Shown: positions 1-64,000 of the stretch, piece by piece
How the letters are laid out: every line of letters begins with the position of its first letter
Position numbering within the stretch: the stretch's first letter is position 1
Source of the DNA: Pelotomaculum sp.
GTDB taxonomy: Bacteria; Bacillota; Desulfotomaculia; Desulfotomaculales; Pelotomaculaceae
Direction of reading: 5' to 3'
Assembly (NCBI GenBank): GCA_018435055.1
Contig: JAHDOA010000016.1
Location: 62,001 to 126,000, forward strand
Length of the DNA stretch: 64,000 nt
Notes under the pieces: model-generated
Database searches by the model: none
Told to the model about the DNA's origin: nothing
What the model saw: the letters and a program-made list of their open reading frames with translations, nothing else
Translations under genes and position numbers: made by a program

Positions 1-456
1 ATCCTGGCCGAAGTAGGCGAAATTCCATTTAAAAACGATAATTATCAAAGGATATTTATGAATTGTCTTGAATTATATAAGAGTCCGGGTTATCGCCCAG
101 AGGGATTGTTCAACATACTGGAGAATAGTGATCAAAATGTGCTAAGTATGCTGTTAACACTGGAAATCCCAGGAGAAGATCCTGTTAATATAATGAAATG
201 CTATATCGATTCTATTAACCGGTGTATGCGCCAGGAGCGGAGGGAAAAGATCCTGGAAGAAATAAAAAATATGGAAAAATCAGACAATAATATGCTAAAT
301 AATGATCTGCTGCGTGAACTTGTTTTCTTAAAAGGTATAGATGAAGCTGAAAAGGCAGGCAATTTAGAACGTGCCGCTGAATTAATGGTTGATTACAGGA
401 AAAATTTTAATATTAAGAACGGGGATCACCGCGTAGAGGGGAGGGATAACATTTGA
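1..456 (+). CDS. dnaG: DNA primase DnaG, C-terminal part (5' end outside window)
   Basis: The reading frame is open from base 1 and gives 151 codons before TGA at 454-456. DnaG makes RNA primers for DNA replication; the piece seen here is the C-terminal, DnaB-helicase-interacting region, rich in short helices (for example [19 protein letters not shown]) with a basic '[12 protein letters not shown]' helix. The catalytic TOPRIM core is outside the window. The stop overlaps the TTG start of rpoD by two bases (TTGA), the usual dnaG-rpoD macromolecular synthesis arrangement and the main reason for the name. The first in-frame ATG at 58 is internal and not the true start. Confidence 0.88.
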
Positions 457-1562
457 GCGAAGAGATTGTTTCTGAAGGAGTAAGGGAATTAATTGAAAAG
501 GGAAAAAAGCGCGGTATCCTGACGTACAATGAAATTATGGACGGTCTGCAGGGAATCGACCTTACACCGGAACAGATAGACGAAATTTATGAGAAACTGG
601 CCACTCTGGGCATTGAAGTCGTCCAGGAGACCGCCGACCTTGAGCCAATGGAAAATGCCACACTGGAATCATCAAATGAAGAAACGGAAGCAGAAGCGGA
701 AGCGGAAGTTGATCTGGCGGTGCCTGAAGGTGTCGGTATCGATGATCCCGTGCGCATGTATTTGAAAGAGATAGGCCGCGTGCCTCTTCTAACATCGGAG
801 GAGGAAGTGGACCTGGCCATGCGCATGGAGGCAAATGATGAGGAAGCGAAAAGAAAGCTGGCTGAGGCTAACTTAAGGCTGGTGGTCAGCATCGCCAAAC
901 GTTATGTAGGCAGGGGAATGTTGTTCCTGGACCTGATCCAGGAAGGAAACCTCGGCCTGATCAAGGCTGTGGAAAAATTTGATTACCGTAAGGGATATAA
1001 ATTCAGCACTTACGCTACATGGTGGATCCGCCAGGCGATTACCAGGGCGATAGCGGATCAGGCCAGGACCATCAGAATCCCGGTGCATATGGTCGAAACC
1101 ATAAATAAGCTGATCAGGGTGCAAAGGCAGTTGCTGCAGGAACTGGGACGCGAGCCGAATCCCGAGGAAATTGCCAAAGAGATGAATATTACCGAGGAAA
1201 AAGTCAGAGAAATACAGAAGATAGCCCAGGAGCCGGTATCGTTGGAAACACCGATTGGTGAGGAGGAAGACTCTCACCTGGGTGATTTTATTGAGGACCA
1301 CGATGCCAGAGCGCCCGCCGAGGAAGCTTCTTTTACATTGCTGCGCGAACAGCTGGATGAAGTACTGAAAACGCTGACGGACCGGGAGCAAAAAGTGTTG
1401 CGCCTGCGCTTCGGCCTGGACGACGGCCGCGCCCGCACCCTGGAAGAGGTGGGGCAGAAGTTCGGCGTTACCCGGGAACGGATCAGGCAGATTGAGGCGA
1501 AAACTCTCCGCAAGCTGAGGCATCCCAGCCGCAGCAAAAAATTGAAGGACTATCTGGATTAA
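453..1562 (+). CDS. rpoD: RNA polymerase primary sigma factor (sigma A)
   Basis: This is the housekeeping sigma factor that directs RNA polymerase to -35/-10 promoters. The 369 residues show an N-terminal region 1.1 of about 80 residues, an acidic stretch ([12 protein letters not shown]), region 1.2 ([18 protein letters not shown]), region 2 with the -10 binding helix ([18 protein letters not shown]), region 3, and region 4 with the -35 helix-turn-helix ([20 protein letters not shown]) close to the C-terminus. Length matches Firmicutes SigA. Start is TTG at 453, preceded by a purine-rich GAGGGGAGGG ribosome site at about 436-445 and overlapping the dnaG stop, so translation is probably coupled. 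Confidence 0.97.
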
Positions 1563-1580
1563 ATTATATGTAATGAATGA

Positions 1581-1609
1581 TTGACGTTGGGCACAAACTA
1601 TCGTATAAT
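1581..1609 (+). promoter_or_regulatory. Sigma-A promoter of the tRNA cluster
   Basis: TTGACG at 1581-1586 and TATAAT at 1604-1609 are separated by 17 bases, an almost perfect vegetative promoter. It lies 18 bases upstream of the first tRNA and behind the rpoD stop, so it most likely drives the four-tRNA operon. Confidence 0.85.
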
Positions 1610-1626
1610 ATCTTTTGTGCCGATGT

Positions 1627-1701
1627 TCCTCGATAGCTCAACGGTAGAGCAACCGGCTGTTAACCGGTAGGTTGTAGGTTCGAATCCTACTCGGGGAGCC
1701 A
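1627..1701 (+). tRNA. tRNA-Asn (GUU)
   Basis: The acceptor stem TCCTCGA pairs with TCGGGGA (one T-G wobble). The anticodon GTT is at 1659-1661 within a C-T-GTT-A-A loop. The T arm contains GGTTCGAATCC and CCA is encoded at 1699-1701. It is first in a run of four tRNAs. Confidence 0.97.
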
Positions 1702-1707
1702 AATTTT

Positions 1708-1782
1708 GGGCCCATAGCTCAACGGTAGAGCATCCGGCTCATAACCGGCTGGTTCCAGGTTCGAATCCTGGTGGGCCCACCA
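1708..1782 (+). tRNA. tRNA with CAU anticodon (Met, or Ile2)
   Basis: The acceptor stem GGGCCCA pairs perfectly with TGGGCCC. The anticodon CAT is at 1740-1742, the T arm contains GGTTCGAATCC, and CCA is encoded. The fully paired acceptor start argues against initiator tRNA. Elongator Met and lysidine-modified Ile2 both carry CAU and cannot be told apart by eye. Confidence 0.92.
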
Positions 1783-1877
1783 TAGCAGAGGTCAGAAGTC
1801 GGAATAAAAAGAATTAGGCACAGCAGAATTCAGCAAGCAGTCTGACATCTGACTTCAGACGACTAACATTCGAAATC

Positions 1878-1953
1878 GGCCCCTTGGTCAAGCGGTCTAA
1901 GACACCGCCCTTTCACGGCGGTAACACGGGTTCGAATCCCGTAGGGGTCACCA
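1878..1953 (+). tRNA. tRNA-Glu (UUC)
   Basis: The acceptor GGCCCCT pairs with AGGGGTC, the anticodon TTC is at 1912-1914, the T arm contains GGTTCGAATCC, and CCA is encoded. It is separated from the previous tRNA by about 95 bases holding an AAGTC/GACTT-rich imperfect palindrome. Confidence 0.96.
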
Positions 1954-1958
1954 TATAA

Positions 1959-2034
<76 letters not shown>

Positions 2035-2040
2035 CTAAAA

Positions 2041-2076
2041 GCAACAGCACCGAAATAACAGGCGCTGTTGTTTTTA
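2041..2076 (+). terminator. Rho-independent terminator of tRNA operon
   Basis: CAACAGC (2042-2048) pairs with GCTGTTG (2064-2070), followed by a T run. It directly follows tRNA-Val and is similar in sequence to the terminator at 37810-37848. Confidence 0.8.
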
Positions 2077-2112
2077 TGTTCAAAAACATAAAAATTTATT
2101 ATACTTTAGTAA

Positions 2113-2403
2113 GTTCTCCTGGCATGGTTTTAGCCAGGAGAACAAAAAACCGCCCGCTATGCGGGTGGGATTCAATGCTTAAGCAAAGAGCAACACCCTT
2201 CTGTTAATCTGTTAAAATGATGATTGTTCAAGCCATCAAAAAACAGAAGAAAGGTGTTGCTTATGGCAGAGAGTTTAGCACATACCAAATGGCTATGCAA
2301 GTATCACATAGTGTTTACCCCTAAGTACAGAAGGAAAATAATATACAACCAGCTACGGGAAGATATAAAGGGGATAATAAAAGATTTATGCAAGTGGAAA
2401 GGC
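2113..2403 (+). mobile_element. IS200/IS605-family left end with truncated transposase
   Basis: A perfect 11-bp hairpin (2113-2123 with 2133-2143) and a short CCCGC-TAT-GCGGG hairpin (about 2153-2165) precede the start of an IS200-type transposase. Single-strand hairpins at the ends, rather than inverted repeats, are typical of this family. The element is cut off after about 47 transposase codons and no right end is visible, so it cannot move by itself. Confidence 0.7.
2190..2260 (+). promoter_or_regulatory. Long stem-loop covering the tnpA ribosome site
   Basis: GCAACACC-CTTCTGTT (2190-2205) pairs with AACAGAAG (2242-2249) and GGTGTTGC (2253-2260). The downstream arm contains the purine-rich ribosome-site region just before the ATG at 2263. 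IS200 mRNAs are known to hide the tnpA ribosome site in a 5' stem-loop; this matches that design in an element that is now broken. Confidence 0.6.
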
Positions 2404-2610
2404 AAGGAGAGTTTCAAATTGGCAAAAGAAATGGGATACACATCCGTGATTCTTGTTGGTGATCCTGCCTTTTACCATAGATTTGGTTTTAAAGCTGCTG
2501 CTAATTTCGGCATCAAACATACACAAAATATTCCTGATGAAAATGTAATGGCGTGTGAATTGGTTCCGGATGCATTGTGTGGAATTAGCGGAATAATTGA
2601 ATGTTGTTGA
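2263..2610 (+). pseudogene. Chimeric ORF: IS200 transposase N-terminus joined to GNAT acetyltransferase C-terminus
   Basis: Residues 1-47 are the start of an IS200/IS605 Y1 transposase TnpA (KYHIVFTPKYRRKIIY is diagnostic). The rest reads as the C-terminal third of a GNAT N-acetyltransferase (VILVGDPAFYHRFGF motif). The join lies near 2401-2407 and happens to be in frame, giving a 115-residue fusion without the HUH motif or catalytic tyrosine of TnpA and without the acetyl-CoA loop of GNAT. I infer an IS insertion into a GNAT gene followed by an internal deletion. A functional fused protein is unlikely, though the frame is intact. ATG at 2263 is the normal TnpA start. Confidence 0.8.
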
Positions 2611-2662
2611 ACCTTATGCAATAAAATTTCCTAAAAATATATCTAAATGATATGATAACTAC

Positions 2663-3586
2663 ATGGGGTCTACTAATACACACATCGAGTATAGGGTAAC
2701 AAACGACAATGATAATCAAAAGGTCTCACAGATACTCAAGAACCGTCTGAAATTTTCCCGTGGTGAAATGCGAAGGATTAAACGCTGTGCCGGACTTATG
2801 GTGAACGATCAAACAGTTCGTTTGAATTCGCTGGTGAAAGAAGGCGATTTAATACGGGTTAATCTTCAGGATGATGACGATCAACCGGTTATACCCCAGG
2901 ATATACCATTGAATATTCTCTTTGAGGATGATCACATCCTGGTAGTGAACAAACCATCCAATATGCTGGTACACCCGCTTTCATATCATGTTCTGAATAC
3001 CCTGGCTAACGGCGTTATTTACCATTGGCAGCAGCAGGGGCACAACAGTAAATTCAGATCGGTCAGCCGGTTGGATAAAGATACTTCCGGAGTTATTTTA
3101 ATCGCCAAAAGCAGTTACATCTGTCATCAACTTTCCGAGCAAATGAAAAACAGCATGTGCCGGAGGGAGTACCTGGCAGTGGTGCATAACAGAATAACTA
3201 TGGATTCTGGAATAATTGATTTTCCTATCGGTCGACCCAATGATAACTCCCTTATCTTTGGAGTAACACCTCAGGGTAAAGAAGCGATCACTTATTTTAC
3301 CGTAATCCAGCGTTTCGCCGGCGGCAGTCTGGTCAAATTGCGGTTAGAAACAGGACGTACCCACCAAATAAGAGTTCATATGAGACATTTCGGCCATCCC
3401 TTAATGGGAGATGATCTATACGGGGGTAGTTTAGATCTGATACATCGTCAGGCTTTACATAGTTGGCATCTGGAGTTTTACCATCCTGTCACAAAGGAAC
3501 ACATGCAACTAGAGGCCCCTCTGCCAGCCGATATAACATCTTTAATTCATAAGTGTTTTCGCTACCCTAAAAAGTCCAAAAGCTGA
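2663..3586 (+). CDS. RluA-family 23S rRNA/tRNA pseudouridine synthase
   Basis: The enzyme isomerises uridine to pseudouridine in RNA. The 307 residues contain an N-terminal S4 RNA-binding domain (about 15-75; LKFSRGEMRRIKRC) and the catalytic domain with the motif SRLDKDTSGVILIAKS near residue 140, where the aspartate of RLDKDTSG is the catalytic residue. Later motifs include ETGRTHQIRVH and GHPLMGDDLYGG. The full family length is present. No clear Shine-Dalgarno precedes the ATG at 2663, so the start is tentative. It stands alone between two mobile elements and could be either an RluD-like housekeeping enzyme or a carried-in paralogue. Confidence 0.9.
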   Translation: MGSTNTHIEYRVTNDNDNQKVSQILKNRLKFSRGEMRRIKRCAGLMVNDQTVRLNSLVKEGDLIRVNLQDDDDQPVIPQDIPLNILFEDDHILVVNKPSNMLVHPLSYHVLNTLANGVIYHWQQQGHNSKFRSVSRLDKDTSGVILIAKSSYICHQLSEQMKNSMCRREYLAVVHNRITMDSGIIDFPIGRPNDNSLIFGVTPQGKEAITYFTVIQRFAGGSLVKLRLETGRTHQIRVHMRHFGHPLMGDDLYGGSLDLIHRQALHSWHLEFYHPVTKEHMQLEAPLPADITSLIHKCFRYPKKSKS

Positions 3587-3617
3587 TGGTATTGCCTGTC
3601 CAGAACATGCTGGATAT

Positions 3618-3702
3618 AATGACCATAAAACAGAAAAGGAAAAGGATGCCTCCTGATCGGTGATCTGTTACAGCAAACCACCAGAGGCATCCATTGGTCA
3701 TT
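3618..3702. repeat. Nested inverted repeat at left flank of the DUF6431/transposase element
   Basis: AATGACC (3618-3624) pairs with GGTCATT (3696-3702) and encloses GGATGCCTC (3644-3652) paired with GAGGCATCC (3684-3692). The second half overlaps a direct repeat TGGTCATTG. It ends three bases before the likely ATG of the first element gene, so it may be an element end, a transcription-regulating structure, or both. Confidence 0.55.
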
Positions 3703-3704
3703 GC

Positions 3705-4261
3705 ATGGTCATTGTAACAAATTATGAACTAATTGAAAATCCACAAACGCATTTTTTCATGTAAAGTGTACAGAATTTATTCCTTGTCCCTGTTGCGGTA
3801 ATAATCTTAAAGTAATCGGGAGCCGCAAACGCAAATCCAAGACAGCATGCGAAGAAAAGGTTTTAATTATTCGCCGGCTAAAGTGTAAAAACTGCAACCG
3901 GATTCATCATGAACTTCCGGACTGCCTGGTGCCATACAAGCGTTACGCAGCCCCAGATATAGAACAGGTGCTTGAAGAGATACAGCCGGTTGAATTAGAT
4001 GCAGACAATGCAACCCTGTACCGGTTAAAAAAATGGTTTCAAAGCCTGGCGCCTTACCTTTTAGGCTGCCTGAGATCAATCTCCTTGCGGCTTGAAATGA
4101 ACACTGTGAAAGAGCCGTCCGTCCTGTCACAGTCTGTACACCAAAGAATTGGACATTATGTTGGCTATAAGCCGGGCTGGCTGGGGAGAATTGTCCGTCC
4201 CGTTGTAAACACAAATTTATGGGTACATACCCGTTCCGCCTTTTTGTCCGCAAACACTTAA
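3705..4261 (+). pseudogene. DUF6431-type zinc-ribbon protein of the element, frameshifted
   Basis: ATG at 3705 opens a frame that stops after 19 codons. The continuation (CPCCG ... CKNCNR, two CxxC pairs typical of a zinc ribbon) lies in the -1 frame up to TAA at 4261 and has no start codon of its own until a GTG at 3929, beyond the zinc ribbon. The switch falls in a run of six T, where the zero frame reads T TTT TTC, a formally slippery heptamer. Restoring the frame gives about 185 residues. Either a one-base indel in the homopolymer or programmed -1 frameshifting would explain this; an indel is simpler. Function is unknown; the protein type accompanies this class of transposase. Confidence 0.65.
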
Positions 4262-4296
4262 GCTAAACTTTAAAAAAAGTCTTAGAGAGGAAGTGT

Positions 4297-5655
4297 TTGC
4301 GCATGAAAGATCAAAAGAAGGCTGAGGAAATTGCTCAAAAACGTGTTGAACTTATTCTACCCTTAATAGAAAAGGGCATTGATCCGGCCTTAGCCCGGGA
4401 AAAAAGAAAAAATATTTGCAAAGAAAGTGGGTTATCCGAAAGAACACTCAGGCGTTATCTGGCCCAGTACCGTGACCAGGGATTTATGGCCCTAAAACCC
4501 AAAGGCAAAGGAAGGTTTGAATCCAAAGCCATTTCCCCGGAACTAATAGAACAGGCCATACTCCTGCGCCGGGAAGTACCCAGCCGCAGCGTCGCACAGA
4601 TCATTCAAATTTTAGAATGGGAAGGCAAAGCTAAGCCAGGTGAGATCAAACGTTCTACCCTGCAGGAAAAACTCTCGGAACGGGGCTACAGCAGCCGGCA
4701 AATGCGGATATATACGGATAAAGGTGTTGCAGCCAGAAGGTTTCAGCACCGTCACCGCAACCAGCTGATTCATTCAGATATTAAGTATGGCCCTTATCTG
4801 CCAATCGGCCCGGGCGGCGCCAAGAAGCAAGTTTTCCTGATCACCTTTTTGGATGACGCAACCCGTTTTGTACTGCATGGCGCTTTTTATCCAACCTTAG
4901 ATCATACAATCGTGGAAGATTGTTTTAGAAACGCCATCCAAAAATGGGGTGCGCCAGAGGCGGTGTATTTCGACAATGGCAAGCAGTACCGCACCAAATG
5001 GATGACCCGAACCTGCTCCAAGCTGGGAATACGCCTGCTTTATGCCCGGCCCTATGCGCCGGAAGCGACCGGTAAGGTTGAAAAGTTTAACCAGACAGTC
5101 GATTCATTCTTAAAGGAATCCGCATTGGAAAAACCAAAAACATTAGAAAAAATAAATGAGTTATTCCAAATCTGGCTTAGTGAATGCTACCAGAATAGAC
5201 CGCATACCGCTTTAAAAGATCAAATGAGTTCTGAAGCAGCCTTTATGGGCGACAGCCATCCCCTGCGCTTTATTGACCCTGATGTTTTGGCCAATGCCTT
5301 TTTACACTGTGAATCGCGCAAGGTAGATAAGTCCGGTTGTATTAGCTTTATGAGCAAAAAATATGAAGTGGGCTTAAACTTTATCGGGCGCACTGTGGAT
5401 GTCATCTATGACCCGGCAAATATCTCCGAGATTACTATTGAATACGAAGGACACGCCCCCTGGAAAGCACATGAACTGGTGATTGGCCGGCGCTGCGGCA
5501 AACGTCCGGGACTACCGGAACACCTGGGAATCCAGCCTGCAGATTCCTCCAGACTGCTAAGCGCAGCCGCATCCAAGAATAAAGAAAGGCAAATCCGGCA
5601 AAACCCTGCTATCTCCTTTCGCAGCGTAGGAAAGGAGGATGGGCATCATGTTTAA
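4297..5655 (+). CDS. DDE integrase-core transposase (Mu/Tn552-like)
   Basis: This is the catalytic recombinase of the element. An N-terminal helix-turn-helix (residues about 10-60; KESGLSERTLRRYLAQY) is followed by a second DNA-binding region and an RNase-H-fold integrase core. The catalytic triad is visible as D in IHSDIKYG, D in YFDNGKQY and E in ATGKVEKFNQ. The C-terminal beta-rich segment (about 340-420) resembles the Mu-type C-terminal domain. It is 452 residues and appears intact. TTG at 4297 sits 6 bases behind AGAGAGG; ATG at 4303 is an alternative. The 3' end overlaps the start of the ATPase gene. Confidence 0.9.
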   Translation: MRMKDQKKAEEIAQKRVELILPLIEKGIDPALAREKRKNICKESGLSERTLRRYLAQYRDQGFMALKPKGKGRFESKAISPELIEQAILLRREVPSRSVAQIIQILEWEGKAKPGEIKRSTLQEKLSERGYSSRQMRIYTDKGVAARRFQHRHRNQLIHSDIKYGPYLPIGPGGAKKQVFLITFLDDATRFVLHGAFYPTLDHTIVEDCFRNAIQKWGAPEAVYFDNGKQYRTKWMTRTCSKLGIRLLYARPYAPEATGKVEKFNQTVDSFLKESALEKPKTLEKINELFQIWLSECYQNRPHTALKDQMSSEAAFMGDSHPLRFIDPDVLANAFLHCESRKVDKSGCISFMSKKYEVGLNFIGRTVDVIYDPANISEITIEYEGHAPWKAHELVIGRRCGKRPGLPEHLGIQPADSSRLLSAAASKNKERQIRQNPAISFRSVGKEDGHHV

Positions 5656-6448
5656 ATCATTTTACAATTTAACCGAAACACCCTTTTCCAGGGATATTCC
5701 AACCCATGAATTATATAAATCAGAGGTATTGGAAGAAACCCTCGGCAGGCTTAAGTACGCTGCAGTCCGCAAATGGTTTGCTGTTATTACCGGGGACTGC
5801 GGGACAGGCAAAACGACCACAATCCGCTACTATGCCCAAACGCTGAACCCGGCTAAATTTAAGGTGCTGTATATTTCAGATTCCAAGCTTACACCACGGC
5901 ATTTTTACAAGGGGCTTTTAGAGCAACTGGGCCATGTTGCAAAATTCTACCGGGGCGACGCCAAACGGCAGCTGCACCGGGAAGTAGATCTGATGCAGGT
6001 GGTTCACCATCAGCAGCCGGTTGTGGTCGTGGATGAAGCCCACCTTCTAGATAAAGAAATGCTGGAGGAAGTCCGGTTTCTCTTAAACATGAACATGGAC
6101 GCCCAAAGCCCGATGGCTCTTATTTTGGTAGGACAGAATGAACTTTGGGAAAAGCTGCAACTGCAGTCCTACGCTGCGATTCGCCAGCGGATTGATCTGC
6201 AGTTAAAACTAAACTACTATGACCGCTCTGAGGTAGGATCCTATATTAAAAAACATTTGGATTATGCCGGAGCCACTCAAGATATCTTCTCGGAGCAGGC
6301 TATTGATGACATCTACCGTTTTTCCAGCGGGACAGCCAGGCTGATTAACAAGGTATGTACCCACGCATTAATGTATGGCGCCCAAAACGGACATCGCATC
6401 ATTGATGACCGCATGGTTAAACGGGTTATTGAAGGTGAATTGTCATGA
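5648..6448 (+). CDS. AAA ATPase of the transposable element (ExeA/TniB-like)
   Basis: It is probably the target-selection or transposase-activating ATPase that works with the DDE transposase, by analogy with MuB, TniB and TnsC. The protein opens with the ExeA-type FYNLTETPFS motif. Walker A GDCGTGKTT and Walker B VVVVDEAH are intact, and a sensor-like ILVGQNEL follows. Start ATG at 5648 lies 9 bases after an excellent AAAGGAGG (5631-5638); ATG 5639 abuts that site and is unlikely. It overlaps the transposase 3' end, implying coupled translation. The stop TGA overlaps an ATG (6445) of the next gene. Confidence 0.9.
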   Translation: MFKSFYNLTETPFSRDIPTHELYKSEVLEETLGRLKYAAVRKWFAVITGDCGTGKTTTIRYYAQTLNPAKFKVLYISDSKLTPRHFYKGLLEQLGHVAKFYRGDAKRQLHREVDLMQVVHHQQPVVVVDEAHLLDKEMLEEVRFLLNMNMDAQSPMALILVGQNELWEKLQLQSYAAIRQRIDLQLKLNYYDRSEVGSYIKKHLDYAGATQDIFSEQAIDDIYRFSSGTARLINKVCTHALMYGAQNGHRIIDDRMVKRVIEGELS

Positions 6449-6695
6449 TTGCAAGCAATTTGAGCCTTAAGGACTACTTTATTAGCACAAATTTCTATGA
6501 CTTGCTGCCATTTCAATCCAGATAGCCCGGGATCTTGGATATGGCCAGGCGGAGATGAGCGAAGCCGTTTGTAAAACCTATGATAAATTCTGCCGGTACC
6601 CGCCTAACAGAAATAGAACAGCCTGGTTTAAAATGGTATTTAGGGAAAAACTCCATGAAGCCAGAAGTGATATTTTAGCGTTTAGGGCAATGTGA
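6445..6695 (+). pseudogene. Small third gene of the element, frameshifted
   Basis: ATG at 6445 overlaps the ATPase stop (ATGA) and encodes MIASNLSLKDYFISTNFYDL before stopping at 6523. The -1 frame then continues from about 6505 with a basic sequence (IARDLGYGQAEMSEAV ... RNRTAWFKMVFREKL) to TGA at 6695. Only the two frames together make a protein of about 80 residues. No slippery heptamer lies in the permitted interval, so this looks like a simple indel. Function is not recognised. Confidence 0.55.
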
Positions 6696-6714
6696 AGATA
6701 AAGTTCGCCTGCAA

Positions 6715-6763
6715 TCTGACGGACAAACTGACCGACTTTATCTCAGTCAGTTTATTCGTCAGA
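6715..6763. repeat. 18-bp imperfect inverted repeat, right flank of the element
   Basis: The arm at 6715-6732 (TCTGACGGACAAACTGAC) and the arm at 6746-6763 match at 16 of 18 positions after reverse complement, with a 13-base loop. It lies 20 bases after the last element gene. It could be a terminator-like or end structure; no T run follows. Confidence 0.5.
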
Positions 6764-7037
6764 CTGTGGACTATTAACACCAGCTATTTCTGGACTTAAT
6801 ACGGTGTCAGCAACACATAAGTTAAAAAATGATGGCTCCTCGCTGTTTTGAGTGGGTAAACATATGTTCGTCTCATTATTCGCAACCGTTTATCGGAGCG
6901 AAGCTGATGTGCCCCTTGGACATTAGAAACACGGGTGAGAGGCTCCATGTCAAGGGCGGTTGACCTGAGATTTTTGAAATGACCCACACGATATAGCGAA
7001 GAACCAAAATGATTATCCTGAAGAATAAATATTATAG
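6764..7037. other. Intergenic decayed sequence
   Basis: No gene with a ribosome site is supported. Frames on both strands are short and overlapping. The stretch joins the transposable element to a truncated gene fragment and is best read as debris between insertions. Confidence 0.4.
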
Positions 7038-7394
7038 GGTATCTTTTCCCATTTATCCATATTAGCTAATAAGAATTGGATTCCATCCAGTAGCTTTTTT
7101 GCCATTGAAAACTGCGCTTTTTTCTTAGATACATTAATAAATCCTGACCTGGACTTAGGCCCAACACATATGCATAATATTACTGCTGATATACCAGGAG
7201 AGTTAGAATACTTGAATTTATTGGATGAAATATTAGCCGTTAGGAGAATTACTCAAAAGGAGTCTGAGTTTTATTGTTTTGAAAAAGTAGCAACCATTGT
7301 TGAAGTTAATTTTAGTAATGAATTAAATGAATGGCTTTATGGAAGTGAATTGGGCTCAATAATAAATATCTTTAATTCACCTTCCACAAAATGA
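7038..7394 (+). pseudogene. 5'-truncated gene fragment of unknown family
   Basis: The frame is open from after TAG at 7035-7037 to TGA at 7394 (118 codons before the stop), but the first in-frame start codon is ATG at 7170 and no Shine-Dalgarno precedes it. The translated piece before that ATG (NWIPSSSFFAIENCAFFLDT) reads as natural protein, so the true start has probably been lost. The remainder (ELEYLNLLDEILAVRRITQK) is acidic and helical. I do not recognise the family. Confidence 0.45.
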
Positions 7395-7440
7395 CAAAGG
7401 AATTAACAAACTTACATAGTCGTTATAATAGATTCACTTC

Positions 7441-8823
7441 CTAGTACTCCCATTTGAAATTTTCAACTTCAGGAAACCCGGCCAGTGCTTCTTGCATGGT
7501 GTCGCAGATCCGCTGCAGCCCTTTCGGGGTTTTGGCTTCGCAGCGGGCTACCAGAACAGGTTGGGTATTGGACGCCCGGACCAGACCCCAGCCGTCGCCG
7601 AAGAGCACCCGCAATCCGTCCACGTCGATGACTTCATATTCGCGCTTAAATTGCTCCACCATCCCATGTACTACCTTGAACTTGTCCTGGTCAGGGCAGG
7701 GTACCCTGGTTTCAGCCGTAGAGTAATATTTGGGTACTTCAGCCAGTATTTTAGAGAGGGGCTCTTGGGAGTTTGAGAGAACCCTGAGGAGGCGGCCAGC
7801 GGCGTAGTAAGCGTCGTCAAAGCCGTAAAATTCGTCTGCAAAGAACATGTGCCCGGACATTTCCCCGGTGAAGATAGCCCCGATTTCCTTCATTTTGGCC
7901 TTGATCAGCGAGTGACCCGTCTTGTAGAAGAATGGCCTGCCTCCCAGTCGGACGACCTCATCCACCAGCGCCTGGGAGCACTTCACCTCGATGATTGCCT
8001 GCGCCCCGGGGTGTTTGGCCATGATCTCCCGCCAGTACAGGCACATCAGTAAATCACCCCAGATAATCCCGCCCGACTCGTCAACCACACCAATCCTGTC
8101 AGCATCGCCGTCAAAGGCGAGTCCCGCGTCGGCGTTGTTTTCCACAACGGCTTTTCTTAGCTCCGCCAGGTTTGCCGTTTTGACCGGATCCGGCTGGTGG
8201 TTAGGGAAAGAGCCGTCTGATTCGCAGTACAGCGGAATCACCTCACAGCCCCATGCCTCCAGGATTTGCTGGGCAAACAGCGAAGCCGTACCGTTGCCGC
8301 AGTCCACCGCAACTTTTAACTTTCGCGGGCCGAGCCGGATTTTGTCTTTGAGCATGGCCAGATAGGGGGATACCATGTCTAGTTCTTCCAGCCGGCCTGG
8401 GCCTGAAGTAAAATTTCCCGTAACCATAATATCTTTTAATTTTTGAATTTCATCACCATAAATAGTCCCACTTCCCAGGGCGATCTTGAAGCCGTTTTCG
8501 TCCGGCGGGTTGTGGCTGCCGGTGATCATAACTCCTCCATCTATACCGAAGTGAACCCTGGAGTAGTAAAGCATTGGTGTGACAACCAGCCCAATGTCGG
8601 AGACGTCACAGCCAGCGGTCAGAAGACCCCTGGTAATTGCGTCCCGCAGCCGGCTGGAGCTGAGCCGGTTGTCCCTGCCCACTAAAACTTTGCTGGAGCC
8701 GGATTTCTTAACATAAGTACCGAAAGCTTTTCCAAGCAGTTCCACGGTTTCGTTGGTTAAGTCCCTTTCAGCAACGCCGCGAATGTCATACTGGCGGAAT
8801 ATTTGTGGGTTAATTACCGTCAT
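7441..8823 (-). CDS. Phosphomannomutase/phosphoglucomutase
   Basis: It interconverts hexose 6-phosphate and hexose 1-phosphate; here most likely mannose 6-P to mannose 1-P for GDP-mannose. The 460 residues contain the alpha-D-phosphohexomutase signatures: an N-terminal FRQYDIRG, the phosphoserine loop GGVMITGSHNPPDENG, the metal loop LAFDGDADRIGVVD, the sugar loop GEMSGHMFF, and the C-terminal phosphate-binding loop RASNTQPVLVARCEA. ATG at 8823 is preceded by AAGGAGG with 7-base spacing and overlaps the response-regulator stop (ATGA). It is therefore the third gene of a kinase-regulator-mutase operon. The ManC gene nearby supports the mannose assignment. Confidence 0.93.
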   Translation of the reverse strand: MTVINPQIFRQYDIRGVAERDLTNETVELLGKAFGTYVKKSGSSKVLVGRDNRLSSSRLRDAITRGLLTAGCDVSDIGLVVTPMLYYSRVHFGIDGGVMITGSHNPPDENGFKIALGSGTIYGDEIQKLKDIMVTGNFTSGPGRLEELDMVSPYLAMLKDKIRLGPRKLKVAVDCGNGTASLFAQQILEAWGCEVIPLYCESDGSFPNHQPDPVKTANLAELRKAVVENNADAGLAFDGDADRIGVVDESGGIIWGDLLMCLYWREIMAKHPGAQAIIEVKCSQALVDEVVRLGGRPFFYKTGHSLIKAKMKEIGAIFTGEMSGHMFFADEFYGFDDAYYAAGRLLRVLSNSQEPLSKILAEVPKYYSTAETRVPCPDQDKFKVVHGMVEQFKREYEVIDVDGLRVLFGDGWGLVRASNTQPVLVARCEAKTPKGLQRICDTMQEALAGFPEVENFKWEY

Positions 8824-9515
8824 TTGCCGACCTCCTTCTCGAACTTGTACCCCGTTCCCCAAACAGTTTTGATAAATACAGGCTTAGAGGGATTCGCCTC
8901 TATTTTTTCACGCAGTTTCCGGATATGCACTGTAACAGTATTATCGTCACCGTAAAAGCAACTTTCCCAGATCTTGTCCAGTAAATGAGCTTTGGTGAAT
9001 ACAAGGCTGGGGCTCGATGCCATAAGCCAGAGCAATTCAAACTCCTTGGGGGTCAGCTCGATCTTGTTATTGTTCACTTCGACCACGCGCTTTTCATAGT
9101 CCATGGCTAGGTTGCCGTATTTTAATACGTTTTCATTGTTTGCCTTTTGATCCCTGCCTCTTCGCAAAACGGCTTTTACCCGCAGGGTTAGCTCGGACGG
9201 ACTAAAAGGCTTGGTCTGATAATCATCAATACCCATCCTAAAACCCACTATCTTGTCTACCTCATCGCTTCTGGAGGACAGAATGATCACAGGAACCTCC
9301 CGAAGTGCTTTCAGCTTCTGGTATGTTTCAAAACCATCCATATCGGGCATCATTATATCCAACAAAACCAGGTCGGGGGGTGATTGCCTGGCTATTTGCA
9401 GGGCTTCCTCACCGCTGGCGGCGGTGGCGACCTTGAAACCTTCCTTTCTCAAAGTGTGCAGCAATATTTTTAATATTTTCGGGTCATCATCGATCGCCAA
9501 AATACTATAAGCCAT
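8820..9515 (-). CDS. OmpR/PhoB-type response regulator
   Basis: This is a DNA-binding output protein of a two-component system. The receiver domain (1-115) has the acidic pair IDDD, the phospho-acceptor D in VLLDIMMPDMDG, and K in QTKPFSPSEL. The C-terminal winged helix (about 130-228) includes LTPKEFELLWLMA and DNTVTVHIRKLREKIE. It is 231 residues, the standard length. The kinase gene ends 4 bases upstream of it and the phosphomannomutase start overlaps its stop, so the three are co-transcribed. The target promoters are unknown; the mannose genes are the obvious candidates. Confidence 0.95.
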   Translation of the reverse strand: MAYSILAIDDDPKILKILLHTLRKEGFKVATAASGEEALQIARQSPPDLVLLDIMMPDMDGFETYQKLKALREVPVIILSSRSDEVDKIVGFRMGIDDYQTKPFSPSELTLRVKAVLRRGRDQKANNENVLKYGNLAMDYEKRVVEVNNNKIELTPKEFELLWLMASSPSLVFTKAHLLDKIWESCFYGDDNTVTVHIRKLREKIEANPSKPVFIKTVWGTGYKFEKEVGK

Positions 9516-9519
9516 GCTT

Positions 9520-11118
9520 TTAACCCACCTTTCCTAATTCTCCTTTTTCTCTGAACGGCAATGTAAAAGTAAATATACTGCCTTTATTTATTTCGCTGGA
9601 TACTGTAATGGAACCCCCGTGCAATTCAACCAGTTTCTTTACATAAGTGAGACCTATCCCAGTACCACTGTACCTCCTGGCGCTGGTACCGTCCAACTGC
9701 TGAAAAGGCTGAAAAATTCTTTCCTGGTCACTCGTATCTATTCCTATGCCGGAATCTGTTACGGATATATAAACGCCCTGACCAGAACCGTCCGTGCCCG
9801 CCTCCACCATAACCCTGCCACCCAAGGGTGTAAATTTCAACGAGTTGGAGAGCAGGTTGGTTAAAATCTGCCCTGTCTTCTCCCAGTCGGCCCAAACCCG
9901 AACCAAGCCGGTTTTCAGGGGTACATCAAGGGTTATCTCTTTCTGATTAAAAAGCGGCTGCATCTTGCTGGATACGGCTTCTATCAGCTCATCAGCCCCA
10001 AATTCTTTTTTAAATAAAACTGTCTTTCCGGCTGCAATCTTGGAAAGATCCAGAAACCCGTTGATCCTTCCCAGCAATTCCTTGCCGCTGTCGCTAATTT
10101 CACCCAGGTAGTCTTTTTGAAGCGCATTTAATTTTCCCGTACTCTCGTCCAGCAGCATTTCTGTAAAAGCGATAATCGCTGTAAGCGGGGTGCGCAGTTC
10201 ATGGTTGGTATTGGCCAGAAACTCATCTTTAAACAAGTCCGCCTCCTGCAGCTGGCGGTTTTTTTCTGACAATAATTTCCACTGAATTTCCAATGTTCTA
10301 TTAGTCTCGTAAATTATACCCATCGCATCGTCTATTATAGTTTTCAAAATAAAGGCGAAAGAAAAAACCTGGTAGATATGCCCGAGTAAATTATACGTGT
10401 CATTATGATTGCGGTAATAGATAAAAGCCAGATCGCTCATAATTATAATTACAAGGGCCATGCTCAAGTAAATATCCTGCTTCCCAAACCTTTTTTTCAT
10501 CCAAAGCCTTAACACAGCAAGCCCTTCCATGGCCATAACCAGGTAACCCAGAAAGACTCTCAGGCCGGTCTCGCTCCCGGCCACGAGATCATACATAGCC
10601 GGCATGTATGAAAGGAATAAGGCGACAAGCACAGTTAGGACGGCGCTCGCAAGAGCTAAAAAAGCCGGTATTATGGCCGACCTGCGAATTATCTTTATCT
10701 TGTCACCGCTGAAAACTGCGGTTAGCAAGCCGGCAGCCAGGAATAACTTGGAAACAATAAAAAATAATGACGCCTTATTAACAGAGTTAGGCGTGATGAA
10801 GTCTGGCATACCCAGATCAGAAAGGGCATGCGCAAATTCAAGCGGGGCCACCACGCAGAAGGTCAAAGAAATGATCAGCATCTTCAGTTCATGCCTATAC
10901 TTGTAGTCATACCAGCTCATCAGCGAAACGCAGATGGCAATGACTACAATAGCGAACTCAATTACCATGTGCACAACGGGATAAACAGCCCTATCTATAA
11001 CGAGATAATGCCTACCCGCTAGAAGTGTAAGGAAGGTGAAAAACAAAAACCAGGCGACTATTTTGAGTGAAAGATGATCACCCGTTAGTAAGCGCTCTTT
11101 TAATAAAATTGCCCGCAA
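9520..11118 (-). CDS. Membrane sensor histidine kinase with MASE3-like N-terminus
   Basis: It is an autophosphorylating sensor paired with the adjacent regulator. About 260 N-terminal residues form roughly seven to eight hydrophobic segments without a large external loop, resembling the MASE3 sensor domain. A short coiled linker (LLSEKNRQLQEADLFKDEF) leads to the H box NHELRTPL at about residue 305. The ATPase domain follows, with NLLSNSLKFTP (N box), DSGIGI (G1), IFQPFQQLDG (F) and GTGIGLTYVKKLV (G2). At 532 residues it is complete. The ligand cannot be read from sequence; membrane-embedded sensors of this type often sense membrane or redox state. Confidence 0.93.
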   Translation of the reverse strand: MRAILLKERLLTGDHLSLKIVAWFLFFTFLTLLAGRHYLVIDRAVYPVVHMVIEFAIVVIAICVSLMSWYDYKYRHELKMLIISLTFCVVAPLEFAHALSDLGMPDFITPNSVNKASLFFIVSKLFLAAGLLTAVFSGDKIKIIRRSAIIPAFLALASAVLTVLVALFLSYMPAMYDLVAGSETGLRVFLGYLVMAMEGLAVLRLWMKKRFGKQDIYLSMALVIIIMSDLAFIYYRNHNDTYNLLGHIYQVFSFAFILKTIIDDAMGIIYETNRTLEIQWKLLSEKNRQLQEADLFKDEFLANTNHELRTPLTAIIAFTEMLLDESTGKLNALQKDYLGEISDSGKELLGRINGFLDLSKIAAGKTVLFKKEFGADELIEAVSSKMQPLFNQKEITLDVPLKTGLVRVWADWEKTGQILTNLLSNSLKFTPLGGRVMVEAGTDGSGQGVYISVTDSGIGIDTSDQERIFQPFQQLDGTSARRYSGTGIGLTYVKKLVELHGGSITVSSEINKGSIFTFTLPFREKGELGKVG

Positions 11119-11256
11119 ATTTGCTGCCCCTTTCCAAAAACCTTTTTTTACGGTGCAACCTACAAGTAATTTAGCTCAACATCAATGGTATTTAAAAAGT
11201 GGAACCCTAAAGTATAAAATATCCTGTTCAGCCACTATAAGATCATCCGTTAGCTC

Positions 11257-11859
11257 CTACATAATTTCGTTAATTTTTTTATACACCTCGTTGGCAACAT
11301 TTAGCCTCCGGTTTACTGCTTCCCACTTCACACACTTTATAAACTCCTGGATATACACGCTCCGGGATGGAGAAGCGGCACAATAGGCATGTTCAAACAC
11401 GTCAAGTACCAGTAAAGGCAGCACTGACCACACGCCTTCCGGGTGATTATCAGAAAAGAAATTCCTGAGCACCCCATCATCTAAATCAAAACCCAGGAGT
11501 ACCCAACCCCTTGAGCACATTGCCAGCGCAAAAAATTGTTTTTCCCACTCCTGTATGGAACCAAAATGAAGCTCCATCATGTTCAACAATTCTGGCGATG
11601 GTAGTGAATCTTTTTCTGTCGATATATTACCAAAAAAGTATTCATGTAGTTTTACTGAATTAAGAGCATAAGTATGTTCCTTTTTAAGGGACCGGAGGTG
11701 GCAATAGGTTGGATTAACTATGGTCGTATCAGCCTTGAGCATCCTGGCTTCGATCTCTTTTATCTTGTTTTGATGAGCCGCCGGGTAAAGCCTGTAATGT
11801 TCCTCCAAAAACTCCTTGGAAAATACGGGAAGGTTTTTTTGCACGTTGTCGCTATCCAA
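11257..11859 (-). CDS. Fe/Mn superoxide dismutase-family protein
   Basis: It has the iron/manganese SOD fold and would convert superoxide to peroxide and oxygen. The four metal ligands are in place: H in LEEHYRLYP, H in VKLHEYFFGN, and D and H in LDVFEHAYC. The usual DxWEHAYY is altered to DVFEHAYC (Trp to Phe, last Tyr to Cys), and SRGWVLLGFD replaces the more typical GSGWAWL. TTG at 11859 lies 6 bases behind AAGGGGG and is chosen over an upstream TTG at 11895 that overlaps manC. It follows manC on the same strand, apparently in one transcript. The substitutions make catalytic activity probable but not certain. Confidence 0.8.
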   Translation of the reverse strand: MDSDNVQKNLPVFSKEFLEEHYRLYPAAHQNKIKEIEARMLKADTTIVNPTYCHLRSLKKEHTYALNSVKLHEYFFGNISTEKDSLPSPELLNMMELHFGSIQEWEKQFFALAMCSRGWVLLGFDLDDGVLRNFFSDNHPEGVWSVLPLLVLDVFEHAYCAASPSRSVYIQEFIKCVKWEAVNRRLNVANEVYKKINEIM

Positions 11860-11891
11860 TTTGCACCCCCTTGATATTACATCATTTTGTA

Positions 11892-12971
11892 TCAAAGCAC
11901 ATTGTCAAACCCTTTGTCCTTCAAAGCCTGCACGACCTTTTTTATCTCCTGTGCCCGGCTTTTGTGGCAGATTAACAGGCTGTCATAGTCGTTTACAACA
12001 ATCAGATCTTCGACTCCTACCAGCGCCACAGTCCTGTCATTGGAGATAACATAGGTGTTTACCGTATCCAGCAAGATCCCCTCGCCGTGAAGGACGTTGC
12101 CGAGTACGTCCTTTTCAACGTATCTTTCCAGTGCGGTCCAACTCCCAATGTCATCCCAACCGAAGTCGCAGGGAATTACATAAACGTTGCCGGCCCGTTC
12201 CATTAGGCCATAATCTATAGAAACTTTCGGCAGTTCCAGATAAATTTTTTGAACCGTTTTGGGGTACTGGTCAGTTTCCAGGCTGTCTTCAATTTCCTTA
12301 AGTCCCTCTGCAAGCAAGGGAATGTGCTTTTCGATCATTTTACGGATCAGGTCGATGCGCCAGACAAACATGCCGCTGTTCCAGAGGTAGTCCCCGCTGG
12401 CGAGGAACTCCAGGGCGCGGTTGATGTCCGGCTTTTCCAGGAAGCGGGCGGCCCGGTAGGTTGATATGCCGGCAGAAGTATCAATCAGCTCACCGCGGTT
12501 GATGTAACCGTAACCGGTTTCAGGGCTGTGGGGGGTAATGCCCAGGGTGACGATGTTATCTCCCCGGCTCGCGGTGGCTGCGGCGCTCCGCAGGACTTCA
12601 TGAAAATTGCGCACGTTGCCGATATAATGGTCGGCCGGCAGGACAATCATGACCTCCCGGGGGTTTTTTTGCCCCAGGACAAGGGCGGCCAGCCCTATGG
12701 CCGCGGCTGTGTCCCTGCCAAACGGCTCGATAATGACGTTTTCTTCAGGCAGCTGCGGGATCTGTTCCAGGATGATGTCTTTAAATTCCGGGCCGGCCAC
12801 GATATATATGTAAGGTATGCCGATCAGGCCCTCGAGCCTTTCGACGGTCAACTGCAGCATGGTCTTTTCGCCGATCAGGTTCAAGAACTGCTTCGGTTTC
12901 GCCATCCTGCTCCGGGGCCAGAACCTTTCTCCCCTGCCTCCTGCCATAATAACAGCGAAAGGCACTGTCAT
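11892..12971 (-). CDS. manC: Mannose-1-phosphate guanylyltransferase
   Basis: It makes GDP-mannose from mannose 1-phosphate and GTP. The 359 residues form a nucleotidyltransferase domain opening with the signature AVIMAGGRGERFWPRSR. The sugar-phosphate loop FLEKPDI and the metal-site region YLWNSGMFVWR follow. The protein has the short form, without the fused isomerase domain of AlgA. ATG at 12971 directly abuts GGAAGGAGGG; GTG at 12965 has better spacing and may be the true start, and a further in-frame start exists at 12983. Together with the phosphomannomutase at 7441 it supplies activated mannose for the divergent glycosyltransferase genes. Confidence 0.93.
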   Translation of the reverse strand: MTVPFAVIMAGGRGERFWPRSRMAKPKQFLNLIGEKTMLQLTVERLEGLIGIPYIYIVAGPEFKDIILEQIPQLPEENVIIEPFGRDTAAAIGLAALVLGQKNPREVMIVLPADHYIGNVRNFHEVLRSAAATASRGDNIVTLGITPHSPETGYGYINRGELIDTSAGISTYRAARFLEKPDINRALEFLASGDYLWNSGMFVWRIDLIRKMIEKHIPLLAEGLKEIEDSLETDQYPKTVQKIYLELPKVSIDYGLMERAGNVYVIPCDFGWDDIGSWTALERYVEKDVLGNVLHGEGILLDTVNTYVISNDRTVALVGVEDLIVVNDYDSLLICHKSRAQEIKKVVQALKDKGFDNVL

Positions 12972-12983
12972 CCCTCCTTCCAA

Positions 12984-13226
12984 ATGCTACTAATATTAAT
13001 TATATCATAAGGACAAAAACTGATAGGAGCCTTTGCCAGACAAGTGGAAAATATACCCATATAAAGAAAGCAGAGTATCATTTTACCCTGACCAAATAAT
13101 ACAAAGTATTGGTGTCAGGGTTAGGATTTAAATTCGCACGGCCAACCCGCGCCCCTCAAGTGGGCATGTGGCATTTTTGTGATGTGGTCTTGTTTTGTTC
13201 AGTTCTTGTTTTAAAAACTCTGGTGT
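12984..13226. other. Upstream region of manC with a hairpin
   Basis: No gene is supported here. ACCCTGAC (13085-13092) pairs with GTCAGGGT (13114-13121) around an AT-rich loop, without a T run on either side. This could be an operator or a decayed repeat. Confidence 0.35.
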
Positions 13227-13409
13227 TTATCTGCAGTCAATATCTCCAGCTTTGGGTACGGGACTCCAGCATAACAGCGTCCAGCCTGACTCCTCCACGG
13301 CAGCTTTAGCCGTCGACAACTGTTTCTTAAACGGTTCGAAACCGTGAAAATCCTTGTCAAGCCGCTCCGCCGCTTTCCCTGTGGCCTGGCCACCTCCGTT
13401 TGGTTTCAT
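13227..13409 (-). CDS. Small hypothetical protein (60 residues)
   Basis: The ATG at 13409 is preceded by GGAGGTGATACC, an ideal ribosome site with 7-base spacing, which is the main support. The product starts MKPNGGGQATGKAAERLDKD and is polar and lysine-rich in its first 40 residues, then hydrophobic near SGWTLLCW. I do not recognise the family, and the C-terminus may be a read-out past a frameshift. It lies alone in a region of about 1 kb between manC and the glycosyltransferase cluster. Confidence 0.4.
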   Translation of the reverse strand: MKPNGGGQATGKAAERLDKDFHGFEPFKKQLSTAKAAVEESGWTLLCWSPVPKAGDIDCR

Positions 13410-13997
13410 GGTATCACCTCCGCTGATTTCGCCTCGGCATCGTTAGGCTCATCCACATATGCTAAAAGCATTTTACCTGAAAAAAAGAATATATTTCGGA
13501 AGGAGTTTGATGTGGGTGATTATGATGATTTAAGTTTAAAAGGAGGTGAACAACATAACTACCAGTGATATTGTTAGTAGTAATGATATAAATCACCTCT
13601 TGTTAAGTGTTTTCATAAATATATTTATCTCTTAATCCCGTTAATAATAAATGTAACTAGTTCTTTAAACACGGTATACTTTATGAAACCATAACAATTA
13701 AATTCGCCACCATTTTTATAAGCCATATTATACGTATAATAACAAATAATGATTTCTAAATTATTAATAATTCATTAATAATTTCCGATAATTATGATAC
13801 TTTTATTTGCGGGTCGGCAGCCATAATGAAAAATTTAATACTTTTATAAGGATTTCTTAAAATATTTATAGTTAAATATAAACACATCCATCAATAGATA
13901 ATCGAAGAGAAGTTAATAAAAACTAATGTATGTTTATTAATATTTGTTTGATATTTTTTAGATATACAGGTATCTAATAAAAGGAGGTTTTAAATCG
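13410..13997. other. AT-rich upstream region of the glycosyltransferase/GH130 cluster
   Basis: There is no convincing gene. A perfect AAAGGAGGTG at about 13540-13550 precedes only a 29-codon GTG frame. From 13560 to 13980 the sequence is very AT-rich, consistent with promoter DNA. TTGATA (13948-13953) and TATCTA (13971-13976) with 17-base spacing form a possible promoter, but its start site would fall inside the next gene's ribosome site, so this is doubtful. Confidence 0.35.
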
Positions 13998-15014
13998 TTG
14001 AAGATAGCCATGCTTTCTCCCATAGCCTGGAGGACACCTCCGCTTGGGTACGGCCCCTGGGAGCAGGTTGTGTCGCTGCTGACAGAGGGACTTGCCGCCA
14101 GGGGGATTGATGTTACTCTTTTTGCCACGGCCGACTCCGTAACACAGGCGAAGCTCCATGCCATAGCGCCGCATCCTTATGAGGAGGACAAGACGCTTGA
14201 CCCAAAGGTCTGGGAGTGTCTTCACATATCCGAGCTGTTTGAAAGGGCGGGGGATTTCGATTTAATCCATAATCATTTTGATTTTCTGCCCCTCACTTAT
14301 TCAAGCCTGACGGACACCCCGGTGCTGTCTACCATCCACGGGTTTTCATCACCGCAGATCCTTCCTGTATACAGAAAATACAACCGCAAGACTCACTATG
14401 TATCTATAAGCAACGCTGATCGCTCGCCGGAGCTTGACTACATTGAAACTGTCTATCACGGAATCGACCAGGAAAACTTTACTTTTCAGGAGATACCAGA
14501 GGACTATCTGCTTTTTTTCGGCCGCATTCACCACGATAAAGGAGCCGCAGAGGCTATCCAAATTGCCGGGCAGACCGGGATGAAGCTGATTCTGGCAGGT
14601 ATTATCCAGGATGAGGATTACTACAGATCGGCGGTTGAACCCCTCATTGATGGCATCAGGATCAGGTATGCGGGTGTCGCTGGGCCGGAACTCAGAAACA
14701 AGCTGCTTGGCGGAGCGAAAGCTCTGCTTCACCCGATAAATTTCAATGAGCCATTCGGGCTTTCTGTTGTGGAAGCAGGCGCCTGCGGAACGCCTGTAGT
14801 GGCTTTCAACAGGGGCTCCATGCCCGAGATCATTGAAAACGGCGCCAACGGTTTTCTGGTGCGTGATGTTGGTTCCGCGTCAGAGGCGGTACGCAGCCTG
14901 GACTCGATATCGCGCCGGAAGTGCAGGGATATAGTGGAGGAGAGATTTTCAAGGGAACGCATGGTGGAGGAATATATATGCGTTTATAACAAAATCATCG
15001 GGGAAAAAATTTAA
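13998..15014 (+). CDS. GT4-family (GT-B fold) glycosyltransferase
   Basis: It transfers a sugar from a nucleotide donor, here plausibly GDP-mannose. The N-terminal Rossmann domain starts MKIAMLSPIAWRTPPLGYGP, where the glycine-rich loop binds substrate. The C-terminal domain has LLFFGRIHHDKG, with the donor-phosphate-binding region, and the EX7E motif in EPFGLSVVEAGACGTPVV. The 338 residues are typical of the family. There is no signal peptide or membrane segment, so it is cytosolic. TTG start at 13998 follows AAGGAGG at 13981-13987. It is the first gene of a four-gene plus-strand cluster. Confidence 0.9.
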   Translation: MKIAMLSPIAWRTPPLGYGPWEQVVSLLTEGLAARGIDVTLFATADSVTQAKLHAIAPHPYEEDKTLDPKVWECLHISELFERAGDFDLIHNHFDFLPLTYSSLTDTPVLSTIHGFSSPQILPVYRKYNRKTHYVSISNADRSPELDYIETVYHGIDQENFTFQEIPEDYLLFFGRIHHDKGAAEAIQIAGQTGMKLILAGIIQDEDYYRSAVEPLIDGIRIRYAGVAGPELRNKLLGGAKALLHPINFNEPFGLSVVEAGACGTPVVAFNRGSMPEIIENGANGFLVRDVGSASEAVRSLDSISRRKCRDIVEERFSRERMVEEYICVYNKIIGEKI

Positions 15015-15033
15015 AAACGGGGGAGCCCTTGCA

Positions 15034-15981
15034 ATGAGTTCTTTAAAAAGTGAACCGGTTGTCAAACGATACGCCGGCAACCCGATCCTGACCAGGGATG
15101 ATGTGCCTTACCCGGTGGCCACTGTTCACAATGCGGGTGTGGTGAAAGCAAATGGCCGTTATATGATGCTCTTCCGCTCGCACCTCTTAAATGGCAGATC
15201 CATCCTGGGCCTGGCTGAAAGCACAGACGGCTATTCATTTAAAGTACGGCCAGAGCCTTTTATGACCCCGTCGCGGGACGGGGTATTCAGCGAGTACGAG
15301 GAGTACAGTGTTGAAGACGCGCGCATCTGCCATATTGACGGCGAGTTTCTGATCACTTACAGCGCCTATTCCAGGCACGGGGTGAGGATAGGCCTGGCCA
15401 GGACCACGGACTTTGATTCCGTCGAGCGGGTTGCCCTGATCACGCAGGCGGACCTGCGCAACGTGGTGCTCTTCCCGCAGAAATTCGGCGGGCGTTACGT
15501 CCGGCTGGACCGTCCCCATTCCGAAATCAGCCCCTGGTCTATGTGGATTTCCTACTCGCCGGACCTCATTCACTGGGGTGACTCGAGGGTCGTGGTAAAG
15601 CCGGTCGTCTACCACTGGGACGAAATGAAAATAGGGCCTGGCGCCACTCCTTTCAGGGCGGAAAGCGGCTGGCTGAACATTTACCACGGAGTTTTTGATA
15701 CGATGGACGGTGCTGTTTACAGGTTGGGCGTGATCCTGCACGACCTGCATGACCCGTCGCAGATCCTGGGTGTTGCTGACGAGTGGATTCTCCAGCCGGA
15801 AGACCCCTGGGAGATTACTGGTTATGTGCACAACGTGGTCTTTACCTGTGGCGCAGTTCCGGAGGAGGACGGCACAGTAAAGATTTACTGGGGTGGCGCG
15901 GACAAGGTCATGTGTGTCGGTACCGCCCGCATCAGTGATCTTGCAGCCATGTGCCTGGAAAAGCCAAGAAGCCCGATTTAA
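15034..15981 (+). CDS. GH130-family glycoside phosphorylase (probable beta-mannoside phosphorylase)
   Basis: GH130 enzymes phosphorolyse beta-mannosidic links to mannose 1-phosphate, or run in reverse. This five-bladed beta-propeller protein of 315 residues starts with RYAGNPILTRDDVPYP. It has the catalytic-aspartate motif VEDAR (residues 93-97), NVVLFPQKFGGRYVRLDRP, KIGPGATP, the histidine of IYHGV, and NVVFTCGAVP (266-275). The phosphate-binding basic residues expected in phosphorylases appear present, arguing against a pure hydrolase. There is no signal peptide. ATG at 15034 follows GGGGGAG, 19 bases after the GT4 stop. It is paralogous to the C-terminal domain of the protein at 18523. Confidence 0.87.
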   Translation: MSSLKSEPVVKRYAGNPILTRDDVPYPVATVHNAGVVKANGRYMMLFRSHLLNGRSILGLAESTDGYSFKVRPEPFMTPSRDGVFSEYEEYSVEDARICHIDGEFLITYSAYSRHGVRIGLARTTDFDSVERVALITQADLRNVVLFPQKFGGRYVRLDRPHSEISPWSMWISYSPDLIHWGDSRVVVKPVVYHWDEMKIGPGATPFRAESGWLNIYHGVFDTMDGAVYRLGVILHDLHDPSQILGVADEWILQPEDPWEITGYVHNVVFTCGAVPEEDGTVKIYWGGADKVMCVGTARISDLAAMCLEKPRSPI

Positions 15982-16188
15982 GCTGCAAACCCTTTCATCC
16001 GGCGGTTCGACAACTTGTCTCAGCTCCGCCAAAACCGGCCTCCGGTTGTATATTCTTCAGTTTTACTATATAATCTAATTAGCATAGGATGGTTTTATTG
16101 GAAATAAAGCGTTAAGTTGAAAAAAGCAGGAAGACCGCTCGGCAGTAATTTCTAAATTTACAGAATTTTCATATATTGAGGTGATGTT

Positions 16189-18486
16189 GTGCAAAAAGAA
16201 ATCAACCCATGTTTTGTCAGTTCTTATGTACCGAAAGAGTGTGGGATTGCTACATTTACGCATAATTTATTCACTTTCTATCAGAACCAGTATGCATCAG
16301 CCGGAAAAGTTGTAGCAGTAGATGGACTTCCCTCTGTTTACTACCCCAGGGAAGTCGATTTTATTTTTGACAAAAATAAAGTATCAGACTATACGGCAGC
16401 CGCCGGGCATATTAATGCAAATAATTTACAAGTTGTCAACCTGCAGCACGAATTTGGCCTGTTTGGCGGCCCGGAGGGCCGCCATATTGCACGTCTGCTG
16501 GAAAAACTGAAAAAACCGGTCGTTACGACCATCCACACGGTACTGCAACAACCCACCCTGGGTTATTATACCTCCCTCATCGAGGTTATCCAACGCTCCC
16601 AGCGGGTAGTCGTAATGAGCAACAAAGCGATTGAAATTCTTAGAGAGATTTACTACGTGCCCCCGGAAAAAATAGTGATGATACCGCATGGTGTGCCTGA
16701 CCTGCCTTTTGTGGAAACGGAGCCTTTTAAAAAGGAACTGGGCCTGGCCGGCCGCTTTGTGCTCCTTTCTTTTGGCCTGCTAAGCCCTGGGAAAGGCTTT
16801 GAGCTGGTCCTGGAAGCCCTTCCCGAAGTCGTCCGCAAGCACCCCGATTTGCTGTACATTATACTTGGAAAAACCCACCCGGAAGTGGTTAAGATTCACG
16901 GGGAAAGGTACCGGGAGAGCCTCCAAAAGTTGACTCGCGAAAATAAACTGGAAAATAATGTGATGTTTATCGACAAATTCGTGACGAACGAAATGCTGTA
17001 TAACTACATCAGCGCCTCCGACGTGTATGTAACCCCCTATCAATCTCAGGAGCAGATAACTAGCGGGACGCTGGCTTATGCTGTTGCGCTGGGCAAGGTG
17101 GTGGTCTCCACCCCATACCATTACGCCCAGGAAGTGCTTGCAGAAGACCGCGGCAACCTGGTGCCCTTCAAAAACCCGAAAGCTATGGCCGGGACCATGA
17201 GCGAGATTTTATCACACCGGGAGGACATGGAGAAGATGCGCCGGGCTGCCTACGAATACGGGCGCTCGATGATCTGGTCCAGGGTAGCCGAACTTTACCA
17301 CGGTTTGTTTCAAGACGTTTCCAAAGAATTTTCGCTGAAAAAACTACAAAAAATAAGCGTAGTCTACAAGAGCAGCCAGGAATATCTGAGAAGGCGAAAT
17401 CTGTACACAATGATTGAGCGCCTGACTGACGACACCGGTATTTTTCAGCACACCAAGTACGGTGTTCCCGACCTGAAGCACGGCTATTCCGCCGATGATG
17501 TAGGTAGGGCGCTGGGGATAATCATGAAGGTGGCCCTCTTTGACAAGGAGCCAGGGTATGATCAACTGGCCAAAAAATACCTGGCCTTCCTCCTTTATGT
17601 GCAAAAAGAAGACGGGCGGTTTCATAATTTTGTAGGCTATGACCGGCGGATTCTGGACGAAGACGGTGGCGACGACACCTTTGGCCGCGTACTGATGGGA
17701 CTGGGCAGCGCAGTCGCACTGAGTTCGGACCCATCTGTGACAATTCTGGCGAAAGAAATATTCGACCGTGCCATAGCCGGCCGGCAGCAGGACCTGCCGT
17801 TATCAACCTATCCAAAAGCACTGGCTTACAGCATATGTGGATTAGCCGACTACCTGAAGAAATATCCGGATGTACCGGAGGCGAGGGAATTACTCAGGAT
17901 AGGGGCGGACTACCTGGTCAAACTATACAAAGACAATAAAAGACCTGGTTGGGACTGGTTTGAGCCTTCAGTTACCTATGCTAACGCAAAGGTACCATAT
18001 GCTCTAATGATGGCGTACAGCATCCTTAAAGATGAAATTTATATGTCTACGGCATTGGTGACACTAAACTTTCTCACCAGCATACAGTACAACGGCACTT
18101 ACTTTGATATAGTGGGAAACAAGGACTGGCTGGTTTACGGGAAGGAGAAGGCTTCTTTTGATCAGCAGCCCATTGAGATTGGCTGTCTCGTGGAAGCCTA
18201 CTGCGAAGCCCTGCGAGAGACACATGACGAAAACTTCCGCAAACTGGCAAACAGGGTTTTTAACTGGTTTTTCGGTAACAACAGCCTGAAAGAGCCGGTG
18301 TATAACTTAAAGGATGACTATCCTCTGGACGGCCTTACCGAGACTGGCGTAAACGCGAACAGCGGCGCAGAAGCGGTGTTGTCGTTTGCCTTGGCGTTAA
18401 CATCTTTGAACGATATCAGCAAACGCAAAACCCTGGGGCGAAGGACAAGCCTGGCGAAAGCCAAAAAAAATCCGTCAATTGATTAG
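16189..18486 (+). CDS. GT4 glycosyltransferase fused to an alpha/alpha-toroid domain
   Basis: The 765 residues fall in two parts. Residues 1-375 are a GT-B transferase with CGIATFTHNL near the start, LLSFGLLSPGKGFELVLEAL, and SGTLAYAVALGKVVVSTPYHYAQEV in the donor domain. Residues about 400-745 are helical with repeating hairpins (EDGRFHNFVGYD, GGDDTFGRVLMGLG, GLTETGVNANSGAEA), the pattern of an (alpha/alpha)6 toroid seen in glycan epimerases, lyases and hydrolases. The toroid's chemistry is unknown; it may bind or trim the product. GTG start at 16189 lies behind GAGGTGATGTT. It is the third gene of the cluster and cytosolic. Confidence 0.83.
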   Translation: MQKEINPCFVSSYVPKECGIATFTHNLFTFYQNQYASAGKVVAVDGLPSVYYPREVDFIFDKNKVSDYTAAAGHINANNLQVVNLQHEFGLFGGPEGRHIARLLEKLKKPVVTTIHTVLQQPTLGYYTSLIEVIQRSQRVVVMSNKAIEILREIYYVPPEKIVMIPHGVPDLPFVETEPFKKELGLAGRFVLLSFGLLSPGKGFELVLEALPEVVRKHPDLLYIILGKTHPEVVKIHGERYRESLQKLTRENKLENNVMFIDKFVTNEMLYNYISASDVYVTPYQSQEQITSGTLAYAVALGKVVVSTPYHYAQEVLAEDRGNLVPFKNPKAMAGTMSEILSHREDMEKMRRAAYEYGRSMIWSRVAELYHGLFQDVSKEFSLKKLQKISVVYKSSQEYLRRRNLYTMIERLTDDTGIFQHTKYGVPDLKHGYSADDVGRALGIIMKVALFDKEPGYDQLAKKYLAFLLYVQKEDGRFHNFVGYDRRILDEDGGDDTFGRVLMGLGSAVALSSDPSVTILAKEIFDRAIAGRQQDLPLSTYPKALAYSICGLADYLKKYPDVPEARELLRIGADYLVKLYKDNKRPGWDWFEPSVTYANAKVPYALMMAYSILKDEIYMSTALVTLNFLTSIQYNGTYFDIVGNKDWLVYGKEKASFDQQPIEIGCLVEAYCEALRETHDENFRKLANRVFNWFFGNNSLKEPVYNLKDDYPLDGLTETGVNANSGAEAVLSFALALTSLNDISKRKTLGRRTSLAKAKKNPSID

Positions 18487-18522
18487 AGCGACATAATTTA
18501 TTTACATAGAGAGGTTTTACTA

Positions 18523-21500
18523 ATGGCAGATGAAGGGTTTAATGATTTAGAGTCGCTTTTTCATGAAAGCATCAAAGATGCCGTTGAGCAGACCAGGGAG
18601 TTCAAAGAAGTCGATGTGGTAATCGGCATCCCTTTTTATAACGAGAGGGGCATCCTGCCGGAAGTCCTGAAGGTGTTGGACCAGGGATTGACCGGTCTTC
18701 AGCATACGTGCAACTCTCTAATTGTCTTCGTGGGGGATCCCATTGGCGCCAAAATGCTGGAATCTATCAGGCATTTGGATTTAAAAGCACCTCATATCGC
18801 CTTTCTGATGAGGCCCGGGAGCAATGGCAGGGGGAACAGCATAAGGGCAATTTTAGAAATTGCCAATAATCTGGAGGCGGACGCGGTTATATTTGCGGCC
18901 GACCTGGCGCCGGAGGAAGACAGCGGGCTGCAGCCCGACTGGATCAAGCGCCTGATCGAGCCAATCAGGGAAGAATATGACTTCGTGGTGACATCTTTCC
19001 AGAAGCATTATTTTGAAGACCTTTTAGGAAGTCTGTTTACGGCTCCGCTGCTGGAGGTCTTTTACGGGAATAACATCAAGGGGTCTTTGAGCGGAGTTTA
19101 TGCCATATCCCACGATACTGTGGAAGATCTTTGCGCCAATATAAAATTCTGGGGCGACATCACGCAGGAGTTCGGCATTGACCTCTGGCTGGTAAGCCGG
19201 GCAATGCGTTGGAATAAAAAAATCTGCGAGATAGAACTCGGCGCCAAGCTGGAAGAAATCCCGCTTGAAAAATTAAACTACATTTTTAAAGAAAACGCCA
19301 GGTCGTTGTTTGAGTGTATAAAGAGGGATGAAAACTTCTGGAGCGCCAACAGGTTCATCAGCAAAACGCCCGATATATACCGCAGCAAGGACTATGACGT
19401 GCCCTTCAAACCGACCTATTCTACCCGGGACCTGACCCAGTTCAGGTATAGCTATATCCAGTACAAGAACCTTTACGACAATACCTACTACGACGACCTT
19501 TACGAGGGCATCGAGGACATCGAATCGATACCGGACAAAGACTACAGAGTAGAAGGGAAAATATGGGCTGAGATCGTCTATCACCTGTTGCTAAAGTACT
19601 GGTTTGTCAGTAACATGTGCAGCGACGATATCCTCAACGCGCTCACATTTGCCTTCAGCGGAAGGGTGGCCAGCTTAATTGACTTCATTCAGTCTGTGGA
19701 GGAGCCACTGGGGGGCATTCAAAATGTCGATGTTTATTTTATTATCTCAAGTGAGGTGGCATCGTTAAAGGAAGAACAAAGAAAAGATTTTTTAAGGCTG
19801 AGAAAGAAGTTCGTGCGGATGTGGGGTCAGAAAGATCTGGAAGCCAAACCGCCTCTCATCCCGGCCCACTACGTGGAATTTATACCGGGCGCTCCCATTG
19901 TACTGACTAAAAAAATAGAGGGTCTGGGAAGCAAGATTGTATCGTCGGAAGAAACGTTCAACAGGCTCCAGTCCCGCTACCGGGAAGCTTTCAGCCGTTT
20001 TATACACGAAGGGCTGGGGGTGCCGGAAACTGCTTGTCCCGAAACGATAATCCAGAGCATGAGAGAATTCATGAGTGAACTGGAAAAAACCATGGAATGG
20101 CTGCTGCCGGGGAATTTGCACACTGAGGAAGGAACCGGGCGGGTAGTAGACAAAATTTTCCTGCCTTTTCACTCGCCAGTGACTTTTTCTATAAAAGACG
20201 AAGTCTTCCGGGAGATGCTGATCCAGTTTCCACCGCTTAATGTCATGATCCCGTTGGAATGCAAGACTCCCAGGGAACTCATTAAAAAAATGGACGTCAG
20301 GACAGCCGTCAGCCTGGCCAACCTGGTTGAGACCAGAAAGTACGGGGACAGGTTAGCGCTTTTGTGGATGCTGGACAATTTGAGACCGGATAGTATGGGT
20401 GAGGTGGAGATTAAGCCGATTATACTGGGCAAGGAGGTCCTGGACGGCACTGTGCAGCTGGGCAATATCTCAGACCTTAACAAGCTCACTTCCAGGATTG
20501 TGGTCAGGCCCTTAAACAAGCGTATGGGGGGTGACTACCCGAAGCTGCGCTTCTGCCTCTTTTTACTCAGGCACATCATGATTGCCCAAAACTACGACAT
20601 CCTCTGGAGAACATACGCCAGGGAGAGGAAAAATCTGGGCAGTAAAATCCGCAACTCCCTGATCGGGCGTTACGAGACTATTGCCTTCTCCGCACACAAT
20701 ATATATGAAAACCTGCATCACCGGGGGCTGGTCCTGCATTTTCGGGCGCTGTCAAATAGGCTGGCGGACGCCGGCCATAACAAAGAGGCCCGTTTGATAG
20801 AATTAATGTGCGACGGCTATGGCTTAAGCCAGGTCCTCGAAGACGGCACTTTCCTGCCATGTTCGGCCTGGAGCTGGGCCAGCTACAGCTATAAAGGCGG
20901 AAAGAGTATTCCCACCCCGCTTTCCAGTCACGTCGAGGAGAAGTGGTTCAACCACGATTTCCTTGAGGAAATATATGCAGAGCTGGGCTACGACCCCGGC
21001 GAGATCATGAGAATGGTAATCCAGCTAATCGGTGAGGGCAGGGCCAGCGAAAACCTTTTGGACGTTCTTCTGGGCATAAGGCCCAAAGATGTGAATGTAG
21101 TTGTGCAGGAGTTCCAGGATTACCCGCCGGCGAAGCCCCTGGTCAGGTACGCCGGTAACCCAGTGCTGAGTCCAATCAAAGAGCATCCGTGGGAAAGCAA
21201 GTATGTCTTAAACACGGCGGCCTTCCGGGTAAAAGACAGGGTCTACCTTCTTTACCGGGCGTACGGAGATGACGAGGTGTCACGGATCGGGCTGGCTGTG
21301 ACGGACGGCTGCAACGTGCTGGAGAGACTGCCGGAGCCTGTGTTCGTGCCACAGGATATTACGGAAAAAAAGGGTGTGGAAGACCCGCGGGTAGCCATAA
21401 TTGATAACAAGATCTACATGCTTTATACTGCTTACGACGGTGTTACCGCACAGGTCTCGGCTGCCGCTATCGGGCTGGATGACCTGTTAAATAAAAGGTT

Positions 21501-22098
21501 TGACAAATGGGAAAGAAAGGGCCTTGCCTTCCAGGATATATGGGACAAGGACGCCATACTATTTCCAGAAAAAATAAACGGTAAATATATTATTTTCCAC
21601 CGGATAGAGCCCAGCATTTGGGTAACGCACCTGGATAAGCTCAAGTTTCCGGCACCCAAAGAAAAGCACTCCATCATCATGGGGCCGCGTTCGGGACGGA
21701 TGTGGGACTCCTTGAAAATAGGAGCAGGCTCCCAGCCCATCAAGACCAAATACGGATGGCTGCTTATCTACCACGGAGTAGACAGGAACAAGGTGTACCG
21801 ACTGGGCGTTATCCTGGTCGATCTAGATAATCCGGAGCGACTGCTCTATCGTTCGCCAAACCCGATCCTCTCTCCCGAAACTGAGTACGAGATCGGAAAG
21901 GACGGGGAGTGCTGGGTGCAAAATGTCGTTTTCACCTGCGGCGCGGTGCCGGCGGAGGATAAGGAAGTACTGGACGCCGGAGATGAAATTTTGGTTTATT
22001 ACGGCGCCGCGGATACCCACATATGCATTGCTACCGGCCGGGTAGGCGACCTGATACCGGAATCCGTCAGGCAGGAATTTGAGGGTAAGAGCAATTAA
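18523..22098 (+). CDS. GT-A glycosyltransferase / unknown middle / GH130 fusion (1191 residues)
   Basis: Residues about 29-330 form a GT-A glycosyltransferase with IGIPFYNERGILPEVLKVL, a metal-binding FAADLAPEED and GIDLWLVSRAM, reminiscent of mannosylglycerate and glucosylphosphoglycerate synthases. Residues about 330-865 are helical and unrecognised. Residues about 870-1185 are a GH130 propeller with VEDPR (952-956), KIGAGSQP, LLIYHGV, NVVFTCGAVP and YYGAADT. A synthase and a phosphorylase domain in one chain suggests a bifunctional enzyme building and recycling a mannoside, or a phosphorylase-like domain acting as transferase. It is the fourth cluster gene, 36 bases after the previous one. 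There are no membrane segments. Confidence 0.85.
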   Translation: MADEGFNDLESLFHESIKDAVEQTREFKEVDVVIGIPFYNERGILPEVLKVLDQGLTGLQHTCNSLIVFVGDPIGAKMLESIRHLDLKAPHIAFLMRPGSNGRGNSIRAILEIANNLEADAVIFAADLAPEEDSGLQPDWIKRLIEPIREEYDFVVTSFQKHYFEDLLGSLFTAPLLEVFYGNNIKGSLSGVYAISHDTVEDLCANIKFWGDITQEFGIDLWLVSRAMRWNKKICEIELGAKLEEIPLEKLNYIFKENARSLFECIKRDENFWSANRFISKTPDIYRSKDYDVPFKPTYSTRDLTQFRYSYIQYKNLYDNTYYDDLYEGIEDIESIPDKDYRVEGKIWAEIVYHLLLKYWFVSNMCSDDILNALTFAFSGRVASLIDFIQSVEEPLGGIQNVDVYFIISSEVASLKEEQRKDFLRLRKKFVRMWGQKDLEAKPPLIPAHYVEFIPGAPIVLTKKIEGLGSKIVSSEETFNRLQSRYREAFSRFIHEGLGVPETACPETIIQSMREFMSELEKTMEWLLPGNLHTEEGTGRVVDKIFLPFHSPVTFSIKDEVFREMLIQFPPLNVMIPLECKTPRELIKKMDVRTAVSLANLVETRKYGDRLALLWMLDNLRPDSMGEVEIKPIILGKEVLDGTVQLGNISDLNKLTSRIVVRPLNKRMGGDYPKLRFCLFLLRHIMIAQNYDILWRTYARERKNLGSKIRNSLIGRYETIAFSAHNIYENLHHRGLVLHFRALSNRLADAGHNKEARLIELMCDGYGLSQVLEDGTFLPCSAWSWASYSYKGGKSIPTPLSSHVEEKWFNHDFLEEIYAELGYDPGEIMRMVIQLIGEGRASENLLDVLLGIRPKDVNVVVQEFQDYPPAKPLVRYAGNPVLSPIKEHPWESKYVLNTAAFRVKDRVYLLYRAYGDDEVSRIGLAVTDGCNVLERLPEPVFVPQDITEKKGVEDPRVAIIDNKIYMLYTAYDGVTAQVSAAAIGLDDLLNKRFDKWERKGLAFQDIWDKDAILFPEKINGKYIIFHRIEPSIWVTHLDKLKFPAPKEKHSIIMGPRSGRMWDSLKIGAGSQPIKTKYGWLLIYHGVDRNKVYRLGVILVDLDNPERLLYRSPNPILSPETEYEIGKDGECWVQNVVFTCGAVPAEDKEVLDAGDEILVYYGAADTHICIATGRVGDLIPESVRQEFEGKSN

Positions 22099-22187
22099 CA
22101 TTTAAAAAAAGCGCCAAGTCCCCTCGGCAATTAATAAGTGACCTCACATAGGGGATGGATGTCAAGGCCGCCGAACTATCTTTGAAA

Positions 22188-22231
22188 AAAATAGCCCGTA
22201 ATCCCTGTTTGCTGGGATTGCGGGCTATTTC
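22188..22231. terminator. Strong bidirectional terminator
   Basis: AAATAGCCCG-AATCCC pairs with GGGATT-CGGGCTATTT around an 8-base loop, with A and T runs on either side. It closes the glycan cluster on the plus strand and the XRE-regulator gene on the minus strand. The remaining bases between 22099 and 22385 show nothing else. Confidence 0.85.
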
Positions 22232-22385
22232 TACTTCAATTTCTATTCCAGCCCATCAGTGCCGTATTAGTTTAACTGGTACAAGGTGGTGTATATAAGA
22301 AAATTGGCACAGGCAGTAAAGGCCGGTTAACTGGAATTATGCTTTGCTTGCTGCTATCTTGCTATCTCTGGCGCCGCTCTTATCT

Positions 22386-23504
22386 CTACGCAATCGATAC
22401 GCCATCTTGTTCACCATTTTCCATGTTAGCATTGCCTGTGGTGAAGGTAATAACCATGTCGGTTCCCAACAGCTTTTTATTGTCGCCCTGAAGGCTTTCG
22501 CTGATGGTCAGGACATAGACAGTATTGCTTTGTAAACCATACCTGGGGTGGATGATGATCTCCCTTTTCTTTTTAGAATTATCATGCGGTTTAGCCATGA
22601 TAACATCTATTTCCACAGGTTGCTTTTTGCTGCTTTCCAAGGAGATGCACCGCCGATTGTGGTCCCGCACTGCATTCGTAATAACATTATTGGTGAAAGT
22701 TAGCTTGATATCCGTATTAACCGGAACATTTTCACCGCCGGATGCGATGTTGCAGTTGTCCAGTGACAAGGAAAGATAAGGTGTGCACAGTTTTTCGTTA
22801 AAAGGCGTGATGTCAATAATCTCGTCCGTATTAAACATGATCGTGTGGTTTTCCTTCAGGTACTTGTAGTTATTGGCTTGCAGGAGTTTGGATATTTTTA
22901 GCTTATAAACCCCGCCCTCGATGAGCCGGGTCCTGGGCCTGACAATAAGGGTCCTTTCAGCCTTTTGCCCAAGTATTCTTTTGTTTCCGGGTATGACATC
23001 AATGAGCACTTCTTTCATCCTATCGTCAAACAGATGGAAACCCGCCATATTTCTCTTTGTACCATCCGGGATTCTATGCTCCATGATGGCGGCAACATTG
23101 GCAGAGAAGGTCAGCTCGATTTCAAAACCAGCCTGATCAGAGTGGTTGAGATTAATAGCCTGCAGGGTTAAGGGATTACCGCCGGCCGCGTGTCCATTGG
23201 CCAGCGAGGTGACAAGCAAATCAAGAGCTTCAGCCTGTTCGACCGGGAGTTTTCGTATATTATTGATAATCCGGGCGATTCTCGGCGATTCAGGTTCACT
23301 CACCTGTTCCTCGCCGAGTAGTTCGCCTAAGCTAATCCCCAGCCCTTGAGCAAGCTTTTTTAGAGTTTCAAGGGTTGGTTGCTTTTCCCCTGACTCAATT
23401 CTATGGATAAACGGTTGGCTCAAGTTGGATTGTTTGGATAGTTTTGAGGCTGAAAGCATCTGGCTTTCCCTGAGCTGTTTCAAGCGACTGCCAAAATAGT
23501 TCAT
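22386..23504 (-). CDS. XRE-family regulator fused to Ig-like (Big_5/SbsA-type) domains
   Basis: Residues 1-65 are a lambda-Cro/XRE helix-turn-helix (RLKQLRESQMLSASKLSKQSN ... LGISLGELLG). After a linker, residues about 115-360 hold two Ig-like units of the kind found in surface proteins: IELTFSANV ... VYKLKISKLLQ and IKLTFTNNVITNAV ... VYVLTISESLQG. There is no signal peptide or membrane segment, so these normally extracellular folds would act inside the cell, perhaps as a sensing or oligomerisation module. Phrases such as NNV...N(R/K)RC recur in the membrane protein at 32721. The 372-residue frame is intact. Targets are unknown; it is monocistronic. Confidence 0.8.
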   Translation of the reverse strand: MNYFGSRLKQLRESQMLSASKLSKQSNLSQPFIHRIESGEKQPTLETLKKLAQGLGISLGELLGEEQVSEPESPRIARIINNIRKLPVEQAEALDLLVTSLANGHAAGGNPLTLQAINLNHSDQAGFEIELTFSANVAAIMEHRIPDGTKRNMAGFHLFDDRMKEVLIDVIPGNKRILGQKAERTLIVRPRTRLIEGGVYKLKISKLLQANNYKYLKENHTIMFNTDEIIDITPFNEKLCTPYLSLSLDNCNIASGGENVPVNTDIKLTFTNNVITNAVRDHNRRCISLESSKKQPVEIDVIMAKPHDNSKKKREIIIHPRYGLQSNTVYVLTISESLQGDNKKLLGTDMVITFTTGNANMENGEQDGVSIA

Positions 23505-23805
23505 GGATACAGGACCCCTTCCAATTAAAATTCATACCTTATCCTCCGCAGTAAACAATATTTGGTTCTGATAATTATTCGCTTCATTACTAAACATAAA
23601 TCAACATTACATAATGATAAGCACTATATTGTTTGTTTTAATTATTTTATATAATAGAAACACAAAAACCCGAAATATCAACGTTTTTTCGTCAAAGTGT
23701 AGGAATAATCAATAAGTAATCTACATTCTTGCGCTCTTCTCTACGCTGTTCTACAGCTTAAACTTAACAAGGATTTTATCATATTGCAAGTAGAACTGAA
23801 ATAAT
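23505..23805. other. AT-rich gap between regulator and phage remnant
   Basis: There is no gene. The sequence is strongly AT-rich near 23560-23660 and probably holds the minus-strand promoter of the XRE gene, but no clear -35/-10 pair stands out. No phage attachment site was recognised. Confidence 0.35.
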
Positions 23806-24132
23806 TTATATCCCTAATGTCTCGATATATTTAGTTTTACGTATTGGAAGTTTATCTACTTCTTGCATAACGCGTTTAGCAGACCCATTGGCCCCCATCT
23901 TTGCGTACGGCTTATATAAGTAATCATTTAGGTTTTCATACTCATCTTGTGTAATCCAACCTCGCTCAATATAGCAAAGACCAAGATAAATGATTCTATC
24001 ATGGCCTAAACCTATAAGCATTTCAGTTTTGACATCTTTACGATCCATATACTTTGTTATATATGCCCAAAAACCGGACGATGCTATAACGGAGCATACG
24101 ATTGTAATAATCATTTGAATCCATGGTTCCAT
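23806..24132 (-). CDS. Holin-like phage membrane protein
   Basis: This 108-residue protein has one N-terminal membrane segment (MIITIVCSVIASSGFWAYI) followed by a soluble tail with RGWITQDEYENLNDYLYKPY, a pattern common in Firmicutes phage lysis modules beside tail genes. Holins permeabilise the membrane for an endolysin, but no endolysin gene is present here. The start overlaps the 3' end of the reverse transcriptase gene by 22 bases, so it is translated from the DGR transcript. It could alternatively be a membrane anchor of unknown role. Confidence 0.65.
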   Translation of the reverse strand: MEPWIQMIITIVCSVIASSGFWAYITKYMDRKDVKTEMLIGLGHDRIIYLGLCYIERGWITQDEYENLNDYLYKPYAKMGANGSAKRVMQEVDKLPIRKTKYIETLGI

Positions 24133-25340
24133 TCGGTTACCTCCTTATCAGACCTATCAAATATAACCAGCTTTTTATTGACCACCGTAACGTTTTTGTT
24201 GAATAAGTCCTCATAAAGCTGTATAAGACTTTTTCTTTGTTGCCTGGACAAAAGTTTATAGAAACTTCCCATCCAACCTTTGAACATATTCTCAACATTC
24301 TCATAGGGGATGCCGCCATTCTCCACCTTTATTGCTAGCTTCTTTAATTTTCTACGCATTGCTGTAACACGAGTTGGATTGATTCTTTTAATTATTTTTC
24401 CGTCCTTAGTAAGTGTGTATTTTACTTGAAGGTATTTGTAAGTGCTGCTTATCTTGACCATATGGGTCTTTTTCTCATTGATATGTATACCTAATTCATC
24501 CGCTATTACTCGAATATTATCCAACAAGTCTTGTAGTTCCTTCTTGTTTGGGTTCATGATGTACCAATCATCCATGTAACGTCCGTAAAATTTTTGACTT
24601 CTTACATATTTTACATAGTTGTCTATTCGATATGGATAATATATACCAATAATTTGACTTAATTGGTCTCCGATATTAACGGATTTGTTCATCCATTTCT
24701 CGCCGGTTAAAAGCTCTTTAGATACTAACCTATATTCCAGCTTATTGAATGTATTGGTTATACAGCTTTCATATTCTTCATCAGACATATATGAAACATC
24801 AATTTTAAATCCGTTAAAAATAATGGTCAACAACCAATCAATGAACTCGTCATCGTCTACTAACTTGAGTAATTCTCTCTTTGCAATCTCGTGAATGATA
24901 TTGTCGTAGAATTTTGAGAAGTCTCCAAATAAGATCCAACCTTCGTTACCGTACAGTTTGTAGTATCTATGAAGATGAACTTCAAACCTGTTTCTCTGAT
25001 GTGAAATACCTCGGCCTTTTACAGAGGCCCCGTTATCATAAATAATGCGTTTCTTTACTTCTGGGGATAAAATCTCATCGCACAAAACATGACGAATTAT
25101 ACGATCTTTGATTTGGATACTTGTAATAGGTCTTACTCGACCTCTTTCAGAAAGTAAAAACTCGTCTACTTTGCCGTTTTGCAACGTTCTGTAAACGAGG
25201 TCTTCTTGAATGGAGAAAATATACTTCAAGAAGTTCATCGCGAACTTTTGAGATGTTTCTTTCCATTTACTATTCTTTATAGAGGCCTTGTAAGCCCTAT
25301 ACAAGTTGTTGGCGTCACAGACGATTTCCTCATAATTCAT
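24111..25340 (-). CDS. Diversity-generating retroelement reverse transcriptase
   Basis: This enzyme copies the template repeat RNA into cDNA with errors at adenine. The 409 residues contain the fingers/palm motifs LSERGRVRPITSIQIKDRIIR, FGDFSKFYDNI, IGDQLSQ at about 226, GRYMDDWYIM at about 252 (catalytic YMDD) and INEKKTHMVKISSTYKYLQ. IGxxxSQ in place of the QGxxxSP of group II intron enzymes is the diagnostic DGR feature. No maturase or HNH domain follows. It lies directly downstream of the template repeat in the order target-avd-TR-RT, as in the Bordetella phage DGR. Confidence 0.96.
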   Translation of the reverse strand: MNYEEIVCDANNLYRAYKASIKNSKWKETSQKFAMNFLKYIFSIQEDLVYRTLQNGKVDEFLLSERGRVRPITSIQIKDRIIRHVLCDEILSPEVKKRIIYDNGASVKGRGISHQRNRFEVHLHRYYKLYGNEGWILFGDFSKFYDNIIHEIAKRELLKLVDDDEFIDWLLTIIFNGFKIDVSYMSDEEYESCITNTFNKLEYRLVSKELLTGEKWMNKSVNIGDQLSQIIGIYYPYRIDNYVKYVRSQKFYGRYMDDWYIMNPNKKELQDLLDNIRVIADELGIHINEKKTHMVKISSTYKYLQVKYTLTKDGKIIKRINPTRVTAMRRKLKKLAIKVENGGIPYENVENMFKGWMGSFYKLLSRQQRKSLIQLYEDLFNKNVTVVNKKLVIFDRSDKEVTEWNHGFK

Positions 25341-25447
25341 AGAATATTCACCGTGATAGCAATACTTACCGTAGTAAATTGCGTCCGGCTTTGTAATTTA
25401 TCCTTGTCGGAAAGGATAGCATCTCCTTCTCTGTTGGTTAGGCAGAG

Positions 25448-25539
25448 AATCCGGACGAACCCCATTAGAGTTCGAAGCGTTGTTGTAGTTCGCGTTGCCA
25501 TTGTTGTTCACATTAGCGAAATTAGACGAAGAAACGACG
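25448..25539 (-). repeat. DGR template repeat (TR)
   Basis: These 92 bases lie between the avd stop (25545) and the RT start (25340) and match the variable repeat at 26570-26661 except at 16 positions. Fifteen of the sixteen are T on the plus strand, which is A in the sense of the target gene. The sixteenth, at 25535, is a C at the far edge and probably marks the limit of homology. In the frame of the target gene the TR encodes mostly Asn (AAY) codons at the variable sites, which allows the widest range of substitutions. Confidence 0.97.
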
Positions 25540-25544
25540 CAAAA

Positions 25545-26036
25545 TTAGATGTTACCCTGTAGATATGATTTGATTTTGTTGTCGTACTGACGCCACTTTT
25601 TTATTAAACCGATTTCTCGGTTAATAGCTGCTACATATTTTCCATAGATGTTTATATCCACTTCAAATATCTCTACGACTCGCTGTAATTCCTTAATAAG
25701 TTGTTCGCAGTTTACGATGGCATTATTTTGATAATCCCTTCTCTGTTCATACTCATGCATAGAGGTTGGATATATGGAGTTAGCTGCCCGAATATTATTT
25801 GTCAATAGCGAAGCCAATTGGTCGATTCGGGTTTTAAAATTCTGCATTAAATATCGGTACTTTGCAAAATCTTCCTTGTCATCTTTACCATAGGCATAGC
25901 GCATCCGAACAAAATGATTTATATCCTTAATCCCAAATCCTCTTTGCATCAAATCGATAAGCATGTCGTGTAATTCGATTGAATATGTTATAACTTCGAA
26001 CCTGGACTCCTTGCGATTGCTTACCAAAACACTCAT
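25545..26036 (-). CDS. Avd-like accessory variability determinant
   Basis: The product is a 163-residue, strongly helical and basic protein consistent with the four-helix-bundle Avd, which forms a pentamer that binds the DGR RT and the TR RNA. Helices include TYSIELHDMLIDLMQRGFG, NFKTRIDQLASLLTNNIRAA, CEQLIKELQRVVEIFEVDI and INREIGLIKKWRQYDNKI. ATG at 26036 overlaps the XkdX stop (TAATG), so translation is probably coupled. A longer in-frame extension exists, but it would read through XkdX in another frame. Position just before TR and RT supports the call; sequence alone gives moderate confidence. Confidence 0.82.
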   Translation of the reverse strand: MSVLVSNRKESRFEVITYSIELHDMLIDLMQRGFGIKDINHFVRMRYAYGKDDKEDFAKYRYLMQNFKTRIDQLASLLTNNIRAANSIYPTSMHEYEQRRDYQNNAIVNCEQLIKELQRVVEIFEVDINIYGKYVAAINREIGLIKKWRQYDNKIKSYLQGNI

Positions 26037-26176
26037 TAGTACGTGGTCCCTGTGATTTCTTCGAACTCGGCTATGGTTATCCAACCCTTTTCCACAGCAT
26101 CGCGAACGCGGCCGGCATTCCATACGCCAAGTACAAAATAACGCTTTACCTTATTGTAATTACTGCTATGTTCCAT
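26036..26176 (-). CDS. XkdX-family small phage protein
   Basis: This is a 46-residue protein starting MEHSSNYNKVKRYFVLGVW with the hallmark VEKGWITIAEFEEITG ending. XkdX proteins lie between tail-fibre and lysis genes in many Firmicutes phages; their role is unclear. ATG at 26176 is preceded by an excellent AAAGGAGGATCACC. The TAA stop shares its last base with the Avd start (TAATG). Confidence 0.85.
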   Translation of the reverse strand: MEHSSNYNKVKRYFVLGVWNAGRVRDAVEKGWITIAEFEEITGTTY

Positions 26177-26188
26177 GGTGATCCTCCT

Positions 26189-26500
26189 TTACAGTTCTAT
26201 TCCGGCCATCATAGCCACATATTCAATATCGGATTGCATTTTAATCCGAGCCAGTTCAGAAGCCGAAAGCTCTCGAAGAACAAACCAGTATTTTCCGGGT
26301 TCCTGTTCCGTTACCTGAACAAACTCCATATTGTTGTGCGTTTCGCTGTTCACGCCATCACTAACAATAATAGGAGAGCAGTTTTCGTTAAAAATATCAG
26401 CATTAATGGCTGTATTGGAGATAAAGTTATTCCCGTTAAGCTTAAGGTTATCGAGAACCGTTCCATCGGCAAGAGTAATCGTATAGGTTTTACTATCCAT
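26189..26500 (-). CDS. Conserved small phage tail-region protein
   Basis: This 103-residue protein begins MDSKTYTITLADGTVLDNLKL, a beta-rich start often seen in genes placed between a phage tail fibre and XkdX. It ends with a helical ELSASELARIKMQSDIEYVAMM segment. It has a good GGAGG ribosome site and no membrane segment. The function is unknown; position suggests a tail accessory or chaperone role. Confidence 0.7.
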   Translation of the reverse strand: MDSKTYTITLADGTVLDNLKLNGNNFISNTAINADIFNENCSPIIVSDGVNSETHNNMEFVQVTEQEPGKYWFVLRELSASELARIKMQSDIEYVAMMAGIEL

Positions 26501-26531
26501 TTTATCTAATCCTCCTTATTAAAACATCAAC

Positions 26532-26546
26532 GGGGCACAAGGCCCC
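26532..26546 (-). promoter_or_regulatory. GC hairpin downstream of the variable repeat
   Basis: GGGGC (26532-26536) and GCCCC (26542-26546) can form a 5-bp stem with a 5-base loop, 10 bases beyond the target-gene stop and about 23 bases beyond the VR end. In the Bordetella DGR a GC hairpin just downstream of VR is required for efficient homing. The stem here is shorter and further away, so the role is inference. Confidence 0.4.
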
Positions 26547-26555
26547 AAGATTTAG

Positions 26556-27377
26556 TTAACCAATAGCGAAAGCCGGACGAACCCCATAAGAGTACGAAGC
26601 GGTGTTGAAGGACGCGTAGCCATCGCGGTACACATAAGCGAAAGAAGACGAAGAAAGGACGTCTCTTAGCCAGATACTTACTCGATTGTTAATTGCTCTA
26701 GGGTTGAGCCTGAACAAAGAGAGCTGTTGTTTATCAATAGTGGTTCTGGTAACAATCGTAACTCCATCACTAGCAGGAGTACGGATATAAGACCCATAAA
26801 CCATAATCTCGTTCATTAACTCGACTGTGGAATCGAACCAGGCAGCAGCAGAAGGATAACCATCTGTAACCGCGTTTACAAGATATTCCCTATGTGTAAG
26901 AAGCATATCGCCGAATGCTGTAGAAATAGTAGTCTTAGCGTCATTGAGGTTCTCTCTATACATGAGAGAGCCAACATAACCGCCCTCGGTTGTGTTTGTC
27001 TCATTCATCATCGCATTATAAAGACTTGTACTGGGGACGATTACCAGATGGTGATTCGTAAATGCGGTATCGCCGCAGTTATACCAGTAATTCATATCGG
27101 CAATTACCCAGTTTACTCCATTAATAACCCAGTAATCTCCGATGAACAGATCATCAAATGTTCCGGCTTGAATAGCCGCCTTTTGAGCTGCGGTAACAGC
27201 GGTTCCAAGATTTTTTCCTCTGTAAACATTTCGACGATTGATTGCAGATACCAGACCGGCGAATTCAACCGCAGCATTAGTCACCAGAATCTTCTTCGTG
27301 CCGTTACTTCCATCTTTAATAAGAATATCATCACTGTTAAATCGAGTATCGGCAGCATAATCAATAAGTTTTGCCAT
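26556..27377 (-). CDS. DGR target: tail-tip protein with C-type-lectin-like C-terminus
   Basis: This is the protein whose 3' end is diversified. An N-terminal part (1-50) resembles phage tail proteins (MAKLIDYAADTRFNSDDILI). The C-terminal 150 residues fit a lectin-like/DUF6273-type fold ending in SIWLRDVLSSSSFAYVY ... SYGVRPAFAIG. GVRP(A/V)F at the very end is typical of DGR-diversified proteins. The last 31 residues lie in the VR and contain 13 codons that are A-rich in the template. It is probably the receptor-binding tip of the tail. ATG at 27377 follows GGAGGAAAATAAA. The frame is intact despite the variability. Confidence 0.93.
   Translation of the reverse strand: MAKLIDYAADTRFNSDDILIKDGSNGTKKILVTNAAVEFAGLVSAINRRNVYRGKNLGTAVTAAQKAAIQAGTFDDLFIGDYWVINGVNWVIADMNYWYNCGDTAFTNHHLVIVPSTSLYNAMMNETNTTEGGYVGSLMYRENLNDAKTTISTAFGDMLLTHREYLVNAVTDGYPSAAAWFDSTVELMNEIMVYGSYIRTPASDGVTIVTRTTIDKQQLSLFRLNPRAINNRVSIWLRDVLSSSSFAYVYRDGYASFNTASYSYGVRPAFAIG
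26570..26661 (-). repeat. DGR variable repeat (VR)
   Basis: It is a 92-base near-copy of the TR at 25448-25539, positioned at the 3' end of the target gene. On the plus strand the TR has T and the VR has another base at 26572, 26588, 26594, 26602, 26608, 26611, 26612, 26618, 26624, 26626, 26627, 26630, 26636, 26644 and 26645. The 15-base invariant stretch CCGGACGAACCCCAT (26573-26587) near the stop codon probably contains the initiation-of-mutagenic-homing site. Confidence 0.97.
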
Positions 27378-27391
27378 TTTATTTTCCTCCT

Positions 27392-28090
27392 TTAAATAAA
27401 TGTGTTGTCAAATAAAGCGTGTTCGTTTATCATTGTGATAGATTCATTCGCTTCTGTCATACTGGTTTCAACTACGACTAATCGGTTATTGATAAGTAAC
27501 GATGCCAGCTGATTAATAATCGTCTCCAAATCATCAATCCTTTTATGAAGCCGTGTGACATCTTCAACATCGGAAAATATAACTTCCCCAAGTATACTTC
27601 CACCCGCGCTGTCAAGTAGATCATTTAAATTTGAATCGTACAATTCCTGATAAATCGCATGGTTTAACATCAGATTAGACTTCATAGTCATTACATCAGC
27701 AACTTTGGCATCTACGCTGTTTTTTGCTTCTTCAGCATTTTGAGCAGCTTGTAAAGCATCCTCTTTAGCGGTTAATGCCGTTGTCGCAGATTTGGCTGCT
27801 GCTGTCGCCGAAGATGCCGCTGACGTGGCTGAGTTTTCAGCGCTACTTTTACTATTCGTTGCCGACCCGGATGAAGATGCCGCTGACACGGCTGATGCTT
27901 GTGCGTTTCCGGCAGATGTTTGCGCCGCTATAGCTGATGCTGCCGCAGACTCTTGTGCCGTTTCGGCATATTGCATCGCATTAGAGGACTCTATGTTCAT
28001 AGCGTTTATAGAGTCGTGAATAGCACTCCTGACTTCTTCCCCATAAGTTGCAGATAATATTTGAGCCAGATATGTGTTAACGTCTGCCAA
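27392..28090 (-). CDS. Phage tail fibre protein, Ala/Ser-rich
   Basis: The 232 residues comprise an N-terminal motif typical of tail fibres (YLAQILSATYGEEVRSAIHDS), a long alanine/serine heptad region (about 45-125, with repeats such as SAENSATSAASSATAAAKSA) likely to form a trimeric coiled coil, and a second coiled coil (VTRLHKRIDDLETIINQLA). It probably carries or positions the DGR target protein, whose gene follows 14 bases downstream. The start is TTG at 28090 with GGAGGTGATATCAA upstream. The start region is tandemly duplicated. Confidence 0.75.
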   Translation of the reverse strand: MADVNTYLAQILSATYGEEVRSAIHDSINAMNIESSNAMQYAETAQESAAASAIAAQTSAGNAQASAVSAASSSGSATNSKSSAENSATSAASSATAAAKSATTALTAKEDALQAAQNAEEAKNSVDAKVADVMTMKSNLMLNHAIYQELYDSNLNDLLDSAGGSILGEVIFSDVEDVTRLHKRIDDLETIINQLASLLINNRLVVVETSMTEANESITMINEHALFDNTFI

Positions 28091-28142
28091 TTGATATCAC
28101 CTCCCTGCTAAGTTATAACGTCTGCCAATTGATATCACCTCC
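28078..28142 (-). repeat. Tandem duplication of a ribosome site and start region
   Basis: A 27-base unit occurs at 28078-28104 and 28116-28142, 38 bases apart. Each copy holds GGAGGTGATATCAA followed by TTG GCA GAC GTT. The upstream copy would encode only a six-residue peptide (MADVIT) before TAG, so it is a decoy or leader in front of the tail-fibre gene. Confidence 0.85.
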
Positions 28143-28152
28143 TTACTTATAC

Positions 28153-29364
28153 TTAATTAATGCCATTTAACTTGTCTCTCAGTGTATTTAAATCAGCGGC
28201 AGTGATAACATTTCCTAAAATTTTTTCCGCGATCCCAGTCGAATTCAAACTACCGATCGCAAATCTCACTTGATTAAATAACGTAGCAAAAAAAGTACCG
28301 CCTTGAGAGACGGTAGTCATCGGGTATGCAGTTGCGTCGTAACTTCCTAATTTGTAATCATGGACATCCTTTACATTCTGAATCAGTCGGTTCCATTCGG
28401 TCGCAGTTAAATTGAACGGTTGCCCCTGTACTTTTGAAGTATCCCAGCTAAAATAACTAGGTCTAGTATTAATAGGTGTTGCTGTTACGGTTGTACTATT
28501 TCCCGATGGATAATAATAACCACCTTCATAGGCATAGGCGCGTACCATAAAATCATACGATATTCCATTAGTTAAACCAGTAAAAACTTTTGTTACGCTG
28601 TCATTTTGAGTGTCTTGTCCGCCAGCGGCAATCCAAGTACCAGAACTGTGTTGCTTATAATAAAACCAATAACCATCTAAATAGGTATGGGATGAAGGCC
28701 TGTTCCAGGTTACAGCAACCTGTTCATTACCAGGAGTATTACTGTTGTTTGTTGGGATGCCTGGAGTTGGATCTATTGTGTTAATGTTTAACGTGTTTGT
28801 ATTGGAATCATAATAATTACCAATATTCGAACAGTAATATTTAAAAACATAAGAAGAGTCTGGTTCTAAGTTGGTATAAGAAAAAGTTCTATTAGAACTG
28901 GTATGACCCGTTGAACCTTGGTAAACCCCTTCTTTCCACCAATCAACCCAATAATAAGTGGCGTTAGTAACCGCTGCTATAGTAAAAGTAACTGAAGTAG
29001 TGGTAGAACTGTAAGAAGATAAATATGGTGTTGATAACTTTAACATATCTGTCGTTACAGTTGCAGAACCAGCCGGATACCAAAGACCATTGTTTGCTTT
29101 ACAATAACCATACAAAGTGTATCGAGTATTAGGCTGCAAACCTGAAGAAAAAGTTACAGAAGGGGTATTATAATTAGTACCACTCGACGGAGGATACTGC
29201 CTGCTTAATATCCCCGATGGTTCGCTAGAACTTCCTGATGGGTGATTAGAATCGGTAGCCAATACAGCTTGTTGATAGTAGTCATTATCCCAATATGACG
29301 ATAAATTATAAATACTCCATCGACATCCATAGCATCCGTCTTTAGCGCAATATGTAGTTGCCAT
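28153..29364 (-). CDS. Fibronectin type III-containing phage tail protein
   Basis: The 403 residues contain a cysteine-bearing start (YCAKDGCYGCRWSIY), then two to three FN3-like repeats marked by LQPNTRYTLYGYC, LEPDSSYVFKYYC and LTNGISYDFMVRAYAYEGG, and a C-terminal segment ending AEKILGNVITAADLNTLRDKL. FN3 repeats in tail proteins mediate weak carbohydrate contacts with the host surface. ATG at 29364 follows a GGGGG ribosome site. The protein is rich in Tyr, Ser and Thr. Confidence 0.78.
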   Translation of the reverse strand: MATTYCAKDGCYGCRWSIYNLSSYWDNDYYQQAVLATDSNHPSGSSSEPSGILSRQYPPSSGTNYNTPSVTFSSGLQPNTRYTLYGYCKANNGLWYPAGSATVTTDMLKLSTPYLSSYSSTTTSVTFTIAAVTNATYYWVDWWKEGVYQGSTGHTSSNRTFSYTNLEPDSSYVFKYYCSNIGNYYDSNTNTLNINTIDPTPGIPTNNSNTPGNEQVAVTWNRPSSHTYLDGYWFYYKQHSSGTWIAAGGQDTQNDSVTKVFTGLTNGISYDFMVRAYAYEGGYYYPSGNSTTVTATPINTRPSYFSWDTSKVQGQPFNLTATEWNRLIQNVKDVHDYKLGSYDATAYPMTTVSQGGTFFATLFNQVRFAIGSLNSTGIAEKILGNVITAADLNTLRDKLNGIN

Positions 29365-29473
29365 TTATATTACCCCCTCCCAATCAAGATAGGTTACAAA
29401 TAGAGGAAATTATTTCTTTTTGAAGAATAAAGATATTAAATATTTGGTATACTAATCCAAAGGAGTTGGTTTA

Positions 29474-30046
29474 TTGATGAAGCGTTTTTCAACTGGTTTA
29501 ATTATCGGCCTTGTCACCGGTCTAATCGTGGCCACCGCCACCTTTGCCCTAGCTGCCAACCCAATCAAACTCATTGTCAACGGTCAGGAGATCCAATGTG
29601 ACGTGCCGCCTCAAAACATTAACGGTCGTGTTTTAGTCCCAGCCAGGTTTGTTGCAGAATACCTTGGTGCCAGTGTGACATGGGATGCTGCTAATAATGC
29701 GGTCGTGATAACATCGGTTACACCTTTGGCGGTTGAAGAGAAAAATATTAGCTCTCCAACCGTGGAAGCTGGAGAGCAAGAAGTGAAAGAAACAACTTTC
29801 AAAGGATTGAAGGCTATTGAGGTTGATGGGAAAATATACTTTAGTGGTATTGATTACAGTAGAAAATATGAAAAAGGGCCGGGAACACCATATAGTCCGG
29901 GATATGGTATAGATAAAGGTGCGAATATGTTGACTTACTCTGATTCCAACGGACAAACAACTCCTATCGCTACCATTAATGAAGATTCCATTCAAATTTA
30001 TTCCCATTTCAGCTATATCAACGTGAAATATTACCGTGAACCCTAA
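29474..30046 (+). CDS. Secreted copper-amine-oxidase N-terminal (stalk) domain protein
   Basis: A signal peptide (MKRFSTGLIIGLVTGLIVATATFALA) is followed by a CuAO-N/stalk domain with the family motif NGRVLVPARFVAEYLGASVTWDAANNAVVIT. The remaining residues to 190 contain a polar region (GIDYSRKYEKGPGTPYS) that is not recognised. Such domains anchor or scaffold extracellular proteins in Clostridia. TTG at 29474 is 8 bases behind AAGGAG and ATG 29477 is the alternative. It lies on the strand opposite to the surrounding tail genes and overlaps the next gene tail-to-tail by 4 bases, suggesting a host-type cargo gene. Confidence 0.75.
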   Translation: MMKRFSTGLIIGLVTGLIVATATFALAANPIKLIVNGQEIQCDVPPQNINGRVLVPARFVAEYLGASVTWDAANNAVVITSVTPLAVEEKNISSPTVEAGEQEVKETTFKGLKAIEVDGKIYFSGIDYSRKYEKGPGTPYSPGYGIDKGANMLTYSDSNGQTTPIATINEDSIQIYSHFSYINVKYYREP

Positions 30047-30537
30047 CCGAAAACGGCGGTAATACCATCGCTATCGGGGAAAGAAACATTTCCTCTTATT
30101 ATTGTGTTCCCCAGATAATGACCTATTTGTGTATTGTTTAATCCTGTTACCACTAATGTAGACCCTCCGGGGTCTACATATATTTCAGCCACACCATTCC
30201 ATTTAATACCACCTGAGTATTCTGGTTTCATATATAAATATTTCCCAATCGTTGCATTCGTACCAACATTAATAGTTGTATCAGCTGTAATAGTCCCGCC
30301 CCTAATATCCGGGCTTTCAATAGTTGTCTGCGTTATTTTAGTCTTAGTAATGTATGATGGTAAATCGCTGGCAGGCAGCGCCCCAATATCCTCGGGGGAT
30401 GTCGGTATATCCGAACTTGCGGCAACGCCGTCGGGTAAGTTATCCCATGTGATAACACTGCCTGGTCCCATGATAACATCGCCTGAAAAATAACCCTTTG
30501 TGGCTGTTAGTGTACCGTCGGCATCAACCTTGAACAC
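30043..30537 (-). pseudogene. C-terminal fragment of phage tail-spike/minor structural protein
   Basis: The product begins FKVDADGTLTATKGYFSGDV, a motif found in the interior of large phage tail proteins, and ends IRGNVSFPDSDGITAVFG. The frame runs open upstream without a real start or ribosome site; the first start-like codon is a GTG. The 5' part of the gene has been lost by deletion. Confidence 0.65.
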
Positions 30538-30610
30538 CCCATTATTACTCGGCCAGACCGACGGAAGCCGTAAGCCACGCTGCCGTGGAGGTGTAAGATA
30601 CCTGGATTAT
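30538..30610. other. Deletion junction with a small hairpin
   Basis: This short junction between two truncated phage genes carries CCACG-GCAG-CGTGG on one strand. No gene is supported. Confidence 0.3.
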
Positions 30611-30895
30611 TTAGCAGATTACCCCAATACTAATAGTCAGATAATCGGTAACCCCTAAAGAAACAGTTAATGCCGTTAAACTCTTTGCTATTTCTTCCCA
30701 TGACATGCTACGCAAGACCGTTGATATTCCATTTCCAAAGCTTAGTTGCTTTTGTATAATCTTTGTCATTTGAGATATACATAGTATTGGTACCATATTG
30801 GTCTTGTGTAATAGATTAAATACCGGACGTGAGGAAGGAACAATGTGCCAATCGTCCCACGTATTCTTATCTCCGAAAGTAATTGAATGGTACAA
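30611..30895 (-). pseudogene. Fused fragments of distal-tail and tape-measure genes
   Basis: Residues 1-27 (MYHSITFGDKNTWDDWHIVP) match the start of a siphophage distal tail (Dit) protein. After a short break the sequence becomes TKIIQKQLSFGNGISTVLRSM SWEEIAKSLTALTVSLGV, the style of a tape-measure protein. The 94-residue frame is an accidental fusion left by internal deletions and is very unlikely to function. Confidence 0.55.
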
Positions 30896-30913
30896 TTGTT
30901 AAATCCCCCTTCC

Positions 30914-31096
30914 TTCAGGTAGCGCCAAACTCCTCGGCGGAAAGGGCTGTAAAACAGTTAGGGGGTCTAGACCTTGCCGACTTGGCTAAAGGATTAACGG
31001 ATACAATTCCGCCCACCTGGCAAAACGGCACTCTTAACGCCGCTGCCGTGACTGGGAACAGCCTCACCCTGGACTGGACAGGCGCCCAAGACGAGT
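30914..31096 (+). pseudogene. FN3-domain fragment
   Basis: On the plus strand the text DTIPPTWQNGTLNAAAVTGN SLTLDWTGAQD has the start and core of a fibronectin type III domain, then runs into unrelated sequence. It has no proper start and no end of its own. Confidence 0.4.
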
Positions 31097-31205
31097 TCCG
31101 TGTCCATACTGTAGAATTATGGCTATTGGAACTCCATTTCGAGCAAAATATTCGTCCACATTGCGGCTACACCAATAACTGTAAACGCTCCAGCTAATCC
31201 AAGCC
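31090..31205 (-). pseudogene. HK97 gp10-like phage fragment
   Basis: On the minus strand, ARNGVPIAIILQYGHGTR resembles the C-terminal part of HK97-gp10-type tail components, where LQYGHGT is a recurring phrase. Only about 35 codons are recognisable. Confidence 0.35.
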
Positions 31206-31227
31206 TTGAATGGCTTTTGCTGATTCT

Positions 31228-31299
31228 TCCAAACCGCTTGAGCGCCTTTACCAGGACGGTGCAAAATTCCGCCCGCGTAATTGTGCTCTTGTGGGCGCC
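31228..31299 (-). pseudogene. S-layer-homology (SLH) fragment
   Basis: On the minus strand, STITRAEFCTVLVKALKRFG matches the ITRAEF core of an SLH repeat. It is isolated, without start, stop or partner repeats. Confidence 0.35.
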
Positions 31300-31409
31300 A
31301 ATGGCGCCGCGACTGAGAAGAAGGCTCTTGATCACATCACCACTATTAGGTATAGGTGTTGCAGCGATTGGTGGTGGTATATTAGCACGTTATATACTCG
31401 AACCCTAAC

Positions 31410-31826
31410 GTGATTTGGATACCAATCCAAAATTTTACCAGTTCGCATCGAATTAATATCAGCTTGAGCGGGGGGATGCGGCGCCGCATCGCGGTGGCCA
31501 GTGCAATAGCTGCGGCCAGCCCTAAAATAGCTGGAATTACCGCGTCTTCGCAGCAGGCATCGACGGCAATGTACCAGCTACTTGCATCGGCAATGGAAAA
31601 GTTGGGTAATCTTGAACGTGTCGCTCTGCTTGATCAAGGCCGCCTCAAGGCCTGGGGGCCGACCAGAAAGGTATTAGGGCGTGATGATTTGCCTTACGGG
31701 GACCTGTTGCTGCCTGATTATATGAAATTACTCCATAATCTAAAAATGAGGGGACTGCCGATAAATACCGGTGTGCTGACCGTAGAAGAAGCAGCCGGTG
31801 AAATCGACAGGTTGTTGAAAGCATGA
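31410..31826 (+). pseudogene. ECF-transporter ATPase remnant (EcfA/CbiO-type)
   Basis: The ABC signature LSGGMRRRIAVA is followed not by Walker B but by an unrelated alanine/serine-rich stretch (SPKIAGITASSQQASTAMYQ). The text then resumes with the EcfA C-terminus (VALLDQGRLKAWGPTRKVLG). Walker A and all upstream sequence are missing. So only the 3' end of an energy-coupling-factor ATPase gene survives, with foreign sequence spliced into it. Its 3' end still overlaps the ecfT start by 4 bases, showing the original operon order. Confidence 0.75.
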
Positions 31827-32662
31827 AGATGATGAAAAGAATGAAGTTGGGAAGATACATGCCCGGTAACTCAATAATTCATCAATTGGACCCGCGGACT
31901 AAGCTCCTGGGTTGGCTGGCCATGGTAACCGCCATATTGGTTAGTTATAGCTGGCCGGTGCTTCTGCTCAATACAGGGTTGATTTTTTTGGTGATTTATC
32001 TTGCGCAAACAAGCCTGTCTTCAGTCATGCGTGGGGTTAAATGGCTATGGATAATTTTTATCTTTAGTTTTGTGGCCCAGTGCGTCTGTACCCAGGGCGT
32101 TCACCTGTTCAGCCTGGGGCCGCTGACTGTGACTTTAGAAGGCGTATACCGGGGTTTGTCAACCTTCTTACGCCTGCTCATTCTATTTTTAAGCTCCACC
32201 ATCCTGACCATGACCACTTCTCCGATGAAGCTGGCAGGAGGGCTGGAGGCCCTGTTAGCGCCTCTGGCCCGATTGGGGGCGCCGGTAAACGAGTTTGCCA
32301 TGTTAATTACTATTTCCTTGAGGTTTATCCCCACCCTGCTGGAGGAAGCGGAAACTATTACCAGAGCCCAGAAGTCCCGCGGGGCGCCATTTACATCGCC
32401 AAAGAAGCTGGTGCGTTTGAAAACTACTCTGGCGGTGCTCATACCTCTGGTAGTGGGTTCGCTGCAGCGGGCCACCGATCTTGCTGCGGCGATGGAAAGC
32501 AGGTGCTATACCGGCGGCCCGCACCACAGCCGGACCAAAAAACTGCGCTTTTGCCGCTATGATGTGGCGGCGCTGTTCGTAAGCATAGCGGTAAGTATTT
32601 TGCCGTTAATATATATCTTTGGCATGAGCCTGCCGGTTCAGTCGCTGCAAAGTTTGCGTTAG
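31823..32662 (+). CDS. ECF transporter transmembrane protein EcfT/CbiQ-type
   Basis: This is the transmembrane coupling subunit of an ECF-type vitamin or metal importer. The 279 residues carry about six hydrophobic segments. The start HQLDPRTKLLGWL and the coupling motif near the C-terminus (TRAQKSRGAP, the A-R-G helix that docks on EcfA) are typical, as is AMESRCYTGG. It appears intact, but the adjacent ATPase gene is broken, so it would need an ATPase from another locus. It is followed by accessory genes and a possible S component at 34061. Confidence 0.87.
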   Translation: MKMMKRMKLGRYMPGNSIIHQLDPRTKLLGWLAMVTAILVSYSWPVLLLNTGLIFLVIYLAQTSLSSVMRGVKWLWIIFIFSFVAQCVCTQGVHLFSLGPLTVTLEGVYRGLSTFLRLLILFLSSTILTMTTSPMKLAGGLEALLAPLARLGAPVNEFAMLITISLRFIPTLLEEAETITRAQKSRGAPFTSPKKLVRLKTTLAVLIPLVVGSLQRATDLAAAMESRCYTGGPHHSRTKKLRFCRYDVAALFVSIAVSILPLIYIFGMSLPVQSLQSLR

Positions 32663-32720
32663 CCCAGCCAGGCTCGGTAATGCAGCCGCCTGACAGAAGA
32701 CCACAGGAAAGGGAAGAAAT

Positions 32721-33593
32721 ATGATGAGGTTTAGGAACACAGGGCAAAAAGCGGGGATGTTCGTGCTGCTGCTAAGCATCCTTTTAGTCGTGCTGCCTTT
32801 AGCCGCTTATGGGGAGGGCGGTGACGGCACGGGCAATTCCCGGGGGGTTTTTAAGCCTCTGGGTTTGGTATCGGCCACTCTTACGGATGGAACTAGTATT
32901 ATGGATGCGGAGAATGTACCATTGCAGCCGGAAATCACCATGCATTTCGACAAGAATGTTGTCTACTTAATCTACTGGGAAAGAAATAAACGGTGTTTTC
33001 ACCTTTATGATGAAGATGGTCAGGAGCAGGAGCTTAAACTAAGCAAAATTGATGATACTGTAGATTTTTCCAAAAGGCAATATATCTGGGTGGAACCGGC
33101 CAAAGTCCTTGCTCCGGGGACCAGCTACACGTTATATATTGCGCCCGGGCTGCTGGCCAAAAATGGTGGCTCCACACTTTCCATGACCACCAACAACCAG
33201 GGGGTAACGATCAAGTTCAGAACGGCCGGTGAAAAAACAGTTCAAATTGCCCCGCCAGCTTTACCGGAGGGGAATACTCCATCTGTCGCTGCTGCCGGCA
33301 GTGGAAGTACTGTTCCTGGCGCCAATCCGGCTACAGATAATGTCTCTCTGAACGGTGACAGCCCGGCAGCAAGTAAATCTGACACTGGAACCACCGCAAA
33401 TCAGAATGAAACAGCCCCAACCGTTCCTGCGGCGCCGGGCGAGGTGGATGAGGCCAAGTTTGCAGCGTTGCAGCGAGGCCGGATGATGCAAAACTATGTG
33501 GCTATATCAGCTGTGATTCTGTTGGCGGGATGGGTGGCTGTGGAAGTATTCAGGAGAAAAAGGCAAATAGCGAGGGGAGCAAAAGATGATTAA
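32721..33593 (+). CDS. Secreted, membrane-anchored Ig-like (Big_5) protein
   Basis: A signal peptide (MFVLLLSILLVVLPLAAYG) is followed by a Big_5/SbsA-type domain (about 50-175: ITMHFDKNVVYLIY ... VLAPGTSYTLYIAPGLLAKN), a Pro/Ser/Thr/Asn-rich linker (about 180-245) and a C-terminal membrane helix with an RRKRQ stop-transfer signal. The product is an external domain on a stalk. It sits inside an ECF-transporter operon and may present substrate or stabilise the S component; that is inference. ATG at 32721 follows GGAAGGGAAGAAAT?-type purines. The same Ig-like family is fused to XRE at 22386. Confidence 0.72.
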   Translation: MMRFRNTGQKAGMFVLLLSILLVVLPLAAYGEGGDGTGNSRGVFKPLGLVSATLTDGTSIMDAENVPLQPEITMHFDKNVVYLIYWERNKRCFHLYDEDGQEQELKLSKIDDTVDFSKRQYIWVEPAKVLAPGTSYTLYIAPGLLAKNGGSTLSMTTNNQGVTIKFRTAGEKTVQIAPPALPEGNTPSVAAAGSGSTVPGANPATDNVSLNGDSPAASKSDTGTTANQNETAPTVPAAPGEVDEAKFAALQRGRMMQNYVAISAVILLAGWVAVEVFRRKRQIARGAKDD

Positions 33594-34035
33594 CAGGCGC
33601 ATTGTAATAGGGATACTGCTGCTTACCCTTGTAATAGGAGGGGCTTTCCTTTTTGAAAAGGTAACCAGAGTTCAAGGGAGCCAAAATGGCAAACTTGTAC
33701 CCGTCGTTCAAAACGATAAAACCATAGCCTATTTGGACGCTGGTGTGATCAGGCAATTGAGCTGTGAGGAGCGTGAGTTGAAACAAGGCCAGGGCGGTTC
33801 CGGCAGCGATAATGCAGTGTCACTCAGCTTTGCGCTTGGCTCAGCGGGAATTGTTGATTATGAATACGTCGAGGTAACAGGTTTAGGCGACAGCGAGGAA
33901 TTCAAGCTAAAGCAAGAGGAAATGGAAGGTATTACCCTGTCTTCAAATAGCAACGGTACCTTTTCGATGGTCAATAAATCAGGTGGAAATCGAGTCATGG
34001 TAAAAGAGGTAACCAGGTTTTATGCAGCTGATTAA
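33586..34035 (+). CDS. Hypothetical membrane-anchored protein of the ECF operon
   Basis: The 149 residues begin with a single N-terminal membrane helix (IVIGILLLTLVIGGAFLF) and continue as an extracellular polar domain (LVPVVQNDKTIAYLDAGVIR ... GIVDYEYVEVTGLGDSEEF). It overlaps the preceding gene by 8 bases and lies 25 bases before the next, so it belongs to the same transcript. Family not recognised. Confidence 0.7.
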   Translation: MINRRIVIGILLLTLVIGGAFLFEKVTRVQGSQNGKLVPVVQNDKTIAYLDAGVIRQLSCEERELKQGQGGSGSDNAVSLSFALGSAGIVDYEYVEVTGLGDSEEFKLKQEEMEGITLSSNSNGTFSMVNKSGGNRVMVKEVTRFYAAD

Positions 34036-34060
34036 TATTAAGGTGGGGGTATGGGTATAA

Positions 34061-34651
34061 ATGGAAGAGTTAAAAAGCCGGGAAATACCAACCGGCATGG
34101 AAAATCCGGCGGACAGTTTTATCTTCAACATAGGTCTGGCTGATGTGATCAGGCTGACCATGTTCGGGACTTTAATCAGCGTCAGCAGGTTTGTGTTCCA
34201 GATGCCCATTGGAGTGCCGGGCCATACCAGCGTGTATTGGATGGGACTGCTGATGTTGGGGAAAGGCTTGATCCCCAAGTTCGGCGCCGGAACAATCATG
34301 GGTATCGTCTCGGGGATCCTGGCCATTGTCTTCGGTTTGGGTAAAGAAGGCCCGTTGATGGCTTTCAAGTGCATTATACCCGGGGTGTTGCTGGACATTC
34401 TGGCGTTTTTATTCTTTAATAAGCTGGAATCAATATGGGTGGGCGTTATCATCGGGGCCTTAATCAGTTGGTCCAAACTGCTGACCAGCATAGTCCTGGG
34501 CATTATCCTTGATATTCCAATGGTTTTCCTGGCGATGGGATTTGGTTATGCCACCTTGCTGCACGTAGTTTTCGGCGCTGCCGGGGGAGTGCTGGCGGCG
34601 GTATTAATCAAGCGATTGAAGCCGCGGTTGAGCGCCTCCTGGCAAAACTGA
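34061..34651 (+). CDS. Probable ECF transporter S component (substrate-binding membrane protein)
   Basis: The 196 residues form about six hydrophobic segments with few charges (GHTSVYWMGLLMLGKGLIPK, GAGTIMGIVSGILAIVFGLG, WVGVIIGALISWSKLL). The size, topology and position in an operon with EcfT fit an S component, the subunit that captures a vitamin or metal. The substrate cannot be named. GGTGGGGG upstream is the ribosome site. Confidence 0.65.
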   Translation: MEELKSREIPTGMENPADSFIFNIGLADVIRLTMFGTLISVSRFVFQMPIGVPGHTSVYWMGLLMLGKGLIPKFGAGTIMGIVSGILAIVFGLGKEGPLMAFKCIIPGVLLDILAFLFFNKLESIWVGVIIGALISWSKLLTSIVLGIILDIPMVFLAMGFGYATLLHVVFGAAGGVLAAVLIKRLKPRLSASWQN

Positions 34652-34705
34652 CCTCTGTCGCATTGCCGGGAACATTTATCATTAAGAAAGGGACGTCGGT
34701 TTGAC

Positions 34706-35440
34706 ATGAAAATATATGTGGGTATTGATGACACAGACAGTATCGAACAGGGGGCGACCGGGCAGTCAGCCAACCAGTTAATCAAGCTTATAGAAAATCA
34801 GCGCTGGGGAAGCTGTCAGGGTCTTACCCGCCATCAACTGCTTTTACATCCGGATATAGCCTATACCTCTCACAATAGCTCCATGTGTTTCACCGCTGAT
34901 ATTGAAGCGATATATCTGAATTCTCTGATCGAAGAAGCAGGTAAATTTTTGGAGAGAGACAGCGCACCCGGCTCCGACCCCGGACTTTGCGTAGTGGCAG
35001 CGGAACAACTGCAGGGTGCGGAGGAACTGATAGCTTATGGTTATGAAACTAAGAAAAGGATCGTGACCAAAGAAGAAGCCTATACACTGGCAAGAAAGCT
35101 GGGCGTACACCTTTCTGAACATGGCGGCACGGGTCTCGGTGTAATCGGGGCGCTGGCGGGAGTAGGCTTAAGAATGACCAATAACGATGGGCGCTTCCAG
35201 GGCAGGTTAAAGATTAAAAAACCAGGAGCAACCATTAGTGTGGCTGAGATCAAAAGCAGCAGCCCGGTGGACAGGGTGCAGAGTGTGGATGGTTATGTTC
35301 TCCAGGAGAATGAAGAAGTCAGGCTGGGCGAAAAGTTGAAGACCGTGCTTCTGGACGGCATGCGCAACCTGCTGGTTTACCGGCGGGAGAGCGGGCGCGA
35401 ATGGGAAACCTGTACCAATGCACACCTGGAAAATTATTGA
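34706..35440 (+). CDS. TiaS-like protein (GIDDTDS family)
   Basis: The protein starts MKIYVGIDDTDSIEQGATGQ, the signature of the catalytic N-terminal part of archaeal tRNA(Ile2) agmatinylcytidine synthetase TiaS. The 244 residues also include LSEHGGTGLGVIGALAGVGLRM. The bacterial form lacks the OB-fold and zinc-ribbon parts of TiaS, so its target is uncertain; RNA modification or a kinase-like role is possible. The start has GAAAGGGACG upstream. It follows the ECF operon with a 54-base gap. Confidence 0.7.
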   Translation: MKIYVGIDDTDSIEQGATGQSANQLIKLIENQRWGSCQGLTRHQLLLHPDIAYTSHNSSMCFTADIEAIYLNSLIEEAGKFLERDSAPGSDPGLCVVAAEQLQGAEELIAYGYETKKRIVTKEEAYTLARKLGVHLSEHGGTGLGVIGALAGVGLRMTNNDGRFQGRLKIKKPGATISVAEIKSSSPVDRVQSVDGYVLQENEEVRLGEKLKTVLLDGMRNLLVYRRESGREWETCTNAHLENY

Positions 35441-35449
35441 GGTGATAAT

Positions 35450-35656
35450 ATGGATTTTTGGATTAAAAACGAAAGAGGCCAGGCTCAGTTCAAAGGCGGC
35501 AGGCATGACTGGCCGCAGGCCTCCGCGATAGCCGCCGGCTGTTTGCATTTCTCACTGGATGATGAGGATGAACTGGTGGCGGAAGAGGAACGTTCGTGTT
35601 ACAATTGCCGCTACCGGCGCTGGACCGAGCATTCCTTTATTTGCATGAAACGTTGA
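35450..35656 (+). CDS. Small cysteine-containing protein downstream of the TiaS-like gene
   Basis: The 68 residues start MDFWIKNERGQAQFKGGRHD and end SCYNCRYRRWTEHSFICMKR, with CxxC and a later Cys that could make a metal site. ATG at 35450 follows GAGGTGATAAT, 9 bases after the upstream stop, so it is co-transcribed. Family not recognised. Confidence 0.65.
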   Translation: MDFWIKNERGQAQFKGGRHDWPQASAIAAGCLHFSLDDEDELVAEEERSCYNCRYRRWTEHSFICMKR

Positions 35657-35723
35657 CCGGCGGCGAAAGTTTTCGTAACTGATAGCGCCGCTTGCGTGTA
35701 ATAGATCTTTAAGGGATGATGTT

Positions 35724-37727
35724 TTGGAAAAATCATTATTTTGTGCAATTTTGTCAGGATCGTGCCTTTATTTTTTTTATAAGATTTACCGGCGCATTTG
35801 TTATATCCGCCTGGGCAGGCCGGTCCGGCACACCGGCAGTAAGCTTGAACGCCTGAAATATTTTGCCGCCAATGTATTGGGGCAAAAAAAGGTCCGCCGT
35901 TATCCGTTCTTTGGCTTATGCCACGCTTTCATCATGTATGGTTTTGTGATCCTTTTGCCGGGTATTCCCAATATGGCCGCTGAAAGACTCTTTCACGCCG
36001 GCATCCCTTTCGTGGGAAACAACGCGCTGTACCTCTTGATCAAAGATCTGTTTATCATATTGGTTATTTTCGGCGTAATTGGCTGTCTTCTGCGGCGGAT
36101 GATTAGAAAGCCTGAATGGCTGAAGAACAATACAGAAGCCATAGGGCTCCTGTTGCTGATTTTTACCATCGTTTTGACTGAAGCGCTGTACCACGGGACT
36201 CACCAGGCGTTGCAGCCAGGCAGCGGTGCGCTTTGGCCCGCTCCACTGGCAGGGACGCTCTCCGGCTTATTTGTCAATAAACCGGCTGAGGTCATCGGTA
36301 CGGCAGCGGCAGTTTTCTGGTGGACGCACTTCCTGGCTATCTTTTCCTTGCTTTGGATAATCCCCAACTCCAAACACCTCCATATGCTCTTTGCCCCTTT
36401 TAACACTTACTGGCACTCGTTGGAGCACAGGGGGTCAGTAAAGGCCATCGCTCTGGACGATACGGCAGGCAAGAAGGCGGGAGTCAATAAGATGGAGGAT
36501 TTTACCCGGAAACAACTTTTCGAGGCTTACACCTGCACGAAGTGCGGGCGGTGCAACGACCAGTGTCCGGCCCACCAGTCCGGTGAACCGGTAAAGCCCA
36601 AGCCGCTACAGGGCCGTTTCCGCAAGCACATCGAAGAAAGGGCGCCCCTTTTGCTTAAGCATAGGTCTGGTCAGTTTGACAAAAAGGTTTCTTATGAAAA
36701 AAAGCAGCCGGTCAAAAAGAAAAAATTCATCGGCGATGTCTATAAGGAGGATTTTATCTGGGGTTGCGCCATGTGCGGGGGGTGCGAGGAAGCTTGTCCG
36801 GTTTCTGTCGAGCATACTCCAAAAATCATTGAAATGCGGCGCTACCTGGTCCTGAACAAAAAAGATTTTCCAGAAGAGATGCGGCGGTTTTTTACCAACG
36901 TCCAGTCATGCGGCAATCCCTGGGGAGTGGATCGTAATGGCGGCGGCAGCAGTCTGGTGAGTTCCGGTACCAGTATAATAACAAGAAATAGCGGGGAGGA
37001 ATATGTATTTTTTGCAGGTTGCGCCTCTTCTTTTGACACCAGCGCAAGCCACGCGGCCGCATCCTTGAAAAAGCTCATGAGAAAGGCTGGTGTGCCTTTT
37101 GCCACGCTTGGCGCAGACGAATGGTGTTGTGGGGAAACCGTCCGCAGGATGGGCAACGAAGAGCTCTTTCAGCAAATTGCAAAAAACAATATCGACAAAT
37201 GGAATAAGTTAGGGGTAAAGAAAATTATCACTTCTTGCGCCCACTGCTATAATACATTAAAGAATGAATACCCCCAGTTTGGCAGCAGGTGGGAAGTTAT
37301 ACACCACTCCGTCTTTCTGGCCGGCCTCTTAAGAGAAGGCAGGTTAAAGCTAAACAATAGCAGTTACAATAATATCACAATAACCTACCATGATCCTTGT
37401 TATCTCGGGCGATACAACGATGTCTACTACGAGCCGCGTGAAACATTGAGGGCAATGACTGGTGTGCGGCTGTTGGAAATGCAGCGCTCGGAGAACTGGT
37501 CCTTTTGCTGCGGGGCGGGCGGGGGCCGGTTTTGGAGCAAAGACGCATCGGAAAACCTGATTGCAGCTAACCGGTTGCAACAGGTCAATGCCACCGGCGC
37601 CTCTATTCTATGCACTGCCTGTCCGTACTGTAAACTGCTGTTGGAGAAGAATGCTGCCCGCCAGGGGCTGCCGGAGCTTCAGATACTGGACATTGCTGAG
37701 ATTCTGGAGAAAGCCGTACAAAAATAG
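35724..37727 (+). CDS. Membrane-bound Fe-S oxidoreductase (HdrD-like with NarI-like anchor)
   Basis: Residues about 1-235 form a membrane anchor of several helices related to respiratory b-type subunits (FFGLCHAFIMYGFVILLPGI, HFLAIFSLLWIIPNSKH). Two ferredoxin motifs follow: CTKCGRCNDQCP near 270 and CAMCGGCEEACP near 350. The C-terminal half carries two CCG domains (WCCGETVRRMG and FCCGAGGGRFW) as in heterodisulfide reductase HdrD/HdrB. It likely passes electrons between the membrane quinone pool and a thiol or ferredoxin partner. The start is TTG at 35724. It appears monocistronic, 667 residues and complete. Confidence 0.87.
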   Translation: MEKSLFCAILSGSCLYFFYKIYRRICYIRLGRPVRHTGSKLERLKYFAANVLGQKKVRRYPFFGLCHAFIMYGFVILLPGIPNMAAERLFHAGIPFVGNNALYLLIKDLFIILVIFGVIGCLLRRMIRKPEWLKNNTEAIGLLLLIFTIVLTEALYHGTHQALQPGSGALWPAPLAGTLSGLFVNKPAEVIGTAAAVFWWTHFLAIFSLLWIIPNSKHLHMLFAPFNTYWHSLEHRGSVKAIALDDTAGKKAGVNKMEDFTRKQLFEAYTCTKCGRCNDQCPAHQSGEPVKPKPLQGRFRKHIEERAPLLLKHRSGQFDKKVSYEKKQPVKKKKFIGDVYKEDFIWGCAMCGGCEEACPVSVEHTPKIIEMRRYLVLNKKDFPEEMRRFFTNVQSCGNPWGVDRNGGGSSLVSSGTSIITRNSGEEYVFFAGCASSFDTSASHAAASLKKLMRKAGVPFATLGADEWCCGETVRRMGNEELFQQIAKNNIDKWNKLGVKKIITSCAHCYNTLKNEYPQFGSRWEVIHHSVFLAGLLREGRLKLNNSSYNNITITYHDPCYLGRYNDVYYEPRETLRAMTGVRLLEMQRSENWSFCCGAGGGRFWSKDASENLIAANRLQQVNATGASILCTACPYCKLLLEKNAARQGLPELQILDIAEILEKAVQK

Positions 37728-37753
37728 CACTATAGCCATTTTGATTGTTCTGT

Positions 37754-37797
37754 TTACATGCAAGATGACAGGGGTTCGATCGCGTCATCGCTCACCA
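37754..37797 (+). pseudogene. 3' remnant of a tRNA-Val gene
   Basis: These 44 bases align without gaps to the 3' 44 bases of tRNA-Val (1991-2034), 36 identical, from the anticodon TTAC through CCA. The 5' half (acceptor, D arm) is absent. The following sequence also matches the tRNA-Val terminator region, so tRNA end and terminator were copied together. Confidence 0.8.
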
Positions 37798-37809
37798 AAA
37801 AATAAAAGC

Positions 37810-37848
37810 AACAGTGCCGGAGAGAACTTTTGGCGCTGTTATTTTTTT
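37810..37848 (+). terminator. Terminator behind the tRNA-Val remnant
   Basis: AACAGTGCC pairs with GGCGCTGTT (one T-G wobble), followed by seven T. It is homologous to the terminator at 2041-2076 and now ends the Fe-S oxidoreductase transcript. Confidence 0.85.
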
Positions 37849-37913
37849 CCTGCGACGATAAGCTTGAGCCTGGGCTAAATTATTGCCATCAACTTTTATG
37901 AGACCTCCTTCGG

Positions 37914-37942
37914 TTGAATAATTTTAATTTTTACTATATACT
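37914..37942 (+). promoter_or_regulatory. Probable sigma-A promoter of rplY
   Basis: TTGAAT (37914-37919) and TATACT (37937-37942) are 17 bases apart, about 88 bases upstream of the rplY start. Confidence 0.5.
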
Positions 37943-38029
37943 CCAATTAGGTCCTGAGAAGGAAGTGATAATGCATAACTGATAAGTTATAAAAAAGAGG
38001 TAATAAAGTAAAAGGAGAATTAAGAATAA

Positions 38030-38638
38030 ATGAACAAGGAATTAGAAGCGCAAGTAAGATCGGGAAGAAACAAGAGCCAAAAAAAGGAATTGCTAAAAAA
38101 GGGTTTTATCCCGGCGGTGGTCTACGGGAAAAACATGGACAGCATTGCTGTTTCGGTTAAAACCAACGAACTGAAAAAGATTGTGGAAGAAGCCGGCTCA
38201 AATGCACTGATTAATATGAAAATAAGACAAAACGAGAAAACCATCAACCACCAGGTGCTGGTTAAATCGGTACAGCACCATCCGGTGAACCGTACCTTGA
38301 TCCACGCTGATTTTCACCAGGTTTCATTAAAAGACAAGGTGACCGCCACCGTTAACATCCACCTTACCGGCATTGCCTCCGGTGTCACCAAAGGCGGAAT
38401 GCTGTCACAGTTATTATGGGGATTCGAGGTGGAATGTCTCGCCTCAAGTATTCCCGACACGTTTGTGGTGGACATTTCCAACCTGGAAATCGGAGAAGGA
38501 ATCACTCTGGCAGACCTTGAACTGCCGCCAGGTGTAAAGATAATTGGTGACGAGTGCGCTCTCGTGGTTTCCATCGCAGCAGGGCAAGCAGTCGAAGCAG
38601 ATTTACCAGTAATAGAGGAAGAAGAAGTGATAGCATAG
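38030..38638 (+). CDS. rplY: Ribosomal protein bL25, CTC form
   Basis: It binds 5S rRNA in the large ribosomal subunit. The 202 residues comprise the N-terminal L25 domain (about 1-95: GFIPAVVYGKNMDSIAVSV ... HPVNRTLIHADFH) and the C-terminal beta domain of the general-stress CTC type (about 100-185). An acidic tail follows. ATG at 38030 has AAAGGAGAATTAAGAATAA upstream. It is monocistronic between a terminator and a convergent hairpin. Confidence 0.93.
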   Translation: MNKELEAQVRSGRNKSQKKELLKKGFIPAVVYGKNMDSIAVSVKTNELKKIVEEAGSNALINMKIRQNEKTINHQVLVKSVQHHPVNRTLIHADFHQVSLKDKVTATVNIHLTGIASGVTKGGMLSQLLWGFEVECLASSIPDTFVVDISNLEIGEGITLADLELPPGVKIIGDECALVVSIAAGQAVEADLPVIEEEEVIA

Positions 38639-38748
38639 GCCAAGCAGCAGCGAGCAATATATATTACCGTAAAAAAGCGTTAACACCGTAGAAAACTCCT
38701 GTGCAATGCTTTTTTGTGCCAAACCATATCCCACAAAAGATAAAGTAT

Positions 38749-38785
38749 AGAAGCAAGTGTAAGTTTTCAATACACTTGCTTCTAT
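38749..38785. terminator. Bidirectional terminator between rplY and the phosphofructokinase gene
   Basis: AGAAGCAAGTGTA (38749-38761) pairs perfectly with TACACTTGCTTCT (38771-38783) around a 9-base loop, with T-rich flanks. It lies between convergent genes. Confidence 0.85.
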
Positions 38786-38820
38786 TAGTTTTGGCTCTAT
38801 AAACATAATGCAGATTGCAT

Positions 38821-40047
38821 TTATTTTAATCCATTATTAAAGATTTTCGGCACCTGGGGAGCCCGCACCCAGGACGGTTGGGGCAGCCCCGAGCCTAACA
38901 GCGGCCTGACATAAAACATAAAGGCGTCCGTGACGTTGTTCCCCGTCCGGTTAATGAATTCATCGGGCATAACTCTGGTCTGGGCAGCAATATCCTCAAA
39001 GCGGTCCAGGTGATAATCAACGGAATAGTTACCGGTCCGCCTGATGGTCACTGAGCCGTCCACATCATTCCACATGGCCATTTGGACGGCGCGTTCTCCC
39101 ACTTCACGGGCCTCATGCTGGTCAATATCGGACACGCAGCCGAAGAAAGAGCGCTGCAAGTAGCCAAAGGTGTCGCTGCGTACACGGGGAATGTCCAGTT
39201 TTTCTCTAATTTGCTCCGCTAACAGATCTCCCAGGGAGCGGGTGCCGGAAAGCTGTACATTGCCGTGGGCATCCTGCTCGTTGGACTTATTCAGCATTGT
39301 CACAATGGGTACCCCGGTTGCATCCTTGATCCCTTCAGAAACCGCAATGATACAGATCCCAAAGCGGTCATAAACTTCTTTGACATCCAGGAGAAACTGC
39401 TGTATGCTGAAGACCCTTTCCGGCAGATAGATGAGATGGGGTCCATCGGCTTCATGTTTTCTGGCGATGGCCGAAGAAGCGGTTAGAAAACCGGCGTGCC
39501 GGCCCATTACTACGCCGATATATACCCCGTTTAGAGCCCTGACATCAAGGTTGATACCCATAAAAGCCTGGGTGACAAACCTGGCTGCCGAACCAAAGCC
39601 GGGCGTATGGTCATTCAGCATTAAGTCATTGTCAATAGTTTTCGGCACATGGATGACCCGCAGGTCATAATTAGCCAGCATGGCTTCTTCGTTAACTATA
39701 CGGGCTGTATCCGCAGAATCATTACCGCCTATGTAAAAGAAATAGCGAATGTCATGGGCTTCTAGTACCCTGAATATATCGTGACAATAATTGCTGTCCG
39801 GCTTAATCCTGGTTGACAATAAAGCCGAGGACGGGGTTAAGGCAACCTGTTCCAGATTGTGCGAGGTTTCCTGGGTCAGGTCGAGAAAATCTTCATTAAC
39901 TATTCCCTCAACTCCTCTTAGAGCGCCATATACCCTGGTAACCTGGGTATATTTTTTGGCTTCCAATACTATCCCGGCGAGGGTCTGATTGATTACTGCG
40001 GTCGGCCCCCCGCTCTGGGCAATTAAAACCTTACCACCAATTCCCAT
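38821..40047 (-). CDS. Pyrophosphate-dependent 6-phosphofructokinase
   Basis: It phosphorylates fructose 6-phosphate reversibly, here probably with PPi. Key signatures are AQSGGPTAVINQ at the phosphate donor loop, YIGGNDSADTA (Asp where ATP enzymes have Gly), PKTIDNDL (Lys where ATP enzymes have Gly) and MGRHAGFLTA. The Asp/Lys pair is the established mark of PPi specificity. ATG at 40047 is chosen because GGAGG lies 6 bases upstream; ATG 40053 abuts that site. It stands alone with its own terminator. PPi-PFK plus the class V FBPase at 61870 suggests flexible glycolysis/gluconeogenesis. Confidence 0.92.
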   Translation of the reverse strand: MGIGGKVLIAQSGGPTAVINQTLAGIVLEAKKYTQVTRVYGALRGVEGIVNEDFLDLTQETSHNLEQVALTPSSALLSTRIKPDSNYCHDIFRVLEAHDIRYFFYIGGNDSADTARIVNEEAMLANYDLRVIHVPKTIDNDLMLNDHTPGFGSAARFVTQAFMGINLDVRALNGVYIGVVMGRHAGFLTASSAIARKHEADGPHLIYLPERVFSIQQFLLDVKEVYDRFGICIIAVSEGIKDATGVPIVTMLNKSNEQDAHGNVQLSGTRSLGDLLAEQIREKLDIPRVRSDTFGYLQRSFFGCVSDIDQHEAREVGERAVQMAMWNDVDGSVTIRRTGNYSVDYHLDRFEDIAAQTRVMPDEFINRTGNNVTDAFMFYVRPLLGSGLPQPSWVRAPQVPKIFNNGLK

Positions 40048-40053
40048 AACCAT

Positions 40054-40465
40054 CCTCCATAAAAAGATTTTGTTATTTGTATTCTCATGCCTGAAGAAAT
40101 AGAAACCAGCAATGAATAAATTACAAAGATAGGCCGGTTACTTCATAATATTTCTTTACCTGATTACTTTCCACAATTATTCCTGCATTTCCTTCCGGGA
40201 TAGCAGGAATGATCCAAGAAAACGGTAAAATGCCGCACAGGCAGGATTGCTGGTGTTAATCGTAGTATATTTATCTTGAAAAGGAATTTAACGGAGAACA
40301 ATATAATGAGAGATATGGGAAAGTAAAAAGTCGGCCAGGGGAGGGCATTCCGGGCTGATAGGAAGTTGCTGGAATTTAACAAAGGGATCAACAGGGGCGG
40401 CAGCGGCCATGCGGAAAACAAGGAATCATCCTAATGTAATTAAAAACCCGCGCCAGGGCGGGTCA
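40054..40465. other. Intergenic region
   Basis: No gene with a ribosome site is seen on either strand; apparent frames are short and hydrophobic. It probably contains the promoter of the phosphofructokinase gene (minus strand) and ends with the terminator of the gene at 40466. Confidence 0.4.
40441..40462 (-). terminator. Terminator of the hypothetical gene at 40466
   Basis: On the minus strand CCCGC-CCTG-GCGGG-type stem is followed by TTTTT; it directly follows the gene's stop codon. Confidence 0.65.
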
Positions 40466-40840
40466 TTAACGGTTAACCGGGGCGTTGTTTTTAAGTTTGT
40501 GGAGCAGGGCGAAAGCGGCAGCATCTTCCGGGATGCCGGCGCAGGTTTCTATTTCATCGTCCTTATAGAACCACTGGTCTGAATCTTTTTCGTAATTCAG
40601 GGTAAAACCCTTTGTTGTCCTTATTTTAAGCTCGTAAAGGAGCATAGAAAGCCTTGGCAGCCAGACCAGGTCGCCTACCTCACGCAGGGACAGCAGAATT
40701 TTTTTCTCCTTGACATGCCTTAGTATAATGGGCTCGATAATTGCCTCCCCCAATTCACCGTAAACAATAGTAAGGTCACCAACCTTTGGCTCCCAGGGGA
40801 GGTATTTCGCCAGCTCTTTGGCCAGGTCTACGCGGATCAC
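40466..40840 (-). CDS. Hypothetical protein, 124 residues
   Basis: This soluble acidic protein begins MIRVDLAKELAKYLPWEPKV and contains LREVGDLVWLPRLSMLLYEL and CAGIPEDAAAFALLHKL. There is no membrane segment and no cysteine cluster. It has a GGGGGTGCGCC ribosome region. The family is unknown to me; composition and codon use match neighbours, so it is likely a resident gene. It is monocistronic and divergent from the HtrA gene. Confidence 0.65.
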   Translation of the reverse strand: MIRVDLAKELAKYLPWEPKVGDLTIVYGELGEAIIEPIILRHVKEKKILLSLREVGDLVWLPRLSMLLYELKIRTTKGFTLNYEKDSDQWFYKDDEIETCAGIPEDAAAFALLHKLKNNAPVNR

Positions 40841-40950
40841 AGGCGCACCCCCTATAGATGCTAAACTAATTATAACTTTTTTTTACTAAAAAAGATATAA
40901 ACAGCACCTTAGAAAATACCTCTGGCAGTGATATATTAAATAGTATTAAC

Positions 40951-40979
40951 TTGTTTTTTTAAAGGTTACCTGCTATGCT
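40951..40979 (+). promoter_or_regulatory. Possible sigma-A promoter of the HtrA gene
   Basis: TTGTTT (40951-40956) and TATGCT (40974-40979) are separated by 17 bases and lie 50 bases upstream of the start. Confidence 0.4.
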
Positions 40980-41028
40980 TAATTTCAAAAAAAAATAAAA
41001 TGATAGTATAAGAAGGGGGCAATAAGAC

Positions 41029-42162
41029 ATGTTTGCTTATACCAGGCGGGTTTCTTTGCTGATGGTATTTTTAATGGTCCTGGCCGGGTTGGTGTTACTC
41101 GGGGGTTGTTCTTCTGATAAAAATCCTGATACCTTACAGAATAACGGCGCTGTTCAGACGGATCTTCTGCCCGGGGTGGGCCCTGATACTATAGCTGAGG
41201 TTGTATCCCTGGCCAGTCCTGCCGTAGTGAAAATATCCACCAGTATCACAACAAGCAGCTCTGGTGATCCCCTGTTTAATGACCCGTTTTTTCGCCAGTT
41301 TTTTGGCCTGCCTGCGGTTCCGAAACAGAAAGAGGGGATGGGGTCCGGTTTTATTATCTCCCAGGACGGATACATTTTAACCAATGAGCACGTTATTGAA
41401 GGGGCTAATAAAATCTCTATTACCGTAACCGGTTTCGACAAAGACCTGCAGGCAAAGGTCGTGGGTTTGGATAGGAATTTGGACCTGGCCTTGTTGAAAA
41501 TAGACGCCGGCGCCGACTTGCCTTTCCTCACTATGGGCAATTCCGACCAGATTAGAGTTGGCAACTGGGTTATTGCTATAGGTAATCCCTACGGACTTGA
41601 TCATACGGTCACCACCGGGGTAATCAGCGCCAAGGGGCGTCCCATCAGTGTTGAGGATAGACAGTACGAAAATCTCCTTCAGACCGACGCTTCGATTAAC
41701 CCCGGCAATAGCGGGGGCCCTCTTCTGAATCTCAAAGGTGAGGTAGTGGGAATCAATACGGCAATCAGTGCGGAAGCCCAGGGAATTGGCTTTGCCATAC
41801 CCACCAGTACCGTCCAGCTGGTGCTGGAAGATTTAAAGAACAATGTTACTAAAAACCGGCCCTGGGTGGGGGTACAGGTCCGCACTCTGGACAGCGAACT
41901 GGCAAGGTACCTTGGCCTGGATAAAGCAGAGGGGGCGGTGGTGGCCGGCGTGGTGGCAGGCAGCCCCGCAGAACGGGCAGGACTTAGGGAATGGGATGTA
42001 ATTGTGGAGTTCAATGGAAAAAAAGTGGACAAAGCCGACGACCTGGTAGCGGCCATTAAAGTCACGCAGATCGGACAGGAAGCAAATGTTATAGTAGTGC
42101 GCCAGCAGCGGCAGCAGACAATAATGGTCACTGTAGCGGAAAAACCGGATAATGTTGGATAG
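41029..42162 (+). CDS. HtrA/DegP-family serine protease, lipoprotein-type
   Basis: This is an envelope quality-control protease. A signal sequence ends in the lipobox LVLLGGC, so it is probably tethered to the outer face of the membrane. The trypsin-like domain (about 60-270) has the triad H in TNEHVIEG, D in NLDLALLKI and S in NPGNSGGPLL. A C-terminal PDZ domain (about 280-370; LDKAEGAVVAGVVAGSPAER) binds unfolded tails. It is 377 residues, with one PDZ as usual for Gram-positives. ATG at 41029 follows AAGAAGGGGGC. Confidence 0.94.
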   Translation: MFAYTRRVSLLMVFLMVLAGLVLLGGCSSDKNPDTLQNNGAVQTDLLPGVGPDTIAEVVSLASPAVVKISTSITTSSSGDPLFNDPFFRQFFGLPAVPKQKEGMGSGFIISQDGYILTNEHVIEGANKISITVTGFDKDLQAKVVGLDRNLDLALLKIDAGADLPFLTMGNSDQIRVGNWVIAIGNPYGLDHTVTTGVISAKGRPISVEDRQYENLLQTDASINPGNSGGPLLNLKGEVVGINTAISAEAQGIGFAIPTSTVQLVLEDLKNNVTKNRPWVGVQVRTLDSELARYLGLDKAEGAVVAGVVAGSPAERAGLREWDVIVEFNGKKVDKADDLVAAIKVTQIGQEANVIVVRQQRQQTIMVTVAEKPDNVG

Positions 42163-42177
42163 GGGAGTTGACAAAAG

Positions 42178-42711
42178 CTGGTTGACTGGGCCCGCGCGTA
42201 CAAATTGCTGAACGAAGTGACTCCTCTGACCGTAGACTGTGGTCGTCTGTGCGGCGGCATCTGCTGCACGGAATGGGAAAAAGGAGTGGGCATGTACCTG
42301 CTGCCGGGTGAAGAAGTAATGTTCGACAGGACGGAGGACTGGCTGGCCTGGCAGGAACATGCGCCTGAGGACTATGATTTTTGCCCGGACTGGCGAGAAC
42401 CTGTTTATTTTGTACTCTGCCGCGGCGCCTGCCCGCGGGAGCGGCGGCCGTTTGCCTGCCGGACATTTCCCGTCACGCCGTACCTGACGCCGGGGGGAGA
42501 GCTGGAACTGCGCCTGGATGACGACGCCGTGCCGGTTTGTCCCCTGGTACGGGGGGGAGATATTAATCTTTTGGACCGGCGTTTTTTAGCCAGGGCCAGG
42601 CTGGCCTGGGAAGAATTAATCAAGGACCCGCGTATCGGGGCCCATGTGGAATGGGAGTCCCGCAACCGCGACAGGACGGCCGGCGAGCCGTGGAGAAAGC
42701 TGCTGCGGTAA
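42178..42711 (+). CDS. Cysteine-cluster (YkgJ-like) protein
   Basis: The protein has clustered cysteines (DCGRLCGGICC, then CRGACPRERRPFACRTFPV, then CPLV) and probably chelates Zn or an Fe-S cluster. Charged text continues to residue 177. No ATG fits the N-terminus. TTG at 42205 lacks a ribosome site, whereas CTG at 42178 lies 10 bases behind AGGGGAG and adds VDWARAYK, which looks natural. I therefore place a rare CTG start there. It is 15 bases after the HtrA stop, probably in the same transcript. Confidence 0.75.
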   Translation: MVDWARAYKLLNEVTPLTVDCGRLCGGICCTEWEKGVGMYLLPGEEVMFDRTEDWLAWQEHAPEDYDFCPDWREPVYFVLCRGACPRERRPFACRTFPVTPYLTPGGELELRLDDDAVPVCPLVRGGDINLLDRRFLARARLAWEELIKDPRIGAHVEWESRNRDRTAGEPWRKLLR

Positions 42712-42739
42712 GACTTCTAATATAATAGGCTATATTATC

Positions 42740-42766
42740 AAACGATTTTGCGATCGTTTTTTTTAG
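42740..42766 (+). terminator. Terminator of the htrA operon
   Basis: AAACGAT (42740-42746) pairs with ATCGTTT (42753-42759), followed by a T run. Confidence 0.75.
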
Positions 42767-42803
42767 CGCCGGCGTGTCAATACACCATTAAGGTTGCGGT
42801 CAG

Positions 42804-44009
42804 TTAAAAAATAATGCCCAGGGTTTGGGCCAGGAGTTCGACCGGGTGGATCACGGGGATAGGCAGGCCCTGTTTTGCAAGGCCGTGCCTGATCTGCATC
42901 GTGCAGGAGGGGCAGCTGGTTGTGACAATCTTTGCTCCAGTTTCTTTTATGGCAGAAATTTTTTTATCAAGAATGCCCATGCTGGTGTTGTAGTGGTAGA
43001 GCATAAAAGAACCGCCGCCCCCGCAGCAGCTGTTCGCGCCGGGCATTTCCCTGAAGCCGGGGCAGATTCGGGTGAGCAGCTCACGCGGCGCAGCTGTAAT
43101 CCCCTGCGCTTTGGCCAGGTGGCAGGGGTCGTGATAGGTAATGGCCCGGTCAATTTTTTTCAAATTATGCCCGGGAAGAAGTCCGTTAAGCAGTTGGAAT
43201 AAATCCATAATCTCTATGTCTTTAAAAGCGCTGCTATCCTTTAATGCCGCAAAGCAGGAGGCGCAGTCGGTGACGATCGCTTTGCTCCCCAGCCGCTGAA
43301 ACGCGGCAAAATTAGAGCGGGCCAGGGATTCAGCCACATCCATCTGGCCGTTTTCTTCCTGGGGCAGGCCGCAGCACTTCAGCTCCCGCGGGGTGATAAC
43401 CTCGCACCCCAGGAGGGACAACACCGCCACCGTGCTTCTGGCCACGTGCGGGAACATAAGGTTGGTGGCGCAGCCTAGGAAATACCCTACCTTTATCCTG
43501 GGGGCGCCTTCAGGTCTGGTGACCTCGCTAATAAAAGACCGCGCCGGCCGGCGCGGCAGTTTGCCAACCAGGTCCAGGGCCGGCGGCAGCATTCCCATAG
43601 ATCTGCCCAGGACGGTCAGGCCCAGGTTCTGACAGCCCCTGAGCAGCCTGGCTGAAATGTTCAGCAGGGAGGAGCGGGACCAGATTTCTTTGAAAATTAT
43701 CTTCTGCAGTGTGTTGGGTACTTCACGGGCCAGCAGGGAACGCGCGGCCGTAATAATTTTATGAACCGGCACAGCGGAAGGACACTCTCTGGTGCAGGCC
43801 CGGCAGAGCAGACAGAGTGAAAGATTGTGAGCAATTTCCGCGTCAGCTTTCAGTTCACCTGCAGCCAGCATATGCGCCAGGAATACCTTTCCCCGCGGGG
43901 CGGCTGTCTCATTGCCGATCCCGGCAAAAACCGGGCAGACCGCACGGCACTGCCCGCAGCGTACACAGCGCAGGTAATGTTCCTTCAGGCTGTTCAGATC
44001 CATAGACAT
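42804..44009 (-). CDS. Glycolate/lactate oxidase iron-sulfur subunit (GlcF-like)
   Basis: This electron-transfer partner of the FAD subunit has two N-terminal 4Fe-4S motifs (CVRCGQCRAVCP near 15 and CLLCRACTRECP near 68) and two CCG domains (CCGLPQEENG and CCGGGGSFMLYHY). The 401 residues match GlcF. The GlcD gene ends 3 bases upstream of the start, so the pair is one operon. It oxidises a 2-hydroxy acid and passes electrons to the membrane pool; which acid is not determined. Confidence 0.88.
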   Translation of the reverse strand: MSMDLNSLKEHYLRCVRCGQCRAVCPVFAGIGNETAAPRGKVFLAHMLAAGELKADAEIAHNLSLCLLCRACTRECPSAVPVHKIITAARSLLAREVPNTLQKIIFKEIWSRSSLLNISARLLRGCQNLGLTVLGRSMGMLPPALDLVGKLPRRPARSFISEVTRPEGAPRIKVGYFLGCATNLMFPHVARSTVAVLSLLGCEVITPRELKCCGLPQEENGQMDVAESLARSNFAAFQRLGSKAIVTDCASCFAALKDSSAFKDIEIMDLFQLLNGLLPGHNLKKIDRAITYHDPCHLAKAQGITAAPRELLTRICPGFREMPGANSCCGGGGSFMLYHYNTSMGILDKKISAIKETGAKIVTTSCPSCTMQIRHGLAKQGLPIPVIHPVELLAQTLGIIF

Positions 44010-44012
44010 GCC

Positions 44013-45428
44013 CTATTCCTCCCCGGGAGGCAGGAGTTTGCCCGGGTTCATGATATTGCCCGGATCCAGGGTTTCCTTGAGGCGTTTCATGACATTTACC
44101 GCCTCGCCGTGTTCAGCCAGGGCATACTGGTTTCTTACGGCGCCGACCCCATGCTCGCCGGTAGTTGAACCATGAAGCTCGATAGCCAGGCGGTGGATGG
44201 CGTCTACCAGGCCGTTTGCCCGCGCTACTTCGTCGCTGTTTTCCAGGTTAATCACCGGCGCGGTGTGCACATTGCCGTCGCCGATATGGCCATAGTTAAC
44301 TACCGCCACGCCAAATTCCCTGCCGAGTTCCTTAATCCGGCGCAGCGCCTCCGTGACCCTGCTCAGGGGAACGCTGATATCTTCCCCGGCGAAAATCCTG
44401 CTGCCGTCCGGCCGCAGCCGGGCCGCGGCCACGGCTACCACGCCGCGTCCTCTCCACAGGTCAGCCATCCGCTGACTGTCCGTGGCCCATTCCACCGAGA
44501 GGGCCCTTTTGCCGGTGATCTCGACGATCTTTTGCCCTTCCCACTCAACCCCGGCCGGGTTGCCGTCCACCTCGAAGAGCAAGATGGCTTCCGCGGCGGG
44601 AAGGTTTATTTCCGGCTTATACATGTTTACCGCCTGGATGGCTGATGAGTCCAGGATCTCTATACCCGAAGGAAGAATGCCGGACTGGTATACGTCCAGC
44701 ACAGCCGCCGGCGCTTCATCTAGGCTGCCGAAAACAGCCATGACAATACCCCGGGCTCGCGGACGCGGCCAGACCCTGAGTCTGATCCTGGTGATTACAC
44801 CCAGGGTGCCCTCTGAACCGACAAAGAGTTTAGTCAGATTTAAACCGGAGACGTTTTTCAGCGCCCGGCAGTTTGTGCCGCCTGTGGTGATAACTCTGCC
44901 GTCCGGCAGCACTACCTCAAGGCCGAGGACGTACTGTTCCGTGGTTCCGTATTTTACCGCTCTTAAGCCGCTGGAGTTATTTGCCACCATCCCCCCGATA
45001 GTGCACATGCGCGTGCTGCCGGGATCAGGCGGAAAAAAAAGGCCGAAACCCGCCAGGTGTTCATTAAGTATGTAATGGACAACGCCAGGCCGGACAATTA
45101 CCTGCATGTTGGCTGCGTCTACTTCCTCGATGGTGTCCCAGCCCGACAGGTCCAGCACGATGCCGCCGCGTACGGCCAGGCAGCCGCAGGTTTCCCCGCT
45201 GCCGGCGCCCCTGGGTACGACCGGTATATTGTTGTTGGAAGCAAACCGCATTATTTCCGCAACCTCTGCAGTAGAACGGGGCAGTGTGACAGCGTCCGGC
45301 ACAAAGCTGCGGAAGCGGGCGTGAAAAGAGCTGTCGTAGCTGTACATTTTTCGCTCCAGGCTGCTCGTGAGCACCCGCCCCGGGGGAAGTATTTTTTTGA
45401 GCTCATTTCCCAGACGTTGACTATCCAT
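44013..45428 (-). CDS. FAD-linked 2-hydroxy-acid oxidase (GlcD-like)
   Basis: It oxidises glycolate or D-lactate. The 471 residues carry the PCMH-type FAD domain (VVPRGAGSGETCG, TIGGMVANNSSGLRAVKYG, FVGSEGTLGVITRIRL) and the C-terminal oxidase domain with HIGDGNVHTAPVIN and GEHGVGAVRNQY. These are the VAO/GlcD family signatures. It has a weak GACG-type ribosome region before ATG 45428. It is first in the operon with the Fe-S subunit; an inverted repeat lies just upstream. Confidence 0.9.
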   Translation of the reverse strand: MDSQRLGNELKKILPPGRVLTSSLERKMYSYDSSFHARFRSFVPDAVTLPRSTAEVAEIMRFASNNNIPVVPRGAGSGETCGCLAVRGGIVLDLSGWDTIEEVDAANMQVIVRPGVVHYILNEHLAGFGLFFPPDPGSTRMCTIGGMVANNSSGLRAVKYGTTEQYVLGLEVVLPDGRVITTGGTNCRALKNVSGLNLTKLFVGSEGTLGVITRIRLRVWPRPRARGIVMAVFGSLDEAPAAVLDVYQSGILPSGIEILDSSAIQAVNMYKPEINLPAAEAILLFEVDGNPAGVEWEGQKIVEITGKRALSVEWATDSQRMADLWRGRGVVAVAAARLRPDGSRIFAGEDISVPLSRVTEALRRIKELGREFGVAVVNYGHIGDGNVHTAPVINLENSDEVARANGLVDAIHRLAIELHGSTTGEHGVGAVRNQYALAEHGEAVNVMKRLKETLDPGNIMNPGKLLPPGEE

Positions 45429-45450
45429 ATCGTCACCTCGTCAGTTAGTA

Positions 45451-45520
45451 GTACAAGGGGACGGTTCTCTTGTACCACTTTTGTATACAATTCCGGTACA
45501 AGAGAACCGTCCCCTTGTAC
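45451..45520. repeat. Perfect 26-bp inverted repeat (REP/MITE-like)
   Basis: The arms at 45451-45476 and 45495-45520 are exact reverse complements, separated by 18 bases. Each arm is itself nearly palindromic (GTACAAG...CTTGTAC around a GGGACGGTTC core). Short units with GAACCGTCCCC cores recur in many clostridial genomes as dispersed repeats. It lies upstream of glcD and downstream of the deacetylase gene and could also act as a terminator. Confidence 0.85.
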
Positions 45521-45524
45521 CGGA

Positions 45525-46808
45525 TTATTGGGGTGGCAGTCTTTTCATCAGATCCCGCCGGGTCATAATCACGTACTTGGGCGTGAGTTTTTCGCGGTAT
45601 TTCTTCTGTTTTTTAAAGCCGCCCGGGTGGAAGACACCGAGCAGCCACCGCTCGTAGCAGCCTGTGAATGTTTTAAATAGGCCCGGTTTCATATCTGCCA
45701 CCGTGAAGCCTATCCTTCCCAGGCCGCGGTGCAGGAGGGTAATTCCTATGACAATGTTTACATTTTCAAGTTTTTTCTCGCTATTAAGGTATTCCGCCAG
45801 AGGCGGCAGTCCGTTCAAGACTTCCCGCATGGCGATGATCGAGGCCCGCTCGACGGAAGTGTTTTCGTCTATCAGTGCTATAAACCGGTCATTGTTTACG
45901 TGAAGCTCAAGATAGGGTTCGCCGGGCTTGAGCACGCTGCCGTCGTGCATGGTCCATTCCCTGCCGCGGTAGCGGCGCAGGGCGATGCGCCAGATCTTGC
46001 TGCCGGGCATGTCTGTTATGCCGGACAGCCGGCGCACCAGCTTATCGACCGGACGCCAGAGCTGCTGGAACAGCTTTCTCAAAACAGGCTTTTTTTTAGA
46101 ATTTATAATCTCCTCCAGGGAAGATACCCGCAGGCCCTTTTCCTCAATCCCATCCAGGATACGCGGCAGCGCTGCCACAACCTGAGCGGGGCTGCCCTTG
46201 GCGGCTCCCGGGGCTGAATCACTGTCGTGCAGGATGATGATCGCGCCGTCTTTGAGCCTGCCCAATACCTTACGGCAGATACTTTCCGCCGTGGCTTTTT
46301 TTGTCCAATCCCAGCTCATATAAGTCCAGAGAATTACCTTCAGCCCTTTTAACCAGCAGTACCAGACCGAAAACAGGTTGAACAGGCCCCAGGCCGGGCG
46401 GCAAAAAACTGTTTTTCGACCGGTGAGCTCCTCTATAGCCATGTTGGTTTCGTTAATTTCCCTCCTGGTAGCGCGGGGGCTGAGCAGCCAGACGGCTTTA
46501 TGCCGGAAACCGTGGTTGCCGACGGCGTGCCCCGCCTGCAAAATTTGTCTGGTCAAATCGGGGTATTGGCGGACTTTCGCGCCGACAACAAAGAAACAGG
46601 CCTTGACCTGGTACCGTTTAAGTATATCAAGTATCTGGGGCGTATAATTTGGGTCCGGCCCGTCGTCAAAGGTCAGGGCGACCCTGCCGCAACCACTTGC
46701 CGCCCGCGCCACTGCGCCCACCCGGCCCAGCCGGATTAAAAGCGTCGGCGCCAGGGAATAAATAAAAACACACAGAAATACAATTTTTAGAAACAAGGCA
46801 GTATCCAT
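45525..46808 (-). CDS. Membrane-anchored polysaccharide deacetylase (CE4) with C-terminal extension
   Basis: An N-terminal membrane helix (FLKIVFLCVFIYSLAPTLLI) is followed by a NodB domain (about 40-230) with TFDDGPDP (catalytic Asp), NHGFRH (metal histidines), RPAWGLFN and ILHDSDSAP. This fits a peptidoglycan or polysaccharide N-deacetylase outside the cell. The C-terminal 190 residues (about 240-427; LYLELHVNNDRFIALID-type text) resemble the YkoP-like extension of some Firmicutes deacetylases. It is 427 residues and appears intact. It probably shares a transcript with the MFS gene located 23 bases upstream of its start. Confidence 0.88.
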   Translation of the reverse strand: MDTALFLKIVFLCVFIYSLAPTLLIRLGRVGAVARAASGCGRVALTFDDGPDPNYTPQILDILKRYQVKACFFVVGAKVRQYPDLTRQILQAGHAVGNHGFRHKAVWLLSPRATRREINETNMAIEELTGRKTVFCRPAWGLFNLFSVWYCWLKGLKVILWTYMSWDWTKKATAESICRKVLGRLKDGAIIILHDSDSAPGAAKGSPAQVVAALPRILDGIEEKGLRVSSLEEIINSKKKPVLRKLFQQLWRPVDKLVRRLSGITDMPGSKIWRIALRRYRGREWTMHDGSVLKPGEPYLELHVNNDRFIALIDENTSVERASIIAMREVLNGLPPLAEYLNSEKKLENVNIVIGITLLHRGLGRIGFTVADMKPGLFKTFTGCYERWLLGVFHPGGFKKQKKYREKLTPKYVIMTRRDLMKRLPPQ

Positions 46809-46831
46809 GCAGATACCTCTATTTGCATATT

Positions 46832-48040
46832 TTATCCCGCAGTAATTTGCCTGGCATCGATGAGAACTTTTTCTACCGGGTAGAGAAAATAGAAGCAGGA
46901 CATTACCGCCAGCATTAAAGCACTCAGTATAAGAGCCGATGAAATCCCATAGGTGTTGGCCAGTAATCCGCCGAGGGCTGGCCCGGCGGCAATGCCCAGA
47001 CCCTCAATAGTTGCAAAGACACCCCAGCCGGTCGCCTGCCGGTCGGGCGGGATCACCCTGGCCAGGAGATTGTTCCACGCCGGCAGGACAACAGCATATG
47101 AAAACCCTACCAGCGCGGCTAATAAATAGACGCCTGCCGGGTCCCGGGCAAAAGAGAAAATGACAAGAGATATCGCGCTCATGGCAAATCCGCAGCCCAG
47201 CAGGATTTTAAGCCTTATAATATCGGCCAGGCGGCCCATCGGCAGGAAAGAAACAGCCGCAGCGCCGCCTCCGGCGAGAAGAAGCAAGGCATACTGGTGG
47301 GGATTGAGCCCGAGCTTGTTCGTGGCATAGAGAGGAAGCAGCGGGAGTATGATGCCGCCGGTCATGGTTTGCAGAAACATGCCGGGCAAAAGTATTTTCC
47401 TAAAGGCCTGGTTCCGGGCCATCAGCGATACTTCTTTCCAGAATGAAAAGCCTGAACCCTCAACTGTTTTGCGTTCTGTAACCGGGAGCATTAATATGGT
47501 TACAAGCAGAGCGCACCCCCACAGGACAATCAGCAGCCAGAAAGCCAGGTTGTAATCACGGGCAATAAAAAGGTTGATGATTACCGGGCCGCCGCCGCCA
47601 CCCAGCAGCCACACGGCAAACACCAGTCCCATGCGCGTGGCCCGCTCCTTCAGCTGTACCGGCGCCACCCCGCTGATCACAGCCAGCCAGACCGGTGAAA
47701 CAGCCAGTCCCAGTGAGGCTGAGCCAAGTATTAAAACAGCGGGGGAGTTAGAGTATTTCATTATTAACAAGGTTGCCAGACCAATCAATAGTCCCAGGAG
47801 TAAAACCGGATAGCCCTTGCGGTCCAGCTGCCAGCCGGCAGCTCCTTTGCACAGGGTTTCCCCCAGGAAATGGGCTGATACCGCCAGGCCGGATGCCGCG
47901 ACTGAAATACCCAGATAATTGACAGCGTAAAGCGGCAGGAAGGTCAGAAAAAAAGCCCCCCGTGTAAAATCTATGAGGAAAAGCAACAGTATCAAGCCGA
48001 GTTCTTTTTTTGAGGTGAGGATTATTTTCAGCTCATGCAA
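46832..48040 (-). CDS. Major facilitator superfamily transporter
   Basis: The 402 residues form about 12 hydrophobic segments in two halves. It has the typical loop-2 motif GETLCKGAAGWQLDRKGYP and its counterpart GRLADIIRLKILLG in the second half. It is an efflux or uptake carrier of the MFS; the substrate cannot be predicted. The partner deacetylase gene follows 23 bases downstream on the same strand. Confidence 0.88.
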   Translation of the reverse strand: MHELKIILTSKKELGLILLLFLIDFTRGAFFLTFLPLYAVNYLGISVAASGLAVSAHFLGETLCKGAAGWQLDRKGYPVLLLGLLIGLATLLIMKYSNSPAVLILGSASLGLAVSPVWLAVISGVAPVQLKERATRMGLVFAVWLLGGGGGPVIINLFIARDYNLAFWLLIVLWGCALLVTILMLPVTERKTVEGSGFSFWKEVSLMARNQAFRKILLPGMFLQTMTGGIILPLLPLYATNKLGLNPHQYALLLLAGGGAAAVSFLPMGRLADIIRLKILLGCGFAMSAISLVIFSFARDPAGVYLLAALVGFSYAVVLPAWNNLLARVIPPDRQATGWGVFATIEGLGIAAGPALGGLLANTYGISSALILSALMLAVMSCFYFLYPVEKVLIDARQITAG

Positions 48041-48571
48041 TAACTTGGGGCAACTCCCTTGGTTTATACTGATTGGTAAATATCATATATATTATACACT
48101 ATGGCGCCAGTAGAAAAACATTATTTAGGGTGTATCGTTTATTATGTTTTTTGCAAATAACTGCCCCCTATATTTTTTTAATTTTTTTACAGTATTACAT
48201 GACTAACAAAATACTACTATCTATCATAAAAATGCACAATTATTCCAGATTTCTTATATAACATTGTTGCCACTGCAAAACATTCATTGTCAGGTTAATA
48301 TTTCAATTACATATTGAAAAATAACCATAGAAATCTATGAAATAAGCATGGATATAATGTCGGAATATTATAAGAACAATTTGTTATCAGAGAAATAATG
48401 TAAATGGAGATATATATGCAGGTAGCGTTGACAATAATTTATAAATTAAAGACATTATGTATGAGTATTATCTGTAACTGTTACGATTAATTACCTAACA
48501 TAAATCTTATTTTTAAGGTAATCATAATATCAGATTCACATAAGAATAAAAAAAGAAAGGAGGTTGAGTAA
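48041..48571. other. AT-rich intergenic region upstream of the SASP gene
   Basis: These 530 bases of very AT-rich DNA have no supported gene. A late forespore (SigG) promoter would be expected near 48500-48550, but I cannot fix one with confidence. Confidence 0.4.
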
Positions 48572-48832
48572 ATGCCCCGTAGTAGTAATTCAAATGTAGT
48601 TCCTGGGGTAAACAATGCGCTTAACCAAATGAAATTTGAGATTGCCAACGAGCTCGGTTTTACTAACTATGATCAGATCGACAAAGGGAGCCTGCCGAGC
48701 AGAGTGAATGGTTATGTTGGAGGCAATATAACCAAAAGGCTGGTAGCGCTGGGAGAAGCTGCTCTGGCTAATAATGCCGCGGGTGCGATTAACGCTACAA
48801 GTCAAGTTGGCTTAGAACAGCCGCAAGGTTAA
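48572..48832 (+). CDS. Alpha/beta-type small acid-soluble spore protein
   Basis: SASPs coat and protect DNA in spores. The 86 residues contain the conserved helix NNALNQMKFEIANELG and the second signature SRVNGYVGGNITKRLV. The C-terminal extension is Ala/Asn-rich. ATG at 48572 is preceded by AAAGGAGG. It is monocistronic with its own terminator. It shows the organism belongs to a spore-forming lineage. Confidence 0.93.
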   Translation: MPRSSNSNVVPGVNNALNQMKFEIANELGFTNYDQIDKGSLPSRVNGYVGGNITKRLVALGEAALANNAAGAINATSQVGLEQPQG

Positions 48833-48860
48833 TTTAATAGTATAAGAGTTTCATAGTTTA

Positions 48861-48906
48861 CTTAAAAGGGGATTAGAAAGTTAAATCCTCTTTTAAGTAT
48901 TTTTGT
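48861..48906 (+). terminator. Terminator of the SASP gene
   Basis: CTTAAAAGGGGATT pairs with AATCCTCTTTTAAG (one wobble), followed by TATTTTT. Confidence 0.75.
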
Positions 48907-48959
48907 ATTATTCATGCATATATAACATAAACTTGTAGGTGGAAGGAAAATCTGTCTGT

Positions 48960-49448
48960 TTGGAGAATTGCAAAGTATTATTTATAAATAGGCAGGTAGA
49001 TGTAATGAAAGATTTTAAACACAAGTTGCTGGCTGTTATGCAGCATGTGGTAATAGTAAACCGGCAAGGAGTACTGCTGCTGCGCTATTCCAACTATCAG
49101 GGGCAAGGCGTCGAGGGGAAGTGGGGACTGCCCGGCGGCCATTACAAATCGGGCAATCCGGCAGCAGACCTGAAGAGGGAAGTTGAGGAAGAAACCGGAC
49201 TCCGCCTGGGGGGAAGCCCGCGGCTGTTTAAGAATTATGTGGTGATGTTCCCTGACGGGGTAGAAAGATACGGAGTGTTTTACCTTTATAAATTAAGAAG
49301 CGCCGCCAGGCCCGTTATTTCTCTTAGCAGCGAACACACGGAATATTTGTGGGCAGGGCGGCAGGATCTGGAAATACCCTTTATCAGTCCTTACCACCGG
49401 TTGGTTGTGGAAGAAGCTCTAGAATCGTTAAATATAATAAATATTTAA
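48960..49448 (+). CDS. Nudix hydrolase
   Basis: Nudix enzymes cleave nucleoside diphosphates linked to other groups. The Nudix box is GGHYKSGNPAADLKREVEEETGL: the REVEEETG core is exact, but the first Glu of GX5E is replaced. The start is uncertain. TTG at 48960 is 12 bases after GGAAGGA, GTG at 48939 and ATG at 49005 are alternatives, and the domain begins near KLLAVMQHVVIVN in all cases. Substrate unknown. Confidence 0.82.
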   Translation: MENCKVLFINRQVDVMKDFKHKLLAVMQHVVIVNRQGVLLLRYSNYQGQGVEGKWGLPGGHYKSGNPAADLKREVEEETGLRLGGSPRLFKNYVVMFPDGVERYGVFYLYKLRSAARPVISLSSEHTEYLWAGRQDLEIPFISPYHRLVVEEALESLNIINI

Positions 49449-49534
49449 TCTTTTGGAAAGAAAACCTTAAATAATCGGAATTAATATATATTTTGTATAG
49501 TATTCTGCGGACTTTTTTATAGGGAGTTTTAATA

Positions 49535-50071
49535 ATGCGCTGGCTGAAAAGATTTCATGACGAACACGCGGCTGTGGACTATATATTAATCAAGCTGGAA
49601 GGAAATTTAAAAGATATTGAACACGGCGCAGCCGGCATGAATGTAATCTGGGAACTAAAAGAAATGGTGGATATAATCAATAACGTGATCATCCCGCATT
49701 TTAAAGCCGAGGAAAAAGATGTCTACCCTGAGGCTTTGCGTTTAAGTGATGATAAAAGTTTTATCATGGGCATGTATGAGGAGCATAATATACTGTATGA
49801 CGCTTTTGCTGAGTTTATCGCTTCCCTGGGAGAGGAAAACCTGGGGATGCAGGTGCAGCAGGGAGATAAGCTGGCCCGTGTGATAGCTAAATCAAAATAC
49901 TCTGAGGTAAGTGAGGCGCCCAAAAACCTGGATCAACCGCCGGAAAAAACCGAGACGCTGCACATAAACAAGGAAGCCCTGCTCAGAAGCGGCTATCAAA
50001 TAATACAGTTATTGGGGAAGCATATCCAAAAAGAAGAAACACAGCTGTATGAAATACTGAACAAAAAATAA
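49535..50071 (+). CDS. Hemerythrin-like (HHE) protein
   Basis: This four-helix bundle probably binds a di-iron site for oxygen or NO sensing or storage. Conserved ligands can be seen: H in FHDEHAAVD, HFKAEEKDVYPE, YEEHNILYD, and HIQKEETQLYEIL. The 178 residues have AGGGAG at the ribosome site before ATG 49535. It lies beside rubrerythrin, consistent with an oxygen-defence pair in an anaerobe. Confidence 0.85.
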   Translation: MRWLKRFHDEHAAVDYILIKLEGNLKDIEHGAAGMNVIWELKEMVDIINNVIIPHFKAEEKDVYPEALRLSDDKSFIMGMYEEHNILYDAFAEFIASLGEENLGMQVQQGDKLARVIAKSKYSEVSEAPKNLDQPPEKTETLHINKEALLRSGYQIIQLLGKHIQKEETQLYEILNKK

Positions 50072-50152
50072 AACCCGGCGCCCTAGGAATCAACCCCTCT
50101 CTTGCGGGGTAAATAATTAAATTAACTAAAAATTATCTAAGGAGTGATAGTT

Positions 50153-50686
50153 TTGGAACTGAAGGGAAGCAAAACCGAGGCGAATTTAAAGGCTGCTTTT
50201 TCGGGTGAATCTGAGGCCCGTAATAAGTATTGCTATTTTGCCAGCGCAGCTAAAAAAGAAGGTTATGAGCAGATATCCGCTATTTTTTTGGAGACAGCTG
50301 ATAACGAAAAAGAACATGCCAAGAGAGCCTTTAAATTTTTGAATGGGATCGGCGCTACGGAAGATAATTTAAAGGCGGCGGCAGCAGGCGAGCATTATGA
50401 GTGGTCTTCCATGTACAAGGATTTTGAAGCTGTGGCGCGGGAAGAGGGGTTCACCGAAATAGCTGATTTCTTTAGCTCAGTGGCCAAAGTTGAAAAGGAA
50501 CATGAAAAACGTTACCAGACTCTTCTCGACAACCTCAATAAGGGAACTGTTTTCAAAAAAGAACAAGAAATTCAGTGGAAGTGCAGGAACTGCGGTCATA
50601 TCCACACCGGCAAAGAAGCGCCGGAGGTATGCCCTACCTGCGACCACCCCCGCGCCTATTTTGAAGTCAGGTGCGAAAATTACTAG
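50153..50686 (+). CDS. Rubrerythrin
   Basis: It is a di-iron peroxidase that reduces hydrogen peroxide in anaerobes. The N-terminal erythrin bundle has GESEARNKY, ETADNEKEHAKR and KVEKEHEKRY. The C-terminal rubredoxin-like domain has CRNCGH and CPTCDHP. TTG at 50153 is 8 bases after AAGGAG; the earlier GTG at 50144 overlaps that site. It has its own strong terminator. Confidence 0.95.
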   Translation: MELKGSKTEANLKAAFSGESEARNKYCYFASAAKKEGYEQISAIFLETADNEKEHAKRAFKFLNGIGATEDNLKAAAAGEHYEWSSMYKDFEAVAREEGFTEIADFFSSVAKVEKEHEKRYQTLLDNLNKGTVFKKEQEIQWKCRNCGHIHTGKEAPEVCPTCDHPRAYFEVRCENY

Positions 50687-50690
50687 ATGC

Positions 50691-50721
50691 AAAAAACCCG
50701 CCGCACGCGGCGGGTTTTTTT
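50691..50721 (+). terminator. Terminator of the rubrerythrin gene
   Basis: ACCCGCCGC-AC-GCGGCGGGT with flanking A and T runs forms a strong hairpin that can also serve the convergent gene at 50732. Confidence 0.9.
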
Positions 50722-50731
50722 GACCGTTCAA

Positions 50732-51277
50732 CTAAAAGAATTTGATTGACGGGTGAATTACCAGGTTTTCATTCTGCAGTTCCAATTCGGTAATTTCCAG
50801 GTTGTTCAGCAGGAATCCCAGCTTATTCTGCAGCGCCTGGTTGAAGCCGGGCATTTGATTAAAATCAAGAATAAAACTATTTTCATTTATTGCTAGGTAA
50901 CTGAACATATCGATTAAATCTACCGGCGCTCCCGCGATTTTTGCCGCAGCTATGTCAATATCCGCTGTCAGCTTCGCCTTAATGGTGATGCCGTAAACCA
51001 TAATGGTTACCGGGCTGATTAGTATCAGTTCAATGACGCGGTTTGTCCTGTTAAATTCAAATTTTCCCAGCTCCAGCTCCAGCTTCAGGCTAACAGGCGT
51101 ACTGTCATCCGCCAGGATATCTACCGCAACCGCAAGAAAGCCTTCATTAAAAGACAAGGCTATATCTGTGATCGTCTTGTTGTCCGCCAGTGCTTCTTTA
51201 ATCACCTTGTTGATAATTTCCTGGTGGATAGTAATGTTGCCGCCAAACAGGTTTTTAATATTTTCAAATACATTCAT
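50732..51277 (-). CDS. Hypothetical protein, 181 residues
   Basis: The predicted product is amphipathic and beta-rich (KLELELGKFEFNRTNRVIEL, SPVTIMVYGITIKAKLTADI) with a final helix. It has no signal peptide and resembles conserved hypotheticals of Peptococcaceae that may bind lipids, but the family is not recognised. ATG at 51277 is chosen; an upstream in-frame start at 51304 adds nine residues. Confidence 0.6.
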   Translation of the reverse strand: MNVFENIKNLFGGNITIHQEIINKVIKEALADNKTITDIALSFNEGFLAVAVDILADDSTPVSLKLELELGKFEFNRTNRVIELILISPVTIMVYGITIKAKLTADIDIAAAKIAGAPVDLIDMFSYLAINENSFILDFNQMPGFNQALQNKLGFLLNNLEITELELQNENLVIHPSIKFF

Positions 51278-51343
51278 TTTATAACCATTCCCTTCTTGAA
51301 GCACAAATAATCATAAAGGAATTTCTTATTAAGGCTGCCGCAT

Positions 51344-51901
51344 CTAATAAAATTTTTGTAAAGTGCGGGTAATGTAGATAATCCGGCATACATTTTCCAG
51401 ACAGGAGGTCCAGTGATAGGCCTCTTCCAGTGTATGGCCTGCAGCAAAGGTCCCGTGGCCGCGCACTACAGCTATCTTATGTTTTTTTAACAAAGCCGGC
51501 AGCTTTTCTTCTACCTCCGGTGAACCAATGGCAAATTTTGCATCAAGCACAGGTGTCTTATCCAACAGATAGGCTCCCTCGGCATCTGCTGGAATGATTT
51601 CGTCTGCCAGGAAAGAGAGGCCGACGGCGTAAACCGGGTGGGCATGGACAATCGCCAGCGCAGCAGTGTTCTGGAAGATAGCCCGGTGCACGTTGATTTC
51701 CGTGGAAGCCAGATGAGTATTGCTGTCGTTGCCGCCCAGCGCGGTTTCTATCAGATCTTTTTCTTCCAGACAGCCTAACATCGCACCCTTTCTGGTAATA
51801 ACCATCCGATCTGCACAGCGTACACTCAAGTTCCCGCTGTGTGAGTTGTTTAAACCAGTTAGAAAAAGATCCCTCCCTACCAGCTGAAAATCTTTTAACA
51901 C
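51344..51901 (-). CDS. Class II aldolase/adducin-family protein
   Basis: The family includes L-fuculose-1-phosphate and L-ribulose-5-phosphate aldolases/epimerases. Motifs include GNLSVRCADRMVITRKGAML, the metal-site histidines of VHAHPVYAVGLS and GHGTFAAGHTLEEAYH. The 185 residues are somewhat short for fuculose aldolase. The substrate is unknown. It is alone on the minus strand, divergent from the oxidoreductase gene at 52104. Confidence 0.8.
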   Translation of the reverse strand: MLKDFQLVGRDLFLTGLNNSHSGNLSVRCADRMVITRKGAMLGCLEEKDLIETALGGNDSNTHLASTEINVHRAIFQNTAALAIVHAHPVYAVGLSFLADEIIPADAEGAYLLDKTPVLDAKFAIGSPEVEEKLPALLKKHKIAVVRGHGTFAAGHTLEEAYHWTSCLENVCRIIYITRTLQKFY

Positions 51902-52103
51902 GCCAACCCCTCCGTCTTCAGTCCTTGTATTTTATAGTTGGATGCAGGCAAAATATTCTTCCACAAAACATCCAGATATTTCTTCTTTAAATATTTTCTT
52001 TGAATCAGATAGAATCCCTTTTTTTATGAAAAGGGCTTTTTCAGAATATTTTTTCCACCGGGCCGCATAATAAAACGGAAATAAATTCTTGGAGGGAAAA
52101 AAT

Positions 52104-53192
52104 TTGAACAGGCTGCGCGTGGGCATTATCGGCAGTGGCATGGCCTTTGAAAAACTGCATTACCCGGCTTACCAGGAACTGGCGGATAAATACAAAATCG
52201 TTGCTATTTGTGATGTTGACCGCTTTAAGGCGGAGGCGTGGGCCAAAAAAATCGGTATCGACCCGCAAAATGTCTATACTGACTATAGAGAAATGGCTGC
52301 GAGAAAAGATATTGATCTTTTTGATATCATGGTGCCGATCGAGAAGAATTATGAGGTTACGGATGCGGTTGCCTCCATAGCGAGAAAGCCTATTATCTGT
52401 GAAAAACCTCTCGCGCCAAACCTCAGGCAGGCCAGGGCGCACGCCGAACTGCCGAGAAAATATGGCATTCCCGTGATGATTGCTGAAAATTACCGGTATA
52501 ACGAAGAAATAGACATGATCAGGGACATGGTCCGGACAAAAAAGGTCGGCGATATTCTTTATTTTATTCAGAACAGGGTGGTAAATTTTCCGGAAGATAT
52601 GCTCAAGGATAAGTTTCCAGCCCGGGAGTGGCGGCAGTATGCGGATTTTACCGGAGGCGCCCTGCTAGATACGGGTGTCCACGACCTGGCTGCGCTGCGG
52701 CATATTTTCGGGGCCGTGGATAAACTGCAGGCTTTTGGCCGGGAACAGAAGATGAATTTTGCGCCTTACTCGGTGGTTTGTGTCAATATATCATTTAAGA
52801 GCGGCGTTATAGGTACGTTTTCGTTTTTCTCTGCGGGGATAGAAATGCAGCGCCCCTTAATCGGGCTGCGCATATTTGGCTCCAAAGGGATGATTTATCT
52901 GGAGGAAAGGGACTGCGGATTTATCAATGTGACTCATAATGACGGGGCGCACGAGTTGATCCGGTACAGGCCGCAGCGCGGCTATTACAATGAACTGCTT
53001 AATTTTTACAACGCTGCGATTGGCAAAGAACCCATATCAGTTACGCCGGAAATGGAATTTGGTGACGCCAAAATGATTTTTGATGTGATTAAGTCCATTG
53101 AAGAAGAGAGAATCATGGAGGTTGACCGGGGTTATGATTATATCCCGACCTACCGGCCGGTAAGAGGTAACGACATCTACCACCAGGTGTAA
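52104..53192 (+). CDS. Gfo/Idh/MocA-family oxidoreductase
   Basis: This NAD(P)-dependent sugar or inositol dehydrogenase family member starts with the Rossmann motif RVGIIGSGMAFEKLHYPAYQ. It has the catalytic-site motif CEKPLAPN (EKP) near residue 105 and GALLDTGVHDLAALRHIFG with the conserved D/H. TTG at 52104 is 7 bases behind GGAGGG. The 362 residues match the family. The substrate is unknown. Confidence 0.88.
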   Translation: MNRLRVGIIGSGMAFEKLHYPAYQELADKYKIVAICDVDRFKAEAWAKKIGIDPQNVYTDYREMAARKDIDLFDIMVPIEKNYEVTDAVASIARKPIICEKPLAPNLRQARAHAELPRKYGIPVMIAENYRYNEEIDMIRDMVRTKKVGDILYFIQNRVVNFPEDMLKDKFPAREWRQYADFTGGALLDTGVHDLAALRHIFGAVDKLQAFGREQKMNFAPYSVVCVNISFKSGVIGTFSFFSAGIEMQRPLIGLRIFGSKGMIYLEERDCGFINVTHNDGAHELIRYRPQRGYYNELLNFYNAAIGKEPISVTPEMEFGDAKMIFDVIKSIEEERIMEVDRGYDYIPTYRPVRGNDIYHQV

Positions 53193-53236
53193 GCAGATTA
53201 AATGGAAACCGAATGGGTAAAGGTTTTTTTCGACAG

Positions 53237-53268
53237 TATAAAAAGCCCTATGATGAGGGCTTTTATAC
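53237..53268 (+). terminator. Terminator between the oxidoreductase and racemase genes
   Basis: TATAAAAGCCCT pairs with AGGGCTTTTATA around a 6-base loop, with TTTT within the stem and T-rich flanks. Confidence 0.75.
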
Positions 53269-53373
53269 TAATGATCATTTTGATGCAGGAAACAGCGCTC
53301 TTTCGTATAAACTTACTAAAAGGGTTTTATAAAACCGGCAAGGAATCGCGGACTTGTATATGGGGTGTTAACT

Positions 53374-54171
53374 ATGACAAGTATTGGGCCAATAGGGCTT
53401 TTTGATTCAGGCTTTGGCGGTCTTTCGGTAATGAAGGAGGTGCGCCGCCTGCTGCCGGCGGAGGACCTGTTTTATTTTGCAGACTCGGCGCACTGTCCTT
53501 ATGGATCTAAGCCTGTAGACATTATACGCGGCAGGGCGTATGCCATATGTGACTTTCTCATCGGACACGGGGTTAAATTAATTGTTATGGCCAGTAATAC
53601 AACTTCAGCTGCGGCATTAGACGCTGTACGTGAAAAATACAGCGTTCCGGTCATCGGGGTCGAACCCGCAATTAAACCTGCGGCAGCGGTAACAGTCAAT
53701 GGCAGGATTGGGGTCATCGCCACCGGGGTGACCCTGGTGGGAGACAGGTTTGAATCACTGGTAAAAAGGTACGGGAAAGGGCTGGAGATATTTACGCAGC
53801 CGTGCCCGGGCCTGGTGGAAATAGTTGAATCAGGCAGGTGGGACGACGAGGAAACGGAAAAGCTGGCCGGTGTTTACCTGGAAAAACTGCTGGCCCGGGG
53901 GGTGGATACTATTATTCTTGGCTGCACCCATTATCCCTTCTTAAGACCGGTAATCGAAAAACTGGCCGGCAGCGGTGTCAAAGTAATCGACAGCGGGGAG
54001 GGGATTGCCAGGCAGGTAGCCCGTGTTCTGGTAAATGAGCGCCTGGCGGCGGATGCTCAATCAGCCGGCGGTGAATCTTTTTCCACCAGTGGCGATCCTG
54101 AGCTTGTTAGACCGGTGCTGCGTCTCCTCTGGGGGAAACCGGACCTGGAGGTAAAGAAGATAGAGGTTTGA
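53374..54171 (+). CDS. Glutamate racemase-like protein with first catalytic Cys replaced by Ser
   Basis: It belongs to the Asp/Glu racemase family that supplies D-glutamate for peptidoglycan. It has FDSGFGGLSVM, the second catalytic cysteine in LGCTHYPFL, and VIGVEPAIKPA. At the position of the first catalytic Cys (usual ACNTAS) it reads MASNTTSAA, a Ser coded by AGT, one base from TGT. DSAHCPYG replaces the usual DTARVPYG. The full length is 265 residues. ATG at 53374 follows GGGG by 8 bases. It may be inactive, slow, or specialised for another substrate. Confidence 0.82.
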   Translation: MTSIGPIGLFDSGFGGLSVMKEVRRLLPAEDLFYFADSAHCPYGSKPVDIIRGRAYAICDFLIGHGVKLIVMASNTTSAAALDAVREKYSVPVIGVEPAIKPAAAVTVNGRIGVIATGVTLVGDRFESLVKRYGKGLEIFTQPCPGLVEIVESGRWDDEETEKLAGVYLEKLLARGVDTIILGCTHYPFLRPVIEKLAGSGVKVIDSGEGIARQVARVLVNERLAADAQSAGGESFSTSGDPELVRPVLRLLWGKPDLEVKKIEV

Positions 54172-54237
54172 ACCGGCAGCAGTTGTGTGTATTTCCATAT
54201 TTGACTTCCATGCGCCAAACGCTTCCCTGCCGCTGGT

Positions 54238-56184
54238 ATGGGCAAGGTAACAAAAAAGCCGGCAGAGCCAGTGGACAGTCTCTATGAAAGATTTATCCTC
54301 AGGGTATTATCAACGAAGAGGAACTCTATTTTAAGAAGGTTGATACATCAGGTGCGTCAAAGAAAATATTTTTATTTAGCCCTGACGGTCGTTGTCCTGT
54401 TATCAGTTATTCTGGTTATGAATCTATTTCTTCATTATTCCTGGGCGGAACCGCAGAGGCAGGTCCAGGTTGCCCTTCTGGCCGGGGAAATTAGTACGGA
54501 ACAGGATCAGGAGATCCTGGCTGTTTATGAACAGATCCTGAAAGAAGAAGGGTTTTCTTACCGGGTAGTCAGCCCGGCCGAACTGGCGGGTTATTTCCCG
54601 GGACAACTGCAAGGGCGCTATCAGGCCATTGTGGCGCCGGAAAAGATCAATGCCGGGATGACTGAGGAAACAGCTGCTATTATAGATGCCTATGTCAGAG
54701 ACCAGGGCGGGTCCGCGCTTTTTTCCCTGGATCCCGCTACCGCGCTTAACGGCGGGGCCGGGCAGCCTTTACCGTTATTGGTGGACCTGCTGGGTGTAAA
54801 ATATAATTTGCCTGCAGCTGATGGCCGGGTATCCACCTATACCGGCTGGCTCTTTTTTACCGATCAGGAGAGCGGGCGGGAATGGGGGATTACACCCGGT
54901 AAACTTGATCAGGACAATGCTTACAGCACTTATTCTTACGGTAGGTTGAAATTTGAACATACCAGGGCGGTGAATATTGACGCCAAGGTAGCGGCTCTGG
55001 ACAGGAGTGAAGGGGTCGAGGCGCCCGTCCTTACCGTAAAAAGCTACGGCAGCGGGGGAAACGCAGTTTACGCCAATGTGCCCCTGGCCAACAGCAAGCT
55101 CAGGTCTGAAGATCTCCTGCCCAGGTCTGTCCTGCGGACATTCCTGATCGACTATGCCAGAATGCCCCGCCTGGTGAACAGCCCCGGCGGCATGGGCGGT
55201 TTTGTTTTCAATTTGCACATTTGCAGCGGCGCTTACTCCAGGGCTTTGACAGTAATGTTGATGCAGGGGTTTTTTAACAGTGATATGCCGCTGTCAATCC
55301 ACATTACAGCAGGGCCTGATACATATAAACTCGGAGATAATATGGGTTTTTACGCTGAAAATGAATACCGGGGAAAGGCAATTTTAGAAGTGCTTCAGAA
55401 CTACGGTGAAATTGGCTCGCACGGAGGATGGGCCCATAATTTTTTTGCCTATAACCTGCAATACCTGCCCCGGGATAAAGCGTTTCAGCTCCTGGATTGG
55501 AACTTTCAGGCGCTGGAGGCGGTGACGGGCAGAAAGGTGGTTGAATACAGCGCGCCCGGCGGCAACCATCCTTTCTGGGTCAATAACAAGCTTGAGGAAG
55601 CAGGTGTAAACTCGTATTACTATGCCGGAGACTCGGGATCCAGCCCCTCCCACCCGCGCATATATGAGAGCTTCGCCAACCAGGATTTATGGGCATTTCC
55701 TATATCGCCGTACCGCCAGTACGCTTCACTGGAGGAGATGGAAAGAGGCTATGCGCCGGCGGCGGAAGTGCGGCAGTGGATGGAGGAATTGATTGATTTT
55801 TCGGCTGAAGAAAAAGTAATTAGGATGGTCTACACCCACCCGTCCGACACCCTTTTTTGTTTGGAAGCAATGAAGGCCCTGGAAGAAAAAGCTCTCGCCG
55901 AGCAAAGCGAAGGACGAATAAAAATAGCGCCCATGAGCTCGTTTGCTGCTTTTTTGCAGCGCCACGCCAAAACAAAGTGGGAAATTAAAAAGGCGGATAA
56001 TGACTATACTATAGAGCTCGAGAATGCGGAGGGGCTGAAAGATATTACTGTTGCCGTCTATGTAGGGGAAAAAAGTAAAATTGTCTTGGACAATGACGTA
56101 AAAACGTCAGAAGAAGGTGGCTGGCTCTACATTACAGTAATTTCCGACGCTAAGAAAAAGACAATAGAAGTCAATACAATCTAG
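54238..56184 (+). CDS. Membrane-anchored CE4-like (polysaccharide deacetylase fold) protein
   Basis: A cytoplasmic basic N-terminus (1-40) precedes a membrane helix (YLALTVVVLLSVILVMNLFL). Then come an alpha/beta domain (75-290) and a C-terminal deacetylase-like barrel. Metal-site-like motifs GSHGGWAHNFF, YSAPGGNHPFW and VYTHPSD are seen, but the TFDDG motif is replaced by NLHICSGAYS, so the usual catalytic aspartate is absent. The last 60 residues are a beta domain. The 648 residues face the outside. It may bind glycans or use different chemistry. There is no strong ribosome site, and the start is the first plausible ATG. Confidence 0.7.
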   Translation: MGKVTKKPAEPVDSLYERFILRVLSTKRNSILRRLIHQVRQRKYFYLALTVVVLLSVILVMNLFLHYSWAEPQRQVQVALLAGEISTEQDQEILAVYEQILKEEGFSYRVVSPAELAGYFPGQLQGRYQAIVAPEKINAGMTEETAAIIDAYVRDQGGSALFSLDPATALNGGAGQPLPLLVDLLGVKYNLPAADGRVSTYTGWLFFTDQESGREWGITPGKLDQDNAYSTYSYGRLKFEHTRAVNIDAKVAALDRSEGVEAPVLTVKSYGSGGNAVYANVPLANSKLRSEDLLPRSVLRTFLIDYARMPRLVNSPGGMGGFVFNLHICSGAYSRALTVMLMQGFFNSDMPLSIHITAGPDTYKLGDNMGFYAENEYRGKAILEVLQNYGEIGSHGGWAHNFFAYNLQYLPRDKAFQLLDWNFQALEAVTGRKVVEYSAPGGNHPFWVNNKLEEAGVNSYYYAGDSGSSPSHPRIYESFANQDLWAFPISPYRQYASLEEMERGYAPAAEVRQWMEELIDFSAEEKVIRMVYTHPSDTLFCLEAMKALEEKALAEQSEGRIKIAPMSSFAAFLQRHAKTKWEIKKADNDYTIELENAEGLKDITVAVYVGEKSKIVLDNDVKTSEEGGWLYITVISDAKKKTIEVNTI

Positions 56185-56238
56185 AAAATTTTGCAATGTC
56201 TCTCTTTAGATGGTAAACTACTATAATAGGTGGTAACT

Positions 56239-57333
56239 ATGAACCTTAATTGTGGTTTAATCGGCCTGCCGATGGTGGGTAAAACTACTATTTTTAACCT
56301 GCTTACCGGCGCTGACGCCGAAACATCAAATTTTTTAACCGGCAAGACGGAGACAAACCGTGGGACAGCTGTAGTGGCGGATCGCCGGGTTGATTTCCTG
56401 AGCAGTATGTACAAGCCGCGCAAGACTATCCACGCCATGATCCAGTTCAGCGATGTGCCCGGGCTGGTGCAGGGTGCGAGCCAGGGGCAGGGTGTGGGCA
56501 ATCAGTTTTTGAATTCGATCAGAAATGTGGACATGCTTGCGCATATAGTGCGGGCCTTCACCAATGATGAGGCGCCCCATGTGAACGGTGAGGTAAATCC
56601 CCTGCGGGATATTGAAACGATCAATATTGAACTCCTTTTGGCTGATATGGAGGTAATTGAGAAGAGGATCGAAAGGATTAAAAGCGGCAAAAAAATAAAA
56701 AAAGAAAACGTCTTCGAGCTGGAGGTCCTAAAAAAATGCCTGGATGCTCTGGAAAATGAGAAATCAATTGGCCAGCTTGACTTAAACGAAAACGAAAAAT
56801 TAATTATAAAAAATTACAGTTTCTTGACTGAAAAACCAGTTTTACTGGTTATTAACATGGACGAAAAGCAGTTCAAAACAAAGTCCTATCCGGGCAAAAA
56901 GCAGGTAGAAGCCTATGCCGGCGAGCGGGGTATGCCCTGTCTGGAGATTTGCGGTAAAATTGAAATGGAAATCAGCCAGCTGCCCGCTGAAGACAGAGAA
57001 TTATTTATGGCCGATCTGGATATCAGTGAGTCCGGTATTGACCGTCTGGCCCGGGCCGCCTATGATTACTTGGGGCTTATATCTTTTCTAACAGTGGGCG
57101 CGGACGAGGTGAAAGCCTGGACCATCCAGCGAAACACCGACGCCAGGCGGGCGGCGGGAAAGATACACTCGGACATTGAGAGAGGCTTCATCAGGGCGGA
57201 AGTAGTGAAATACCGGGACCTGGAGGACCTGGGGAGTATGGCCGGGGTGAAAGAAAAAGGGCTGAGCCGGCTGGAAGGTAAGGACTATATTGTCGAAGAC
57301 GGTGACATAATCAATTTCCGGTTCAATGTTTGA
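56239..57333 (+). CDS. YchF/Obg-type GTP-binding protein
   Basis: This TRAFAC P-loop protein starts NCGLIGLPMVGKTTIFNLLT. It also has FSDVPGLVQGASQGQGVGNQFL (G3), VINMDEKQF in place of NKxD (the change that makes YchF prefer ATP), and a C-terminal TGS domain (EVVKYRDLEDLG ... EDGDIINFRF). These features point to the ribosome-associated YchF. ATG at 56239 lies 5 bases after AGGTGG; the 364 residues match the family. It has its own terminator. Confidence 0.9.
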   Translation: MNLNCGLIGLPMVGKTTIFNLLTGADAETSNFLTGKTETNRGTAVVADRRVDFLSSMYKPRKTIHAMIQFSDVPGLVQGASQGQGVGNQFLNSIRNVDMLAHIVRAFTNDEAPHVNGEVNPLRDIETINIELLLADMEVIEKRIERIKSGKKIKKENVFELEVLKKCLDALENEKSIGQLDLNENEKLIIKNYSFLTEKPVLLVINMDEKQFKTKSYPGKKQVEAYAGERGMPCLEICGKIEMEISQLPAEDRELFMADLDISESGIDRLARAAYDYLGLISFLTVGADEVKAWTIQRNTDARRAAGKIHSDIERGFIRAEVVKYRDLEDLGSMAGVKEKGLSRLEGKDYIVEDGDIINFRFNV

Positions 57334-57340
57334 GTCAACG

Positions 57341-57370
57341 TACCCCGCAGCTACTGCGGGTATTTTTATT
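57341..57370 (+). terminator. Terminator of the YchF gene
   Basis: CCCGCAG-CTA-CTGCGGG is followed by TATTTTTATT. Confidence 0.85.
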
Positions 57371-57398
57371 GAACAGGAAAGTTATGCTTTTTCGAAAA

Positions 57399-57590
57399 TT
57401 TTGGATAAGGGCCTGTAAGATTACTTTAGCGACGGTTTTCAGCCCTTATGCAAAAGAGCGAATGGGCCCGGGGATAAGGATATATCGAGATAACTTAAGT
57501 ACCGTGCGGGTTTGACCGGGCCCGTCCATAATTCTGAAAGTCTAAGTTATATGACGCTAGAGAAAATAATTGGCTGTCATATAGCTTTTT
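57399..57590 (+). ncRNA. Candidate structured non-coding RNA
   Basis: There is no gene in this stretch, but three stems are evident. TTTTG-ATAAGGGC (57399-57412, one mismatch) pairs with GCCCTTAT-CAAAA (57442-57455). GGGCCCGG (57464-57471) pairs with CCGGGCCC (57516-57523). ATATGAC pairs with GTCATAT (about 57549-57580), followed by GCTTTTTTGG like a terminator. It matches no riboswitch class I can recognise. It could be a small RNA or a leader of the following gene, although a promoter lies after it. Confidence 0.45.
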
Positions 57591-57616
57591 TGGTTATTAT
57601 GTCGGCTTGTGTCTGA

Positions 57617-57645
57617 TTGAGTGTTTATTTCAATTAGTTTATAAT
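57617..57645 (+). promoter_or_regulatory. Sigma-A promoter of the phosphodiester glycosidase gene
   Basis: TTGAGT (57617-57622) and TATAAT (57640-57645) are 17 bases apart. An 8-bp stem-loop (57651-57658 with 57683-57690) follows in the 5' leader. Confidence 0.7.
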
Positions 57646-57762
57646 TAAGGGCATGAATGAAAATATTTCTTTTTAAACAAGAATTCATGCGATTTAAATC
57701 ACTGGGGGTGGTTAATAAAAATGTTTCCTGGAGCTATCCAGTACCATAAAGGAGGAGTTTTA

Positions 57763-60423
57763 TTGCGCAAAAATTGTTCCGCTGTTGCCCGATACCTGAG
57801 TTTTTTTCTGGCTGTAGTAGCTATCTGTCTATTAACGCCTTCATGGGCGGGGGCGTACCAGGTTATTTCCAAAACCAGCGGGGAAGAGATTATTACCCGG
57901 GGCGCTTCTCTGCAAACAGTCAGGATGAAAACAGATGGAGGGCCGCTAAACGTATACATACTTAAAGCCGATCTTAGCGACCCTTTATTAAAAATAGACA
58001 CGATCATCGGTAGTGACGGCACTCTAAACAAAAACCAGACTGTTACTGAAATGGCCAGGCGCACCGGGGCGGTGGCAGCCATAAACGGCGACTATTTTCA
58101 AATGATGGAGAGCGGGCGCACCATAGGACTCGCTTACCAGGGCGGTAAATTGGTGGAGAGCCCCGCCCGCAGAAACGACATGTACGGTTTTGGCCTGACA
58201 ATGGATAAGGCGCCGCTGATTGAAATATTTGATTTTGCAGGCAGGGTTACAGCCGCTAATGGCGAGAGCTTTTTCCTGGCCGGTATCAATAAGCCGGATT
58301 ACCTGCTGCAATCCAGCGTGTCTTCCGATGTCGATGCTTTAAATCTTTATAACACACTCTGGGGCACGACCAGCAGGGGCAAACTGCCCGGTCTAACCGG
58401 GGTGGTGGAAGCAGTTGTGCAGGATGGTGTGGTAAAGCAGGTTTTAACTGATCAGCCCGGCGTGGCCATACCGGCCAATGGTTATATACTGCAAGGACAC
58501 GGGCAGGCGGCAAATTTTATCAAAGATAATCTGCAGCCCGGTTCTGCTGTCAGTTACACATACACAGTGGAGCCCGGCGGCGGCGCCCTCTTTGCCGCTG
58601 TCGGCGGACAGGCCTTGCTGGTGCAGGATGGAAAATTGCCTGCTTACTTTACCCAAAACATCACTGGCAAGCACGCCAGGACAGCCGTGGGAATATCAAA
58701 AGACGGAAACACGCTCTACCTGGTGGCAGTTGAAAAATATACTGATTCCGGCGGCACAGCTGTGAGCGTGGGTATGACCCAGGAAGAGCTAGCCGATTTT
58801 TTAATTTCTATTGGTGTTTGGCGGGCGGTAAACCTTGATGGCGGCGGCTCGACAACCCTGGCGGCGCGCAACCTGGGGGATTTTGACGCCAGCCTGGTTA
58901 ACCAGCCGCAGGGAACCACGCAGAGGCGGGTCCCTGACGCCCTGGGTATTTTCTCACTGGCTCCGCCTGGAACGCTTGCCGGTCTGGCTGTCAGCGGACC
59001 GGGTGTGCTGCTGGCAGGTACAAGCGGCAAATTTGTAGCCGGGGGGTATGACCAGTACCATAACCCTGTGCGAATATCCGCCGGCAGTATCTCATTTTCC
59101 ACGCCGCCCGGTACAGGTAATTTTCGGGGAAGTGAATTTACAGCTGCCGGCGCAAGCGGCGACGTTACTGTTACCGCATCCCTGGGTAGTGTGAGCGGCA
59201 CGGCCGTGGTGCGGGTAATTGGCCCGGACATGATTTCAAAGCTGGTAATCAGTCCCGGTACGCTGGAAATTGAACCGGGTAAATCCACGCAACTATCATT
59301 GCAAGTGAAAACATACAGCGGTGAAACGTTTGATATCAAACCGGAGGACGTCATTTGGAGCGTGGACAGCTCCATAGGGCAAATTGTTGATGGAAAATTT
59401 ACAGCAGGACAAAATGCTGTTACCGGGCTAATTACCGCTACCTTCCAGGGACTGACTGCTACCATGCCGGTTACTGTGCAACCGTCCTGGGAAGGATTCC
59501 ATGTCGATCCCCTGAAGGAAACCAGTGTTTCGATGGACGACTGGATTGAAATCCGTTTTCCCGCTGGAACCACAAGCGAGCCGGCAGAAATCAGACTGAG
59601 CCGTGAGTCCAATGTCTCTGACGTTCCGGCAGGAGTAGACGTGCTTGGAGCTGTCAACTTAAGACCAGTCGAAGGGCAGGAAGTCACTCTCAATAATCCC
59701 CTTCTTGTTAACTGGCAGTACAGTGAGGATGCGCTGGGTCACCGTCCGGTAATAATGCTTTATGACGACAATGCGAAAAAATGGCTGGAGCAGCCGGCCA
59801 GGATTTCAGGAAACGGCGCTACCAGGACCATTTCCGCAAAGGTGTGGGGGTTTGGCCGGCTGGCGCTGGCTGATGACCAGCGGCCTGCGCCGGTATTCAA
59901 AGACACGGCCGGCCACTGGGCCGATTCGTCTATCAGCAAACTGGCGTCAGGCGGGGTGCTGGCTGGCTTTCCAGACGGTACTTTCCTGCCCGGTCAGCCG
60001 GTAACCAGGGCGCAATTCGCCCATGCGCTGGCGGCTGTGTTACAGTGGCCGGCGCCGGAAAGCGCGGCTGACTTTAAAGACAATATCCCCGCATGGGCAC
60101 GGCCAGCCGTGGAAAAGGCAGTATCCCGGGGAGTGGTTACCGGCTACCCGGACGGGACATACAAGCCGGACGCCGGTATTACCAGGAGTGAAATGGCCGT
60201 GATGATTGACCGGGCTTTAGCTCTCCCGGCATCAGACAGCAAGTTGACATTCCTGGACCGGAATGATATACCTGATTTTGCCCTCAATGCAGTGGGCAGG
60301 ACAGCCGGAGCCGGTATTCTTCAGGGCAGCGAAGGATATTTTAATCCCACCTGGGAGGTATCCCGTGCGGAAATGGCGGTTGCGCTGGCCAGGGTTTTAA
60401 ACTGGTGGGCGGAACACCCTTAG
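57763..60423 (+). CDS. S-layer-anchored phosphodiester glycosidase (NAGPA-like) with Ig-like and SLH domains
   Basis: A signal peptide (LSFFLAVVAICLLTPSWAGA) is followed by a phosphodiester glycosidase domain (about 60-400) with AAINGDYFQMMESGRTIG, HARTAVGISKDGNTLYLVAV and VNLDGGGSTTLAAR, as in the NAGPA family. Next come Big-type Ig repeats (about 400-600), a segment with VKPRV?-like ZU5/GAIN style text, and three SLH repeats (TAGHWADSSISKLASGGVL, IPAWARPAVEKAVSRGVV, and a third). TTG at 57763 lies 6 bases behind AAAGGAGGAG. It probably cleaves phosphodiester-linked glycans at the surface; SLH repeats bind secondary cell wall polymer. Confidence 0.88.
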   Translation: MRKNCSAVARYLSFFLAVVAICLLTPSWAGAYQVISKTSGEEIITRGASLQTVRMKTDGGPLNVYILKADLSDPLLKIDTIIGSDGTLNKNQTVTEMARRTGAVAAINGDYFQMMESGRTIGLAYQGGKLVESPARRNDMYGFGLTMDKAPLIEIFDFAGRVTAANGESFFLAGINKPDYLLQSSVSSDVDALNLYNTLWGTTSRGKLPGLTGVVEAVVQDGVVKQVLTDQPGVAIPANGYILQGHGQAANFIKDNLQPGSAVSYTYTVEPGGGALFAAVGGQALLVQDGKLPAYFTQNITGKHARTAVGISKDGNTLYLVAVEKYTDSGGTAVSVGMTQEELADFLISIGVWRAVNLDGGGSTTLAARNLGDFDASLVNQPQGTTQRRVPDALGIFSLAPPGTLAGLAVSGPGVLLAGTSGKFVAGGYDQYHNPVRISAGSISFSTPPGTGNFRGSEFTAAGASGDVTVTASLGSVSGTAVVRVIGPDMISKLVISPGTLEIEPGKSTQLSLQVKTYSGETFDIKPEDVIWSVDSSIGQIVDGKFTAGQNAVTGLITATFQGLTATMPVTVQPSWEGFHVDPLKETSVSMDDWIEIRFPAGTTSEPAEIRLSRESNVSDVPAGVDVLGAVNLRPVEGQEVTLNNPLLVNWQYSEDALGHRPVIMLYDDNAKKWLEQPARISGNGATRTISAKVWGFGRLALADDQRPAPVFKDTAGHWADSSISKLASGGVLAGFPDGTFLPGQPVTRAQFAHALAAVLQWPAPESAADFKDNIPAWARPAVEKAVSRGVVTGYPDGTYKPDAGITRSEMAVMIDRALALPASDSKLTFLDRNDIPDFALNAVGRTAGAGILQGSEGYFNPTWEVSRAEMAVALARVLNWWAEHP

Positions 60424-60499
60424 AATAGATTTAGTAAAAATTAATTTTCAATCAGCAGGTAAACCCTGTATTTTAGAGAAATATAATATGACAGGATTA

Positions 60500-60690
60500 A
60501 TATTTGTGCCAACAGGAGCCCGCAAGGGAGAATAGGGAATCAGGTGTAAATCCTGAGCGGTCCCGCCACTGTTACCGGGAGTCCGCCGCATTATGCCACT
60601 GTGCCAAGCGCGTCAGATGAGTGTGTGTCACGGGAAGGCCGCGCCGGACAATGAACGAAGCCAGGAGACCTGCCTGTTGGATAAATGCCC
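60500..60690 (+). ncRNA. Cobalamin riboswitch
   Basis: Conserved elements are present in order: TGTGCCAACAGGAGCCCGCA, AATAGGGAA, GCGGTCCCGCCACTGTTACCG, and the B12 box GAACGAAGCCAGGAGACCTGCC-type text (60653-60675). Adenosylcobalamin binding would lead to premature termination at 60727-60757 upstream of cobT. Confidence 0.93.
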
Positions 60691-60726
60691 GCGGGAAAAG
60701 GGCGATCCGGAGGATGATGGAAAAAT

Positions 60727-60757
60727 CCACGGCCTGATTTAAGGCTGTGGTTTTTTT
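60727..60757 (+). terminator. Riboswitch-controlled terminator before cobT
   Basis: CCACGGCCT pairs with AAGGC-GTGG and is followed by TTTTTTT. It lies between the B12 riboswitch and the cobT start, as expected of the expression platform. Confidence 0.85.
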
Positions 60758-60805
60758 ATCATACATGGATTTTATATCTTGCTTGAATATGAAAGGAGAG
60801 AGGAC

Positions 60806-61873
60806 ATGTTACTGGTAAAAACGCTAAGGGAAATTGAGGACCTGGACCGCTCAGCGATGGAAATGGCGCAACGCAGGCTGGACAGCTTGATCAAGCCGCC
60901 GGGAAGCCTCGGCATTTTAGAAGAGATAGCGGTGCAGCTGGCGGGTATTACAGGCAGGCCCAGTCCCGAAATAGGGGAAAAGGCGGTAATAGTCATGGCT
61001 GGTGACCACGGTGTAGTGGAAGAAGGTGTAAGCGTTGCGCCACAGGAGGTTACTGCGCAGATGCTGCCGGCGATTATTACGGGAGTGGCCGGGATCGGGG
61101 TGCTGGCCAGACATGCCGGCGCCAGGATCGTAGTGGTTGACGCCGGTGTCGCGTCGGACGTTGATTTTCCGGGGCTGCTGCGGAAAAAGGTTAAGGCGGG
61201 AACAGGCAACATTGCCAGAGGACCGGCCATGTCAAGGGAGGAAGCGATTAAAGCAATAGAAGTGGGTATCCAGGTGGCGCTGGAGGAAATCGCGCGTGGC
61301 GCAAGTCTGCTGGCCACGGGGGACATGGGTATCGGCAACACAACGCCAAGCAGCGCTATTTTAGCTGCCATAGGCGGTTATACGGCTGAAGAGGTGGCCG
61401 GGCGGGGAACACTGGTAAACGATCAGGTGCTGGAAGTGAAGGTCAGGGCGATTAAAAGCGCCTTGATTGTCAATAAACCTGATCGCCGGGACGGCATTGA
61501 TGTTCTGGCCAAGGTGGGCGGCCTGGAGATTGCCGGCCTGGCGGGGGTTATATTAGGCGCCGCGGCAAGACGGACGCCCGTATTAATTGATGGTTTTATC
61601 ACAACAGCGGCAGCTCTTGCAGCATGTAAAATACAGCCAAAAGCCCGGGAATATATCATTGCCTCGCACCTGTCGGGAGAGCAGGGACACCGGCTGATGC
61701 TGGATGAGCTGAACCTGACGCCGGTAATCAACTTGAATATGCGCCTGGGCGAAGGTACTGGGGCGGCCCTGACCATGCACATTATCGAAGCCGCCACCAG
61801 GATCATGCGTGAAATGGCTTCTTTTGATGAAGCCGGTGTCTCTGATCTGGACGAGGAAAAAATATTAAGTTAA
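60806..61873 (+). CDS. cobT: Nicotinate-nucleotide-dimethylbenzimidazole phosphoribosyltransferase
   Basis: It activates the lower ligand of cobalamin. The start is LIKPPGSLGILEEIAVQLAG, then VMAGDHGVVEEGVSVAPQEVTAQ, GDMGIGNTTPSSA and the catalytic glutamate region MRLGEGTGAALTM. The 355 residues match CobT. ATG at 60806 follows AAAGGAGAG; a longer TTG at 60779 is rejected. It is governed by the B12 riboswitch upstream. Its stop overlaps the stop of the convergent FBPase gene by 4 bases. Confidence 0.95.
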   Translation: MLLVKTLREIEDLDRSAMEMAQRRLDSLIKPPGSLGILEEIAVQLAGITGRPSPEIGEKAVIVMAGDHGVVEEGVSVAPQEVTAQMLPAIITGVAGIGVLARHAGARIVVVDAGVASDVDFPGLLRKKVKAGTGNIARGPAMSREEAIKAIEVGIQVALEEIARGASLLATGDMGIGNTTPSSAILAAIGGYTAEEVAGRGTLVNDQVLEVKVRAIKSALIVNKPDRRDGIDVLAKVGGLEIAGLAGVILGAAARRTPVLIDGFITTAAALAACKIQPKAREYIIASHLSGEQGHRLMLDELNLTPVINLNMRLGEGTGAALTMHIIEAATRIMREMASFDEAGVSDLDEEKILS

Positions 61874-62970
61874 CTAACGCGCATTTTTACAAAACGGTCC
61901 TTTAAGCGCTTGCTTACCTCGGGCATGGTAGTGTATTCCATTTCTTCCAGGTGCAAGCGGTGTGGTTCAAATGGTCCCATACTGCGCATGTAATTGGCAA
62001 TTTCATTGGCCTTCTGTCGGGCCGGATCGAATGACGGATCGGCAAAGAAGTCCTGCGGTCCCAGCAGCTTGCCGTTACACAGCTGGAAGCCGAGGGCGAC
62101 TACTCTTGGCGGTCCGTCAAAGCGGGTCGGGTTGGATTTTTCAACGGGTACAGGCATCAGCGGGCCGGTGTGCGAGCCCCTCATCCAGCCTGACACGAGA
62201 TGAGGATTGGCGAAGGGTTCCAGCGCCTCGCCAAGCGCCGGCAGGCCGCTCTGGCACCGCACCAGCAGGACCGGGTCATCCTTGCCCACGTAGCGTCCGG
62301 CCATTAGATTCAGCCTCTGTGTGCTGGAAGTAGCGGCTATTTCATTGGTTCCCTTTTGAAATACCGATTTAATCGCATAGCGGCTCGGTGCGCCAATAAA
62401 GACCAGCATGTCGTAAAGTTCCTCCGGGCAGGAAAAGGTTACTGTTTTATTCTCAATTAGATCCCGTACTTCAAACAGAAACCCTTTATGCATCTTGGGG
62501 TCGATTACCAGGCCGATGCTATTGAACGGATCCGCGAACATTTTGTATAAAGGTAGGTTCCAGGCGCCTGGTTCTGTCTTGTCAGCCATAAAAACAATTA
62601 CTGGTTCACTGGCGCGTTCTACAAAGGACATTTCCGCCACCCCTGGTCCAAGCCCCTTTATGTTGCCGGAAAACGCGTCTGACAATAGATCCTGCCCGGC
62701 GCCGTATAGTTTAAGCTTTTTGGCAATCCTGGTGCACGAAACAAAGGTATCCCAGGCCAGTTTATGAATTTCGCCGTTGTTTCTGCCGGTTTCATGGGTC
62801 ATGATCAGGTTTATGTCGTCACCAACATGAGTTACATAAGAATCAATTAAAAGCGGGCTGCCGGCCAGCATGCCCCTGGCGGTTTCCAGCAGCTCGGGGT
62901 GAACACTGGAATGGCCCACAAATCCACCGACGTCTGCCTTGATTACCGATAAGGTAATTTTTTTGCCCAT
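61870..62970 (-). CDS. Fructose 1,6-bisphosphate aldolase/phosphatase (class V)
   Basis: This is the bifunctional gluconeogenic enzyme of Archaea and deep-branching thermophilic or anaerobic bacteria. The 366 residues begin KKITLSVIKADVGGFVGHSS, with the metal-binding aspartates of VKADVGG, VGDDINLIMTHE and GAGQDLLSDAFSGN. The sequence matches the family along its length. A GGAGG ribosome site lies before ATG 62970. It complements the reversible PPi-PFK at 38821. Confidence 0.94.
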   Translation of the reverse strand: MGKKITLSVIKADVGGFVGHSSVHPELLETARGMLAGSPLLIDSYVTHVGDDINLIMTHETGRNNGEIHKLAWDTFVSCTRIAKKLKLYGAGQDLLSDAFSGNIKGLGPGVAEMSFVERASEPVIVFMADKTEPGAWNLPLYKMFADPFNSIGLVIDPKMHKGFLFEVRDLIENKTVTFSCPEELYDMLVFIGAPSRYAIKSVFQKGTNEIAATSSTQRLNLMAGRYVGKDDPVLLVRCQSGLPALGEALEPFANPHLVSGWMRGSHTGPLMPVPVEKSNPTRFDGPPRVVALGFQLCNGKLLGPQDFFADPSFDPARQKANEIANYMRSMGPFEPHRLHLEEMEYTTMPEVSKRLKDRFVKMRVS

Positions 62971-63415
62971 GATTTACCTCCTTATAGGATTTAACTATGG
63001 TATGCAGCCCTTTTAAACGGTCTGCCATGTAAAAATATTATACAATATCTGTCTGTATTATTACATACTAAATGCAAAAAAAATTTAAATATGCCATACT
63101 AAATTCTATTATGTTAAATTAAAATAAAATGGACTAAAGGGAATCTGCCTGGATAAAAACTATGATTGGACAAAATAATTAACATAGCACAAGAAAAATG
63201 TTGCAAGTTTAATAAGCAGTGATAAAATGTAAAAGATAGAGATGCAGCTGGCATACCGGATATATTTTTTAGAAAGGATTAACGTGTAAATAAGGTTAAC
63301 ATCTGAATGCGCCTGGTTATCTTGCAAAGAAAAAAACAGTCGGCCGGTGACTATAATGGCAAGGCCGAAAATGTAGCCGCATATTTTTTCTAATTAAAGG
63401 AGGTATTTTCTTCGG
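62971..63415. other. Intergenic region between FBPase and the aminotransferase
   Basis: Divergent promoter region, AT-rich, without a supported gene. TCGGCC (63340s) can pair with GGCCGA (about 63362), then T-rich sequence follows at 63384, a weak attenuator-like hairpin upstream of AAAGGAGG. Confidence 0.35.
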
Positions 63416-64000
63416 ATGAAATTAGCCGGCCGGGCGCTAAACATAAGCCCTTCCCAAACTTTGGCTATTAATGCGGAAGCAAAAGCCCTACTGGCCAGAG
63501 GTGTCAATGTGATCAGTTTTGGGGCGGGAGAACCGGATTTTGACACACCTGATTATATTAAAGATGCCGCTGTGACGGCCATCTATGCAGGAAAAACCAA
63601 GTATACACCGGTAGCCGGAATTCTGCCGCTGCGCGAGGCTATATGCAGGAAGCTGGAAATTGATCAGGGACTGAAGTATAAGCCGGAACAAATTGTAGTG
63701 TCGGCAGGGGCAAAGCATTCACTTTATAATACTATACAGGTCCTTGTGCAGGAGGGTGACGAGGTGATCCTCCCGTCGCCATACTGGGTGAGCTACATGG
63801 AACAGATCAAGCTGGCCGGCGCTACGCCAAGGATTATTAATACCAGGGAAGAAAACGGATTTAAGCTTACTCCTGCTGAACTGGAGGAGGCTATAAACCC
63901 GCGCACCAGACTCTTGATTCTGAACAGCCCCGGCAATCCCACAGGCGCTGTCTACACGGCTTCTGATCTAATGTCTTTGCAAGATGTTATATTAAAGTAT
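63416..64000 (+). CDS. Class I aspartate-type aminotransferase, N-terminal part (runs off window)
   Basis: This is a PLP-dependent aminotransferase of the AspB subgroup. ATG at 63416 follows AAAGGAGG, and the frame is open to the last base (195 codons). Features visible are SPSQTLAINAEAKAL, VISFGAGEPDFDTPDYI, KTKYTPVAGILPLREAI, SAGAKHSLYNTIQVL and the NPTG-containing LNSPGNPTGAVYT. The Schiff-base lysine lies beyond the window. Probable substrate aspartate/2-oxoglutarate. Confidence 0.93.
   Translation, partial: MKLAGRALNISPSQTLAINAEAKALLARGVNVISFGAGEPDFDTPDYIKDAAVTAIYAGKTKYTPVAGILPLREAICRKLEIDQGLKYKPEQIVVSAGAKHSLYNTIQVLVQEGDEVILPSPYWVSYMEQIKLAGATPRIINTREENGFKLTPAELEEAINPRTRLLILNSPGNPTGAVYTASDLMSLQDVILKY

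Follow-up and report, generated by a model that had tools for sequence, protein, structure and literature searches.

What does a protein do that carries a nucleotide-sugar-type transferase, a long unrecognised stretch and a glycoside phosphorylase in one chain, and are its two outer units equal partners? The gene raising this question lies in a 64,000-nucleotide stretch of a Pelotomaculum sp. contig (the whole stretch analysed, hereafter the window). A reading of the sequence alone had described the gene as a 1191-residue fusion of a GT-A transferase, an unrecognised middle (residues 330–865) and a GH130 phosphorylase, in which two catalytic units might prime and extend, or extend and trim, the same glycan. 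We assessed the reality and spread of this fusion, the state of each catalytic site and the genes around it.

Extent and spread of the fusion gene

The frame runs from an ATG to a stop through 1191 codons with zero internal stops, confirming a single-chain fusion at exactly the position proposed (Table 1). It is preceded by a ribosome-binding-like AGAGAGG, starts 36 bp after the GT4-toroid gene and is the fourth gene of a plus-strand run (GT4, stand-alone GH130, GT4-toroid, fusion). Pfam and PDB matches of the protein were to GT2-like/GT78-like and GH130 families and no others, and its sequence has no obvious membrane region. Full-length homologues, 37–95% identical to the window protein, have the identical domain order, and a profile search with the middle part, of the kind that the sequence-only reading had suggested for following the domain order across Firmicutes, found the order kept in 48 of 399 genomes drawn evenly across the phylum. 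Virtually all of these matches lay in open frames of ~1170–1260 residues; a few, partial matches lay in shorter frames (718–1102 residues), which were probably cut off at contig ends. A profile of residues 1–430 gave an equivalent result among 113 genomes of the class, and at this sensitivity no stand-alone middle or transferase (1–430) domain was found in the 399 phylum or 113 class genomes. Dozens of independent genomes contain the fusion intact, which rules out a gene-calling or assembly artefact; the copies that are split (L015/L051 and L046) appear to come from frameshifted assemblies. At one locus (L026:8210–17858) the GT4-toroid and fusion genes are duplicated as a pair, and the second of the two fusion proteins is only 54% identical to that of the window.

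Table 1. Features of the fusion gene and its neighbours, in window coordinates.
Feature	Residues	Positions	Strand	Basis
Phosphomannomutase/phosphoglucomutase		7441–8862	−	Pfam, NCBIfam
Mannose-1-phosphate guanylyltransferase (ManC type, GDP-mannose synthesis), divergent neighbour		11892–12983	−	Pfam, NCBIfam
GT4 transferase, first gene of the run		13998–15014	+	Pfam
Stand-alone GH130, mannobiose-phosphorylase-like		15034–15981	+	Pfam, NCBIfam
GT4 transferase fused to an (alpha/alpha)-toroid-like domain (two separate genes in most relatives)		16189–18486	+	Pfam, context
Three-part fusion gene, 1191 aa		18523–22098	+	Translation; homologues
GT-A fold, catalytic-like core, mannosylglycerate-synthase-like	30–270	18610–19332	+	Pfam PF00535; Foldseek 2y4m/2bo4; hhalign with haloarchaeal GT
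Degenerate DxD motif, Ala-Ala-Asp	125–127	18895–18903	+	Alignments, tree
C-terminal helical part of transferase unit	300–425	19420–19797	+	hhalign; Foldseek; identity
Mainly helical middle domain without recognised relatives in sequence or fold	440–868	19840–21126	+	Pfam, PDB, Foldseek
Most conserved aromatic stretch of middle domain, PCSAWSWASYSYKGG, candidate glycan site	779–793	20857–20901	+	Conservation
GH130 domain, β-1,2-mannoside phosphorylase type	872–1180	21136–22062	+	Pfam, NCBIfam, PDB, Foldseek

Elsewhere in the window, a prophage-like stretch (24111–27377) holds a diversity-generating retroelement, with a reverse-transcriptase-like gene (24111–25340, minus strand), a template repeat (25448–25539) and a variable repeat (26570–26661) inside another minus-strand gene (26556–27377); the two repeats differ nearly exclusively at plus-strand T (coding-strand A). 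Two adjacent frames at 4297–6448 resemble, by sequence reading, an IS21-type transposase and its helper ATPase.

Active sites of the two outer units

Phosphorylases acting on β-1,2-mannosides work reversibly: (Man)n + phosphate ↔ (Man)n−1 + α-mannose 1-phosphate. The C-terminal domain of the fusion matched Glyco_hydro_130 (PF04041) over residues 894–1176 (E = 2 × 10−54, 185 bits against a cut-off of 26), and its nearest PDB sequences, 7fip (2 × 10−61) and 9fj8 (9 × 10−56), are the β-1,2-mannoside phosphorylases Teth514_1788/1789; 9fj8 was also the top Foldseek match of the full-length model. The NCBIfam model BManbPhaseBMBP matched at 3 × 10−75 and 253 bits, missing its equivalog cut-off of 450 bits, so we do not file the domain as a β-1,2-mannobiose phosphorylase proper. 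The Asn and two Asp named as binding mannose at the −1 site of Teth514_1789 (PMC4264767) align to N897, D954 and D1164 of the fusion, and six basic residues (R912, K1009, R1027, K1065, H1084 and R1093) are identical to those of Teth514_1789 and invariant wherever covered in a 60-sequence alignment, with the GH130 motif segments of 18 further, partly more distant members likewise conserved. In hydrolytic GH130s, the phosphate-binding basic residues are replaced by acids (PMC4599007); no such replacement was seen in the fusion GH130s at the residues covered in homologues. Judged by its residues, the GH130 domain has a complete β-1,2-mannoside phosphorylase active site, with three phosphate ligands whose exact assignment we infer.

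The N-terminal part, scanned alone, matched Glycos_transf_2 (PF00535) at residues 34–168 with 23.3 bits, exactly the cut-off. The GT78 family model (PF21969) had no match in the fusion protein, and membership of GT78 or GT81 by direct sequence comparison failed, the link running through fold and an archaeal intermediate only. This intermediate, the one relative returned by a plasmid search for other phyla, is a 381-residue haloarchaeal transferase (22.6% identity over residues 25–271) that aligned by hhalign to fusion residues 32–391 (probability 97.9%, E = 3 × 10−13) and itself matches the glucosyl-3-phosphoglycerate synthase model (E = 1.6 × 10−8) and, weakly, the mannosylglycerate synthase model. 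In a Foldseek search with the full-length model, mannosylglycerate synthase (2y4m/2bo4), a GDP-mannose transferase, was the leading transferase match (E about 1 × 10−10, TM 0.60–0.68 of target), with an alignment of ~430 columns that covered the whole 377–380-residue target and matched the overall GT78 fold, including its C-terminal helices. Because the full-length model is only moderate (pLDDT 67, pTM 0.43), the fold call relies on the agreement between Foldseek and the hhalign alignment to the archaeal relative. Together, the two alignments place the transferase unit at ~30–425, of which residues 300–425 are the least conserved stretch of the fusion protein (mean identity 28.7%), and the boundary at residue 330 given by the sequence-only reading was therefore ruled out: the unrecognised part spans ~440–868. 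The haloarchaeal enzyme is encoded on a plasmid as a stand-alone protein with an intact DAD motif (L104:5007–6149), and is a possible free-standing model for the eroded N-terminal unit.

The structures of mannosylglycerate synthase and GpgS (PMC2581804) show the metal coordinated by a His together with the second Asp of the DxD motif; the first Asp forms pairs with a Lys and with an acidic side chain. Aligned to the archaeal relative and mapped by motif onto these solved enzymes, an assignment that we infer, the window protein has AAD and no His where GT78 has DxD and a metal His, and Arg at the Lys position. The first acid is Ala, Thr or Pro in the window's clade, almost all of 78 sequences lack the metal His at its expected position, and hardly any fusion member has a complete DxD/metal-His set. 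Glu-Ala-Asp occurs in several of the more distant members; in the deep-branching L115 it is accompanied by the Lys and by a His at the position of the archaeal His. The metal Asp127 position is retained as Asp or Glu in 50 of 57 non-redundant members, and the nucleotide-side motifs IGIPFYNE, NGRG and GIDPW are strongly conserved.

Placed on a tree built on the middle and GH130 domains only, with the transferase left out, loss of the metal Asp amounts to approximately three changes: one in a clade of Syntrophomonadaceae type, one in L112 and one in L076. Well-supported branches force two of these, and the GH130 site is intact in every member that lost the Asp. Genome G197 encodes the fusion twice: L111 keeps the usual motifs, L112 has its transferase site scrambled (FSSYL, NDANRE), and the GH130 site is full in both. 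Mean pairwise identity is 71.5% for the GH130 domain, 47.9% for the transferase core and 50.1% for the middle domain. The repeated loss of the metal Asp beside an always intact GH130 site indicates that constraint differs between the two halves; as read from these alignments, the transferase site is eroding while the GH130 site never changes. The picture of two equal catalytic units thus does not hold, the GH130 residues being constant and the transferase DxD/metal-His set incomplete nearly throughout. Loss of catalytic residues across orthologues, which had been named in advance as the finding that would count against the proposal, was seen in the transferase of part of the family and not in the GH130 domain.

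Two readings of the N-terminal unit have to be weighed against this pattern. The fusion may be an active two-enzyme synthase, in which the N-terminal unit starts or builds a chain from GDP-mannose and the GH130 domain lengthens or trims that chain. The retained Asp127 position, the three conserved nucleotide-side motifs, the site of L115 (with ExD, Lys and His at the archaeal-relative position), the GDP-mannose genes nearby and the action of GpgS, a relative by fold, in polysaccharide synthesis (PMC2581804) all argue for such activity, against which stand the replaced first acid and the Lys-to-Arg change in the window's clade, the misplaced metal His and the approximately three metal-Asp losses with GH130 still intact; we regard this synthase as possible, if somewhat short of probable. 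Alternatively, the N-terminal unit may be a pseudo-transferase without transfer activity, its role being to bind GDP-mannose or glycan and to regulate or position the GH130 domain, as the losses at the DxD, Lys and metal-His positions and the G197 pair would suggest; although the fold and several nucleotide-side motifs are constrained in most members beyond the needs of a pure scaffold, we hold this second reading to be just as tenable as the first. A sensing or vestigial transferase joined to a phosphorylase is, accordingly, about as likely as the prime-and-extend or extend-and-trim enzyme first proposed.

The middle domain, gene neighbourhood and proposed function

Among the 399 phylum genomes, the middle domain (~430 residues) was found solely inside fusion proteins, and residues 440–868 had zero matches in Pfam, NCBIfam or PDB sequences. 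Structure prediction, which the sequence-only reading had called for, gave a good, mainly helical model built from 24 homologues (pLDDT 80, pTM 0.81). A Foldseek search of this model against the PDB returned nothing under E 0.001 (best TM 0.25 among the listed matches), ruling out known folds such as a cyclisation barrel or metallopeptidase, and viral models likewise offered no fold relative; the claim that the middle resembles nothing recognised therefore stood, with its start moved to near residue 440. Since residues 779–793 (PCSAWSWASYSYKGG) and 803–809 (HVEEKWF) are conserved as strongly as the GH130 domain, they probably mark a ligand site, likely for a glycan.

The divergent upstream side of the locus holds, together with the ManC and phosphomannomutase genes, a superoxide dismutase-like gene and a two-component pair. 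Where a locus has enough flanking sequence, ManC, phosphomannomutase or both are in most cases found close to the fusion, in variable order; neither lies within the ~16 kb covered at some distant homologues (for example, L106, L111, L114, L115 and L121). GT4b and toroid genes accompany the fusion over most of the sampled depth, and the toroid profile was found in 43 of the 48 fusion genomes versus 65 of the 351 others (Fisher P = 1.5 × 10−22, uncorrected for relatedness). One relative has, in addition, a GH5 gene close to GH5_18 exo-β-mannosidases and a GT4 gene extended by a mannose-6-phosphate isomerase cupin domain (L030:13597–14994), the latter corresponding to the first gene of the window's run. 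The toroid domain itself (profile A4; window 17350–18483) is related to the solved YPO2471 (7tem, E = 2 × 10−12), and occurs in about a quarter of the sampled phylum genomes, with or without the fusion.

Taken together, we lean, by a small measure, towards the fusion being a cytoplasmic phosphorylase of β-1,2-mannan turnover, with a mannosylglycerate-synthase-like module that primes chains or senses GDP-mannose and a middle domain that handles the glycan. The GH130 domain would make or use mannose 1-phosphate, which neighbouring enzymes may exchange with the GDP-mannose pool. The N-terminal unit may originally have laid a mannosyl primer; in the window lineage it might still prime with an altered site or merely bind GDP-mannose as a sensor or anchor, such that members with a fuller transferase site would prime chains and others might only sense or anchor. 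From its conservation, we guess that the middle domain holds the glycan and passes it between the outer domains. The conservation of the fusion in many anaerobes beside GDP-mannose-making genes suggests an intracellular mannose polymer, undescribed in the bacteria that carry it, which could be a mannose store or protectant similar to Leishmania mannogen, its existence, linkage and direction of turnover all being presumed. Against this favoured reading, we know of no bacterial intracellular β-1,2-mannan in fusion-carrying organisms, and for the Thermoanaerobacter enzymes salvage was proposed instead (PMC4264767). Mannosylglycerate synthase, moreover, is a retaining α-transferase, so any product that the N-terminal unit formed in the canonical way would carry a linkage on which GH130 could not act. 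It is unlikely that the GH130 domain instead has a different linkage or acceptor as its target (such as β-1,4 or a mannosylated small molecule) to yield a compatible solute rather than a polymer: the missed equivalog cut-off and the fact that mannosylglycerate synthase makes a solute count for this, but both nearest characterised enzymes are β-1,2-specific, and they scored 210 and 192 bits in the PDB sequence search against about 77–87 for β-1,4 enzymes.

Comparison with known systems

The outer domains are of known types, whereas neither their combination nor the middle domain seems to have been described in the searchable literature; our search, mostly without subscription journals, found no description of the fusion. 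It would mark a widespread and so far undescribed mannose pathway in anaerobic Bacillota (12% of the sampled phylum genomes), and it contains a ~430-residue domain without sequence or fold relative that is always tied to a β-1,2-mannoside phosphorylase. The family also offers a natural series in which catalytic residues disappear from a glycosyltransferase but not from the enzyme fused to it, making reuse of a transferase fold as a nucleotide-sugar sensor directly testable.

Teth514_1788/1789 of Thermoanaerobacter match the C-terminal domain over their whole length and share its catalytic Asp, −1 site and basic residues, but are stand-alone proteins of ~300 residues, whereas the fusion GH130 carries ~870 extra residues. 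The Thermoanaerobacter GDP-mannose/GH130 cluster resembles the fusion locus in its mannose-1-phosphate guanylyltransferase, GT4 and (in relatives of the window locus) GH5 genes, and a salvage role has been proposed for its GH130 enzymes (PMC4264767). GT78 mannosylglycerate synthase and GT81 glucosyl-3-phosphoglycerate synthase have the overall GT-A fold in common with the N-terminal unit, and GT78 also the C-terminal helical part, but the window protein differs in lacking a direct sequence-model match, the first DxD acid and the metal His.

A glucose enzyme (PMC10834661) joins a transferase, an extra middle domain and a length-adjusting phosphorylase in one chain, in the same order as the fusion; however, the two chains share no domain family, the fusion is of mannose rather than glucose type and differs also in showing no obvious membrane region and, by Foldseek, its middle is unlike the (alpha/alpha)6 barrel found there. 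Leishmania GT108, which has a GH130-like propeller with dual transferase/phosphorylase activity, makes the β-1,2-mannan mannogen (PMC8950772) and, compared by description, is like the fusion as proposed here in its β-1,2-mannan type, its GH130-like propeller and its pairing of transferase and phosphorylase, but one propeller performs both reactions, whereas the fusion has a separate GT-A unit. If fusion carriers do hold a β-1,2-mannan reserve, it would be a bacterial counterpart of Leishmania mannogen.
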